DNA of 64,000 nt from Ilex aquifolium (taxonomy: Eukaryota > Streptophyta > Magnoliopsida > Aquifoliales > Aquifoliaceae), in assembly GCA_951799425.1 (NCBI GenBank), contig OX637399.1:14252501-14316500 (forward strand), in the 5' to 3' direction. This document shows positions 1 through 64,000 of this stretch, piece by piece. Position 1 is the first letter of the stretch. Every line of letters begins with the position of its first letter. The translations under genes were made by a program, and so were the position numbers. The notes beneath the pieces were generated by a model, which worked only from the letters and a program-made list of their open reading frames with translations, made no database searches and was not told the origin of the DNA.

Positions 1-1041
1 GAAGACTAGATCTATACTTTTTAGTACTTAACTTTTAAATGTTCCTAGTCATAGGTTACTATGCAGGCACTATATAATCTAGATATTTGATATGAGGTGA
101 CTCGCCCAAGTCACTAGTGTAGTGACACTAAAGCATTTGTGTGGGTGCTTGTTAGAGAGCAAATACACTGAACGTGACCATTAACTAATAGATGATTTTT
201 CATATGGAGTTTTACATACTTGTCAATGTTAAATCATAAAGTTACAGTTATATAACTAGTACTTCAACTTGAGACACCATAGTTGTCTTGTGAATGGACT
301 TATATGCTTTAACTATACAACATATTCATATACTAATTATGTAATTTTGATATGTATTGTTCAACATAGTTAGACATACATGGAGACTTATGAATGTACA
401 ACATGTAATCTATCATCCTTAGTAAATAAATAAAGAATGTCATATGTGATCTTTTAGGATATAACTCAAGAAGTCCTTGGCCAAGGTAGAATGACAATTA
501 AAAAAAATAGTTTTTAATTGATCATTAGGAGTCATAGTCCTAAGATTGAACACATAAGATTGAATTAGGGGGTTTGACAATAATTCCATACCCTAGTAAT
601 TCAATTAGGACATTATGTGATAGAAGGATTGAATTGCACGACAATTGTAGACTGAATGAGTTTTTTACCTGTTTTGTGCTATTCATATGTTGATCATGAT
701 ATGTTGCTAGGTGTCACTAATGATTAGGAGATGTCTGAAGAACAAAATTAATATAAATATATTAATTATTCTTCATAAAGGGAGAAATATAACAATTATA
801 GTTCAAGCTAAATTAAAAAGAGTTCTAATTTGAAATGATACTTTTAGTTAGTATCAAATGCCTACAACCAGGTATACTTGAATCTATATGGTCACAGACA
901 ATAGATATGATTGGAAACTAAAGCATAAAAGGGAGAAAATCCATTAAGAGTTAATTGGAGTAAAAACCTAATTAAGAGTTAATTAGGAAATTTATTATAA
1001 TTAATGGTTAATAAAGGGTTATATATAGTAATGATATAATT
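1..1041. other. Unrecognised AT-rich region without a gene
   Basis: I see no ORF of note, RNA gene or terminal repeat here. The stretch near 90-180 (a direct repeat of AGTCACTAG-like words and a run mentioning GAGAGCAAATACACTGAACG) has the look of a decayed retrotransposon LTR, but I could not find its ends or a partner copy in the window. Function is not assigned. Confidence 0.4.
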
Positions 1042-1202
1042 GCAACTTGGTCTAGTAGGGTACCAGCAGAACTTTTCACCCTGAGATTGGAGATTCGAAT
1101 CTTGGAATCTACATTAAGACTTAGTAGTTGACCACTATCGGGGTGGTCTCTGGGCGCTTTCCGTTGCCCCTACCCTTCTTTTTCAAAATTAAAAAAAAAA
1201 AA
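1042..1202 (+). mobile_element. tRNA-derived SINE-like element
   Basis: The head carries a pol III A-box-like word (TGGTCTAGTAGGG, 1048-1060) and, about 30 bases on, a B-box-like word (AGATTCGAATC, 1091-1101), the internal promoter arrangement of tRNA-derived SINEs. The body is about 160 bp and ends in an A-rich tail (1189-1202). It does not fold as a complete tRNA because no acceptor-stem partner is visible. I could not identify a convincing target-site duplication, so the exact ends are approximate. Confidence 0.55.
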
Positions 1203-1281
1203 CATTAGAATACTCTAATCATAGTTAGGATCAAGTTGTGATTATCTCGTTACTCCATATACAAATATCTTCTAAGCCTCT

Positions 1282-2896
1282 TGCTTGACCTCAAAAGTGG
1301 GTAGATAATAAATGGTTCCTAAGTGTAGGAATGTATCATTCAGTAATTCGGTCGATTACCAAGGTTATCTCCTCAGGAAAAACGAAGAACAAATTCAAAT
1401 GGTGATATAAAAATAAAAATAAAAAAAATTTAATTCAAAAGTAGTGGTGATGATTAATAAAAATTAAATGACAATATTAAAAAGAATCTGCTAATCATCA
1501 AAGTTCATCTTACCATGAATAGGAAATTTGACTTAATTTATAACTCATTCAAGATTGTAATTAAACGCCCTTGAACAAAAGATATTCAACTTAAAATCAA
1601 GAAAACGACTGATGTATATTTAAATTGATTGAATATTTTGAAAGAATTACATTCACGTTGATTGTAGTGATTCCAAGAATTACCCATGCCAAGTCAATGC
1701 CATAACTTCATGCTTTCGCCATTACAAATCTGAAACTTGATAATAGCATTAGCCACCCCAGTAGCTCAAGACAGAATAGTTGTATTAGATTGTAGCTATC
1801 TTCTTTCTCCTCTATCCCATTAGCATCCCACTACTCCAAGGGGAGCTCGTTAGGTTAGCTTGTCGGTAAGAACTATTAGATGGGCGATTCGTGGAAGGAA
1901 CTGCATTGTCTACGGATAAGCAATAAGATATACATCTCACTCGTGTTTTCATCATTAATTATTCAATCAAACAAAATAACTCATTCTTTAAAAAAATCCT
2001 AGTTAGGTCAAACTACCAATTCATGGATGAGAATCCCTCATCCGATTATATTTGAATTAAACTATTCAAACATATTAAAAGAGAAATTAAAAGCAATTAA
2101 AGAAAACATGTAAATAAAAGCAAATAAATAAAACTTGTATTGAAATTGAAATTTAAAAGCAATTACAATAAATAAAATTCCGTGACTTGTTCAAGGGAAT
2201 GGAAAACTAATAATTAAGACTTATGCTTGCAAACTAAATAAAATGAAGAAGGAGGAGGAGGAGCAGCCTCCCTGGGGAGTCATAGGAGGGAAAACATGTC
2301 CTCTAAGAGCTCCCATGGTTGGTATTTATAGAAAAAAAGGGATAGAGATATGACTAATTTTTAGAGATCCTCTTTCCTTTTATGTCTATCTCTTATTCCT
2401 AAAAAATCTCCAAAAATATCTCCAAGACATCTCCAAAGAGTTGGCCAATATGGAGAGTCCTAGTCCATCCAAAATAGTATTTATTTTTCCTCCAACAAGC
2501 ATTAACGAAGATAGCCTGAAGATTAACCAGTCAAAAATCCCAAAAAATCCCATTTTCTGAATTTTTCTGCTTCTATTGGTAGAAAGCACATCCCGACCTA
2601 CAGGCATAAAAACTTTTCTTTTTTGACCTACCGGTAGGAAGTAGATTTTGACTTACCGGTAGAACTTCACATTTTCTGCGTTTTTGCTCTAATGTTCCCG
2701 GTTCAAGTCCAGCCATCTCCAAAGCTTCCCATAGCATTCAAATGATTGTAAATATTCCCTTTCATATTCATTTACTTACAAACATGAATATGCTCCATAA
2801 AACATGAAACTAAACTAAAACAAAAGAAATAGATAACTAACGTAGCTAATATGAATGATATGAGACAGAAAATCATGCAATATTATGTACTCAACA
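1282..2896 (-). repeat. 3' LTR of an Athila-like element (family V)
   Basis: Read on the minus strand, the LTR starts TGTTGAGTACATAATATTGC at 2896 and ends in CA at 1282, giving 1615 bp. It is placed as a 3' LTR because a stem-loop and the PPT position lie immediately upstream at 2897-2932. A TATA box (TATAAATACC, complement of 2321-2330) sits about 570 bp into the LTR. Just upstream of it are two copies of a CTACCGGTAG palindrome (2627-2638 and 2653-2664). A CCTGAGGAGATAACCTTGG word near 1360-1385 matches the conserved 3' part of family X LTRs. The left end (1282) is inferred from similarity to the ends of other LTRs here. Confidence 0.6.
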
Positions 2897-3115
2897 CATC
2901 ACCGAACTTAGACTTTGCTAGTCACTAGCAAACTAAAAATAAAAATAAAAATAAAAATACAGAGCCACTATCATAGGAATCATGATTGCATTTAATGTAT
3001 GCAACAAGCCTTTAAACACCAAGGTTACCCCTGTCTTGTGAAGGTTTCTAGCTAATATACCTACAAACCTTCCTTTATTCATCCACAAATGTAGAACATG
3101 TTATTAATTCCTAAT
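2897..3115 (-). mobile_element. Internal 3' stub of family V element
   Basis: This is the last part of the internal region of the V element, cut off at 3116 where a Tekay LTR begins. It contains a perfect 9-bp inverted repeat (TTTGCTAGT/ACTAGCAAA, 2914-2932) immediately upstream, in element orientation, of the PPT position. Similar stem-loops occupy the same place in elements Y2, Y and A. No coding sequence is visible. Confidence 0.5.
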
Positions 3116-5559
3116 TGTAAAACCTGAGAAAATGAAAATTTTTATTAAAAAGGCAAATTGGTAAATTAGCCATCGCCGTACGGGTTTAAAACCCAAATTT
3201 TTCTAGAATTCGGATGATGAAACGGACCTCACTATTGGATTCGCCTCGCGAAATCTAGTTATCAAATCAATTTTTATTGAGTTCCGAAAAAGTCAGATTT
3301 TTCAAGTTTTACAATGCGATCGGGTGTTCGCGTGACTAAAATAAATGCGGTCGGGATTTAATTGCAAAACCTGAAAAATAATTTAAATTTATTTTAAATA
3401 AAATATATTGAACATAACATAGAATGAGATTTAATTGATTCTGGACGAAATAGGATCATAAAAAGATGGGATGTGTGGCTGAATTTGAGCCAAGTATTTA
3501 GGAGTATAAATAGGGGAGAAAAAATCAGATTTTTCTCCCCATTACCATCAAATTTCCAGAAAATAGAGAGAGGAAAAGAAGAGAGAGAAACAAAGGTTTT
3601 CTTCCACCTTCTCTTTGCGATCTAGGGCCAACTGTTTGTCGAATCATTTCGGGCCAAGAACAAAAATTGTTCTACGCGATGAGAGCTACGACTATTTACC
3701 AAAAATCATGGATTTCACCAAAGTCTCAAGAATGGGATTTTTTGAAACCAATGTTTAAACCTCGAGTTTGGTTTCTTGGAGCTTCCTCTACGTGAATTAC
3801 GCTTCAAGACGTAGGATTTTTCGCCTAGCTAAGTTTATTTTCAACCTAGAGTTTGCGTATGAAATTGGTAGCATGATTAGAGATGCAATCTCTTGTATAA
3901 ATATACTCATAGTGTAACTAGAGTATGAAAAATGATATAAGGATGTGTAAAACAAATTTTGGCATGAATTGGGTTTGTTGAAATTGCTTGTTTGGTAACT
4001 TCGTGAGAAATGTGATGAATTGGGCATGTTATGTGTTTACATGATTTTGTGCCTTTTGGGTGTTTGACAAAATGCCTTGAATGATATGAGCAAGTTATTT
4101 GAATGAATTTGATATGACATGTTTTGATGAGGTTGTAAATTATAATTATATACTTATGATATAATTGACAAAATCGGAAATGTTGGTTGACATGGAGTAT
4201 TGTTCATATTGTGCCATAACATATTGAACATGACATGGAAATTTCAATTGTAGATTACATTGCATATGTACGGAGAACATCACATTCGTGGAAATGTGAC
4301 ATGAGTGTGGGTGTGTGCATGATTTTGATCAAACATCATTCTTGGTGTATCATACGTGGACTCGAGAAAGTTGAATCAAGGTTCTACTGAGTCGCATGGG
4401 TTGCATTGAAAATAAGGGTCGGGGTTAGCAAGAAGGGCTAGACTATCCCTCAGATGTAAGACTCGAGGATTTGGATACGCACTCCATTAGTATTGAGTCT
4501 ATAAAGTGTGTCGGCATATGCGGAGCTGTTGGTGGCAGTTCATAGATGTTTTGTTGGTTGGGTGCCTGTTGGTGGAAGTCCATAAATACCCACTCCAAGA
4601 AAGACCCAGAATTTATAAATGGTCATTGGATGTGTAACATCAATGGCGGGAGCTTGGAGTGCCCGGGTATATACGTATAACATTGCATGTGATATCGGAG
4701 CCGGTGGAGGGCTCAAGTTGCATTGCATGTGTGAGTCTCACCTCATAACATGGCATGACATTGCGACACTCATTATTGAATTGTATATTCTTAGATGGAT
4801 ATTGGTTTGGTTGTTGAGTTGCATGTGAATATTTCATATGCATCGGGGTTGGGGAGTAGCCTATTGAGCGTGACTCACCCTTTATGGGAACAACATTTCA
4901 GGTGTGGGGCAAGCGCTGGTGGACGACCCTCACATGGGTCCTTGTTGAGAAGAGGCTGGAATGTGGCTTTAAATTACATTTTTGTAAAGCACTTGTGTAA
5001 ATTATTTTGAATTGTAAATGGTGGTAAGAGACCATGTAATGAACTCTTATAGATGGTATTTTGTGCATACTTAAATGTTATGTGAACTTGGATGATATTG
5101 GTGAGTTGAAATTGAAAAAGGGAAAGATTTGGGGCGAAAACTGGGCCCTAGTACTGGTACCAAGGTGATTAGGTACATATACCACGTTTTAAGTGGGCTC
5201 AGGTACTGGTAACAAGGCTTTAGGTACCGGTATCTCGTTGTTGAGGGCGCAGGTACTGGGACCACGTTTACTGGTACCGATACTTGGCAAGCAGAATGCT
5301 CAGGTATCGGTACCAAGTACACGAGGTACCGATACCTCTTCCAAAATTTTCAAATATTTAAAATAACCTTGCCAAGCCTCTAGGTCTTGAGCCTTCTTGT
5401 TTAAAGGAGGTAATTGGAGTGATATTGATGGAAAATTGATGGAAATTGGACCTTGGAATGGTCGTGTGATGACGTGGTGTCAAGTTATGCAGCATGCACG
5501 GGTACTTCCATGGGTTGATCAAGGGTTGAGAAAGGACCCCCAGATTTTGGGATGTCACA
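3116..5559 (+). repeat. 5' LTR of degenerate Tekay element
   Basis: The LTR begins TGTAAAACCTGAG and ends GATGTCACA, 2444 bp, close to the 2413 bp of the complete Tekay LTR at 32503-34915, with which it shares both termini. GTACCGGTAC-type palindromes, many decayed, lie at 5150-5335 near the 3' end of the LTR, the same relative place as in the other Tekay LTRs. The short ORFs in this stretch are not conserved between copies and are not treated as genes. Confidence 0.75.
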
Positions 5560-5562
5560 GCT

Positions 5563-5575
5563 TGATATCAGAGCC
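5563..5575 (+). other. Primer binding site, initiator tRNA-Met type
   Basis: TGATATCAGAGCC lies three bases after the LTR end. It differs by one base from the TGGTATCAGAGC complement of the plant initiator tRNA-Met 3' end, which primes reverse transcription in Tekay-type elements. Confidence 0.75.
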
Positions 5576-5907
5576 TAGGTTCTCGATTTACCTAGGGCTA
5601 GCGGGGTATGGGTCTAGGCCATTGCATCCATTATACATTACATGTTATGTGCTTTAAATACTATATGTTATGTGCTATGTGAATTATATGCATGATTAAA
5701 TGAGTAGGAAAATGAGACACTAGGGTTAGAAAATATAACCTTGGGGTCAGAAAAGAAAGGATGGGAAGGTTATGGGTAAAGGTGTCTACTAGTGGGTGGC
5801 ACACACCCTACTAGTGAGACAAAGAGAGAAAATCTTAATGTTTTGACTTTGATCCCTAACTTCAGGATACTAAGTTAGTACTCTATTGCTATCTTACGTG
5901 TTTGCAG

Positions 5908-8900
5908 ATGGCAAATAGAGGAAAAGGACATTGGAATGATCGAGGGGGTGAGCGGAACAACAATCAACCGCCGCCAGCCTTTGACGAACAAGCCTTCATG
6001 GAGGTTATAGGCACAATGGTGGCTTCCTTTGCACAAGTTAGCGCCAACGTGGGCCAAGGGGACTCGAGTAACCTCCAAAATTTTAAGGCACATAAGGCAT
6101 ATACTTTCATGGGAGGGGTGGATCTAACGGTGGTCGACCATTGGTTCCAATAAGTTGATAAGCTCTTAGAGGCTATGAAGATCACATCCGATGCCACTAA
6201 GATAAGGTTAGTTGTGTTCCAGCTTGAGGAAGAGGCCCATTGATGAGCACATAATATTGCATATTTGAAGGGCTCATTACATGCATTATAACTCAACTTT
6301 TGCATTTAAATACTTAGTGTTAGCCAAAATTGTCTCTAATGTTGATATTTTGATGTTGCAACCTTTTATAGCTTAAATGATTGATTTTAGGACATTGCAA
6401 CCTTGATGGATGTGTGGTGAAGGCATGGACACAATACATGAAGAATTGGAGGCTTAAAAGTGAAGAAATCAAGAAGGCATTGGTGCTTGGGAACAAGGGC
6501 ACTAGCTGCAGCAACAATTGGAAGCACTGCCTCGGAATTCCTCCATTTTGACCATGATCTACTCAGAATTTGGAAAAGTGAAAAACATGAAAGTTGTAGA
6601 TATGGGTGTCTTCTGTTTGGTGTCAACATTTCAGCTCAATCCAACGGTTAGATCAAGAGTTATACCAATTCTACCGAAGGTGGTCCAGTGCAGAAAAACA
6701 GTACCGGTACTCGGTACCGGTACCAAATGGTACCGGTACCTAGTACCGGTACTCCGGACCTTCTGGTCGCGAAAACAGCCTGTAACTCAACTTTGAGGCT
6801 TGGGGGTCCCACCTACACTTCTCCCACGCCTATCCCAACATTTCCTTACACATTTACAGGCCTCCTACACTCAAGTGGAAGACTTTAAAGGCCAATGCAT
6901 TAAAGGAGGAATGGGGGGAAGTGGGCTGCCCAGGCTATGATCTCCTAGCCTGTCAAAGCCTTCCATTCAGCCCTCTCTTGATGGGAGCTCGTACACACAG
7001 CTAGGGGGGAGCCTCATGGACGAAAATGCAACTCTCTCACACCATTATATTCAGCATTCCATTCATTTGTAAAGGGTTGGCTACCTAAGCTTAGTTTTAG
7101 TTCCATGTAGAAGATAATGAATAGTGTAATGTAAGTTTATGTTTTTGGCATTTTCCTTTCCATTTCAATTGTTGTAAGCTTTAAACTTCTTGTAATCTTC
7201 ATTCCTTGCACTTTAATCTTAGTTGTTTCAAGTTTATTCCAAGTTTACTTGCATGTTTTAGATTTCGCCATTGTTATATAAGTGTTCTTCATTTTCAAGC
7301 TTTGAAATGGGTTTTGAATATTTTTCTTCTTAGTTTAAGTTTTCTTGCATTGAGTTAAGTTTTAATCTTCATTTCTTCTACATGTCTATTTACATTATGC
7401 TTGTCTTGCACTTTTAATATGAGTAGCTAGGATTTAAGTTGGTTAATCCAAGGGAAAATTCCTCTTGGGAATACCATTTTCAACTCTTCTTCATTCCTCC
7501 CTTTAGAGTCAAATGGTTCGGTTTGACGGGGTTGAGAGTGGATGAGTTGGTGAGCCTTTGATATTCCGTAGGCCTAGTCACGGTTTATGCTTAGATACTC
7601 ACCAATCTCGTCCCTAGCTTCCCCCGAATCAATCGTTCATTCATGCTCAATCGGAGGAAGGCTTTGAGTTGATTTGGTATTCCCATTGGAATGAACCCTT
7701 TGGATTAGCCAACACTTGCTTTATTTGCATTTTCATTTACAAACCAAACATAAAACTCAAACAAAAGATTTTACATTTTCTTTTCACTTTTGCAAAATCA
7801 CTTTCACAAAACTCCCTTTCCTTCCCTGAGGAGACGACCTTGGAATACTCTTCCAAGCAGAACACCGACAACGAAAGACTCCTTGCGATTGGGGAGCGCT
7901 TTTGTTCACACCCGCATTTCATTCCATCCATTTTGTTCATTCCACATTCACATCCATTTTGTTGTTGTTTCCTATCTTCTTGCATCATCCGGAGGGAGAG
8001 TGACACTCCCCCATCACTATAAGCCACATACACACATTGAGGGTGAGGGTGATGTTTAGAGGTTAGGATACAACCACGTTTTTCCAATCAATCACCCATC
8101 TATGGTGGGATTGGACAAAGGCCTCAAAGAACCTAGAGGCAATGACATGGGAAGAGTTCCGTGAGCTCTTCATGGCAAGTACTTCTTGTCTGCTGTTCGG
8201 CAAGTGAAAGCCCGGGAATTCTTAGATTTGAAGTAAGGGATGATGACAGTGATGAAATATGTGGCTAAGTTCGCAGAGCTAACCCGTTTTGCTGATGACT
8301 GATGGACAACTTCAACCCATCCTCAAACCTCCTAACTCTGGCCAAATCTGTGGGCCACTGCCTATAAGACTTGGACTCAATGGTCGAGATGTCCATGACC
8401 ATTGAGAGAGAAGTAGTAGATGCCAAGAGCATTTGGGAGGCAGGTGCTAAGGATAAGAAGAATGAGGATCAATCCTCTTCTTCTAGTTCGGGAGAGAAGC
8501 AAAAGACTTCCCCCCCCCCCCCCCCCAAAGGGTATCATGGCAAGGTCGTGGCTATCAAGGCCAAGTTCAAGGTCAATCCTCCCAAGGTGGGAGAAACTTA
8601 AGGGCCACTTACCAGGCGGGTTAGAGGACTTGTTTCATATGCTACCAACTGGGCCACTTGAATTAGGATTGTCCTCAGAGGTAGGAATCCTAGAGTTATA
8701 GGGCATCTCAGTTGCAATTATCGATGGGGAATCCACATATATATTTCATTCCTCCCTACCTTAGCATGGGCCAGGAAAATCAGTTTCAGTTCCAGGGTGC
8801 TGCACATACCCCTACCATTTCATGAGTGGGGACTCCGTAATTAGGCCAGATGGACCAAGGTTTGGGTAGAGGTCGAGGACAGGGTTTTCAAACCAGGACT

Positions 8901-8912
8901 TTAGGGACCTAG
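5908..8912 (+). pseudogene. Broken Tekay gag
   Basis: The ATG at 5908 starts a protein with a basic N-terminus and a QPPPAFDEQAFMEVIG segment that matches the N-terminus of the gag at 32155. A stop interrupts it at 6151. The coding sequence then meets a solo LTR (6241-8094) and resumes at 8095 with an LWWDW-like segment and a TWEEFRELF segment. Further stops and frameshifts follow. A pure run of 17 C (8510-8526) lies in the linker after a KDKKNEDQSSSSSSGEKQK-like stretch. The zinc knuckle region is only barely recognisable and the ORF is cut at 8912. Confidence 0.7.
6241..8094 (+). mobile_element. Solo LTR of Athila-like family X with TSD
   Basis: The LTR runs from TGATGAGCAC to CAATCAATCA (1854 bp) and is flanked by a perfect 5-bp duplication, CCCAT (6236-6240 and 8095-8099), inside gag sequence. 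No internal element sequence is left, so it is a solo LTR formed by LTR-LTR recombination. It has a palindrome cluster built on GTACCGGTAC (6701-6753), then the GGGGGTCCCACC word shared with element A LTRs, and the CCCTGAGGAGACGACCTTGG word in its 3' third. ORFs inside it recur in other X LTRs but look like chance frames. Confidence 0.9.
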
Positions 8913-10701
8913 TGTCTTGATCCGAAATGTGTACACCCAAGTGCAGACGGTCAAGCTGTAGTAATAATCCGGTTTGAGTCCGGAGTCGAATCCACAGGGA
9001 ACTATTGTTGGTGTTTCAAAGTAAGAAGTGGTGGAGACCTGATTGTAACCTTTGAGATTTGAAGTTGTGTGGTGTATGACATTTTCCTGGACAGAATATA
9101 GGATTCCTTCCAAGAAGGTTTTCTAGACAAAATATAAGCCCAAATGTAAAAAGGTCACTCTTTAGTTCGAGGATCTGGACATGGAGTTAATCATCTGGTT
9201 TATTATACTTATACTTGATAACTCAATTAACCCCTATGTCAACAACAAGTTAATCGGAAGATAAATGTGGATTGTGAGAATTAAGAGCATGATTCTGATG
9301 TCTGTGCCGAGACTTAACCCGTCTACAAACAAGCAAGTGTTTCTACAAGGCATCCAACCATGGCATTAATATTCCATTTCCATTCTTTAATTGAAGCACA
9401 ATAATGGTGAAGATTGAAGGGTAGTCATGAAGATCTAGCCGGGGTACTTGCGTTGAACCGATGAGTCTTTCTATGCAAGAGTTATCTATGTTATAGAAAG
9501 TACTCATGGTTATACAAAGTACCTTAGCTTTGCTAGATGCAATCAATCATTCAATAAGCAAGGGGAATATAAAGCATTAAGCATAATCGAAAATGCACAG
9601 ATATAACTTCTGGATAATTTATGCATGTCCATCACCTCTTACTAAAGAGTGGATGAGAAACTACTCACTCTTCATGACTTTGGTAAAGCTAGAAAAGTGA
9701 GTGATGCTCATTCCTCCAAGTAGACGAGTTACAAGGTAAGGCACAATAAACAAGGAGCCGATCTTCGACAAAGAATGAGTGAATCACGTTCCACCCTTCA
9801 CGGCTTTGGCGAAACTCTAGAAAAGTGGAAGAGTTTCACTCCTTTCAAGGAAGAAGCACAAGCAATGGAAGTGAATGAAATAAGTATTGAAAGTAAAAGA
9901 AAGCTAGTCACTTTTGGAGGGTTTCCTCCTCAACCAAAAGTAATCTATCTCCCTCTATGCATGTAATTGAAAACCTAAGTCTAAGAATAACAAAGTAAGA
10001 AAATGCTGGTCTAGTGCCAACCCAACTCTCCTTTGAAGCTCCCTCAATGGGAGTATTTATTGGCAAATAGGAGGGGCGCAAGGTAGTGTGGATGAATAGT
10101 ACAAGGCCTTGAATGTCCAAGTGAAAGTCCTAATGTCCGGAGAGAAGATTAACCACTCTGCGGCCTGTCTTGGAACAACGTTCGAACATTGTCTGGCATT
10201 TGGACGTTGTTTGGCGTTCGAACGTTGCTTCTGTCTTTGCTAGATGGGCGTTCGAATGCCAGATGGGGTCTGATCTTTCCACTCAAGTGGCCTGTGGTCT
10301 TTTGGAGATCTACTTCCATACGCTTTGAACCACTGCCTTTGCATTGATTAGCCTGGTCCTTAATAGTGGAGGAGAACGTTCGAACGTGAGTGGGCGTTCG
10401 AACGTGGTACTCAAGTACTTCAATTTTTTTCTTCTCATCTGCAACACGCCATGTCTCAGCAGTATGGTCTTCAAATAATTCAAGGGAACGTTCGAACGTG
10501 AGTTGGCGTTCGAATGTTCTTACTTTGTTCCAAGCTTTTCCAATTTTGTCCCCCAATATGCTGGTGTTACATTGAAGTTTGATATTTGTTGCCCTTGAGC
10601 CCTTGTTTACTTTTGGACCTGAAATATCATCATTTAAACTCCATCAAAGTCTAATTAGTCTTAAAAAGGCATAGTGATATACTAATTTTAACTACTAATC
10701 A
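8913..10701 (-). repeat. 3' LTR of family Y element
   Basis: On the minus strand the LTR starts TGATTAGTAGTTAAAATTAG at 10701 and ends CGGATCAAGACA at 8913 (1789 bp). It ends almost exactly like the Y2 LTR (GGATCAAGTCA) and is preceded by the PPT. U3 holds at least seven GTTCGAACG-type palindromes (10177-10520), and a TATA box (AATAAATACTC, complement of 10052-10061) follows them. The Y2 LTR is homologous at both ends but lacks these palindromes. A 135-codon open frame over the palindromes (10149-10556, minus) encodes repeated TFER and NVRT words simply because the palindrome repeats. Confidence 0.8.
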
Positions 10702-10740
10702 CACCCTCCAACCTAAATATTGCCAGTCTCTAGTAATACA
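10702..10740 (-). other. Polypurine tract and stem-loop of Y
   Basis: Read on the minus strand, a CTAG-containing stem-loop (about 10719-10737) is followed by AGGTTGGAGGGTG directly before the LTR start. This is the site where plus-strand DNA synthesis would be primed. The same arrangement is seen in Y2 (52857-52892), A (59541-59581) and the second Y copy (15538-15575). Confidence 0.65.
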
Positions 10741-12660
10741 ACAACAATTGAATAAAAATCTATTTATAATGCCTTTTTCTTAGGTCATCCGGTTGCATTT
10801 ATCGTATGCAACAAGCCGTTAAACCACTAGATTTACCCTAGCAGACGAGTGTTGTCTCGTGAGGGTTTTCACTAAAGCTACCCACAAACTTCAATCGAAC
10901 AGATGTGTATGATGGATTGCTGGTTAAAATAAGTTAGCATCATGGTCGTTGGGACAACCAACCCTCAATTTCGACTTATATCCTGCACATTTCTTTTCCA
11001 TAGGTATTTATTCTATGTAAAAATTAGCATCTGTCACATTGGTATTTGAAATTTCCTCTGTAGCAGGAATGATCATTCTAGCAACAAGAATTGTTATATA
11101 ACAAACATTCCATGTTACCACCTTTCATGGATAGCTTTGATTTCACAAACCTCTCTTAGAATGCTCTCAACAAAAATTCGCTCCTATTATAGTGACTTGT
11201 CTCTCAAGGTACATGTGATCAGAAGATGGCCAATCGAAAAATCACATGCACAATTAGTAAGGGAGTGAAGTTTAAGGAAATAAACTAATCATGTTTTGAC
11301 ATAATCTCATGGAGGAATATTGATGCAAATAAAGAAATACTATTTAACATTCCCGAACTTTTGGTTGACGACACATACATGCCTCGGACTTGAGATCAAT
11401 TAGGGCTTCTTATAGGTTGTAATGTGGTCAGAGGTCAGTGGCTAACGAAATGACGTCAATGAGTATTCAAAAGCTATCCTTTCATTATGTAATGTTGCAC
11501 ACCTCTTTCTAGCTTTTCGACATTTTGCCCATAAATGGTATTTCTTTCTTTCATTTTTCTCTTTTTTCACTTTCTTGGCAATTTCCTGCCTTTCTGTTTC
11601 TTTTCTTTTTCAATTGTTTCCATCGAATTCTCTTGTCATTGAAAAGCAACCACCATAGTCTTTTTCCCTTCTCTTGTATTTCTGTATCATATTGATTTAT
11701 AAGAGGGTGTAAGAAAATTAGATAGCAAAGGTATGTCAAGTACATTTTCTTGTGGCTTGGTTATCATATGGGCTATTTGGAAAAAGATCGTACATTAAAG
11801 GCTCAATCACGATTAATTAGGGATATAATTTTGTAAAAGAAATGACTTAAGGCTCAAAATTAAGTCAAAGATGGCCTAAGATCCTTTCTCAAGTATGTGC
11901 ACATGTATGTGTCGTATAAACGGATTCCTTGTGGGATATGTCAACAGATTGCCTTAGTTGCGTCAATCAAATCAAATTTAACGAGATTATTCAAAAATTG
12001 AGAGTGAAAGACCTTACTTGAGAAAATGCTGATTATCTCTCAGAAGTATCGCAAGGCTCGAAACTTACCATGGTACTTTTCGTCATCTCCACTGGTTATG
12101 TCAGGTTTCTCAAGGGATGTCGGTTATATATCAATTCCTTTTTCAAGTTTGGTCATCTTGTACCTTAAGAATAACAAATACCAATGTACATTTGATATTT
12201 TAAGCATAGAGAAAATACCATTTTTCAAGGATCTGTGGTTTTAAGTCTAGATTGTTAAGTTATGTGTCAAACTCATCATGTGATTAGTAACTTTAACAAA
12301 CAGTCTCAAAATCTACATTTGTTCCATCATTTATTAACAAATAACAATATCATGCTAATTCTACACATGCATTTACAAAGATAAAAGTGATAAACTGATC
12401 CATTCATTTCACAAAATATGATTGTTTAACACAAACACCAAGGATTCAATTCATCCAACCAAAGAAGTAACACACAAAAACCTTAAACATCCACAACAAA
12501 CCACAAAAGAAGAAGCTCATCCATAAAAGAAGAAACAAACACTTAACTCAAGAGTAGAAATCTCTCTCTCACTCTCCTCCAGCTCCACCAGCTCCACCCC
12601 TCAGAAGGCAGAGAATCTCATCCTGCTTAGCTTCGATGCTAAGCATGATCTCTCAAAGTG
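10741..12660 (-). other. Conserved 3' noncoding block of Y
   Basis: No gene is visible. The stretch 10741-12250, read on the minus strand, aligns by eye with Y2 51595-52856 and with A 56040-57200. Shared words include those around TAATCTCATTAAATTTG, GAGATTATGCCAA and ATCGAAGCT. Conservation across three elements, without a shared reading frame, suggests an RNA-level or DNA-level role. The stretch 12250-12660 holds only AT-rich sequence between the env-like stop and this block. Confidence 0.55.
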
Positions 12661-12664
12661 AGCG

Positions 12665-13657
12665 CTAGGTGCTGGTGCTGGGCCTTGCCTCCTCCTGAGT
12701 CTGCATATGCTCTCTCTCTAACTCTCTCTCCTCCTCCTCATCGAGCTCATCCTCCACCTCATAAACTCCTCGGGTAGGGGGGATCTCCTTTCTAGCTGCT
12801 GGGCCGCCACTATGACCTTGGCTCCTCTTAAAGGAAGCCTTGTTTAGTGTTCCCATTGGCTTTAGGATAATCATCTCCGGCCTCACCCTAATCCCATGGT
12901 CCTTGCATATCTCTGTGACTAAGGTGCCGAAGGGTAGCGAATTCCTCTTCACATCGCATCCCTTCTTCATCTCTATCAAAATTAACGATGGGAGGTCTAT
13001 GACGTGGCATTTACCAAGTGCGTATAGTAGATGGGCCATCTCAGGGAGGATCTCGTTCTTTCATTCGATTGGGGCAAAGTTCGAAACCGCAATCAAATTT
13101 AACATTTCGTACTTATCGGTTAGCTCCCCTTGTCAAATAAATCTCCGCCCCGTCCAAGAAAAACCAGCCATCCCCGTTAGCTCCGCCCCCACAATGTTCA
13201 TCGCCACGTTCTTCCTTGGGGGATATGTAGGCCTTGGTACCCTTGGTACCTCTTGTCTCATCTCTCAAATATAGTCTTCATCCACGTCGATGTGAGTCCC
13301 CTTCACATAGCTTTTTAGCGCCCCATTGACTATTTCGGCGTTGGAGTAAAACTCCCGCACCAAGTCAACCACGACCTCTTCGCCGTTTCGCAAGTACCAC
13401 ATCCAACCTCTCCTCTCCATATCTGCAAAGATTCCTAACTTTGCAAAATCACTCAAAATCACATTTCGCTAACATACCACAGCATGGTTTTGGTAAAAAT
13501 TTTGTATCTATTTGCTTTGAGCACGATAGAGAAGCGGGTTTGATCATATCTTCGTGTAATGGGCCTCCCCTCTCTCTCCTCGATGACTTCTTCCACCATA
13601 TTAGGTTCTTAACTAATTGGGCTGCACCTAACAGGGAGCTTGACTCTTGGAGCCATG
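12665..13657 (-). pseudogene. Env-like ORF3 (Transposase_32-type), broken
   Basis: This is the third ORF of the Y element, in the place where Athila elements keep an env-like gene. The likely start is the ATG at 13657. The reading passes several stops and at least one frameshift (near 13460). Readable parts are the central domain (GIFADMERRGWMWYLRNGEE, then REFYSNAEIVNGALKSY, complement of 13265-13440) and the C-terminal part 12665-13039, which ends in an acidic tail (EDELDEEEERELEREH) and STST. The central domain looks like the plant-specific family often labelled putative plant transposon protein; its biochemical role is unknown. Stops mean this copy makes no full protein. Confidence 0.65.
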
Positions 13658-13863
13658 GTTTTTCGGGTTTGGGAGTGTTAGGGCTTGAAAGACTTGATTT
13701 TCTTGTGAGAATGAGGATTTTTGATGTTGTAATGGCTTTGGTGTGGTCGATTTGGGGTAGAAATTGGGAATGAGTGGTATTTTGAGGCTTGGGTAGTGAA
13801 AGGTCAACCTAGGGTTTAGAGGTTTTTGAAGGGTTTTGGGATTTTTGAAATGGGGAAGACGAA

Positions 13864-13880
13864 CCAGGCTTTTATATTCT
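13864..13880 (-). promoter_or_regulatory. Putative TATA box of env-like ORF
   Basis: On the minus strand this reads AGAATATAAAAGCCTGG, a good plant TATA box, about 210 bp upstream of the env-like ATG at 13657. It lies immediately downstream of a palindrome cluster matching the one in the LTR, whose own TATA box follows the cluster in the same order. This suggests a separate internal promoter for ORF3; no transcript evidence is available. Confidence 0.5.
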
Positions 13881-13890
13881 AAGAGTTGAC

Positions 13891-14192
13891 ATTCGAACGT
13901 TGACGACATTCGAACGTATGTAGTAGAATTTTATAAAGAATGTTCGAACGTGAGGCTGTCATTCAAACGTGGTGAGCTTCCAGTACTTTTGAGTTCTGTC
14001 AGAGACCAAAGTACTGTAAGTTCTTCTCGTTCGAACGTGTTTTTGGCGTGCGAACGTGGTACTCTCGTTCGAACGTTCTATTGGCGTTCGAATGTGTTGA
14101 GCTCCTAGTACTTTTTGTTTCCATCAGAAGCTTCATCAGAGACTGAGTACTGCAAGCAGGTAACGTTCGAACGTCGCTTGGCGTTTTAACGT
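13891..14192 (-). promoter_or_regulatory. GTTCGAACG palindrome cluster upstream of env-like ORF
   Basis: At least eight full or near copies of ACGTTCGAACGT are present (for example 13891-13900, 13905-13918, 13941-13950, 14028-14039, 14066-14078, 14162-14176). The same word is clustered in U3 of the Y LTR (10177-10520) and nowhere else in the window outside family Y. The role is unknown; position upstream of a TATA box points to transcriptional control. Confidence 0.6.
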
Positions 14193-14468
14193 CAGATCAA
14201 AAATCAAAAGTTTTTCTGCACATTAATATACACAATAAGAGAGGGCTATTTATTGAACCAAAAATTCATGGCGTCTCAGGATAAGTCCCTACCCACGCTT
14301 TAGGTTGGTATTCTTGGACATTCCTTACTTGGCCCATGTTTTCATTTCAGTCAAAAGAGTTTGTACAAAAATATTTTTTTACATTTTTTTACAAAAATTC
14401 GGATCCTTGGCTTTCATCCCCGAAACACAAATTTTTCATAGTTTTGGTAGAAAGCAGTCTAATCTGAG
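14193..14468 (-). pseudogene. Tail and 3' UTR of zinc-finger ORF (Y copy)
   Basis: Read on the minus strand, 14467-14459 encodes Ser-Asp-stop, as at the end of the Y2 zinc-finger ORF (50990-50998). The following bases then match Y2 51000-51200, including the TTTTGTACAAA word and the unit ATGGGCC(A/G)AGTAAGGAA. The rest of the ORF is missing because of a junction with a Y LTR fragment at 14469. This shows that the older Y element carried the same cassette, upstream of its env-like gene. Confidence 0.6.
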
Positions 14469-15537
14469 TGATACTCATTCCTCTTACTAAAGAGTGAATG
14501 AGAAACTACTCACTCTTCATGACTTTGGTAAAGCTAGAAAAGTGAGTGATACTCATTCCTCCAAGTAGAGGAGTTACAAGGTAAGTCACAATAAACAAGG
14601 AGCCGATCTTCGACAAAGAATGAGTGAATCACGTTCCACCCTTCACGGCTTTGACAAACTCTAGAAAAGTGGAAAAGTTTCACTCCTCTCAGGGAAAAAG
14701 CTCAAGTAATAGAAGTGAATGAAACAAGTATTGAAAGTAGAAGAAAGCTAGTCACTTTTGGAGGGTTTCCTCCTCAACCAAAAGTAATCTATCTCTCTCT
14801 ATGCATGTAATTGAAAACCTAAGTCTAAGACTAACAAAGTAAGAAAATGTTGGTCTAGTGCCAACCCAACTCTCCTTTGAAGATCCCTCAATGAGAGTAT
14901 TTATAGGCAAAGAGGAGGGGGGCAAGGTAGTGTGGATGAATAGTACAAGGCATTGAAAGTCCAAGTGAAAGTCCGAATGTCCGGAGAGAAGATCAACCAC
15001 TCTACAGCCTGTCTTGGGACAACGTTCGAATGTTGTTTGGCGTTCGAACGTTGCTTCTGTCTTTGCTAGATGGGCGTTCAAACGCTAGATGGGGTCTGAT
15101 CTTCCCACTCAAGTGGCCTGTGGTCTTCTGGAGATCTACTTCCATACGCTTTGAACCACTGCCTTTGCACTCATTAGCCTGGTCCTTAATAGTGGAGGAG
15201 AACGTTCGAACGTGAGTGGGCATTCGAACGTGGTACTCAAGTACTTCAATGTTTTTCTTCTTATTTGCAACACGTCATGTCTCAGCTGTATGGTCTACAA
15301 ATAATTCAAGGGAACGTTCAAATGTGAGTTGGCGTTCGAACATTCTTGCTTTGTTCCAAGCTTTTCCAATTTTGTCCCCCAATATGCTGGTGTTACATTC
15401 AATTTTGATATTTGTTGCCCTTGAGCCCATATTCTCTTTAGGACATGAAATGTCATCATTTAAACTCCATAAAAGTATAATTAGTCTTAAAAAGGCATAG
15501 TGATATGCTAATTTTAACTACTAATCACACCCCCAAC
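14469..15537 (-). repeat. Partial 3' LTR of a second Y element
   Basis: The minus-strand LTR start is at 15537 and the segment corresponds to roughly the first 1.07 kb of the Y LTR, with the same GTTCGAACG palindromes (about 15020-15345) and the TATA region. It breaks off at 14469. It is closely similar to 9640-10701, so the two are related copies and the arrangement is a partial tandem repeat of the Y 3' end. Confidence 0.75.
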
Positions 15538-16062
15538 CTAAATATTGCTAGTCTCTAGTAATACAACAACAATTGAATAAAAATCTATTTATAATGCCTT
15601 TTTCGTAGGTCATCCGGTTGCATTTAGCGTATGTAACAAGCCGTTAAACCACTAGGTTTGCCGTAGTGGACGAGTGTTGTCTCGTGAGGGTTTTCAGTGT
15701 AGCTACCCACAAACTTCAGTCGAACATAAGTGTATGTGGGATTGCTGGTTAAAGTAAGTTAGCATCATGGTTGTTGGGACACCCAACCCTCAATTTATGA
15801 CTTATATCCTACACATTTCTTTTCCATAGGTATTTATTCTATTCAAAAATTAGCATCTGTCACATTGGTATTTGAAATTCCCTGTGTAGCAGGAATATCA
15901 TTCTAGCAACAAGAATTGTTATATAACAAACATTCCATGTTACAACCTTTCATGGATAGCTTTGATTTCACAAACCTCTTTTAGAATGTTCTCAGCAAAA
16001 AATCGCTCCGATTATAGTGACTTGTATCTCAAGGGACATGTGATCAGATAATGGCCAATCGA
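15538..16062 (-). mobile_element. PPT and internal 3' fragment of second Y element
   Basis: The sequence matches 10702-11240: stem-loop and PPT next to the LTR, then the conserved 3' block. It stops at about 16062, where an element A LTR fragment in plus orientation begins. No coding sequence is present. Confidence 0.7.
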
Positions 16063-16286
16063 GCTCAAGATCTGTCACTTGGGGGTCCCACCTATGCTTC
16101 TCCCGCTTGTCCCCTGACATCTTTTACACACATATAAGCCTCCTTCACTTCAAGTTGGACTTTGGAGGCTCAAGCATGAATGAGGAAGAGAGAGAAGAGG
16201 CAAGCCAAGAGAGTTGCTGGCTAGGCTTCTCCTAGCTTGCACAAGCCATCAACTCAGCCTCCTATGGATGGGAAGCCTGTCACACC
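16063..16286 (+). repeat. Element A 5' LTR, left fragment
   Basis: This segment matches 59995-60216 of the A 3' LTR (GGGGGTCCCACC, then an ACACATATAAGCC TATA-like word near 16130). About 410 bp at the LTR start, where the CCTTCCGGAAGG palindromes would be, are missing. It is interrupted after ACACC (16282-16286) by element Z. Confidence 0.75.
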
Positions 16287-17667
16287 TGATGAGTGGGTTT
16301 TATACCTACGAATTGCGTAATTTCGGCTTGATGAAATTGCAAGTTTTCAATTATTTTAGGTTTCTTTTTATTTGTTTTGTGTGTTCTGATGTTATTTTGT
16401 AGGGATCATCATTTGGAAGGAAACAAGAACATTTGACAGGAAACAAAGTCAATTTGGAGCCTAAGTGTTGGATTTTTTAAGGTTAAGCAACAAGGGAAAC
16501 TCTAGGCTTAAAAAGGGATCAGCGTAGCTACGCTAGGACTAGCGCCCCTGCGCTTGAAAAGCAGTAACTCAGCGCCCCTGCGCTTGAAAAGCAGTAACTC
16601 AGCGCCCCTGTGCTGATTTTAAGCGCTGTTGCGCGTGTGTTGGCTCTGGACGCGAATTCGGGCTTGTTTTTTAGCCGAAATTGAACTCTAATGCCTTATA
16701 TATGCTAGGGTTTGAGTGGGGACATAAGAATACTGATTTAGGGGGCTTCTATCATAGGAAAAAGGACCAAGGATTAATAGAAAATTGAAGGCAAGAATCG
16801 AAGGATACGACGCGAAGAAAATCGGGATTGAAGGCTAAAGAGAGATTGAAGATTGCAACTAAGTTTTCATTCCTTTTCTCTTACTTTTAATTCTTGATTT
16901 TTTTGAGATGTTGTTTAATTTGAGGATGATGTTTTTAAATTACATTATGAACTAAATTTTTATTAAGATTGCAACGGAACCTAATGTTTAGTTAAATTGA
17001 TCTACTCTCGTTTCTAGTTCTTATTGATTATATATGAGTTGTTTATCATATTTTGTGCTTAATATATGATTGTGTGGCCACCAATTAATTTGATTCCCTA
17101 GATGAAATTGTGAGATGAATTCTAGGGATAGATCGGAATATGATAACATGCGTCTGGTTGATTCTTCTTAGGATTGAATAGCTGGGTTTGTGTATAGGAT
17201 AAGAATATACATATATGCTGTGTGTAACTTTTATGAGAGTTTGAACTTAATGAATCTGTTCCAACTTATTTTGCATAGGAATATATTAATTTAATTGGGA
17301 GAGATATGTTTATCTTACTATCGGAAGAGGTTTGATAAATAATTTTGAAGTCTTAGTTAATAACTTAATTTGATCAATTAGCTAGAAAGAGAGTGGAAAG
17401 ATTTATACGAAGCATTAGGGGAAGTTGTAATCTTAAATTCTTTTATCCAGTAAAATCACTCATTGGTCAGTAATTTTAGATTTAGTCTTAAATTAGTAAT
17501 TTCATAGTTCAATTCCAATTGTTTAAATAAAATCGAATTGATATAAAGTTAGTACTTGAAAGTTATTGGCAATAATTCTCCGTGGGAATGATACTCTACT
17601 TATCACTTTATTAGTTGTTGATCGTGTATACTTGCACGTAAATTGTCAATATCAAATTCGGACAACA
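16287..17667 (+). repeat. 5' LTR of element Z
   Basis: It begins TGATGAGTGGGTTTTATACC and ends GGACAACA, 1381 bp. U3 contains a perfect 14-bp palindrome AGCGTAGCTACGCT (16521-16534), followed by AGCGCCCCTGCGCT in a 30-bp unit repeated about two and a half times (16541-16615). A TATA-like TTATATATG follows at 16696-16704. The layout of palindromes then TATA box matches families V, Y and A. Confidence 0.8.
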
Positions 17668-17673
17668 AGTTTT

Positions 17674-17691
17674 TGGCGCTGTTGCCGGGGA
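17674..17691 (+). other. Primer binding site, tRNA-Asp type (Z)
   Basis: TGGCGCTGTTGCCGGGGA lies six bases after the LTR end and has one mismatch to the 18-nt complement of the plant tRNA-Asp 3' end, as in Y2. Confidence 0.85.
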
Positions 17692-17798
17692 ATTATTCTA
17701 GTAATTATTTCAATATTAATTTCAATCAATTTGATCTTAGTTTAAACTTATTTAATTTTTTCGTTTTAATTATTTTCGCAAGTATTATTGAATTTTGT

Positions 17799-19420
17799 AT
17801 GCAAACACGATCTACAGGTCAGGAGCTATTACCGTACGAAGACGAAATTGAAAGAAGGCTCCGAAACTTGCGAAAAGCATTGTCAAGAAGTAAATAATCA
17901 AGAAACTATGGCAGAAGATGGACAAAAATCGCTCAGGGATTATGCTATGCCGCTTGTCACAAAAATACAATCGAGCATTCAAAGGCCTGCAATTCAAGCA
18001 AATAGTTTTGAGATTAAGCCGGGTACCATCCAAATGATTCAGAATTTAGTGCAGTTTAGGGGTTTGCCTAACGACGATCCAAATGATCATTTGGTGAGTT
18101 TTTGGGAGATTTACGACACGTTCAAATACAATGGGGTTACCGAAGATGCGATTAAAATTTGACTTTTCCCTATCACACTTCGTGATAAGGCAAAGAGTTG
18201 GTTGCATTCTTTGCCGCCGGGTTCTATTACCACGTGGACAGATTTAGCTCAAAAATTCTTAGCTAAATTCTTTCCACCAGCAAAACTGCAAGGATGAGGA
18301 ATGACATCACTTCATTCGCACAACATGATTCTGAGACTCTATATGAAGCTTGGGAGCGATTCAAGGATTTACTCCGAAAATGCCCTCACAATGGTATTCC
18401 TAAGTGGTTGCAAGTTCAGACGGTCTACAACGAGTTGTTTAGTGCTACCCGAACCAGTATCGATGCAGCCGCAAGTGGGGATTTAATGGGAAAATTTTTT
18501 GATGAAGCTTACGAGTTATTGGAGACAACGGCTACCAAAAATTATCAGTGGCCCTCTGTAAGGATCAATCAACAAAATGTAGCAGGAATTTATGAAGTTG
18601 ATGCTATTACTGCACTGGCTGCACAGGTGGCTACGTTGGCAAAGAAGATTGATGCTTTAGGGGTGCAACCTATTCAAAGTGTGGCAATTGTTTGTGAATT
18701 GTGTGCCGGGAACCATCTGAGCAATCAATGTGCAATTAGTTCAGAGTCGGTACAATACGTTGGTAACTTCAACAGGCAGCAACATGGCAATAATTTCAAC
18801 AATTATAACCCTGGTTGGAGGACTCATCTGAACTTGTCTTGGAATAATAATAAAGCCCAAACTTCTACTCCAACACAATCATACCCATCAGGCTTTCAGA
18901 ATCAAGCTCCACCATAGCAGGAAAAGAAGTCAAATTTGGAGGAGCTGCTTTCCAGGTATATAGCACAAAGTGAGACAATGATGAATAGTATGGAAGTATC
19001 AGTCAGAAACTTGGAAAATCAAATGGGTCAGCTTGTTAATGCCATTAACAACCGACCTCAAGGCACTCTACCTAGCGATGCGGAGATCAATCCTAAGAGG
19101 GAAGGTAAGGAGCACTGCAATGCTATTTCATTACGAAGTGGAAAAGAGTTACTTGAAGTTGTTGGTGGAACTCCAAAACAATCACTTGGAGATGATAGGG
19201 AGGATGAAGAAAAGAATAGCAAGAATGTGAACCATGGAAAGGATGAAGAAGATCCAGTTATAAGCTATAATGGAGGCAAATTGAGACCTATGGTGCCTCC
19301 TGTGCCGTTTTCACAATGATTGCAAAAACAGAAGTGGGATAAACAGTTCTCTATATTCTTGGAAGTGTTTAAGAAACTCCAAATAAATATCCCTTTGGCA
19401 TGCCACATTTTTAAATAATT
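17799..19420 (+). pseudogene. Broken Athila-like gag of element Z
   Basis: The likely start is ATG 17799 (MQTRSTGQELLPYEDEIER). A frameshift near 17890 moves the reading to SLRDYAMP. The capsid-like part contains a stop at about 18160, then LRDKAKSWLHSLPPG and [16 protein letters not shown] (18294-18917). A degenerate CxxCxGNHLSNxC knuckle (near 18700) and YNPGW follow. Another stop is at 18915, and 18936-19319 covers the linker with ISLRSGKEL. The start of the protease-proximal region (INIPLACHI) is lost at 19420. The gag organisation matches Y2 residues 55-600. Confidence 0.75.
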
Positions 19421-19425
19421 CTTGA

Positions 19426-20744
19426 TGTGATAATGTGACTTCCGAATGCAAATGAATATGATATCCAGTACGAAATCTATGGAATGCCGGAAGTGCAGTT
19501 TTAAGGATTCGGGGTCGAAATGTGTGAAAATGGGCCCCCGGTCAAGGTGTTTGACCTACTTAATCCTAATTGTGATTAATGTGAGTGATTTTGGAGATTT
19601 AGGGAAGAAATATGATCCCTAAAATAAAAGTGCTAGTGTGTCAGTGGATAGTGCGGTAACCGGAGTAACCGGGACACTTTGGGGTGCATCATTTTGCATG
19701 CATTAGTGCATAATTAATTATTAAATGTGATAAACATATTAATATTGTAATCACAAATGTGTTTGGTGGAATGAGTGAGACAGTCGGTGTTGAAATAGAT
19801 ACAGTAACACTAAAAGGATCCATTGATAGAACCGAAGGGTCGTAGATCGGTACATTTGAGGTTTGTGTATATATTTATATGTTTTGAAAATGCTATTATA
19901 AGATGATAATAAATGATATAATTTAATAGCAATTCTTCAGGATTATGTGCTACGTATTTATGTGATTGAATGATATTTTGTACTGTGTATTGTGTATTGT
20001 GAAATGTGGCGCACTGTTTGAGACAAGGGCGTCGATGCCTGATCACTGGGCGTGTAGTGGTGTGCTCGCACTGTGGTGTTCCCGGGAGTTTTGGGAGACA
20101 CAGATCCATGTGGCATCGATTGCCCGATGAGGGGTAGTATGGATGTGATGTGGCTTGTGAATTCTTTGGAATTGGAATGATGTTGTTGTTCGATACGTGT
20201 ATCTACATACTTCAGTGTATTACTACCATTTTCATTTCATATACATCATGTATACTCACTGAGCGCGTGGTTTAGCTCACACCCCTATAGGTTCTACTTT
20301 TCAGGTACTGTAGAGGAAGATGCAGACCAGTCCACTGTCCAGTCGATTGAGTCTTGAATAATGTTAGGGTGACATCACTCAGGTTGAGTGTCGGTATGAC
20401 TAATTGTTGGGTTGTGTATTATATTTGTGAGAGATTATTATAACAGTTTAATAGTATATGATTGTAACAAACTCAACAAGCATACGTTGAGATGTATGTT
20501 ATGTGGGTGTGGGTTTTTGGTATATGTCTATAACCTGGGAAACAAACAATTGGTACAGGTGTTATATATGGTACATGTTATGAGACAGGTTTTACCATCA
20601 TGCTTAATGACTAAGGTGATGGAGGGTGTTGTTGCACCTGTGGGATTATTTAGTGTTTTATTAATCCAGATTATATATACGTAAACAGGTGTATCAAAAA
20701 CCTAGTCGCGTCTCATCCTTTGGAGACCAAGATGGGGTGTGACA
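19426..20744 (+). repeat. Probable solo or truncated chromovirus-type LTR
   Basis: The segment starts TGTGATAATGTGACTTCCG and ends GGGGTGTGACA, the kind of termini seen on Tekay and related chromovirus LTRs. It has the internal layout of those LTRs, with a GAGCGCGTGG...CTCAC word and TTTTCAGGTAC about 430 bp before the end. No target-site duplication is present, and its flanks are two different elements (Z gag on the left, A LTR on the right), so a deletion has removed at least one original flank. It has no partner in the window. Confidence 0.5.
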
Positions 20745-21720
20745 TGCAGAGAGAGAAGCTCTAGGAGGAAGACATAGTTTTTAGTGAGAGAAGTTAGTTT
20801 TTGGCATCTCCTTTACCCATTTTTACTTGTAATCTTTTTGAATACTCTTGTAAGCTTCATTTATTGTCTTTAATGTCATTTATTTCAAGTACATTACAAG
20901 TTTAGATACACCATTTAGATTCTACCATTTTTGTATTGAGTTCTCTTCATTTCAAGCTTTTAAAATGGGTATTCAATGCACTACATAGTTTAATTTTTTT
21001 TGCATTAAATTAAGTTCCAATCTTCATTTCTTCACAATGTCTCTTCACTTCATTTATGTTCTTGCATTAAATATGAGTAGCTAAGCTTAAAGTTGGCTAA
21101 TCCAAGGGAGAATTCCTCTTGGGTATGCTAAATCAACTCTTTTTCATTCCTCCTCGTAGTGTACGACGGTTTGGTTTGACTAGGTTGAGTGTGGACGTGG
21201 TTGTGAGTTCTTGATACACCGTAGACTTATCACGGGGTATGCTTGAATCCTCACCTCCATTTTAGTCCCGCGCTTCCTACGAATTAATCGAACGTCTAGG
21301 CACCATTGAAAGAACTTATTGAGTTGATTTGACATTCCCATTGGAATGACCTCTTTGGATTAGCCAACACTTGTTGCCATTTTATTTTCATCAAGAACAC
21401 AATTCACCAAAACTCAAACATCAAAGATTTTTACACTTTCCCTTTTTCACCAAAATCATCTTCAAAACAATTTACCTTCCTTCCCTGAGGAGACGACCTT
21501 GGAATATGAATTCCAAGTAAAAAAAGACACTCAAAAGTCTCTCTGCGCTTGGGGAGCACTTTTGTTCACACACACACACACACACACACACATTTCATTC
21601 ACACACCCGTTTTCCCATTTCTTGCATCGAACCCTAGTGAGAGTGACACTCACCCACACACATAAGCCATACACACATTGAGGGTTCATGTTCAGAAATT
21701 AGGAACGACAGAAGAAATCA
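20745..21720 (+). repeat. Element A 5' LTR, right fragment
   Basis: It picks up the A LTR (match to 60270-60812 and, inverted, to 62773 onward) about 60 bp after the point where 16286 left off, and ends GAAGAAATCA at 21720. It contains the CCCTGAGGAGACGACCTTGG word (21483-21502) and a (CA)n run (21570-21593). The PBS follows. Confidence 0.75.
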
Positions 21721-21728
21721 AGCATTTT

Positions 21729-21746
21729 TGACGCCGTTGCCGGGGA
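21729..21746 (+). other. Primer binding site, tRNA-Asp type (A)
   Basis: TGACGCCGTTGCCGGGGA has one mismatch to the complement of the tRNA-Asp 3' end and lies eight bases after the LTR end. Confidence 0.8.
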
Positions 21747-21925
21747 AGGCAAAGCGTTGAATTGAGAAGGTGATTTTCGGACATCGGAGGTAAGTCCCGT
21801 GAATTCTCATCAAGTGCTGAGGTACGTTGTTCCTTGTATATACTTTTGTTTACTTGTTTTTCATTTGTAGATATTGTTTTGTATGTGGGGACGGGACAAC
21901 CAAAATAGATTAGTTAGATAATGCT
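21747..21925 (+). other. Leader of element A
   Basis: This is the noncoding stretch between the PBS and an inserted family X LTR. No ORF is visible. It contains GGACATCGGAGGTAAGTCCC (a possible 5' splice-like GGTAAGT at 21788-21794), but no evidence for splicing exists. Confidence 0.5.
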
Positions 21926-23217
21926 TGATGAAAACCGTTGTTGTTCCTAACCTCTTAATATCATCCCTCAATGTGAATGTATGATGTGTGTATGAAGGGG
22001 AGTGTCACTCTCCCTTGGGATGATGTCAAAAGAAAGGGCAACGGAATGGTGGATGAATGAAATGAAATGAAATGCGTGTGTGAAGAAAAGTGCTCCCCAA
22101 GCGCAAGGAGTCTTTTGCTTGTCGTGTTTTACTTGGAATGAGTATTCCAAGGTCGTCTCCTCAGGGAAGGAAAGTTCAAGTGTGTGAAGGTGATTTTGTC
22201 AAAATAGAAAAGTGTAAAAATCTTTTAGTTTGAGTTTTGTGAGTGAAGTTTTTGAATGAAAATGCAATGGAAAACAAATGTTGGCTAATCCAAAGAGGTC
22301 ATTCCAATAGGAATACCTAATCAACTCGAAGTCTTCCTCGAATAGAGCTTAGATGAACGATTGATTCATGGGAAGCTAGGGACGAGATGGAGGTGAGGAT
22401 CCAAGCATAATCCGTGACTAGGCCTACGAGATATCAAAGACTCACAACCGCATCCACTCTCAACCCAGTCAAACCGAACCATCGTACTCTGAGAGGAGGA
22501 ATGAAAATGAGTTGAAGTGGCACACCCAAGAGGAGTTCTCCCTTGGATTAACCAACTTAAAATCTAGCTACTCATGGTAAAAGGAAAGACATGCATAATG
22601 TAAAGAGACATGTAGAAGAAATGAAGATTAGAACTTGTATTAATGCTAGGAGAATGTAAGCTACATAGGAGAATTCATTTCATAACTAAAAACATAGCTT
22701 GAAGATAAAACCCAGCAGAAAAATAAAAGTGCAAGAGCATTTGAATTAAACTTGGTTAGACTAGAATTAAAAGAGATTACAATAGAAGAAATAAAGATTA
22801 CAAGGGAACCACAACTTACTGCAATGAAATGGGAGAAGAAAATGCAAAAACATAAATTTTATCTCTATAGCACTATTCATCATCTTCTTCCTTGGACTAC
22901 TCCTAAGCTTAGGTAGCCACCCACAATGCTTGGTGAATGCTAAGTATATGGAGTGTGAGAGCTCTGCATTTTCGTCCATGAGGGTCCCCCTAGGTGTGTG
23001 ATAAGCCTCCCATCCATAGGAGGCTGAGTTGATGCATTGCACAGGCTAAGACAAGCCTAGCCTGCAACTCTCCTGGCTGTCACCTTCTCTCCCATCCCCA
23101 TTAATGCTAAAGTCTTCCACAAAGGTGTAGGAATCATGTAAATGTGTAAGGGATGTCAGGGGACAAGTGGGGGAATCAATGGTGGGACCCCCAAGCAAGT
23201 GGAGCATGGTTTACAGG
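21926..23217 (-). repeat. Family X LTR, 3' portion (minus strand)
   Basis: On the minus strand this is the last 1.29 kb of a family X LTR, ending TTTTCATCA at 21926. Its first 0.51 kb lies at 34916-35426; the two parts are separated by a complete Tekay element. The LTR has no matching duplication at its outer ends (ATGCT on the left, GACAA on the right), unlike the other three X LTRs. Confidence 0.75.
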
Positions 23218-25549
23218 ATGTCGCTTAACCCGACACCGCGGCACCACATTTCCTTTACCGAGATAAAAGAAAATACAAGTCCAATTTCTTTCGGTTGGTT
23301 GACCCATCCGAGACCCAATATACTACCATTGGTATCCCCTTATTATCCATTTGTAACATTAGGAGGGAGGAAAACATAGCCCAAGAACTTGGCAAAAGAA
23401 AAAGAAAATAAAAAAAATTCTGAAGTTTGGTACGCGTACCGGTACGCTACGACCTCTGGACCTGGTCGTACCGGTACGCGTACCGGTACGCTACACCTTC
23501 TGGACCCTAGCGTACCGGTACGCCTGGCCCCGAATTCCTCTTTTTACCTGTTTTTCGTTTCCAAACCATTCCAAACCTCCCAAAACTCATCCAACACATG
23601 TTTAATGAGATTTTCCATATAATACATAACTTATACAAGTTCCATTACAATTAATTCCATAATTTACACATCAAAATGGAATTTATACAAAAGTTTTTAC
23701 AAAAACTCTAGCTAAGGCCACAAGCCGGCCCCCTTCATGCTTGATGCTCTCCAAGTGAGCCATCCGCCGGTGCAAACCCCACACCTGAAATGTTTCCCGT
23801 ATAGGGTGAGCCAACGCCCAGTAGAGTAAATCCTACAAGAGCTACTCTCCCCCTAAATGCTCATGCTCATGCAACATTCATTTGCAAACAACCATTTCTC
23901 ATAAGAACATGCATTCTAAGTTGGAATGCAATACTACCATGCCATGAAATGAGATGACACCCACTAATGCAATTCAACCCGAGTCCTCTCCGACTCCTAC
24001 TACACGATGCAATGTCAAAATGTTTCATTCCGTCATTTATGTTTACATCAAATGACATTTTCAAAACTAGGGTCATTCTTGGGATCGGACTTCTTTATGG
24101 ACTTAACCAATGGTCTTCCACACCCGTACACTTTATGGACTCTTATACCAACGGAGTGCACCCTCCAAATCACCGGGTCTTTCACCCGAGAGGTCGTCAT
24201 GCCTCTTCTTGCTCATCCCGACCCAATTTATCATGCAATCAAGCGGCTTAGCTAGGTCTTCGACCCAACTTTTCCCAAGCCATACCGTCAATCACCAAGT
24301 GTGGTGTTGACATCAACCATGCACACACCCATGTAATGCAATGCTTCCGTGCACATGCAATGCTATGTCCCATTGCATACCACATGATGTTCAATATGTC
24401 AAGAACAACCTATGCATAATCTCAACACGTCCATGGTAAATTTATATCCTAAGCATATAAATGCCACATTCATTTCAATGTTAATATATCAACAAACACA
24501 TTCAATCATATCAATAGCATATGACTTCACAAGTTGAACTTCACATGTTATTTCAATTAAATCAAAACAACCATTCCATTCAAGCAAGACATTTAATCAA
24601 ACACCTTCTAGGCACAATTTATAAAACACAAAGCATGCCTCAAATTTTCCCTAAGTTACATAATAAATCACATGTAACTTCATACACCAAAATCAAGCTA
24701 GAAAATAGATTAAACCATTTCTATGCTCACTTTTCCATTTCTATAACCATAAACCTATATACTAAGGTCTATCCCTATACGTAACATATCAAGCCTTGAA
24801 ACTACCAACATCTAAGGGAAGATTACACCAAAGTAGGGAGAACCCTACCTCTTGAAGCGTAATTCACCCGAATGAAGCTTCAAGAATACTTCCCGAGCCC
24901 AAGACTAGATTTCCCCAAATCTCCTCTTTTGGATCTTGTATGAAATCCCTTGCTCTTGGTGTGGTTGCGTAGCCCTCGTCGATGTGATCGACTTTAGCTC
25001 TTGGCTCGACGGAATCCGAGCGACGGAACTCCGGGAATCGACGGAGAAAGCTTGAAGATCAAGGTTTTCTCTCTTTTCTCTCTTCTCTCTCTCTTGGCCG
25101 GCCAAACAAGAACACAAGGGAAGAAAAAATCTGATTTTCTAGATATTTACCCCTATTTATAGTTTTAAATACTCGGCCCACGTCACGCCACGTGTCCCTC
25201 GCTTAATCGGGTCCGATTTCGTCCCGTAACGATTCGTTTGATCCCAGTTTAAGTTCAAATTAATTTTATTTGAACTTTAACTTAATTTTAAGGAATTTTT
25301 ATAAAACTTATTTATAGGGACGTTCGTAGGGTGAATCGCCACGCAGTCGCCTCGAACGACGTGCAAAATCTGACTATCTCGAAATTCAACGAAATTTGAC
25401 AAGGTGACTCGTTTCCGCGATACGAATCCAACAGCGAACTCCGTTTCCTCATCCGGGGTCTAGAACATGAGTATTTTAAATACGCATTATAGTGGCAAAT
25501 TACTATTTTGCCCTTTTTTGGAAAAAGTTCAAATTTCTCGGGTTTTACA
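23218..25549 (-). repeat. 3' LTR of Tekay element, end truncated
   Basis: It starts (minus) TGTAAAACCCGAG at 25549 and is nearly identical to the 5' LTR until GGATGTCGC at 23218, where the terminal segment present in the 5' LTR (32503-32575) is missing. It holds CGTACCGGTACGCGTACCGG palindromes (23431-23530). A TATA box (CTATAAATAG, complement of 25154-25163) lies about 390 bp from the LTR start. Confidence 0.85.
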
Positions 25550-25587
25550 TTCTTCCCCCCTTAAAAAGAATTTCGTCCCCGAAATTC
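25550..25587 (-). other. Tekay PPT and conserved inverted repeat
   Basis: On the minus strand the inverted repeat GAATTTCGGGGACGAAATTC (25587-25568) is followed by an AAGGGGGGAAGAA polypurine tract directly before the LTR. This pair is a hallmark of the 3' end of Tekay-like elements. A diverged copy occurs inside Y2 at 49144-49180. Confidence 0.8.
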
Positions 25588-25644
25588 ACACACACACATA
25601 CATGCAGTCTCATGCACATGCTACAGTCATGTAATAGTAAATGA

Positions 25645-26297
25645 CTATAAAAACGTACCCCTATCCTCAAACAGGAAAGGATAATTGGCACGTACGGTAT
25701 CCTCGCGCTCCCATGTCGCCTCTTCCACTCCCCGGTGCTGCCACAGCACCTTCACTAGCCTCACGGTCTTGCCTCGCAAAACCTGATCCTGGCTATCCAT
25801 GATACGCACCGGTCCCTCCTCGAAGGTCCCATCCGCATCAACAACAAGCTCGCCCCAATCCACCACATGAGTCGGATCTGGGGTGTATTTCCGGAGCATA
25901 GAGACATGGAACACCGCGTGAACACTGATAAATATGGCGGTAACGCCAACCGATAAGCAACTGTACCCACCCTCTCAAGGACCTCAAAGGGCCCGATGTA
26001 TCTCAACGACAGTTTCCCCCGCTTACCGAACCGGACCACTCCTCTTTTAGGCATAACCTTCTAGAAGACATGATCTCCCACCTCAAACTCTAGAGGTCGC
26101 CGTCGTCTATCGGCGTAGCTCTTCTGCCGGCTCTGAGCTGTGAGAAGACGCTTCCGTATCAAGTCCACCTTCTCTGAGGTGTCTCTAACCAAATCCGGAC
26201 CCGTAGCAGGTCTCTCCCCAACCTCTGTCCAACAAACTGGAGATCGACATGGCCTCCCATATAGTGCCTCATAGGGTGCCATCTGTATGCTCGCCTG
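25645..26297 (-). pseudogene. Tekay pol C-terminus: integrase tail and chromodomain
   Basis: This continues the ORF at 28187-32155 after the inserted LTR. Segments in order are QASIQMAPYEALYGRPC (integrase C-terminal part), FGKRGKLSLRYIGPFEVLER (SH3-like GPY/F-type region) and VLWQHRGVEEATWEREDTVR (chromodomain-like). Such chromodomains are thought to guide integration to marked chromatin. A TAG stop interrupts it at 26061-26063, and a single-base loss near 25925 shifts the frame. The reading ends at 25645 with FLFEDRGTFL. It is translated here only in pieces, so the copy is inactive. Confidence 0.8.
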
Positions 26298-26302
26298 ATA
26301 AC

Positions 26303-28186
26303 TGATTGGTTGGAAAACGTTGTTGTTTCCTAACCTCGTAACATCACCCTCACCCTCAATGTGTGTATGTGGCTTATAGTGATGGGGGAGTGTCACTCTC
26401 CCTCCGGATGATGCAAGAAGATAGGAAACAACAACAAAATGGATGTGAATGGAAATGTGATGAACAAAATAGATGGAATGAGATGCGGTGTGCACAAAAA
26501 TGCTCCCCAATCGAAAGGAGTCTTTTGTGGTCGTGTGTTTTACTTGGAAAATATTCCAAGGTCGTCTCCTCAGGGAAGGAAAGGGGGTTTTGTGAAAGTG
26601 ATTTTGCAAAAGTGAAAAGAAAGTGTAAAATCTTGTATTTGAGTTTTGTGTTTGGTTTGTGAATGAAAATGCAAATAAAGCAAGTGTTGGCTAATCCAAA
26701 GGGTTCATTCCAATGGGAATACCAAATCAACTCAAAGCCTTCTTCCGATTGAGCATGAATGAACGATTGATTCGGGGGAAGCTAGGGACGAGATTGGTGA
26801 GTATCTAAGCATAAACCGTGACTAGGCCTACGGAGTATCAAAGGCTCACCAACTCATCCACTCTCAACCCCGTCAAACCGAACCATTTGACTCTAAAGGG
26901 AGGAATGAAGAAGAGTTGAAAATAGTATTCCCAAGAGGAATTTTCCCTTGGATTAACCAACTTAAATCCTAGCTAATCATACATAAAAATGAAAGACAAG
27001 CATAATGTAAAGATATATAATGAAGACATGAAGCATGAAAATTAACTTACAACAAGAAATCTAAAGCTATGAAGAGAAATATTCAAAACCCATTTTAAGC
27101 TAAAAATGAAGAACATGAAAGCATAACAATGGTGAAATGAAGAACATGTAAGTAAACTTGCAATAGACTTGAAAGGAATGAGATTAAAGACAATAAATGA
27201 AGCTTACAAGGTTCTTACATTAAACTACAAGTGAAAGAGTAGAAGAAAAATGCAAAAACGTCACTTTGAGCACTATTCATCATCTTCCCCCTTGGAGCTT
27301 TCTATCTCTACTCCTAAGCTTAGGTAGCCAACTCCTCTCAATGTGTGTTGAATGTTGAATGTATATTGGAGAGTGAGAGCCTTGAATTTCGTCCATGGAG
27401 GGTCCCCCTAGGTGTGTGCAGGTCTTCCCCCAAGAGAGGGCTGAGTTGATGGGTCTTGACAGGCTAGCCTACAACCCCATATGGCAGTCCACTTCTCTCT
27501 CCTCTTCATTCAATGCCAAGCCTCCAAAGTCTTCCATAAGGTGTAAGAGAGACATGGTTGTGTAAGGAAATGTTGGGGGAAACGTGGGAGAATCGATGGT
27601 GGGACCCCCAAGCAAGTGGGGCTGAGTTGCAGGAGCATCGGGGCTGCTTCAGGAGAGCGTACCGGTACGCGTACCGGTACCCCGAACACCAGAAACTTCG
27701 GCGTACCGGTACGCGTACCGGTACACTCTTTTCTGCTCTGGACCACTTTTGGTAGAATCGGAATAAATTTTGATCCAACCGTTGGATTGCGCTGAAATTT
27801 TGACACGAAAAATAAGACACCCAGATCTACAACTTTCATGTTTTGCACTTTGTCAAATTCTGAGTAGATCATGGTCAAAATGGAGGAACTCCGAGGCAGT
27901 ACTTCCAAACGATGTGGCTGCCGATGCCCTTGTTCCCAAGCACCAATGCCTTCTTGATTTCTTCACTTTTAAGCCTCCAATTCTTCATGTATTGTGTCCA
28001 TGCCTTCACCACACATCCAACATAGTTGCAATGTCCTAAAATACATGATTTAAGCAATAAAAACTTGCAACATCAAAATATCAACATTATAGTTCAAAAC
28101 GGCTAACTTCTAAGCACTTATATGCAAAAGTTGAGTTGAAATGCTTGCAATGAGGCCATGAAATATGCAAAATTACGCACTCATCA
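26303..28186 (-). mobile_element. Solo LTR of family X inside Tekay integrase
   Basis: Minus-strand LTR from TGATGAGTGC (28186) to CCAACCAATCA (26303), 1884 bp, flanked by the perfect duplication ATAAC (26298-26302 and 28187-28191). It contains GTACCGGTACGCGTACCGG palindromes (27658-27725). Its first three bases, TGA, provide the stop codon that ends the upstream gag-pol frame. Confidence 0.95.
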
Positions 28187-31100
28187 ATAACTATTGTTAT
28201 AGGCGAACTCCACCAAGGGTAAATGATCTTCCCAGCTACCCTTGAGATCTAGGACACATGCCCGCAGCATGTCCTCTAAGGTCTGGATGGTCCTCTCTGA
28301 CTGACCATCCGTCTGGGGGTGAAAAGCAGTGCTCATCATCAGCTGTGTCCCCATGGCTCGTTGGAAACTCTCCCAAAAATGAGCCGTAAACCTGGGATCC
28401 CGATCCGATACTATAGACACGGGTACCCCATGCAACCGGACAATCTCCCGTATATATAACCTGCAGAATTCCTCCAGTGTGAAGGTCATCCGCACAGCCA
28501 AAAAGTGTGCCGACTTCGTAAGCCGGTCCACTACCACCCATACCGCGTCATGTCCCCGCGATGTCCGTGGCAAGTGAGTCACAAAATCCATCGTGATATG
28601 TTCCCACTTCCACTCAGCTACCTCCAATGGCTGGAGTAACCCTGCTGGTCTCTGGTGTTCAGCCTTTACTTGCTGACAAGTGAGACATCTACTAACAAAT
28701 TCGCCAACCTGTCGCTTCATCCCATTCCAATAATATTGGCGACGAAGATCATTATACATCTTCGTGCCCCCTGGATGAACCGCGAAACGGGAGCAATGAA
28801 ACTCCCTAAGGATTTCCTCTCTCAGATCCGCCAACTGAGGAACCACAACCCTTCCTCGATACCGAAGACTACCATCCGAGTGAATGGCCCAGCCCTCGTC
28901 ACCTGTATCTGCCTGTACACGGTCCCGGATGGACAATAGCTCAGTGTCCTGACTCTGGGACTCAACAACCCTGCTCAGTAGGGAAGGTGTAGCCACCAAA
29001 CTTCCCAAAGTACCCTGAGTCTGTCCCATATAACATAGCCCGAACTGTCCCACAGTCTCGAGCATCTGCCACTCTCGGGAAGCCACACTAGCCAAGACTC
29101 CCCGTGACTTCCGACTGAGTGCGTCAGTTACCACATTTGCCTTACCGGGATGGTAATGCAAAGTGAAGTCATAGTCCTCCAAAAACTCCATCCACCTGCG
29201 TTGCCTCATATTGAGGTCCCGCTGTGTAAAAATGTACTTCAGACTTTTATGGTCTGAAAACACCTCAAACTGCTCACCGTATAAGTAGTGGCGCCAAGCC
29301 TTCAAGGAAAAGACAATGGCTGCCAACTCCATGTCATGTGTAGGGTAACTCTGCTCGTGGTTCTTTAACTGCCGAGAACCATAAGCTACCACTCTCCCGG
29401 ACTGCATCAAGACGCATCCAAGTCCGTCCTTAGAGGCATCACAATACACTGTGTACCTCTGTCCCCTTTCTGGGACGATCAGTATAGGAGCTGAAGTAAG
29501 CCTCCTCTTCAACTCTTGGAATGCCTTCTCGCAAGAATCATTCCACTCAAACTTAACCTCTTTCCGGGTCAACCTAGTCATAGGTGAAGCTAGTCGGGAG
29601 AAGTCCTCAATGAACCTCCTGTAATACCCCGCCAATCCCAAGAAACTACGTATCTCGAAGACTGACTTCGGCCTCTCCCAATTCGTGACTGACTCAACCT
29701 TCTCCGGGTCTACGGATACACCCGAAGCCGACACCACATGTCCCAAAAATTTCACCTCAATAAGCCAAAATTCACACTTGCTAAACTTGGCATACAATTG
29801 GTGGTCTCTCAAGATCTGAAGAACGACCCTCAAGTGACCCTCATGCTCCTCCTCAGACTTGGAGTAGATCAAGATGTCGTCAACAAAGACTACAACAAAT
29901 TGATCAAGGTAGGGTTGAAACACCCTATGCATGAGATCCATGAATGCCGTTGGAGCGTTCGTCAATCCGAATGGCATCACTGTGAACTCGAAATGCCCAT
30001 ATCGCGTCCGAAATGCCGTCTTAGGGATATCTGTCTCCCTAACTCTCAACTGATGGTAACCGGTGCGGAGATCTATCTTGGAGTAGACCCGCGCCCCTCT
30101 CAGCTGATCAAACAAGTCATCAATCCTCGGCAAAGGGTACTTATTCTTGATAGTAACCCTATTCAACTGCCGGTAGTCTATACATAGTCGAAGGGTTTTG
30201 TCCTTCTTCTTTGCAAATAACACCGGAGCGCCCCAAGGTGAGGTACTCGGTCTAATGAAACCCCGGTCCAACAATTCCTGCAATTGGACCTTGAGTTCTT
30301 GCAACTCAGCAGGCGTCATCCTATGTGGAGTCATAGAAATGGGTGATGTACCAGGATGCAACTCTATAGTGAAATCTACATCCCTATGTGGAGGTAATCC
30401 CGGAAGTTCATCCGGAAAAACATCCTCATAATCACACACAACCCGAGGTAGACCAAACTCCTGTCTCGCCTCGTCCTCCAGGGTAAGGCTTGCTAGCCAA
30501 CCCATCAACTGTCCGTGCCATCTAGAATCGTACACGGCTTGAGGAAAAGCATCGTGCTTATCCCCCTGAAACATGAAACAAACCCCATCCGGCGTGTAAG
30601 CAGTAACCCGCTTCCGGTCACAATCAATGACGACTCGGTGTGCCGCCAACCAATCCATTCCCAGGATTACATCGAACTCTGACATGTCCATGACCCGAAG
30701 GTCCACGGTGAGTAGAATCCCTGAGATCTCTAGCTCACAACCCCGACATATCTGATCAATTCTCACCCTAGCTCCCAAGGGAGAACTCACATGCAATGGT
30801 TCTTCTAAGGTCTCAACCTCTAAACCCAAGTCTTTCACACAAGATGCAGAAGTGAATGAATGCGATGCACCAGAGTCAAATAATACTCTTGCCGATAAAT
30901 GAGAGAGTAGAAATGTACCCTGTATCACCGACTGATCTGCCGGCTCAGTCTGTGGCATAATGGCGTAGACACGCCCCTGGGTCCCTGAAGTCCCGGCCTG
31001 TGAACCCTGGCCTCGCCCTCTACCCATGCCTTGGCCCATCTGGCCAGCTTGCGGTGTTCCCGCACGTGAAGTTGTAGGGCCTTGTGCAGCACCCTGTGAT

Positions 31101-32155
31101 TGGTACTGGCTCCTTTGACCCATGGAGGGGTAAGGAGGAACAAACTGTGTCTGCGGCTGTCCCACAGAAGACTGGGATTGGGATGTCCCATAGCTCTGGG
31201 ATCCCTGCAGTCGAGGACACTCCTTCTTTATGTGACCCGGCTGGTGACAAAAATAACAAGTCTTCTGACCTGTCTGGAAGGCGGTCCTGAAGTTTCCCCC
31301 GTCTTGGGAGAATCGACCCTGGCCTTGGCCTTGATAGCCGCGGCTCTGCCCTTGAACTCCCTGCGGAACATAAGTCCTTTGTTTCTTTCCCGCACCAGAA
31401 GAAAAGGATTGACCCTCCTTCTTTTTGTCCTTAACACCCGCTTCCCGGATGTTGCGCGCATCCTCCACCTCCCTCTCGATAGCCATTGCAGTCTTGACCA
31501 TCGAATCGAGGTCTTGCAGGAGAAGTCCCACAATCTTGCCTCGAATGGACAACTTCAAGCCATCCTCAAACTTACGTACTTTGGCCATGTCAGTGGCCAC
31601 ATAATCGTCGGCGAAACGGGCTAATTCAGTGAACTTAGCCACATATTCCATCACCGTCATCGCTCCCTGTCTCAAGTCTAAGAACTCACGGGCCTTTGCA
31701 TGTCGAGCAGTTGCTGGGAAATACTTTCCCATATAGAGCTCTCGGAACTCTGCCCAAGTCATGGCCTCCAAATTTCTGGAGTCCTTCACCCAATCCCACC
31801 ATAGCTGGGACTCTCCCTCCAGCTGAAAAGTTGCCAGAGTTATCTTGGTGGCATCGGAAGTGATCTCCATAGCCCTCAAGATCTTCTCCACTTGCCGAAT
31901 CCAACGATCGGCTACCATTGGATCCGCCCCTCCCAGAAAAACCGGAGGATGATGGGCTTTGAACTTCTGGAGGTTACTCGAGCCTCCTTGTCCCATGTTT
32001 GCACCTGTCTGTGCAATGGTAGCGGCCGTAGCACTAGCCTGTGCAATAGTCGCCGCCGCCTCACCAATAGCCTCTGCAAAGGCTTGGTGATCAAAGGCCG
32101 GAGGTGGTTGGTTATTCCACCTACCGCCTCGGCGTCCACGCCCTCTATATGCCAT
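28184..32155 (-). pseudogene. Tekay gag-pol polyprotein, truncated by LTR insertion
   Basis: One open frame of 1323 codons encodes gag and most of pol. It has a CCHC zinc knuckle ([14 protein letters not shown], residues 300-313), a protease motif (DSGAS, 427-431), RT with FVDD (757-760), and RNase H with acidic residues near 906, 943, 968 and 1011. The integrase has H1120/H1127 and C1157/C1160, then D1190, D1251 and E1287 (D-x35-E). Gag and pol share one frame, as usual for Tekay. The frame ends after AYNNSY because an X solo LTR inserted there. The rest lies at 25645-26297. All visible catalytic residues are intact, so damage is recent. Confidence 0.9.
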
Positions 32156-32486
32156 CTACATAAGTCAAATAGCAATATAGTCTTACAAGGCATCCCAAAA
32201 ATAGAAATCAACACTCTAACATAAAGAGTTTCCGAATCGTCTCACTAGGGAAGCATATTCCTCTCCTCAGTAGACATTTATACCATGAACCCTCCCGTTC
32301 ATTTGTTTTCCCACTCCCAAGGTTATGTTTCCTAACCCTAGTGTGTTTATTTCCATATACATTCCACAATGCATATTATCCACATAGCACATAACATGTA
32401 GCATTTAAACACATAAGATGAAATGCACAATGCATGCAATGGTCTAGACCCAATGCCCATCAAGCCCTAAGTAATTCGTATACCTA

Positions 32487-32499
32487 GGCTCTGATACCA
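32487..32499 (-). other. Primer binding site, initiator tRNA-Met (Tekay)
   Basis: On the minus strand TGGTATCAGAGCC lies three bases after the 5' LTR end (GTCACA, 32503) and matches the initiator tRNA-Met complement without mismatch. Confidence 0.9.
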
Positions 32500-32502
32500 A
32501 GC

Positions 32503-34915
32503 TGTGACGCCCCAAAATCCGGGGGTCCTGTATTAACCGTTGACAACCCGTCAACCCGCGGAAATACCCGTGGATGTCGCTTAACCCGACACCGCGGCAC
32601 CATTTCCTTTACCGAGATAAAAGAAAATACAAGTCCAATTTCTTTCGGTTGGTCGACCCATCCGAGACCCAATATACTACCATTGGTATCCCCTTATTAT
32701 CCATTTGTAACATTAGGAGGGAGGAAAACATAGCCCAAGAACTTGGCAAAAGAAAAAGAAAATAAAAAAAATTCTGAAGTTTGGTGAGCATACCGGTACG
32801 CTACGACCTCTGGACCTGGTCGTACCGGTACGCGTACCGGTACGCTACACCTTCTGGACCCTAGCGTACCGGTACGCGTACTAGTACGCCTGGCCCCGAA
32901 TTCCTCTTTTTACCTGTTTTTCGTTTCCAAGCCATTCCAAACCTCCCAAAACTCATCCAACACATGTTTAATGAGATTTTCCATATAATACATAACTTAT
33001 ACAAGTTCCATTACAATTAATTCCATAATTTACACATCAAAATGGAATTTATACAAAAGTTTTTACAAAAACTCTAGCTAAGGCCACAAGTCGGCCCCCT
33101 TCATGCTTGATGCTCTCCAAGTGAGCCATCCGCCGGTGCAAACCCCACACCTGAAATGTTTCCCGTATAGGGTGAGCCAACGCCCAGTAGAGTAAATCCT
33201 ACAAGAGCTACGCTCCCCCTAAATGCTCATGCTCATGCAAAATTCATTTGCAAACAACCATTTCTCATAAGAACATGCATTCTAAGTTGGAATGCAATAC
33301 TACCATGCCATGAAATGAGATGACACCCACTCATGCAATTCAACCCGAGTCCTCTCCGACTCCTACTACACGATGCAATGTCAAAGTGTTTCATTCCGTC
33401 ATTTATGTTTACATCAAATGACATTTTCAAAACTAGGGTCATTCTTGGGATCGGACTTCTTTATGGACTTAACCAATGGTCTTCCATACCCGTACACTTT
33501 ATGGACTCTTATACCAACGGAGTGCACCCTCCAAATCACCGGGTCTTTCACCCGAGAGGTCGTCATGCCTCTTCTTGCTCATCCCGACCCAATTTATCAT
33601 GCAATCAAGCGGCTTAGCTAGGTCTTCGACCCAACTTTTCCCAAGCCATACCGTCAATCACCAAGTGTGGTGTTGACATCAACCATGCACACACCCATGT
33701 AATGCAATGCTTCCGTGCACATGCAATGCTATGTCCCATTGCATACCACATGATGTTCAATATGTCAAGAACAACCCATTCATAATCTCAACACGTCCAT
33801 GGTAAATTTATATCCTAAGCATATAAATGCCACATTCATTTCAATGTTAATATATCAACAAACACATTCAATCATATCAATAGCATATGACTTCACAAGT
33901 TGAACTTCACATGTTATTTCAATTAAATCAAAACAACCATTCCATTCAAGCAAGGCATTTAATCATACACCTTCTAGGCACAATTTATAAAACACAAAGC
34001 ATGCCTCAAATTTTCCCTAAGTTACATAATAAATCACATGTAACTTCATACACCAAAATCAAGCTAGAAAATGATTAAACCATTTCTATGCTCACTTTTC
34101 CATTTCTATAACCATAAACCTATATACTAAGGTCTATCCCTATACATAACATATCAAGCCTTGAAACTACCAACATCTAAGGGAAGATTACACCAAAGTA
34201 GGGAGAACCCTACCTCTTGAAGCGTAATTCACCCGAATGAAGCTTCAAGAATACTTCCCGAGCCCAAGACTAGATTTCCCCCAAATCTCCTCTTTTGGAT
34301 CTTCGGTGAAATCCCTTGCTCTTGGTGTGGTTGCGTAGCCCTCGTCGATGTGATCGACTTTAGCTCTTGGCTCGACGGAATCCGAGCGACGGAACTCCGG
34401 GAATCGACGGAGAAAGCTTGAAGATCAAGGTTTTCTCTCTTTTCTCTCTTCTCTCTCTCTTGGCCGGCCAAACAAGAACACAAGGGAAGAAAAATTCTGA
34501 TTTTCTAGATATTTACCCCTATTTATAGTTTTAAATACTCGGCCCACGTCACGCCACGTGTCCCTCGCTTAATCGGGTCCGATTTCGTCCCGTAACGATT
34601 CGTTTGATCCCAGTTTAAATTCAAATTAATTTTATTTGAACTTTAACTTAATTTTAAGGAATTTTTATAAAACTTATTTATAGGGACGTTCGTAGGGTGA
34701 ATCGCCACGCAGTCGCCTCGAACGACGTGCAAAATCCGACTATCTCGAAATTCGACGAAATTTGACAAGGTGACTCGTTTCCGCGATACGAATCCAACAG
34801 CGAACTCCGTTTCCTCATCCGGGGTCTAGAACATGAGTATTTTAAATACGCATTATAGTGGCAAATTACTATTTTGCCCTTTTTTGGAAAAAGTTCAAAT
34901 TTCCCGGGTTTTACA
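32503..34915 (-). repeat. 5' LTR of Tekay element
   Basis: Complete LTR of 2413 bp, TGTAAAACCCGGG (34915) to GGCGTCACA (32503). A TATA box (ACTATAAATAGGGG, complement of 34517-34530) lies about 390 bp in, so transcription would start in the first fifth. The CGTACCGGTACGCGTACCGG palindromes (32786-32888) are downstream, in the transcribed part. One more palindrome copy is present here than in the 3' LTR (a 12-bp indel). Confidence 0.9.
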
Positions 34916-35426
34916 CGTACCCCGAACTCCAGAGGCAGAACTGTACCGGTACTGTGTATCGGTACTGTTTCTGCTGCAGACCAGTTTTCGTAGAATCCTC
35001 ATAACTTTTGATCCAACTGTCCGATTGAGCTGAAATTTTGACAAAATACAGAAGACATCCAGATCTAAAACTGTCATGTTTTGCACTTTTTTCAGATTCG
35101 AAGCGGATCATGGTCACAAAGGAGTAAAACTGAGGTACTACTACAAAATGGTGTGGGTGCTGATGCCTATGTTACCAAACACCAATACCTCCTTGATTTC
35201 TTTTACTTTTAAGCCTACAAATCCTCATGTAATGGTTCCATCTCTTCACCACACATCCACACATAGTTGCAAGGTTCTAAAATCGATCATTTATGCTATA
35301 ATTACCTGCAACATCGAAAATTCAACATTATTGACAACTTTGGCTAACTCTAAGTACTTAAATCCAAATGTTGAGTTAAAATGCATGTAATGAGGCCTTC
35401 AAATATGCAATATTATGTGCTCATCA
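34916..35426 (-). repeat. Family X LTR, 5' portion (minus strand)
   Basis: The minus-strand LTR start TGATGAGCACATAATATTGC is at 35426. The segment matches 6241-6740 of the plus-strand X solo LTR and includes decayed palindromes (34940-34966). Together with 21926-23217 it makes one X LTR of about 1.8 kb, split by the Tekay element. Confidence 0.8.
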
Positions 35427-36960
35427 GACAACCCTTAGGCCCCAACATGAATATTGACCAAGACCCACTCGAGGATGCCGGTGATAATTTTGAGAATGAG
35501 GAGGCTAATGTCCCAATGGGAGGAGGAGTGCAAGACCCTAGAATTCCAAACCCTAGAATGAATTTCCCTCCTAGGAATGAAGGGAACCATATCCCCATTG
35601 ATCCACCGGCGAGGTCAATGCGGGATTATCTCCAACCCACACGTAGCATCACTTCCTCATGCCTTCTTTTGCCGGTCCAAGCTCATGCTTTCTTAGTCAA
35701 GCCGGGAATGTTGCAAATACTTCCTCAATTCCACGGAATTGAAAGAGAAAATCCTTATTTACACATTAAGGAATTCGAGGATTGAGTTACAACCTTCCTC
35801 ACTAATCATGCTATGGAAGATATAGCTCGCTTGAAATTGTTTCCCTTTTCCCTTAAGGACAAAGCCAAAACATGGTTGAATTCCTTAAGACCTCGATCCA
35901 TAACCTCTTGGGCACAAATGCTTTCCGATTTTTTGAACAAAATTTTTTCGGTGCCTAGAACCACTGCTCTTAAAAAACAAATCCAAAAATTTTCGGAAAA
36001 GCCCAATGAGCAATTTTATCACTGTTGGGATCGCTACAAAGAATTGCTACAATCCATTCCACATCATGATTTTGAATCATGGAAATTGGTGAGTTTCTTA
36101 TACGAAGGGATTACACCAAGTCATAAACAAGGATCCCAATGAGGCCCTAGACTACTTTAGTACATTGGCACAAAATGCATAATCTTGGGATATCACGGAT
36201 CCCACCGATGTACCGAGGTCTTCTCCGGGCAGTAATCAAGCACATGGGGGAGGGATGTATGACTTGAGGGACCGGGGAGGATTTGCTTTCCAAAATCACC
36301 AAGTTGTCTCAGAAAGTGGAGAGTCTTGAGGTCAATAGGAGACACAAGGTGTCCAATGTCTCAAAGACCGAGGAGTTTTGCTCAATTTGTGAGAGTGTGG
36401 AGCATTCCATATCGGAATGTCCCAATCTTCCGGCACTTAAGGAAGTCTACCATGAGCAAGTCAATGCCATTAACCAAACGAGGCAATCATTCTCCCCGCA
36501 CTCAAACACTTACAATCCGGGTTGGAGTAATCACCCGAACTTTAGTTGGAAGAATGAGAACCCCACTCCTCACGGTTCTAATGCATATTCACCTCACATG
36601 CCTCCTAAGAAAAATCAATACCAAGGTCAAGGGCAATTGTCTAGCTCTCAATACCCTCGGTCTAATCCGCAAGGGTATTCACAAAACCTGCCTCCACAAA
36701 ATTTTGCACAAGGTCCACCTCCACAAAATTTTGGTCAACAAGGACCATCAAACCCATCCACATACCAACCTCCCCATAAGAGGAATTTGGAGAATGTGTT
36801 TCATTCATTCATCCAAAGTTAAACCGCCATCAACAATCAAAATGCCACAGCTTTTAATGACATTCGGACTCAACTCACAAAGTTGACCAATTCCATAGGG
36901 ACATCACAACAAGAGAAGGGGAAATTCTCCACTCAACCCTAGAGGCCAACATGTCATTGA
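35427..36960 (+). pseudogene. Broken gag of element A
   Basis: Readable from about ATG 35447 (MNIDQDPLEDAGDNF). The Athila-type capsid part includes SMRDYLQPTR, PGMLQILPQFHG and NPYLHIKEFED, then a TGA stop at 35783, then LKDKAKTWLNSLRP and HCWDRYKELLQSIPHH (35813-36142). A frameshift near 36130 follows. The segment 36283-36822 has the CCHC knuckle CSICESVEHSISEC, YNPGWSNHPNFSW and a Pro/Gln-rich tail ending PHKRNLENVFHSF. It is homologous along its length with Y2 residues 60-450. Where its original start lay relative to the inserted X LTR is unclear. Confidence 0.8.
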
Positions 36961-39900
36961 GTTGTCCAAACGCACCAAAGAATGTTGTGAGAACCTCAAG
37001 ACGGTCACCACCCTTTGGAGTGGCAAACAAATAGACAAAACCATTGTGCCAAAAGTCTCACCCAAAGCCACATTGCCAAAAGAGAAAGACAAAAAAAAAA
37101 AAAAAAAAAAAACACTAAGGGTAACTCTAAGGGGGGTGAGGTGAGTGAAAAATAAAAAAATGTTGATGATTTGAATGTCCATGCATGTCCCAATCCGACC
37201 CCTTTTCCAAATCGTTTGAAGCCACCCATGAAAGTGGCTAACTATTCTGATATCATTGAGATGTTCAAGCAGGTTAAGATTAACATTCCACTCCTCGATG
37301 CCATAAAACAAATCTCGTCATGTGGCAAGATCTTGAACGACTTGTGCACAGTGAAGAGGAAACTAAATGTGCACAATAAGTCATTCCTCACCGAGCAAGT
37401 GAGCTCAATCTTGAGGACCAACACCCCACCAAAGTTCAAGGACCCCGGATGCCCTACCATTGCCATCACAATAGGGAATTGTCGGGTAGAGCAAGCACTT
37501 CTTGATTTGGGGGCAAGTGTCAACCTCCTACCCTATTCGGTGTATCAACAACTCCAACTTGAAGATTTGAAGCCAACTCCAATCACCCTTCAATTGGCGG
37601 ACCGAAACATTAGAATACCAAGGGGAGTAGTTGAGGATGTTTTGGTTCAAGTGGATAATTTTTACTTCCATGTCGATTTTATTGTACTTGAAACTCACCC
37701 GGTTGCTAACCTTGGTTCACAAATTTCCATCATATTAGGTAGACCGTTCCTTGCTACTTCTAATGCTGTGATTAATTGCAGGAACGGACTTATGAAGCTT
37801 ACTTTCGGGAATATGACAATGGAATTCAATATTTTCAACTTGTGCAAGAAACCAAGAGATGATGAAGAGGTACATGAGATCAACCAGATCGAAACATTGG
37901 TGAAGGATCACTTGGAACTGATGAGCACTTTACAGTTGGGGGAGGAGAAAATTGTTGATATAGAGGAGGTTGATGATCAAGGGGAGCCGGAGAGCTTGAA
38001 AGGGGTAGAAAAATGGACCCCTGCATTTGAGAAGCTTCCACATCAAGAGAAAAATATATTTCCATCGACTGTGAAAACTCCCACATTAGAGTTGAAGCCA
38101 TTACCATCCAATCTCAAGAATGCATACCTCGGGGATGACAAAACCTTCCCGGTGGTCATAAGCTCAACTTTAGAGGTGAAACAAGAAGAGGATATCTTGA
38201 GAGTGTTGAGGAGGCACAATGGAGCGATTGGTTGGACAATTACCGACATCAAGGGGATAAGCCCCCTCATTTGCACACACTGCATCTACCTTGAGGAAGA
38301 CTCCAAGCCGTCCCCACAACCACAAAGAAGGTTGAATCCAATTATGAAGGATGTGGTGAGGGACGAGGTACTCAAGCTACTTGGTGTGGGAATCATCTTC
38401 CCGATTACCGACAGTAAATGGGTGAGTCCCACTCAAGTAGTGCCAAAAGAAATCGGGAGTCACAGTGGTTGCAAATGAGGACAATGAGTTGATTCCGACA
38501 AGAGTAGTCACTGGATGGAGAGTGTGTATTGACTATCAAAAGCTCAACTCTTGTACAAGAAAGGATCACTTCCCTTTGCCATTCCTCGACCAAGTATTGA
38601 AGAGAGTAGCTGGACATTTGTTCTATTACTTCTTGGATGGATACTCCGGTTACAATCAAATTGAGATCGCAATGGAGGATCAGGAGAAGACCACTGTCAC
38701 TTGCCCCTACGGTACCTTTGCCTACCGACACATGCCATTTGGGTTGTGCAATGCCCCAGTGACTTTTCAAAGATGCGTTATGGGGATCTTGAGTGATATG
38801 GTGGAGAAAATCGTGGAAGTTTTTATGGATGACTTCTTAGTGTTCGGGGATTCATTTGATGGATGTTTGGAGAATTTGGAGAGAGTTCTTGAGAGATGCG
38901 AGGAGAAGAACTTAGTCCTCAATTGGAAAAAGTGTCACTTTATGGTGATGCAAGGGATAGTTCTGGAGTATATCATTTCGACAAAGGGGATCGAAGTCGA
39001 AAAATCAAAGGTGGATGCAATTTTTAACCTCCCTACGCCAAAGGTCATCCAAGATATTAGGTCATTTCTCGGCCATGCCGACTTTTAACTTCGTTTTATT
39101 AAAGACTTTAGTGCATTGGCCCGACCTTTGACCAATTTGCTTTCAAAAGATGTCCCATTTGTGTGGTTGGATAATTGTGAGGCATTTTTAAAAAAAACTG
39201 AAGAGCACGCTCACTACACCTCCAATTATGCGACCACCGAAGTGGGACTCACTATTTGAGCTTATGTGCAACGCGTGTGATTACGCGGTCAGCGCAGTGC
39301 TCGGTCAAAGGGAGGACAAGAGTCCTTATGTAATATACTATGCTAGCAAAACTCTTAATGAAGCTCAAATGAACTATACCACCACTGAAAAAGAGTTGCT
39401 AGCTGTAGTATTTGCATTGGATAAATTTCGGTCATACATAATTGGTTCACCTATAGTAGTCTATACCAATCACTCTGCTTTGAAGTATCTTTTGTCTAAG
39501 CACGATGCAAAACCGAGACTCATTAGGTGGACACTCCTCATTCAAGAATTTGACTTGATTATCAAAGACAAAAAGGGAGTTGGGAACGTGATGGCAAACC
39601 ATTTATCCCGACTTGTGGTGCAAGATGTCAATGAGCACATTCCTATCCCTGATCTTTTCCCTGATGAGTATTTATTGTCTATCCATTATGTTTGTCCTTG
39701 GATGCTGACATATGCAATTATCTTGCCACAGGACAAATACCGCCGCACAGGAGCCCTGAGGATAGAAGGAGGTTTATGGCGGATGTGAAGTACTTTTACT
39801 TCGACAACTCGTACCTGTTCAAGTACTGCCCTGACCAAGTTATGAGGAGATGCGTACCAAAAAATGAACAACGGGAAATCCTTGCATTTTGCTATTCGAA

Positions 39901-40186
39901 AGCGTGCGTTGGCCACTTCTCTTCTAAGAAGACTTCGGGAAAGATTTTACGGTCAGGTTTTTGTTGGCCTTCTTTGATAAAAGATTGTATCTGTTTCTGT
40001 AAAGAAAGTGATACGTGGCAGAGATTGGGTAGTGTGACCCATAGGAACATGATGCCCTTAACCCCTATATTGGTAATTGAGATATTCGACTGTTGGGGCA
40101 TCGACTTCATGGGTCCCTTTCCCGTGTCATTTGGCTACCTATACATTCTGCTGGCAGTGGACTATGTGTCCAAGTGGGTAGAGACT
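36961..40186 (+). pseudogene. Broken pol of element A, part 1
   Basis: After a linker with a 21-A run (37090-37110), 37171-38478 encodes the protease ([19 protein letters not shown]) and the start of RT. A frameshift near 38450 leads to 38465-39088, RT with VFMDD and [11 protein letters not shown] stop is at 39086-39088, and frameshifts lie near 39195 and 39700. RNase H (39228-39788) has all three catalytic Asp changed to Asn (MCNACDYAV, VYTNHSALKY, VMANHLSRL) but keeps the Glu. In the integrase N-terminus (39692-40189) a His is Tyr (FCYSKAC) and the Cys pair is lost, while WGIDFMGPF remains. Y2 inserted right after VDYVSKWVE. Confidence 0.85.
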
Positions 40187-40499
40187 TGATTAGCACTCAA
40201 AAGTAGCATATTGTTACACTCTTTTTGGACTAATTATACTTTGATGGAGTTTAAATGATGATATTTTAGGTTCTAAAGTGAAGGAAAGTCCAAAGGCATC
40301 AAAGAAGTACATCTGAGGGACAAATGCCGAATTAACGCAAGACCAAGGGAGCAATGTCAGGAGAATGCAAAGAATGAAGGACAAAGTGTAATAAAAGCAG
40401 GACAAAGTGTAATAAAAGCATTTAAAAAATCAGCATTCAGCAACACCACCGTTCATTCTCCACTTGCCCACTTGCCCACTTGCCCAGCCTTCCTACGCC

Positions 40500-40508
40500 T
40501 ATAAATAG
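40500..40508 (+). promoter_or_regulatory. TATA box of Y2 5' LTR
   Basis: TATAAATAG, 313 bp into the LTR, within CGCCTATAAATAGGCTGC. Transcription would be expected to start about 30 bp downstream. The same box is at 53206-53214 in the 3' LTR. Confidence 0.7.
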
Positions 40509-40696
40509 GCTGCTCCTTCTGCATTTCAAGGAGAGATCTGAGGGTGGAATTGGTGGAAAAACCAAGAGAGGAACTAAGAGTTAGGAGAGATTTTAGAAGA
40601 GTTTTTAGAGAGCAAATTTTCTTTCATCTTTTGTAGCTTCCATTTCAATTCATGTATTGAAGATTTTATGCTTATGTTCTTATGGTAAGAGTTCTT

Positions 40697-40970
40697 TCTT
40701 CTAATTGTCATTTCTTTATAGCTTTTATATTTACTTGCTTGTATAAATATAATGGAAGGCTGAGCCTCCTCTTCTAATTGTCATTTCTTTATAGCTTTTA
40801 ATATTTACTTGCTTGTATAAATATAATGGAAGGCTGAGCCTCCTCTTCTAATTGTCATTTCTTTATAGCTTTTATTATTTTCTTGCTTGTATAAATATAA
40901 TGGAAGGCTGAGCCTCCTCTTCTAATTGTCATTTCTTTATAGCTTTTATTATTTTCTTTTATGTATTTTT
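40697..40970 (+). repeat. 74-bp tandem repeat in Y2 LTR
   Basis: The word CTAATTGTCATTTCTTTATAG recurs at 40701, 40774, 40848 and 40922, a 73-74-bp period. Three units also hold GTATAAATATAATGG (TATA-like) and GGAAGGCTGAGCCTCCTC, a short inverted repeat. The identical array is in the 3' LTR (about 53403-53676), so it predates this insertion. Confidence 0.85.
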
Positions 40971-41951
40971 ATTTCTTGGTTGTGAATTAAACACCAAGTA
41001 GTTATTGTTTTCTTTTATGTATTTTTATCTCTTGGTTGTGAATTAAACACCAAGTATTTATTGCTTTCTTTTAATTTAAGTATTGTTTTCTTTTACTTCC
41101 ATTGTTGGAGCTTCCTTCTTCCCCTTAGAGGAGTGAAACTCTTCCACTTTTCTAGAGCTTTACCAAAGCCGTGAAGGGTGGAACGTGATTCACTTGTTCT
41201 TTGTCGAAGAACGACTCCTTGTTTAGATATTTTACTTTAGAGTATTTTACTTTGTAACACCTTTTGGGGATGAGTACTATTCATCATTCTAGCTTTACCA
41301 TAGTTATGAAGGGTGAGTAGTCCTCATTCACTCTTTGGGAAGGGATGATAGATATGTAAAAGATTAATCCGGACATTATGTTTGTGTATCACCTTTATGC
41401 TTAAATGTTCTATACTCCACTTGATTTTTGGGTGATTGAATGCACCTAGCAAAGTAAAGGTACTTTGTATAATCAACGGATCTTTCTATGATAAATGGAT
41501 GACTCCTACATGGAAAGATCCATTGATTCAAGGCAAGTACCCTAACTAACTCTTCATGACAAAATTTCAATGTCCACCATTATTGCACTTCATTCCTATC
41601 TTCCGATTAATTTGCCGTTGACACGGGAGTTAATTGAGTTATAAAGCATAAACATAATGCACCGGATAATCAACTACATATTCTGATTCCCGAACCAAAG
41701 AGTGTTTGTTACATTTAATCATCTTATATTTTGTCTAGAAAAATACCCATTGGAAAGAATTTTACATTCTATCCAAAACTTCCCACAACTTCAAAATCAT
41801 AATATTTCCAGTTACAAGTCTTTCTCACTATTTACTTCAAAGAACACCAACCATAGTTCCCTGAGGATTCGACTCTGGACTCAAACCAGATTATTACTAC
41901 AACTTGACCGCCTGCACTTGGGTGTACACATTTCGGATCAAGTCAAGTTTT

Positions 41952-41969
41952 TGGCGCCGTTGCCGGGGA
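41952..41969 (+). other. Primer binding site, tRNA-Asp (Y2)
   Basis: TGGCGCCGTTGCCGGGGA matches the complement of the plant tRNA-Asp 3' end at all 18 positions, six bases after the LTR. Confidence 0.95.
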
Positions 41970-42067
41970 ATCATAAAAGGTGCTCTTTTTAGAAAAAAGG
42001 TGAAAAAAAAAAAAAAAAACCTCTCTTTTTGTTTATATTTTTGCCTTATTGTGAATAATTTTGTTTT

Positions 42068-45000
42068 ATGACTGACACCAATCGCCTCTTTCAAAATTTG
42101 CCGGCTGAATCTTCTGGGTCTGTAAATCAACTTGAACCACCTTCACCCAAATCAGAAGCCGATTCTTGTAACTTCAATATGGCAAATATTGACAGGCAGG
42201 GTGAAGATCATGTGAGAGAGGGGGAAGTACCCAACATTCGAACATTGCGGGATTACTTACATCCCACAAGGAATAGTGTCCCCTCTTGTTTTGTTTTTCC
42301 GGAGAATGCACCCCACTTCACTGTGAAGCCGGGGACAGTGCATTTATTGCCCGTGTTTCAGGGATTGGATACAGAAAATCCGTATCTGCATATCAAAGAC
42401 TTCGAAGAAGTGTGTGGAACATTTCAAGACAATTCTGAATTGACAAAAATGAAATTATTTTCTTTCTCTTTGAGGGATAAAGCCAAACAATGGTTACATT
42501 CTTTAAAATCTCTTTCAATCCCTAATTGGCAGGCTCTACAGAATGAATTTTTCAGAAAATTCTTTCCTCTGCACCGCACTAATGCACTCAAAAGACAAAT
42601 CATGAATTTTTCGATCAAAGAAGGGGAAACTTTTTATCAAAGCTGGGAGAGATTCAAAGATCTTCTCCAATCTTGTCCACACCATGCTTTTGAAGATTGG
42701 ACTTTGGTAGGATTTTTCTATGACTCCTTGCCCACTAGGTTACGACAGTTTGTCGAAATGATGGCTCAAGGAGAGTTCATGGGAAAAAGTCCGGAGGAGG
42801 CATTCAATTTTTTTGATACCATATCTGACAGTTCTCAAATGTGGGACTCAGCCTCTCCTACCACTGTAGAAGCCAAACCACCTACTTTCCAAGGGGGTAA
42901 GTATGTCTTGAGAGAAGATGATGATCTTAGAGCAAAAATGTCCACTTTGTCTCGAAAGCTTGAAGCTTTAGAGATGAAAAAGATCCATCAAGTTGATGTT
43001 GTCCCTCCCACAGAACAAGTATGTGGGATTTGTGCGCTAACAGGGCATCCTACTGGGGAATGCCCGACCATTCCGGCATTCAAAGAAGTTTTGTTGGAAC
43101 AAACAAATGCCATTTCCAATTTCAACAAGCCTTACTCCAACCCATACTCTGAAACATACAATCCAGGGTGGCGGAACCACCCAAATTTCAGTTGGAGAAA
43201 CACACAACCAACCCCCATGAATCAGCAACAAAGTCCACAACAACCACCTCAAGGACCTCCACAATATCCTCATCAACAAGGGCCACCACAACCACCTCAA
43301 GGACCTCCACAATATCCTCCATATCAACCACCACACAAAAGGAACCTTGAAGATACATTGAATCAATTCATGCAAACCCAAATGAGCTATAACAATAGTT
43401 CTACTCAGGCTTTTATTGATTTCAAGGCCCAGACCACACAATCTTTTGAGGATCTCAAAGGCCACATTCAAAAGCTGACCCAGTCCATGAGCACACATGA
43501 GAAGGGAAAATTTCCTGCCCAACCAAAGCCTCCACAAGGCCAATTTCAGGTGGGAAATCCATCAACTATGGAAACTCCACAAGACCAAGCCAAAACTGTC
43601 ACCACATTGAGAAGTGGCAAAAAGATTGACAAGTCCATCAGAAACATGCTAATTCCAGACCCAAAACCAGACTCAATTCCAGCCAACCCATTAAGTGAGC
43701 CAGAACTTGAAAAAAAAAATGACTGTGATCCCATGATTGAACAAGAACCAGAGCCATCAAGGGAAGAAGAACCATCGTGTTCTATTCCTGCTCCTTTCCC
43801 TCATAGACTCAAGAGCATACAGAAAGCAAACAATCAGTCTGAAATTTACGAGCTTTTCAAGCAAGTAAAAATCAACATCCCACTTCTGGATGCAATCCAA
43901 CAGGTTCCAGCTTATGCCAAGTTTCTAAAAGACTTGTGCACAGTCAAAAGAAGCCAAAATGTTCAAAAAAGAGCCTTCTTCACAGAACAAGCCAGTGCCC
44001 TACTTCAACAAAAAATTCCTTCAAAGTGCGAAGATCCAGGATGCCCCACTGTGTCATGTGTCATTGGAAATTTCAAAATTGAGCAAGCATTGTTAGACCT
44101 TGGAGCTAGTGTCAACTTGCTTCCTTTCTCTGTCTACCAGCAGTTGGGTTTAGGTGAACTGAAACCCACTTGCACCACACTCCAATTGGCAGATAGATCT
44201 GTAAAAATTCCTAGGGGTATTGTTGAAGATGTACTTGTCCAAGTGGATAATTTTGTCTTCCCTGTAGACTTCATTGTTCTAGATACTCATCCAGAAGTTC
44301 ATTCAGAAACTCCAATTCCTGTCATTCTTGGTCGACCTTTTCTAGCAACCTCCAATGCACTAATCAATTGCAGGAATGGTATTATGAAATTGACTTTTGG
44401 GGATATGACTCTCGAAATGAACGTCTTTGACATTGCAAAACACCCAAGAGAGTACGAGGAGGTAGGAGAAATAAATTCCATTGAGTCATTAATACAAGCA
44501 CATCTGAATGACTCATTCTGTGAGGATCTTAGTGAATCAACTTTGTCAAAATCTGACTCATCTGACTCTCTGGAACAAAACTCCATTGAGTGTCCTACCT
44601 TCAATGTGGGGACATGGGCTCCTAAATTTGAAGAAATTTCATCAAGTGGTACAAAACCACTATCTTCAAGTGACAGGCCACCAAAGCCTGAACTGAAACC
44701 GCTCCCTTCTGATCTCAAGTATGCATTTTTAGGTGAGGATAAATCTTACCCAGTGGTAATTTCTTCAAAAATCACAGACTTGCAAGAAGCTCAATTAATT
44801 GAAGTTCTTAAAAGTCATAAAAGCATCATTGGGTGGACCATCGCTGATTTGAAAGGTATAAGCCCGTTAATATGTAATCATGCCATATACCTTGAAGAGG
44901 ACTCAAAACCCTCTCGTCAAATGCAGCGACGATTGAATCCTCACATGAAAGAGGTTGTGAGACTGGAAGTGCTCAAACTCCTGGATGCAGGGATAATTTT

Positions 45001-47668
45001 TCCTATCTCCGATAGCAAATGGGTTAGTCCAACCCAAGTTGTACCAAAGAAATCTGGAGTCACAGTAGTCAAAAATGATGCAAATGAACTTGTGCCAACA
45101 CGAGTCGTCACAGGATGGCGAATGTGCATTGACTATCGAAAACTCAATCTGGTGACTAGAAAAGACCATTTTCCTCTTCCCTTCCTTGACCAAGTCCTCG
45201 AGAGAATAGCAGGCCATGAATTTTACTGTTTCCTAGATGGGTATTCCGGATACAATCAAATTGAGATAGCTCTGAATGACCAAGAAAAGACCACATTCAC
45301 ATGTCCATTTGGCACCTTTGCATTCAAAAGGATGCCATTCGGACTTTGTAACGCTCCTGCAACATTTCAAAGATGTATGCTGAGCTTGTTCAGTGACATG
45401 GTCGAAAATTTTTTGGAAATCTTCATGGATGATTTCTCGGTATATGGTGACTCATTTGATTTGTGTCTAGCTAACCTAGAAAAAGTTTTGATAAGATGCA
45501 AAGAGGCAAATCTGGTGCTTAACTGGGAGAAATGTCATTTCATGGTGAATCAAGGCATTGTCTTGGGTCACATTGTGTCGTCTGAAGGCATGAAAGTTGA
45601 TAAAGCAAAAATTGATTTGATAAGGAATCTTCCTGCTCCTAGGGTTGTGAAGGATGTTCGATCATTCTTAGGTCATGCAGGATTCTACAGAAGGTTCATA
45701 AAAGACTTCAGCACCATAGCAAAACCTATGTGTCATCTTTTGTGTCAGGATGTCATTTTCGACTGGAATGAAGCGTGCCAAAAATCCTTTGACAAACTCA
45801 AAGGCATGTTAATTTCTGCCCCAATAATGCAACCTCCTGACTGGACTCTACCCTTTGAATTGATGTGTGATGCTAGTGACTATGCTGTAGGTGCTGTTTT
45901 GGGACAAAGAAAAGATAAGAAGCCACATGTGATTTACTATGCAAGTAAAACTTTAAATGATGCCCAAATGAATTACTCAACAACTGAAAAGGAATTACTT
46001 GCTGTAGTATTTGCATTGGAAAAATTTCGATCTTATCTTGTTGGTTCTTCTGTTACTGTATTTACTGACCATGCAGCACTGAAATTTTTGCTTACAAAAA
46101 AAGATGCCAAACCAAGGCTCTTGAGATGGATCCTCTTGCTCCAAGAATTTGATTTAGTCATTAAGGACAAAAAGGGTGTGGAAAATGTGGTGGCAGATCA
46201 TCTGTCAAGATTAACTTATGAATTTCATGAGGATGAACTGCCAATCAATGAAAAATTCCCCGATGAACAACTATTCAGGATTGATGAAACCCCATGGTAC
46301 GCTGATATTGCTAATTTCCTTGCTACCGGAACACTTCCTCCATTTTTCACTCCCATGGACAAAAAGAAGTTTCTGAGGGAGGTCCGCAATTTCTTTTGGG
46401 AAGATCCCTACGTATTCAAGTACTGTAAGGATCAGATCATAAGACGTTGCATCCCCGCTCAGGAAAGTAGACAGGTAATAACATTTTGTCATTCAGAAGC
46501 ATGTGGTGGTCATTTTTCATCTCGAAAAACCGCTGCAAAAATCTTGCAGTGTGGATTTTACTGGCCCACACTTTTCAAAGATGTCCATGCTTTTTGCGTA
46601 ACTTGCGATAGATGTCAAAGGTTGGGAAACATTTCAAAAAGAAACATGATGCCCTTAAACCCAATTTTGGTGATCGAAATTTTTGACTGTTGGGGTATCG
46701 ATTTTATGGGACCATTTCCCCCCTCCTTTGGCTATCTATACATTTTAGTAGCCGTAGACTATGTATCCAAATGGGTTGAAGCAATTCCATGCCGAAATAA
46801 TGATCATCAAACGGTGATCAAGTTTTTAAAAGAAAATATTTTATCTCGGTTTGGAATTCCAAAATCCATTATAAGTGATGGGGGTTCTCATTTTTGCAAT
46901 CGTCCCTTCTGGAATTTAATGAAAAAATACTTGATTTTTCACAAAATTGCAACCCCTTATCATCCACAGACCAGTGGACAAGCTGAGTTAGCTAATCGGG
47001 AGATCAAATTAATTTTGGAAAAAACGGTGAACCCAGATCGCAAAGATTGGTCATTAAGACTAACTGATGCGCTCTGGGCATACCGAACTGCTTTTAAAAC
47101 AATTTTGGGCATGTCTCCCTATCGATTAGTCTATGGAAAGCCATGTCACTTGCCTGTGGAATTGGAACATAGGGCATACTGGGCTATTAAAGCAATGAAT
47201 TTTGACTTAGACAAGGCTGGACTGTCACGGAAGCTTCAGATTAATGAATTGGAGGAATTGAGAAATGAAGCATATGAAAATGCTAAGATTGCAAAAACCA
47301 GGATGAAAATTTTTCATGACAAGAACATAGTGCGAAAATCTTTTGAACCTGATCAAAAGGTTCTACTTTTCAATTCGAGACTTCGCCTATTTCCTGGTAA
47401 GTTGAAATCAAGATGGACTGGACCATACATTGTTAAAAAGGTATTTGAACATGGGGCAGTGGAAGTGGAGAACCCATCAAACGGTAACATTTTTACCGTC
47501 AATGGTCAGAGATTAAAACCCTTTGTGGAGAATTTTGTCCAAAATGTGGAGACCATTTTTTTAATGGATCCAGAAAGTATCTCCGGATATCACTCCGGAG
47601 ATTACGCTTGCCGACACAAAAAAGGGTCGGGTCAGTCAGACACCCGACACGATGGACTGCCTTTATAA
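42068..47668 (+). CDS. Intact Athila-like gag-pol polyprotein
   Basis: This 1866-aa frame carries all functions needed to make particles and cDNA. Order: capsid region (about 55-290), CCHC knuckle C319/C322/H327/C332, Pro/Gln-rich linker (380-425), protease with DLGAS at 677-681, RT with FMDD at 1119-1122, and RNase H with D1268, E1309, D1334 and D1377. The integrase has H1475/H1482 and C1513/C1516, then D1545, D1604 and E1640 (D-x35-E), and a C-terminal [14 protein letters not shown] region (1778-1791). No chromodomain is seen. There is no stop or frameshift between gag and pol. The ATG at 42068 is the first in frame after the PBS and a leader with a run of A. The last 40 or so residues are unlike those of element A pol, and the end abuts two RNA hairpins. 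Confidence 0.95.
47579..47648 (+). other. Two hairpins at the end of pol
   Basis: ATCTCCGGA/TCCGGAGAT (9-bp arms, 6-base loop, 47579-47602) and GTCGGGT/ACCCGAC (7-bp arms, 9-base loop, 47626-47648) lie inside the last codons of pol. They are GC-rich in an AT-rich context and stand just before the cassette. They could affect translation termination, RNA processing or expression of the downstream genes; this is inference. Confidence 0.5.
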
Positions 47669-47821
47669 GGCTCCCATCGCTTTTTTTTTTTTCTTTTTTT
47701 TTCTTTTCCTCACCACACCTTTACTCTTTTCTTTTCTTTTTCTTCTTCTGCTTCTTCTCTTTTCTTCTTCTTCTCCACTGCATCTGGTCTTCTGTACCAC
47801 GATCCAACCCATAACAGTACC
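47669..47821 (+). other. Pyrimidine-rich leader of cassette copy 1
   Basis: A run of T and C/T-rich sequence (47681-47770) follows GCCTTTATAAGGC (47659-47671), itself an inverted repeat. The corresponding leader of copy 2 starts GCCTTTATTAGGC (49740) and is also C/T-rich. Long pyrimidine leaders just before an ORF may mark a promoter or a splice acceptor region. Confidence 0.45.
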
Positions 47822-47968
47822 ATGTCTGCATTTTTCGATGACCCTATCCTCCTTCTCATGATCTACATTTGTTTGTATTATTTACTTATGGCTGTTCTTC
47901 TTCGGGCCGCACTGATGATCAAGGGTTTTTGTCCCAATGAAAACCCAGACCACCCCAAAGATGCTTAA
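47822..47968 (+). CDS. Small single-pass membrane peptide, copy 1 (48 aa)
   Basis: The ORF encodes an acidic start (MSAFFDDP), a hydrophobic stretch of about 25 residues (PILLLMIYICLYYLLMAVLL) and a short polar tail (NENPDHPKDA). A second copy at 49903-50034 keeps DDP, the hydrophobic core with CLY, and NPDxP although the DNA around has diverged, which argues that the peptide is made and selected. It lies 153 bp after pol and 322 bp before the zinc-finger ORF. Its function is unknown. Small membrane proteins of plant RNA viruses are one possible analogy, but the size alone proves nothing. Confidence 0.6.
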   Translation: MSAFFDDPILLLMIYICLYYLLMAVLLRAALMIKGFCPNENPDHPKDA

Positions 47969-48060
47969 TCTCTGTTTTTTTTTTGGTATAGGTCATCGGC
48001 GATTGAACAGATCTCCACAGTTAACTGCGTATTCAAGCTCTACAAACCGAAAAACTCGAA

Positions 48061-48099
48061 ACATTGGGGACAATGTTCAGTCTAGGTTGGGGGGTGAGA
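48061..48099 (+). other. Internal polypurine-tract-like element
   Basis: CATTGGGGACAATGTT followed by AGGTTGGGGGGTGAG closely resembles the PPT before the 3' LTR (AGGTTGGGGGGTG, 52880-52892). A counterpart stands in element A at 55661-55700 (TTTGGGGGGTGAGG). It may act as a second plus-strand primer. Confidence 0.5.
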
Positions 48100-48290
48100 T
48101 CTACAGTTTACAATAGTTGATCTGCAGTTTACAGTAGTTGATCTGCGCAGGTTGAACCCGTAAAATTTTCTGTAAATTTTTTTTGTTTTTATTGTTGTAT
48201 CTGTTCATATTATGTACCTTGTATTAATGATAATATCTGTGGGTCAGTTTTGATCGTCTTTGTGACTGGAAGACGTAAAAGAACCAGATA

Positions 48291-48722
48291 ATGGGTCATA
48301 GAGTAGCAATCATGGATGTAAATCTTTTTTGGTTTAGTCTAGGAGTCCTACGTACTTTTCCATCTGATGTACATACCATGATCATGAGAAAAGCAAGATT
48401 AGTAAGGAAGGCTGAAATCAAAGAAAAACAAGCGAAACCCCTCTGTGGCCGAAGCAGTTATTCTAAACGTCGTCGTGCTACACGACTTGGTGCCTGTAAA
48501 CAGTGTGGCAGATACTTTCATGAGAAAAGATACAACAAATGTTCTGAACCAATTTCCGGTCGCGCAACCGATCGATTAAACTGGATAAAACATGGGCTGA
48601 GTAAGGATTACCCTGATACGCCATGCTATTCCGGTACTGTGCTTAACCGATTTGTGAGAGAGGAAGTTGGGAGAGTTACTAGTTGTCCATTTTACACAGA
48701 TACGGAGGGGGAATCGGATTGA
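48291..48722 (+). CDS. Zinc-finger nucleic-acid-binding-like protein, copy 1
   Basis: 143 aa. The N-terminal part (10-40) is a hydrophobic then basic helix-like segment (LFWFSLGVLRTFPSDVH, MRKAR). Residues 53-66 are basic (GRSSYSKRRRATRL), directly followed by C69-x2-C72-x4-H77-x6-C84. A conserved SGRATDRLNWIKHGLSKDYP segment (89-108) comes next, and the tail is acidic. The order of basic patch, Cys/His cluster and following IK-x-G-LS segment recalls the cysteine-rich proteins of carlaviruses and vitiviruses (Pfam Carla_C4), some of which suppress RNA silencing; this is a recalled resemblance, not a search result. The spacing differs from the gag knuckle (x4). Alternative: a diverged retroelement nucleocapsid-like protein. 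ATG 48291 is chosen because copy 2 has Met at the same places (residues 1 and 8). Confidence 0.75.
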   Translation: MGHRVAIMDVNLFWFSLGVLRTFPSDVHTMIMRKARLVRKAEIKEKQAKPLCGRSSYSKRRRATRLGACKQCGRYFHEKRYNKCSEPISGRATDRLNWIKHGLSKDYPDTPCYSGTVLNRFVREEVGRVTSCPFYTDTEGESD

Positions 48723-49143
48723 CCTCTGTGGAAAAGTGTACTGAGGTTGGGAATGAAAGCTGAAGGTCCGAGTCTGTAAATTTTATTTTATTTTATTTTA
48801 TTTTATTTTTTTTTTATGTTCTGTACAAACTCTTTTGGCTTAAGAATGTTTATTTTGATTCCTTTTAGGATGCATAAAAAAAAAAAAAAAAAAAAAAGGG
48901 GTTGGAATATATAATAAGTAAAATAGAGAGGTTGAAATATATAATAAGTAAAATAAAGGGGTTAGTAGTGTAAAATCTGAAATTTTATATTCATTCGGTT
49001 TAGTGAATTGAGAATAATTACAACTTTATTGAAAAAAATTTAATAACACCCCTTTCTTTTGAATAATAAACACTTTATATTTTTTTTCTTTCTTGTGTTA
49101 CACTTTGTACCCCTACAAATTTTGGGATTTTTGGTGAATTAAG
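48723..49143 (+). other. Spacer with poly(A) and short repeats
   Basis: The 3' UTR of copy 1 (to about 48870, similar to 51000-51090 after copy 2) ends in a run of 22 A (48876-48897). Two copies of a GAATATATAATAAGTAAAATA-like unit follow (48904-48965), with a third, diverged copy at 49279-49305, so these units flank the chromovirus fragment. No gene is seen. Confidence 0.5.
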
Positions 49144-49440
49144 GAATTTCGGAGACGAAATTCTTTTGAGGAGGGTAGATTGTGAGATCCCAAATTTTTG
49201 AAATTTTTGACAATAGTTTAAGTATATATATTATGAGTTTTGATGGGAAAGTATAAGGAATAGTTAAGTTTTGTGGTTGATATATATAATAAGTGAAATA
49301 TAGGGGAGCAAAGTATAACTATTTTAACTTTTATGATAATTGAGTCTTCAGCCACGTGAAGACTGGCAAAAAAAAAAAAAAAGTCAAAAGTAGGCAGCCG
49401 TTCATTCATTACATTTTAGAAAATGTGGGTGTGTGCAATT
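49144..49440 (+). mobile_element. Captured fragment of a chromovirus 3' end
   Basis: GAATTTCGGAGACGAAATTC (49144-49163) then a GAGGAGGGTAGA polypurine tract and TGTGAGATCCC (49181) form the 3' terminal signature of a chromovirus, as at 25587-25541 on the other strand. The LTR that would follow fades out within about 250 bp. It lies between the two cassette copies, inside Y2. The right limit is approximate. Confidence 0.6.
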
Positions 49441-49565
49441 AATGGTATAAAATTTAGTGTGTGTCTGGTTCTTTGTTGGAACCGTGAGTGAAGTACAGTT
49501 GCTTTTATTTATTAAATGTTATTTTTAATGCATGTCACTTTATTTTGTTGTATAATTTTGTTGTT

Positions 49566-49650
49566 CCTAGTTTCAGATATCGGTGCATGGGTCAAAGCTC
49601 AAGTGCGAGGTGTTCTCTTACCCTACTCATTTTTATTACTATGCACCATT
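49566..49650 (+). other. Conserved post-pol segment
   Basis: CCTAGTTTCAG then ATATCGGTGCATGGGTCAAAG and following bases match element A 55551-55625. In Y2 the frame reads DIGAWVKAQVRGVLLPYSF; in A it reads DIGVFVKAQV-stop. The bases just before (TAGTTTCAG in Y2, TAGTTACAG in A) look like a 3' splice site. It may be an exon start or a structured RNA. Confidence 0.5.
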
Positions 49651-49698
49651 ATTGCGCCTGCTGCCATTATTGCGCCTGCCGACACTGCCGAAAGTAAA

Positions 49699-49733
<35 letters not shown>

Positions 49734-49902
49734 AGGAATGCCTTTATTAGGCCTTCCACCTTTTTCTTTTTCTTCCACCATTACCGGTGTTGGTTTTCCC
49801 CCTTTTTTCTTTCCCTTATCTTCTTCTCTTTCTTTTTCTTCTCTTCTTCTTCGTCGTCGTTCTTTCTGTTCTCTGTAAAAACAACTCACCCCCTGTAAAT
49901 CC

Positions 49903-50034
49903 ATGACCATATACGCCGACGATCCAGTCTTTTGTTTAATAATTTGTCTTATATGTTTGTATGTGTACCTGGGTGCTCTTTGTGTTCTCACACTTAGGAT
50001 GAGGAGTTTCCAGAGAAACCCAGATATTCCTTGA
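49903..50034 (+). CDS. Small single-pass membrane peptide, copy 2 (43 aa)
   Basis: The ORF encodes MTIYADDP, a hydrophobic stretch (VFCLIICLICLYVYLGALCV) and a basic/polar tail (LRMRSFQRNPDIP). It aligns with copy 1 (47822-47968) at DDP, CLY and NPDxP and has the same place upstream of a zinc-finger ORF. Five Cys lie in or near the membrane stretch. Function unknown; single-pass insertion is inferred from hydrophobicity. Confidence 0.55.
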   Translation: MTIYADDPVFCLIICLICLYVYLGALCVLTLRMRSFQRNPDIP

Positions 50035-50572
50035 GTTGAGTAATTGTTGTATTTTGTTTGTAGGTTTCGGCAGATGAACAGATCTGTACCTTACAACCTT
50101 ATCTCCACTAGCCCACTAGTGCTAGTGTTGTAAGTATTGCTTGTTTGTAATTTCATTTATATATATATTTGAAATTTGATATCTACAGCTTGTGATTCTC
50201 ATGGCTATTTGTCTTTATAAGATTCCTTGTGAATTTGCTATGCCCTCCAATGACTATGTTGTAATTGCTGTTACAGTAAGATCTGATAATTTGCCAAATA
50301 ATCCTCCTCAATCCTATGTATTCTGGGTTTATTCCTTCTTCGTTAATTTGTTTGTTTAATCCTAAATCTTCTTCCTTCCGCTTGTATTTTGGTATATTTT
50401 CTCTAGTTTCGTATTTGTAATTTTAGTTTTAGATCTGAAAAAAAAAAAAAAAAAAAAAATTATTTTTTTTGGATCGCGTTTTTTTTTTAGTATTTGTACC
50501 TGTATTTCATGATCACATCGGATGCAGCTTCAACTGTCTTTGTGACTGGCAGACGTTAAAGAACCAGATAGA
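50035..50572 (+). other. Spacer between peptide and zinc-finger ORF, copy 2
   Basis: No ORF of note. It starts with TTTGTTTGTAGGTTTCGGCAG, paralleled in copy 1 by TTTTTGGTATAGGTCATCGG (47980), a possible 3' splice site in both. A run of 22 A lies at 50438-50459. The last 40 bp (CTGTCTTTGTGACTGGCAGACG, 50531-50552) match the bases before copy 1 (48256-48277). Confidence 0.45.
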
Positions 50573-50998
50573 ATGTCTTTAGTCTTAGCAAGCATGGATC
50601 CTAAACTTTTTTGGTTTAGTCTAGGAGTTCTACGCATTTTCCCATCTGATGTGCATGCTGTGATAATGAGAAAAGCAAGGGATGTGAGAAAAATTGAGAT
50701 CCGAGAGAAACAACAACAACCATTGTGTGGCAGAAGCAATTTTGCTAAACATCGTCGTTCCAAACGACTGGGTGCTTGTTACTATTGTGGCAGGATATTT
50801 CATATGAAAAAACATAATCAGTGTTCTGAACCAATTTCGGGTCGTGCAACCGATCGATTAAACTGGATAGTGTATGGGCTGAGTAAGGATTATCCTAACA
50901 CGCCATCTTATGCCAGTCCAGGACTTACAAGTTATGTGCGACAAGAAGTTGGAAGGGTCACTGATAATGACATAGATCCAAGCGATGACTCGGATTAG
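50573..50998 (+). CDS. Zinc-finger nucleic-acid-binding-like protein, copy 2
   Basis: 141 aa. About 90 of the first 130 residues are identical to copy 1 by eye. C69, C72, H77 and C84 are at the same residue numbers, as are FPSDVH, the basic patch (HRRSKR here) and EPISGRATDRLNWI. The acidic C-terminus (DIDPSDDSD) differs in sequence but not in character. Preservation of frame and key residues across two diverged tandem copies indicates selection on the protein. Likely an RNA- or DNA-binding accessory protein of the element; its role in packaging, silencing defence or regulation is unknown. Confidence 0.75.
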   Translation: MSLVLASMDPKLFWFSLGVLRIFPSDVHAVIMRKARDVRKIEIREKQQQPLCGRSNFAKHRRSKRLGACYYCGRIFHMKKHNQCSEPISGRATDRLNWIVYGLSKDYPNTPSYASPGLTSYVRQEVGRVTDNDIDPSDDSD

Positions 50999-51110
50999 AT
51001 TTTGACTATAAAAACAAAGCTGTGGAAAAATGTGTTTTGGAATGAAGGTTAAGGGTCTGAACTCTTTTGTAAAATATTTTTGTACAAAGTCTGGTTGTTG
51101 AAATAAAAAT

Positions 51111-51371
51111 ATGGGCCGAGTAAGGAACGTCCCGAACTACCAACTAACAGTGTAGGTAGGGATTTGATCCTGAGACGCCATAAATTTCCAAGTTCAATTT
51201 GTGCATTTTATCTTCTTTCAATTCTCATAGATAAATGAGTATGTGGGCGGAGTAAGGAATGTCCTAAAATGCCAACCTGTAGTGTGGGTAGGGACTTATC
51301 CTGAGACGCCATAGTTTTTCAAGTTTAATTGGTGCATCTAGTCTTCTTTCAATTTTCATAGATAAATGAGT
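51111..51371 (+). repeat. Two 131-bp repeats derived from zinc-finger ORF
   Basis: ATGGGCCGAGTAAGGAACGTCC (51111) and its repeat at about 51241 resemble the ORF segment ATGGGCTGAGTAAGGATTATCC (50874-50895, encoding YGLSKDYP). Both repeats end GATAAATGAGTATG. They look like decayed duplications of the C-terminal coding part. A related single unit is in the Y element (14230-14345, minus strand). Confidence 0.5.
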
Positions 51372-51404
51372 ATGTTTATAATTTTGAATTTTATTTTTCT
51401 TGTT

Positions 51405-51408
<4 letters not shown>

Positions 51409-51441
<33 letters not shown>

Positions 51442-52856
51442 ACTTCCTTGAAAAATGGTATTTTCTCTATGCTTAAATGTCAAATGTATATTGCTATTTG
51501 TTATTCTTAAGGTAAAGAATGACCAGACTCAAAAATAGAATCGGTATATAACCGACATTCCATGAAAAACCTGACATTACCAGTGGAGATGATAAAGAAT
51601 ACCATGGTAAGTTTTGAGCCTTATCATACTTTTGAGAGATAATTAACATTTATTCAAGTAAGGTCTTTCATTCTCTATTTTTGAATAATCTCATTAAATT
51701 TGCTTTGATTGACGCAACTAAGGTAATCTGTTGACATATCCCCAAGAAATCTGTTCATACGACACATACATGTTCACATACTTGAGAAAGGATTTTAGGC
51801 CATCTTTTATTTGATATTGAGCCTTAGCCATTTTTTCTGCAAAATTATTTCCCTAGTCAGCCATGTTTGAGCCCTCAATGTATGATTTCTTCTTTGATAA
51901 ACCCAAATATTTACCAAGCCACAAGAAAACATACTGGACACACCATTGCTATCTAATTTTCTTGCACACTCTTATTAATTAATATGACACAGAAATGCAA
52001 AGAAATGGGAAAACTGTGGAGATTACTTTTCGATGATAAGGAGAATCAATGAAAAAAAAAGAAAAAAAAAGAAAAAAAAAAAAGAAATCATTTCTGGGCA
52101 AAATGTCGAAAAGCTAGAAAGAAGTGTGCTACATTACAGAATGAAAAGATAGCTTTTGAAAACCTCTGACGTCATTTCATTAGCCACTGACCTCTGGCCA
52201 CGCTACAACCTATGAAAAGCCCTAATTGATCTCAAGTCTGTTACATGTGTGTGTTGTTAATCAAAATTGGGGTATGGTAAATAGTATTTCTTTAAATTGC
52301 ATCAATATTCTTTCATGAGATTATGCCAAACATGATTAGTTTGTTTCCGTAAACTTCACTTCCTTCCTAATTGTGCATGTGATTTTTCGATTGGCCACCT
52401 TCTGATCACATGCCCCGTGAGAGACAAGTCACTATAATCGGAGTGAATTTTTGCTGAGAGCATTCTACGAGAGGTTTGTGAAATCGAAGCTATCCATGGA
52501 AGGTAGTAAAGTGGAGTGTTTGTTATATAACAATTCTTGTTGCTAGAATGATCATTCTTACTACATAGGGAATTTCAAATACCAATATAACAAGTGTTTA
52601 TTTTTGCGTATATTACGTACCAATGACAGAGAAGTGTTCTATGTTCTAAAAAAAAAAAAAAAAAAAAGTTTCAACTATCATGGTGCTAATGCATATACAC
52701 ATTTTTTTTTCACAATGGAGTTTGTAGGTAGCTTCACTGAAAACCTTCACGAGACAAAACTCGTCCACTAGGAATCACCTAGGGGTTTAACGGCTTATTG
52801 CATATGCTAAATGCAATCGTGTTATCTACGAAAGTGATTTTGTTATGCTGTTATTT
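51409..52856 (+). other. Conserved 3' noncoding block of Y2
   Basis: A run of 31 A (51409-51439) is followed by AT-rich sequence without genes. From about 51595 to 52560 it aligns with Y (10741-12110, minus) and A (56040-57200). It includes A-rich runs (52051-52084, 52649-52667). In Y2 and Y the block directly precedes the PPT and LTR, whereas in A the env-like ORF lies between. Confidence 0.55.
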
Positions 52857-52892
52857 ATTGCTAGAGACCAGCAATGTTTAGGTTGGGGGGTG
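52857..52892 (+). other. Stem-loop and polypurine tract of Y2
   Basis: ATTGCTAGAGACCAGCAAT (52857-52875) can form a stem with 6-bp arms. It is followed by AGGTTGGGGGGTG (52880-52892) immediately before the 3' LTR, the expected plus-strand primer. Confidence 0.8.
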
Positions 52893-54651
52893 TGATTAGC
52901 ACTCAAAAGTAGCATATTGTTACACTCTTTTTGGACTAATTATACTTTGATGGAGTTTAAATGATGATATTTTAGGTTCTAAAGTGAAGGAAAGTCCAAA
53001 GGCATCAAAGAAGTACATCTGAGGGACAAATGCCGAATTAACGCAAGACCAAGGGAGCAATGTCAGGAGAATGCAAAGAATGAAGGACAAAGTGTAATAA
53101 AAGCAGGACAAAGTGTAATAAAAGCATTTGAAAAATCAGCATTCAGCAACACCACCGTTCATTCTCCACTTGCCCACTTGCCCACTTGCCCAGCCTTCCT
53201 ACGCCTATAAATAGGCTGCTCCTTCTGCATTTCAAGGAGAGATCTGAGGGTGGAATTGGTGGAAAAACCAAGAGAGGAACTAAGAGTTAGGAGAGATTTT
53301 AGAAGAGTTTTTAGAGAGCAAATTTTCTTTCATCTTTTGTAGCTTCCATTTCAATTCATGTATTGAAGATTTTATGCTTATGTTCTTATGGTAAGAGTTC
53401 TTTCTTCTAATTGTCATTTCTTTATAGCTTTTATATTTACTTGCTTGTATAAATATAATGGAAGGCTGAGCCTCCTCTTCTAATTGTCATTTCTTTATAG
53501 CTTTTAATATTTACTTGCTTGTATAAATATAATGGAAGGCTGAGCCTCCTCTTCTAATTGTCATTTCTTTATAGCTTTTATTATTTTCTTGCTTGTATAA
53601 ATATAATGGAAGGCTGAGCCTCCTCTTCTAATTGTCATTTCTTTATAGCTTTTATTATTTTCTTTTATGTATTTTTATTTCTTGGTTGTGAATTAAACAC
53701 CAAGTAGTTATTGTTTTCTTTTATGTATTTTTATCTCTTGGTTGTGAATTAAACACCAAGTATTTATTGCTTTCTTTTAATTTAAGTATTGTTTTCTTTT
53801 ACTTCCATTGTTGGAGCTTCCTTCTTCCCCTTAGAGGAGTGAAACTCTTCCACTTTTCTAGAGCTTTACCAAAGCCGTGAAGGGTGGAACGTGATTCACT
53901 TGTTCTTTGTCGAAGAACGACTCCTTGTTTAGATATTTTACTTTAGAGTATTTTACTTTGTAACACCTTTTGGGGATGAGTACTATTCATCATTCTAGCT
54001 TTACCATAGTTATGAAGGGTGAGTAGTCCTCATTCACTCTTTGGGAAGGGATGATAGATATGTAAAAGATTAATCCGGACATTATGTTTGTGTATCACCT
54101 TTATGCTTAAATGTTCTATACTCCACTTGATTTTTGGGTGATTGAATGCACCTAGCAAAGTAAAGGTACTTTGTATAATCAACGGATCTTTCTATGATAA
54201 ATGGATGACTCCTACATGGAAAGATCCATTGATTCAAGGCAAGTACCCTAACTAACTCTTCATGACAAAATTTCAATGTCCACCATTATTGCACTTCATT
54301 CCTATCTTCCGATTAATTTGCCGTTGACACGGGAGTTAATTGAGTTATAAAGCATAAACATAATGCACCGGATAATCAACTACATATTCTGATTCCCGAA
54401 CCAAAGAGTGTTTGTTACATTTAATCATCTTATATTTTGTCTAGAAAAATACCCATTGGAAAGAATTTTACATTCTATCCAAAACTTCCCACAACTTCAA
54501 AATCATAATATTTCCAGTTACAAGTCTTTCTCACTATTTACTTCAAAGAACACCAACCATAGTTCCCTGAGGATTCGACTCTGGACTCAAACCAGATTAT
54601 TACTACAACTTGACCGCCTGCACTTGGGTGTACACATTTCGGATCAAGTCA
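52893..54651 (+). repeat. 3' LTR of Y2
   Basis: 1759 bp, the same length as the 5' LTR, one base different by eye (G53130). TATA box 53206-53214 and the 74-bp repeat array (about 53403-53676) are preserved. The duplication AGACT follows at 54652-54656. Confidence 0.95.
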
Positions 54652-54656
54652 AGACT

Positions 54657-55475
54657 ATCCCAACAAAGACCAATGACCACCGTGTCTTGATCAAGTTTCA
54701 CAAGGAGAACAATTTTTTCGAGGTTTGGGATGCCTCGTGCAATAATAAGCAATGGTGGGTCGCATTTCTGTAATAGGCCATTTGCATCTTTAATTCATAA
54801 GTATGGCGTAACATACAAGGTGTCCACCGCTTATCACCCACAAACCAATGGTCAAGCCGAGTTGGCCAATAGGGAAATCAAGAACATCCTAGAGAAAACG
54901 GTGAATCTCAATAGGAAAGATTGGTCATTTAGGTTGACCAATGCCCTTTGGGCATACCACACTGCTTATAAGACAATTCTAGGCATGTCACCCTACAAGC
55001 TAGTCTATGGCAAGGCTTGCCATTTGCCGGTTGAGATGGAACACAAAGCCTATTGGGCCATCAAGACCTTGAATTTCAACATGAGAATGGCAATAGAGAA
55101 TAGGAAGCTTGAAATGAATGAATTGGAGGAGATTCGAAGAGATGCATATGAGAGCTCTAAAATTTCAATAGAGAGGGCTAAGGTTTTTTATGACAAATCC
55201 ATTGTAAGGAAATCATTTGAGCCCGTACAAAAAGTGCTCTTCTACAATTCTCGTCTCTCAATTTTTCAAAGGAACTCCGATCCCGTTGGGATGTCCCCTA
55301 TCTTGTCAAGGTGGACTACCCCAATGGAGCTGTGGAAGTCACAAACCTCAAAGATGGCAAGACATTCAAGGTCAATGGCCAAAGACTTAAGCCATTCATT
55401 GAGGGGTTTGAAGGTCAAGGGGTGGAGGAAGAATTAGTGGATCTGGTTTACCCGGACTTGTTGGAGGAATAACTG
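54657..55475 (+). pseudogene. Broken pol of element A, part 2 (integrase)
   Basis: It continues the integrase cut by Y2: IPTKTNDHRV, then a frameshift near 54700, then [13 protein letters not shown] (the catalytic Asp is Asn), [17 protein letters not shown] with the catalytic Glu, and [21 protein letters not shown]. The frame breaks again near 55275 in the C-terminal part, and the remaining [13 protein letters not shown] tail is readable in another frame to about 55470. Confidence 0.8.
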
Positions 55476-57550
55476 TTGATATGATCTTTAGTGTACATTC
55501 ATTTTTACTTACTTTATCTGTTATGTTTAGTTATCTTTGTGTATAGTGTTGTCTCCTTAGTTACAGATATTGGTGTTTTTGTCAAAGCTCAAGTGTGAGG
55601 TGCACTCTAACCCTACTCATTTTTTTTACAGTCCGTCATTGCATATCATATCTTTTTTGTTGCATTGAGGACAAAGCATGAATCAATTTGGGGGGTGAGG
55701 TGCACCATTTATATGATACACCAATGGTTGTGAAAATTTTTGTTGATAATACCAATTTTTGTGGTGAAAAATTTACCTTTCACATATCATACAGATTTTT
55801 GTTTACAATAGTTACAAATTATGTGAAAAATTTGAAAATTTTTATGAAAATATTTGAAAGTTGATCTGTATTCCCTTATTTAGAGTGTTATGGGTTTATT
55901 GATATTTGTGTTGAACCTTGAATACATGAGCACATTATAGAAGTTCATCCTATGCTTGAGTATCACATATGTGTTTGCTTTTAAACTCAACCTTAAGTGC
56001 ACTTTGAATTGTAATGTTGACAATTTACGGATTGAGTTCACATTGAGTGCTTGACATGAATAGTGGAGATAAGTAAGGACCCATGAGAGCTTTAGTGCCC
56101 ATCCTGGTTGGAGGGAACTTACATTTACTCAAGGAACAATTTTTCAAATTCCAAATGTGTTCAATAATCTCATTATGCTTGTTTTGGTTAGGTGCATTAT
56201 GGTAGTTGATTGACTTTGTCTTGATATGTACAATGCTCTCCCATGCCTATCTAGAAATGATCTTGGGCCATCCTTGATTTGCTTTGAGCCTTTGCCTTTT
56301 TTTTTTTTCTTGTGAAAATTTTATCCCTAGTGCCATGATTGAGCCTTAATTGTAAATTCGTTTCCATGCCACACATTTGACCAAGCCAGTTTAAAATGAT
56401 AAAATCTACCTCACCTTTGGTTGTTCCTAGTGCTGAGTATGAGTGAGCATAAAAGAGAAGGAAGTATGACAGAAACTCAACAAAAGGGATGAATGAAGTT
56501 GAATTTAAAGAGTTGAACGGAAAAGAATGAAAATCCAAGAAAAGGATAAAAAGGGGGTGAAGGAAGAAAGAATGATCAAAAATAAAAGAAAAATGTTAAG
56601 GAAAAGAAAGAAAAGAAACCAAGAGTGTGGTGACGGTGTTAGACTGAAAATCCCATGAAAAGGGAGATGTTTTTGAAATAAAAGTCATTTCACTCGGAAC
56701 AACCCTCTTTGTTATCCTATATCCTTCATTTCATTTGCCTCAATATCACCCCAAGGCCCCATTATAACCCTTGAAAGTCCTAAATGATCTAGAGAAAGCA
56801 TGGGGATAACATACTTTAAAAAGAAGAAGAAAAGAAGTTGGTTTTACTATCTAATGCCCTAGCATTCCCTTCATGAGATTATGCCAAGGTTGTTTCATTT
56901 TCATGCATGAACTTCATTTTTGGATTATATGTGAGCATACTTCATTTTGTGCACAAGATTCTATCTCACATATACACATGGAGAGCATGCCAAGATAACT
57001 ATAGTGTGATTCATTGTTGAGAGACACCTTTGGTGAGGTTGCATCGAAGCTTAATTTGGATAGCCAAGTAAATGCGAACTCTGTTGTGTAAATGCTTCAA
57101 TTACATGTCTATTTCACACACATACACGAGTTTGAAAATGATTGTGTATGTGCATACTCTTGAATAATATTTAAAGCCATGATAAAGCTCATGTGTGCTT
57201 AGTTCGGGCATTTGAGCAATGTATTTCGTAGCCCTATGCTTAAAGGATGGGGGAATATTGCTCAACTTTTGATATTTGTAGGAATTAGGAATACCCTTGT
57301 TATTTGAATCTATTCATTTTGGTAGTTTAAATTAGAAATCCATGTCTTGTACTTTGAAAACATCAAAATTTTAAATCATATTGCAATTTCATAAATGACT
57401 TTGGGCATGATCAATCAATTGTGATTCATATGTGTGGTTCAAGTTTTTGGTAGGTTAGATGTCATAGATAGGGTGTTAAAATGTTTTGGAGTTGAGGAAA
57501 GTTGGTTTTGATGTGAGTTTTCGAGCAAAAGAATGGTTTTGCAGCAATGG
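55476..57550 (+). other. Noncoding block of element A after pol
   Basis: It holds the conserved post-pol segment (55551-55625), an internal PPT-like element (55661-55700), and from about 56040 to 57200 the block shared with Y2 and Y. No zinc-finger ORF or membrane peptide is recognisable here. A purine-rich AAAGGATGGGGGAATA (57243-57258) marks its end. Confidence 0.55.
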
Positions 57551-57670
57551 CAAAACCTTCCGGAATATTTTGATCGACCTTTTGGAAGGTCTTGCCTAAT
57601 GGATAGTAGTGCCTCAACAGTAAGCAAAACATTCGGGAAGGTTTTGATCGACCTTCCGGAAGGTCTTGCT
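57551..57670 (+). promoter_or_regulatory. CCTTCCGGAAGG palindromes upstream of env-like ORF (A)
   Basis: Four intact or decayed copies are present, the best being GACCTTCCGGAAGGTC (57649-57664). The same palindrome occurs four times in U3 of the A 3' LTR (59827-59966). They lie about 290-400 bp before the env-like ATG. A weak TATA-like TTAAAAATG follows near 57679. Confidence 0.55.
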
Positions 57671-57953
57671 TAGAAGCTTAAAAATGAGGGTTTTAAGTTA
57701 GAATTTGTTGAGAAACCCTTCACATTTCCCCCAAATCTCAAGCTCCCAAGCTCCCTCCTCTCCTTCTACTCTCTTCCAAGCTTCGAAACACTTCACCAAA
57801 GCCCTAGATTCTCACTTTTCTCTTGATTAGGGTTGAGTATTGAGTTATTTTTGCTGAAATTTTTGGGTGTTCTCCACAAACCCTAGGTCTTCACATTTCC
57901 CCCAATTTCTCAAGTCCATCTTGATCTTCTTCAAATCCCTAGATTCCCTTGCT

Positions 57954-59252
57954 ATGGCTCGTTTAGGAAGTGCTTCTCTCGATGCTTTCGAGCCCATTGA
58001 GTGGCTCTTTATGTGGATTTTGACACTTCTTGGTGTAGTGGCACTACTAGTCCTAATGGCCCGTACCAAGAGAATGGGCCCTAAGACCCCACCACCTGCG
58101 GGAACTAGCTCCCGCAAGAGGGCCATAGAATGCTCTAGTAGCCAAGACCGGGAAGAGAGAAGGACAAAAGCAAAACACGACGCACGTAGGTAAAGGATAG
58201 AGGAAAAAAATGTCACGTGCGAGAGGTATGTGGACAAGATATCTCTTGGGCCAAATGATGAGGTCGTGAGAGTGATTGAAGGACATGGATTAGGTGTTTG
58301 GTTTGAGGAGATGAAGGGCTATAATTTGGGGATGTGTAGAGAGTTTTACAAGAAGTTGGCGGTGTTTAGCGAGGAGGGAAGTAGGCTAAAGATCAACGTG
58401 CGGGGGAAGACCTTCGAGGTGACCCCCGATTTGATTGCCACTGTGATGGGATATGAGAGGCCTCGCCCTACTACCCCGGTCTACCCATTTAATGTTGAAG
58501 GGGTTAGGACTCTCGCCGACTATGTGAGGCTCACCTACGAGGACCCAACCACTTTCAAAGGAACAACTTTGGCCGGGTGCCTCCAGTACTCTATCGAGAT
58601 GATGAACAAGGTGCTTCACTACAATCTAATGCCCCAGGGTTCGGAGAAGAGCCCGAATATTGAGAAGCTTGCCCTTCTCCTTGCATTCATGACGGGGAAA
58701 GCGATTAATGTGGCGTTGCTGATATGGGAGGAGATGAGGTAGTTCGCCAAGGTTGCAAGGCCGAAGGCGAATCTCCCCTTCGGGAGTCTTGTTACCCGTA
58801 TGTGCGACCACTGCAAGGTGAAGTCCTACGCACATGATACACTACTGCCCCCAGAGACTGGTGCCATCGAAAAGTCTGGCAGTAGCAAGAGGGCAACCAG
58901 GACAAGGGGAGAGAGGCCTAGAGCGTCAGGACCGGAGCCACCTACAACAGGGCCATCCTCCTCGACACCTCCCACTTCTGCCACACCTCACACCATGTCG
59001 CAGTGTATGGATGCCCTGGAGTCAACCATGTACGGGTTGTTGATGATGGTGACGCAGCTATTTCAGCATATTTTCTCGGGCGAGCCCATCCCCGGTGGAC
59101 CTCCACAGCCTCCAGCTGGACCATCGATCGTAGCTCCTATACCTTCTACGACTGTTGAGGTGGGAGAGTCCGACGACGACGATGAGGAAGAGGGGACTGA
59201 GTCTAAGGGTGAGACTGAGGAGGAGGATGCTTTTGATGAGGGCGATGATTAG
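57954..59252 (+). pseudogene. Env-like ORF3 of element A with two stops
   Basis: One frame of 433 codons is broken by TAA at 58191-58193 and TAG at 58740-58742. From ATG 57954 it has a hydrophobic membrane-type stretch (WLFMWILTLLGVVALLVLMA, residues 23-42), then RTKRMGPKTPPPAG, where ATG 58056 (MARTKR) is an alternative start. The central domain (58230-58742: GHGLGVWFEEMKGYN, CREFYKKLAVF, FEVTPDLIATVMGYERP) is the Transposase_32-type plant family seen in the third ORF of Athila elements. The C-terminus is Pro-rich and then strongly acidic (EVGESDDDDEEEGTE). Homologous to the Y pseudogene at 12665-13657. Role in the element is unknown. Confidence 0.75.
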
Positions 59253-59581
59253 GATGTCTTTTGTATTTTGTTTCTTTTGATTTTAGGATGTATAGTTAGG
59301 GTTAGTCTTGTCGGCCTAGTAGAAGTGTCTTTAGGTTTTGGGCCGTTTTGTTTTGAAACTCTAACCCATTGTAATGAAATTTTGTGAATGCTTAATGAGA
59401 AATACCACAGTTGTTTCATTTTATCCTTGCCCAAGTCTATTTCTTTAATTGCAATGTGATTTTTGCATTTTGAGTGTTTGAATATTTACTTGTATGAATG
59501 GATTTTGTTTTAGTTTATAGCTTGTGATTTGAAATGAAGTTTGCTAGGGACAAGCAAGGCTCAAGTTGGGAGGGGGGGGTG
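59253..59581 (+). other. 3' end of element A with stem-loop and PPT
   Basis: A 3' UTR-like stretch without genes. TTGCTAGGGACAAGCAA (59541-59557) forms a stem with 5-bp arms and is followed by GTTGGGAGGGGGGGGTG (59565-59581), the polypurine tract before the LTR. Confidence 0.7.
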
Positions 59582-60812
59582 TGATTAGCACAAAATATTG
59601 CATATATTGTATGTGGTTATGCCCTTTTATACTTGTTTTTGTTGTGAAATTGGGGATAAATGCGGTTAATCTATGTTTTAATGAAATCTTGTGTGAATGT
59701 AGGTGAAGAATTGCAAATGGTTTGAGTTAAGCCTCCATTGAAGTGTTTGAAGTCAATGGAGATGAGGGGATAGCTTAAAGGAAGGATTGGAAGGTGAAGA
59801 AACGAAGAAAAAGACAAATTGGATGAAAACCTTCCAGAAGGTTTGGCTGTAAACCTTCCGGAAGGTTTGCACTTGGTTTGCCTATTCACTGCCAAAACCT
59901 TCTGGAAGGTTTTGCTGTCTGGACTGCTGTTTTAACTGTTCCTGCACAAACCTTCCGGAAGGTTTTGCCCAAAAATCCCAGACAGCCTACAACTCAAACT
60001 CTGCCACGTGGGGGTCCCACCTATGCTTCTCCCATTTGTCCCCTGACATCTCTTACACACATACAAGCCTCCCTTCACTTCAAGTTGGACTTTGGAGGCT
60101 CAAGCATTAATGAGGAAGAGAGAGAATAGGCAAGCCAGGAGAGTTGCTGGCTAGGCTTGTCCTAGCCTGCACAAACCATCAACTCAGTCTCCTATGGATG
60201 GGAAGCTTGTCACACCAGAGAAGACCTCAATGGATGAAAATGTAGGCATTCATTCTGATTTATTCAGCATTGTAGAGATATAGAGAGAGAAGCTCTAGGA
60301 GGAAGACATAGTTTTTAGTGAGAGAAGTTAGATTTTGGCATCTCTTTTACCCATTTTCACTTGTAATCTTCTTGAATACTCTTGTAAGCTTCATTTATTG
60401 TCTTTAATGTCATTTATTTCAAGTACATTGCAAGTTTACATACACCATTTAGATTCTACCATTGTTGTGTTGAGTTTTCTTAATTTCAAGCTTTTAAAAT
60501 GGGTATTCAATGCACTACTTCATAGTTTAACTTTTCTTGCATTAAACTAAGTTCCAATCTTCATTTCTTCAGAATTTCTCTTCACTTGATTTATGTTCTT
60601 GCATTAAATATGAGTAGCAAAGCTTAAAGTTGGCTAATCCAAGGGATAATTCCTCTTGGGTATGCTAAATCAACTCTTTCTCATTCCTCCTCGTAGTCCA
60701 CGACGGTTTGGTTTGACTAGGTTGAGTGTGGACGTGATTGTGAGTTCTTGATACACCGTAGACTTGTCACGGGGTATGCTTGAATCCTCACCTCCATTTT
60801 AGTCCCGTGCTT
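59582..60812 (+). repeat. 3' LTR of element A, truncated
   Basis: Starts TGATTAGCACAAAATATTGC right after the PPT. It holds four AACCTTCCGGAAGGTT-type palindromes (59827-59966), then GTGGGGGTCCCACC (60008-60021) shared with family X. It stops at TTTAGTCCCGTGCTT (60812), where the 5' LTR counterpart (21273) continues for about 450 bp more. Sequence then switches to an inverted A-type LTR. Confidence 0.8.
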
Positions 60813-60871
60813 GGATTTATTCCGTCGTTCCAATTTTCCGAACATGAACCCTCAATGTGTATATGACTTAT
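60813..60871 (-). repeat. Inverted A-type LTR, terminal piece
   Basis: Read on the minus strand this is the last 59 bp or so of an A-type LTR (GAGGGTTCATGTTCGG, and a GACG word before the end), matching 21662-21720 inverted. The rest of this LTR resumes at 62773 after an X solo LTR. Confidence 0.7.
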
Positions 60872-62772
60872 TGATTGGTGAAAAACGTTGTTGTTTCCAA
60901 CCCCTAAACATCACCCTTTAACATGTGTATATGGCTTATGTGTGAAAGGGAGTGTCACTCTCCCTCGGGGTGATGCAAGAGATTAGGCAACAACGGATTG
61001 GTGGAAAATGGAATGAACAAAATGTGAAATAAAATGCGAGTGTGTGAACAAAAGTGCTCCCCAATCGCAAAGAGTCTTTTGTGTGTCGGTGTTTTACTTG
61101 GAAAAGTATTCCAAGGTCGTCTCCTCAGGGAAGGAAAGTTCAAGTTGTGTGAAGGTGATTTTGCAAAAGGTAAAGAAAGTGAAAAATCTTTTGTTTGAGT
61201 TTTGTGGTTGTGTTTGTGAATGGAAATGCAAGAAAACAATTGTTGGCTAATCAAAAAGGTTCACTCCAATGGGAATGCCAAGCCAACTCAAAGCCTTCCT
61301 CCAATAGAGCCTAGAAGTACGATTGATTCGTGGGAAGCTCGGGACTAAAATGGAGGTGAGGATTCAAGCATACCCCGTGACAATGCCTAAGGTGTATCAA
61401 GAACTCACAACCATGTCCTCACCCCAACCCAGTCAAACCGAGCCATCGTACTCTGAGAGGAGGAATGAAAATGAGTTGAAGTGGCACACCCAAGAGGAGT
61501 TCTCCCTTGAATTAATCAACTTAAAATCTAGTTATTCATGCATAAAAGAAAGACAAGCATAATGTAAATGAAAGACATTGTAGAGAGATGAAGATTTAAA
61601 CTAAGTTAATGAAAGAAAACTTAACTACGAAGAGAAATATTCAATACCCATTTTAAAGCATGAAAATGAATCAAACTTGAACAACAATGGTGAAATCTAG
61701 AATATTCAACTAAACTTGCAAATCACTTGAAGTAAATGACATTAAAAGTAATTAATGAAGCTTACAAGAGTATTCAAGAAGATTACAAGTGAAAAGATGG
61801 AAGAAAATGCAAAAACATAAATTTCTTACACTATGGCACTATTCATTGTCTTCTTCATGGGATTTTCTAAGTTTAGGTAGCCACCAAAGAAATGCTTGTC
61901 AATTGTTGAATATAATGGAGTGTTTGCCTTCAAATTTCGTGCATGGTGGTCCCCCCCAAGGTATGTGCAGGCCTCCCATCAATGGGCGACTGAATGGATG
62001 GGTCTTGACAGGCAAGACAAGCTTCACCTGCAACCCACATGGCAGCCCCCTTCTCTCTCTCTCTTCCATTAATGCCCAAGCCTTCAAAGTCCTCATCTTG
62101 TGTAAGAGAGACATGTAGATGTGTAAGAGAATGATGGGGAACAAGTGGGAGAATCAATGGTGGGACCACCAAGCAAGTGGAGAAGAGTTTGCAGGTGTTC
62201 TGGGCTATTCTGGGAGCGTACCAGTACTGTGTACTGGTACTCTAAACCTTCTGGAGTTCGAACTACCGGTACGCAGTTCCGGAACGGTACCATACCGGTA
62301 CTGTGTACCGGTACTGTTTTCTATTCTGGACCACTTTCATAGAATCGACATAACTTTTGATCCAGATGTTGGATTGAGCTGAAATTTTGACACAATACAG
62401 AAGACATCCAGATCTACAACTTTCATGTTTTGAACTTTTTCAGATTCGAAGCGGATCATGGTAAAAATGGAGGAATACCGAGGCTCTGTTTCTAGATGGT
62501 GTGGCTGCTGGTGCTTTTGTTCCCAAACACCAATACCTCCTTGATTTCTTCACTTTTAAGCCTCCAAATCTTCATGTAATGTGTTCATGCCCTCACCACA
62601 CATCCATCATAGTTGCAAGGTCCTAAAATCAATCATTTAAGCTATAAAAACTTGCAACATTGAAAATTCAACATTATTCATAAAATTGGCTAACACTAAG
62701 TACTTATATGCAAAAGTTGAGTTAAAATGAATGTAATGAGGCCTTCAAATATACAATATTTTGTGCTCATCA
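60872..62772 (-). mobile_element. Solo LTR of family X with TSD
   Basis: Minus-strand LTR of 1901 bp from TGATGAGCACAAAATATTG (62772) to TTTTTCACCAATCA (60872), flanked by the perfect duplication CTTAT (60867-60871 and 62773-62777). GTACCGGTAC-type palindromes lie at 62216-62320, several decayed (for example CAGTACTGTGTACTGG). Confidence 0.95.
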
Positions 62773-64000
62773 CTTATGTGTGTGGGTAAGTGTCACTTTC
62801 ACTCGGGTTCGATGCAAGAAATGAGAAAACGGGTGTGAATGAACAAAATGTGTGTGTGTTTATGAACAAAAGTGCTCCCCAAGCGCAGAGAGACTTTAGA
62901 GTGTCATGTTTTACTTGGAATGGTATTCCAAGGTCGTCTCCTAAGGGAAGGAAGGTGAATTGTTTTGAATGTGATTTTGGTGAAAAGGGAAAAGTGTAAA
63001 ATCTTTTGAGTTTGAGTTTCGATGAGTTGTGTTCTTGATGAAAATGAAATGGAAAAAGTGTTGGCTAATCCAAAGAGGTCATTCCAATGGGAATGCCAAA
63101 TCAACTCAAGACCTTCCTCCAATGGTGCCTAGATGTTTGATTGATTCGTAGGAAGCCAGAGACTAAAATGGAGGTGAGGATTCAAGCATACCCTGTGACA
63201 AGTCTATGGTGTATCAAGAACTAACAACCACGTCTACACTCTACCTAGTTAAACCAAATCATCGTACACTACGAGGAGGAATGAAAACGAGTTGATTTAG
63301 CATACCCAAGAGGAATTTTCCCTTGGATTAGGCAACTTAAAGCTTAGCTACTCATACTTAATGCAAGAACATAAATGAAGTAAAGAGACATTGTAAAGAA
63401 ATGGAGATTGGAACTTAAATTAATGCAAGAAAAGTTAACTAAGAAGAAATGCATTGAATACCCATTTTAACACTTGAAATGAAGAAAACCTACTACCAGA
63501 ATGGTAGAATCTAAATGGTGTATTTAAACTTGCAATGTACTTGAAATAAATGACATTACATACAACAAATGAAGCTTACAAGACTCTTACAAAAGATTAC
63601 AAGTGAAATGGATGGAAGAAATGTAAAAATCTAAGCTTTCTCTCTCTAAACTATCTCTTCTTCCTTAGAGCTTCTCTCCATATCTCTACAATGCTGAATA
63701 ATACTCAATGGAACTTGCAAATTCATCCATGGAGGTCCCCCTAGGCATGTGATAGCCCTCCCATCTATAGGAGGCTGAAGTGATGGCTTTGGGTAGGCTA
63801 GGACAGCCTACCCAATAACTCCCAGGCTTTCTCTCTTCTCTCTCTTGCTCATTAATGCTTGAGCCTTCAAAGTCCAAGGCTAGGGTTGAGGAGGCATGTA
63901 TGTGTGTAAGGGGTGTCAGAGAATAAGTGGGAGACCTATAGGTGGGACCCCCATATGGCAGAGCTTGAGTTGCAGAATCTGGCGTTGTTCAACAAAACCT
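62773..64000 (-). repeat. Inverted A-type LTR, main piece
   Basis: It matches the inverse of 20745-21660 and of 59990-60812: the inverted CCTGAGGAGACGACC word (62933-62943, here with one change), and GGTGGGACCCCCA at 63941-63953. It runs off the window end before its U3 palindromes. The ORFs inside are not conserved genes. Confidence 0.75.

What the first reader, a model, noticed from the sequence alone, without database searches (positions are those of the whole stretch)
48291..50998. Retrotransposon carrying a duplicated gene for a virus-like zinc-finger protein
Seen: two frames of 143 and 141 codons downstream of an intact gag-pol share about 90 of 130 residues, with C69, C72, H77 and C84 and a basic patch at fixed places. 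Known: a basic patch next to a Cys/His cluster marks the nucleic-acid-binding proteins of carlaviruses and vitiviruses, some of which suppress RNA silencing. Inference: an Athila-like element has acquired or evolved a similar protein, possibly as a counter-defence against host silencing. I know of no Athila element described with this gene.
Basis: partly seen in the sequence, partly recalled or inferred. Interest (0 to 1): 0.92.

Follow-up and report, generated by a model that had tools for sequence, protein, structure and literature searches.

The report
Retrotransposon with virus-type silencing-suppressor genes
A recently active jumping gene in a plant genome carries two genes related to the RNA-binding, silencing-blocking proteins of grapevine and fruit-tree RNA viruses, which suggests that a transposon took over a viral counter-defence gene.

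Summary
Both ORFs pass Pfam's cut-offs for Viral_NABP and Carla_C4. A profile holding no virus-named protein finds the grapevine virus A RNA-binding protein (E 1.5e-7); a profile of 13 virus proteins finds both ORFs at 3e-16 and 6e-16, best decoy 0.17. They lie in a very young, Athila-type LTR retrotransposon (40187-54651; one LTR mismatch in 1759). In its 800-Mb genome, 150 of 150 scored places (4099 candidates) hold the upstream ORF without a stop. All 15 copies fetched carry the same four open 3' frames: small membrane protein, NABP-A, small membrane protein, NABP-B. A and B split long ago (dS 0.74) under purifying selection (dN/dS 0.34; A between subfamilies 0.27); B shows no measurable recent constraint. 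Best reading: a betaflexivirus-type NABP gene was captured, duplicated and kept, probably to blunt RNA silencing. Homology, retention and constraint on A are shown; transfer direction and suppressor activity are inferred. Ten literature searches found no report of it.

The parts
40182..40186 (.). target site duplication AGACT, left copy
   Evidence: identical 5 bp at 54652-54656
40187..41945 (+). 5' LTR, 1759 bp
   Evidence: one mismatch to 52893-54651
41952..41969 (+). primer binding site (tRNA-Asp type, tRNA recalled)
42068..47668 (+). gag-pol, 1866 codons: gag with CCHC knuckle at residue 319, protease, RT, RNase H, integrase
47822..47968 (+). tmA, 48-codon ORF with one hydrophobic segment
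48083..48096 (+). internal exact copy of the 14-nt polypurine tract
48256..48290 (+). conserved 35-nt block directly before NABP-A
48291..48722 (+). NABP-A, 143 codons, homologue of betaflexivirus nucleic-acid-binding proteins
48871..49528 (.). non-coding stretch absent from 4 of 15 copies fetched
   Evidence: L018, L019, L021, L023
49903..50034 (+). tmB, 43-codon ORF homologous to tmA
50538..50572 (+). stretch with the conserved block before NABP-B (core 50539-50570)
50573..50998 (+). NABP-B, 141 codons
52879..52892 (+). polypurine tract
52893..54651 (+). 3' LTR, 1759 bp
54652..54656 (.). target site duplication AGACT, right copy

Best explanation
The element is an Athila-type Ty3/gypsy retrotransposon that acquired, most likely from a betaflexivirus of the vitivirus/trichovirus kind, the gene of the viral nucleic-acid-binding protein (NABP). 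The gene, with a small membrane-protein ORF and a 35-nt leader block, was duplicated long ago, and both copies stayed open while the element multiplied. The protein most likely works as the viral one does: the arginine-rich helix and the CCHC cluster bind RNA, probably siRNA or dsRNA, and weaken silencing of the element's own transcripts. Shown: homology, place in a young element with open gag-pol, retention in the copies examined, purifying selection between A and B and on A between subfamilies. Inferred: direction of transfer, expression from a spliced or internally started RNA, RNA binding, silencing suppression. My split: real homologue of viral NABPs 0.98; virus-to-element capture 0.85; silencing suppression as the main function 0.5. 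The confidence given is for the whole chain.
For: Pfam Viral_NABP 7.6e-11 and 4.4e-12, Carla_C4 7.3e-6 and 7.3e-5, above cut-offs. Profile of two window proteins and ten unnamed-source relatives finds grapevine virus A protein at 1.5e-7 and carrot vitivirus 1 at 9.2e-3. Virus-only profile finds both ORFs. 34% identity over 128 columns to peach mosaic virus, 44% over 63 to grapevine virus A. Four 3' frames in the same order, without stops, in 15 of 15 fetched copies, and without gaps in 16 copies with the window, while non-coding stretches have gaps in 12-15 of 15. dN/dS 0.34 (0.19-0.52) for A against B, 0.27 (0.15-0.43) for A against a second subfamily. Passages: grapevine virus A p10 is a silencing suppressor with basic and zinc-finger parts (PMC10819895), listed as acting on siRNA (PMC3712444); PVH and PVM proteins suppress silencing (PMC3689765).
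Against: No expression, binding or silencing data. CVB p12, a carlavirus member, did not suppress locally induced silencing and acts as a transcription factor (PMC3689765 passage). B against B' of the second subfamily has a ratio near or above 1 on 8-15 changes; the small membrane ORF gives 0.75-1.10 between subfamilies; within near-identical copies A gives pN/pS 1.48 on very few changes. The copies were taken from best-scoring lists, so decayed copies are under-counted. The fold model is weak and TM-scores to viral models are about 0.3.
Confidence: 0.5

Rival explanations
1. The captured protein serves the element's own replication: an RNA chaperone or packaging helper that coats genomic RNA or assists reverse transcription or particle assembly, with the small membrane protein for trafficking.
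For: Basic, zinc-cluster protein, pI 9.8 and 9.5; the CX2CX4HX6C spacing resembles a retroviral zinc knuckle. A viral cysteine-rich protein with a role in particle assembly is described in a listed abstract (PMC11213338).
Against: The element's gag already has a CCHC knuckle (CX2CX4HX4C at residue 319); the older related element around it has a Transposase_32 ORF in the 3' region and no NABP match.
Confidence: 0.2
2. The protein acts in the nucleus as a transcription factor or modulator of host genes, as reported for the carlavirus CVB p12, rather than on silencing.
For: Basic patch that could serve as nuclear signal; CVB p12 precedent (PMC3689765 passage).
Against: Closest full-length and core matches are trichovirus, prunevirus and vitivirus proteins, several named RNA silencing suppressor, not CVB.
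Confidence: 0.13
3. A hitchhiker: the gene was captured and spreads with a successful element but has no function now.
For: B has no measurable recent constraint; a very young element keeps open frames for that reason alone (one LTR mismatch).
Against: dN/dS of 0.34 between A and B at dS 0.74, 0.27-0.33 between A and A' at dS about 0.5, zinc and basic residues kept in relatives, indels only in non-coding stretches.
Confidence: 0.1
4. Direction reversed: the gene is an old retrotransposon gene that flexiviruses took up.
For: The tree's root is a choice, and a further lineage of unknown source (P0017-P0021, P0030-P0032, with P0020) lies beside the element-type rows.
Against: The virus family spans many alpha- and betaflexiviruses (names); rooted on carlaviruses, trichovirus rows branch off before the fork that holds vitiviruses and element-type rows, so virus rows surround the element rows; that fork itself is unresolved.
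Confidence: 0.1

Closest known systems
Vitivirus p10 RNA-binding protein (e.g. grapevine virus A ORF5), Pfam PF05515 Viral_NABP
   Same: Core GRS.(F/Y)(A/S)K.RR, Cys/His cluster and the downstream ISG...DRL part align, 44% over 63 residues; 51% over 53 to grapevine virus H
   Different: The element proteins have about 50 more N-terminal residues, CX2C in place of CXC, and are encoded in a retrotransposon, in two copies
Trichovirus and prunevirus NABP (peach mosaic virus, cherry mottle leaf virus, Prunevirus armeniacae)
   Same: Similarity over nearly the whole length, including the N-terminal helices (34% over 128 columns); they head the viral Foldseek list
   Different: The viral trichovirus rows lack the histidine column in the alignment; different genetic setting
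Carlavirus cysteine-rich protein, Pfam PF01623 Carla_C4
   Same: Basic motif before the Cys cluster; Pfam score above cut-off
   Different: Zinc motif CX2CX9CX4C in PVH (PMC3689765 passage); far weaker match (1.4e-3 and 0.35)
Additional 3' ORFs of plant LTR retrotransposons (Athila, Bagy-2 and others; env-like ORFs)
   Same: Sense ORFs between pol and 3' LTR; the small membrane ORFs recall env-like ORFs (PMC7264820 section 4; PMC11728184 passages)
   Different: Those in the passages read carry transposase-like or membrane domains, none an NABP; the large survey counted only extra ORFs of 250 codons or more (PMC6317226 passages)
Anti-silencing proteins of Vandal DNA transposons
   Same: A transposon-encoded protein that protects its element from silencing, if the main reading is right (passage in PMC11728184)
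   Different: Other element class; no relation tested; here the protein family is viral

Membership tests
Viral_NABP protein family (PF05515) | Score above Pfam's curated cut-off | tested here: met
   42.8 and 46.9 bits, cut-off 23
Viral_NABP protein family (PF05515) | Basic patch beside a Cys/His cluster | tested here: met
Viral_NABP protein family (PF05515) | Reciprocal recognition: virus-only profile finds the ORFs above decoys | tested here: met
   3e-16 and 6e-16, best decoy 0.17 among 1623 targets
Viral_NABP protein family (PF05515) | Encoded by a flexivirus genome | tested here: not met
   The ORFs lie inside an LTR retrotransposon, so this is a homologue in an element, not a virus gene
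Viral_NABP protein family (PF05515) | Binds nucleic acid; suppresses RNA silencing | not testable with these tools
   Needs bench work
Athila lineage (Ty3/gypsy, OTA) | gag, protease, RT, RNase H, integrase in this order; no chromodomain, no second RNase H | tested here: met
   Pfam list
Athila lineage (Ty3/gypsy, OTA) | 5-bp target duplication and non-Met tRNA primer site | tested here: met
   AGACT; site at 41952-41969, tRNA-Asp assignment recalled
Athila lineage (Ty3/gypsy, OTA) | RT places it in the Athila clade | not tested
   No reference RT set was at hand
env-like additional ORF | Transmembrane segment, sense strand, between pol and 3' LTR | tested here: inconclusive
   tmA and tmB have one hydrophobic 19-residue stretch each (2.75 and 2.82) but are only 48 and 43 codons; NABP ORFs were not tested for it

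The most novel reading that the evidence does not exclude
A high-copy, recently mobile plant LTR retrotransposon encodes two diverged silencing suppressors of RNA-virus origin, each paired with a small membrane protein, and has spread with them as a dedicated counter-defence and movement module.
Probability: 0.4. Interest if true: 0.93.

Novelty: new variant of a known kind. Interest (0 to 1): 0.84.

Why it matters
Extra ORFs of plant LTR retrotransposons mostly have no known origin or function. Here the kinship is clear: a protein family several of whose viral members are reported RNA-silencing suppressors. If the protein suppresses silencing, this would be a retrotransposon using a virus-type counter-defence protein, and would make it testable whether such genes help retrotransposons to burst through a genome. 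It also shows a gene shared between positive-strand RNA viruses and retrotransposons, of a size that a survey with a 250-codon cut-off passes over.

Tried and rejected
Chance ORF: rejected by profile and copy evidence. Host ribosomal-type zinc protein (one source names a relative L37AE/L43A; best PDB match eL37 at E 0.15): rejected, far weaker than the virus match. Relatives in viral contigs and genome contigs: none found. Fold: first model mean pLDDT 59, second 68; Foldseek against PDB 0 matches; against viral models 5 of 64 matches at E up to 0.001, TM about 0.3, so I count them only as added sequence-plus-local-structure support. Rfam on 47600-52900: 0 matches. Pfam on the small membrane ORFs: nothing above a cut-off. 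Degenerate NABP pieces in the 3' repeats: best E 0.33, not significant. The tree used 39 of 55 proteins; 16 fragments or frame-shifted rows were left out. P0011 and P0016 have the same longest contig length, 2941, which hints at an A and a B gene on one contig; not checkable here.

Full report
Observation. Both frames are present as described: 143 codons at 48291-48722 and 141 at 50573-50998, 90 of 130 residues identical, with C69, C72, H77, C84 and the basic patch in register. Length alone is weak evidence (4 of 200 random 5.2-kb stretches had a longest ORF of at least 141 codons); the rest is strong.

The element. Two 1759-bp repeats, 40187-41945 and 52893-54651, differ at one position, start TG and end CA, and are flanked by the duplication AGACT inside the integrase region of an older related element. 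With rates of 7e-9 to 1.3e-8 per site and year, which are recalled, this is roughly 20,000-40,000 years. A primer binding site (41952-41969) and a polypurine tract (52879-52892) are present. gag-pol is one open frame of 1866 codons with gag, protease, RT, RNase H and integrase. No chromodomain or second RNase H was listed; with the 5-bp duplication this fits the Athila lineage as described in PMC6317226 (passages). I did not test it with a tree.

Homology to virus proteins. Pfam: Viral_NABP 7.6e-11 and 4.4e-12, Carla_C4 7.3e-6 and 7.3e-5, all above the cut-offs. P0002 alone found 10 relatives, on contigs of 528-2941 bases from unnamed sources. A profile from those ten and the two window proteins found 27 proteins, among them the grapevine virus A RNA-binding protein (1.5e-7) and carrot vitivirus 1 (9.2e-3). 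A wider profile that includes these two viruses gave 50 proteins, with further vitiviruses, Allamanda chlorotic virus B, peach mosaic virus and, weakly, two carlaviruses. The reverse test used 13 virus proteins only: the window ORFs came at 3e-16 and 6e-16; the best of 870 shuffled sequences at 0.17 and the best other window frame at 0.47, among 1623 targets. The similarity extends beyond the zinc cluster into the ISG..DRL part and, for peach mosaic virus, into the N-terminal part. The better structure model has mean pLDDT 68; its viral Foldseek list is headed by prunevirus, trichovirus and vitivirus proteins, but with TM near 0.3; the PDB gave none.

Two old paralogues. Between the window's A and B, dS is 0.74, dN 0.25, ratio 0.34 (bootstrap 0.19-0.52). 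In the tree of 39 of 55 proteins the A lineage is well supported (7 rows, 97/100); the B-like rows lie beside it without a supported clade of their own; the 15 element-type rows group at 87/74 and 13 of them at 94/93. The second subfamily below also has an A' and a B', so the duplication is older than the subfamilies, unless later exchange between them explains it.

The module. Before each NABP lies a small ORF of 48 and 43 codons with one hydrophobic stretch; the two are homologous (score 51; maximum of 1000 shuffles 19). Directly before each NABP start is a 35-nt block, 33 of 35 identical between the two units, where the mean of 311 gap-free windows upstream is 17.3. In the loci held, 66 of 66 NABP starts with enough upstream DNA match it at 31 or more of 35; some loci overlap, so the 66 are not all different places, and a control at random positions of the same loci averaged 16 but reached 33, presumably by landing on the block. 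In the window it occurs only at these two places. The duplicated unit is thus: small membrane-protein ORF, leader block, NABP. An exact copy of the 14-nt polypurine tract lies at 48083-48096.

Copies in the genome. The window lies in an 800-Mb assembly of 103 contigs, not named; I take it for a plant from its elements. NABP-A search: 4099 first-look candidates, 150 scored, 150 of 150 at 99-100% identity without a stop, spread over contigs C1-C20. These are the best-scoring places, so they say nothing about decayed copies. The search with P0018 brought up mainly B copies: 150 scored of 3400, 149 without a stop. A search with 3' non-coding DNA, which does not select for the ORF, gave 40 places of 2391 candidates; 32 of 40 have one of the 150 listed A frames within 6 kb upstream, a lower bound. 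Of 15 fetched 3' regions, chosen from the 150 A places, 15 have tmA, A, tmB and B in order without stops. Over 16 copies with the window none of the four ORFs has a gap in its alignment (tmA was aligned to full length in 14 of 16), while three non-coding stretches have gaps in 13, 12 and 15 of 15. pN/pS within these near-identical copies is 1.48 (A, very few changes, and A was the search key), 0.60 (B), 0.00 (tmA), 0.67 (tmB).

A second subfamily. Among 30 loci, eight are diverged forms. Five for which I fetched the missing piece all have A'-tm'-B'. A' is 75-77% identical to A with dS about 0.5 and dN/dS 0.27-0.33 (bootstrap for one pair 0.15-0.43). B' is 92-95% identical to B with dS 0.01-0.02 and ratio 0.97-1.95 on 8-15 changes, so the subfamilies seem to have exchanged the B end, and B shows no measurable recent constraint; a more distant B-type frame (L035) gives 0.43. 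tm' against tmB gives 0.75-1.10, weak or no constraint; one locus (L046) combines a tmA-type ORF (94%, ratio 0.26) with A' and tm'.

Function. Reported roles of the viral relatives: grapevine virus A p10 as suppressor with a basic and a zinc-finger part, where cysteine changes did not affect binding but removed symptoms (PMC10819895, passages); p10 listed as acting on siRNA (PMC3712444, passages); the PVH cysteine-rich protein suppresses local silencing, PVM likewise, but CVB p12 does not and acts as a transcription factor (PMC3689765, passages). From the nearer kinship to vitivirus and trichovirus proteins I think RNA binding and silencing suppression most likely (0.5). Silencing is a main brake on retrotransposons, so a suppressor would benefit the element directly (inference).

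Print. Ten full-text searches over an open-licence library listed no report of an NABP gene in a retrotransposon. The review of additional ORFs (PMC7264820: passages and section 4), the survey (PMC6317226: passages), DARTS (PMC8775202: passages), the sunflower study (PMC11728184: passages) and the endogenous RNA-virus study (PMC3136472: passages) name none in what I saw. The survey counted only extra ORFs of at least 250 codons. Preprints and most subscription papers were not searched.

Noticed in passing
47822-47968 and 49903-50034: Small homologous membrane-protein ORFs before each NABP, kept in 15 of 15 fetched copies; no Pfam family above cut-off.
   Followed up: partly
48256-48290 and 50538-50572: 35-nt block directly before each NABP start, conserved while the surrounding non-coding DNA is not; not in Rfam. 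Promoter, splice or leader element unknown.
   Followed up: partly
48083-48096: Exact internal copy of the 14-nt polypurine tract: a second priming site or a scar of how the 3' module was added.
   Followed up: no
48871-49528: About 660 bp absent from 4 of 15 fetched copies; resembles an insertion or deletion that marks sublineages.
   Followed up: no
G000:C12:1122188, 1124325, 1126462, 1128601: Four NABP matches on one strand spaced 2137-2139 bases: a tandem array of part of the element.
   Followed up: no
about 35600-40186 and 54657-59252: The older related element into which this one inserted; its 3' region has a Transposase_32 ORF (58230-58742) and no NABP match.
   Followed up: partly
9635-16062, minus strand: A related repeat with the same 3' non-coding region (79% over 1550 columns) but no significant NABP match.
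   Followed up: partly
proteins P0017-P0023, P0030-P0032: A further NABP lineage on short contigs of unknown source, with apparently frame-shifted relatives (P0026, P0027, P0029), so perhaps also genomic.
   Followed up: partly
28184-32155, minus strand: A 1323-codon gag-pol of another Ty3/gypsy element.
   Followed up: no
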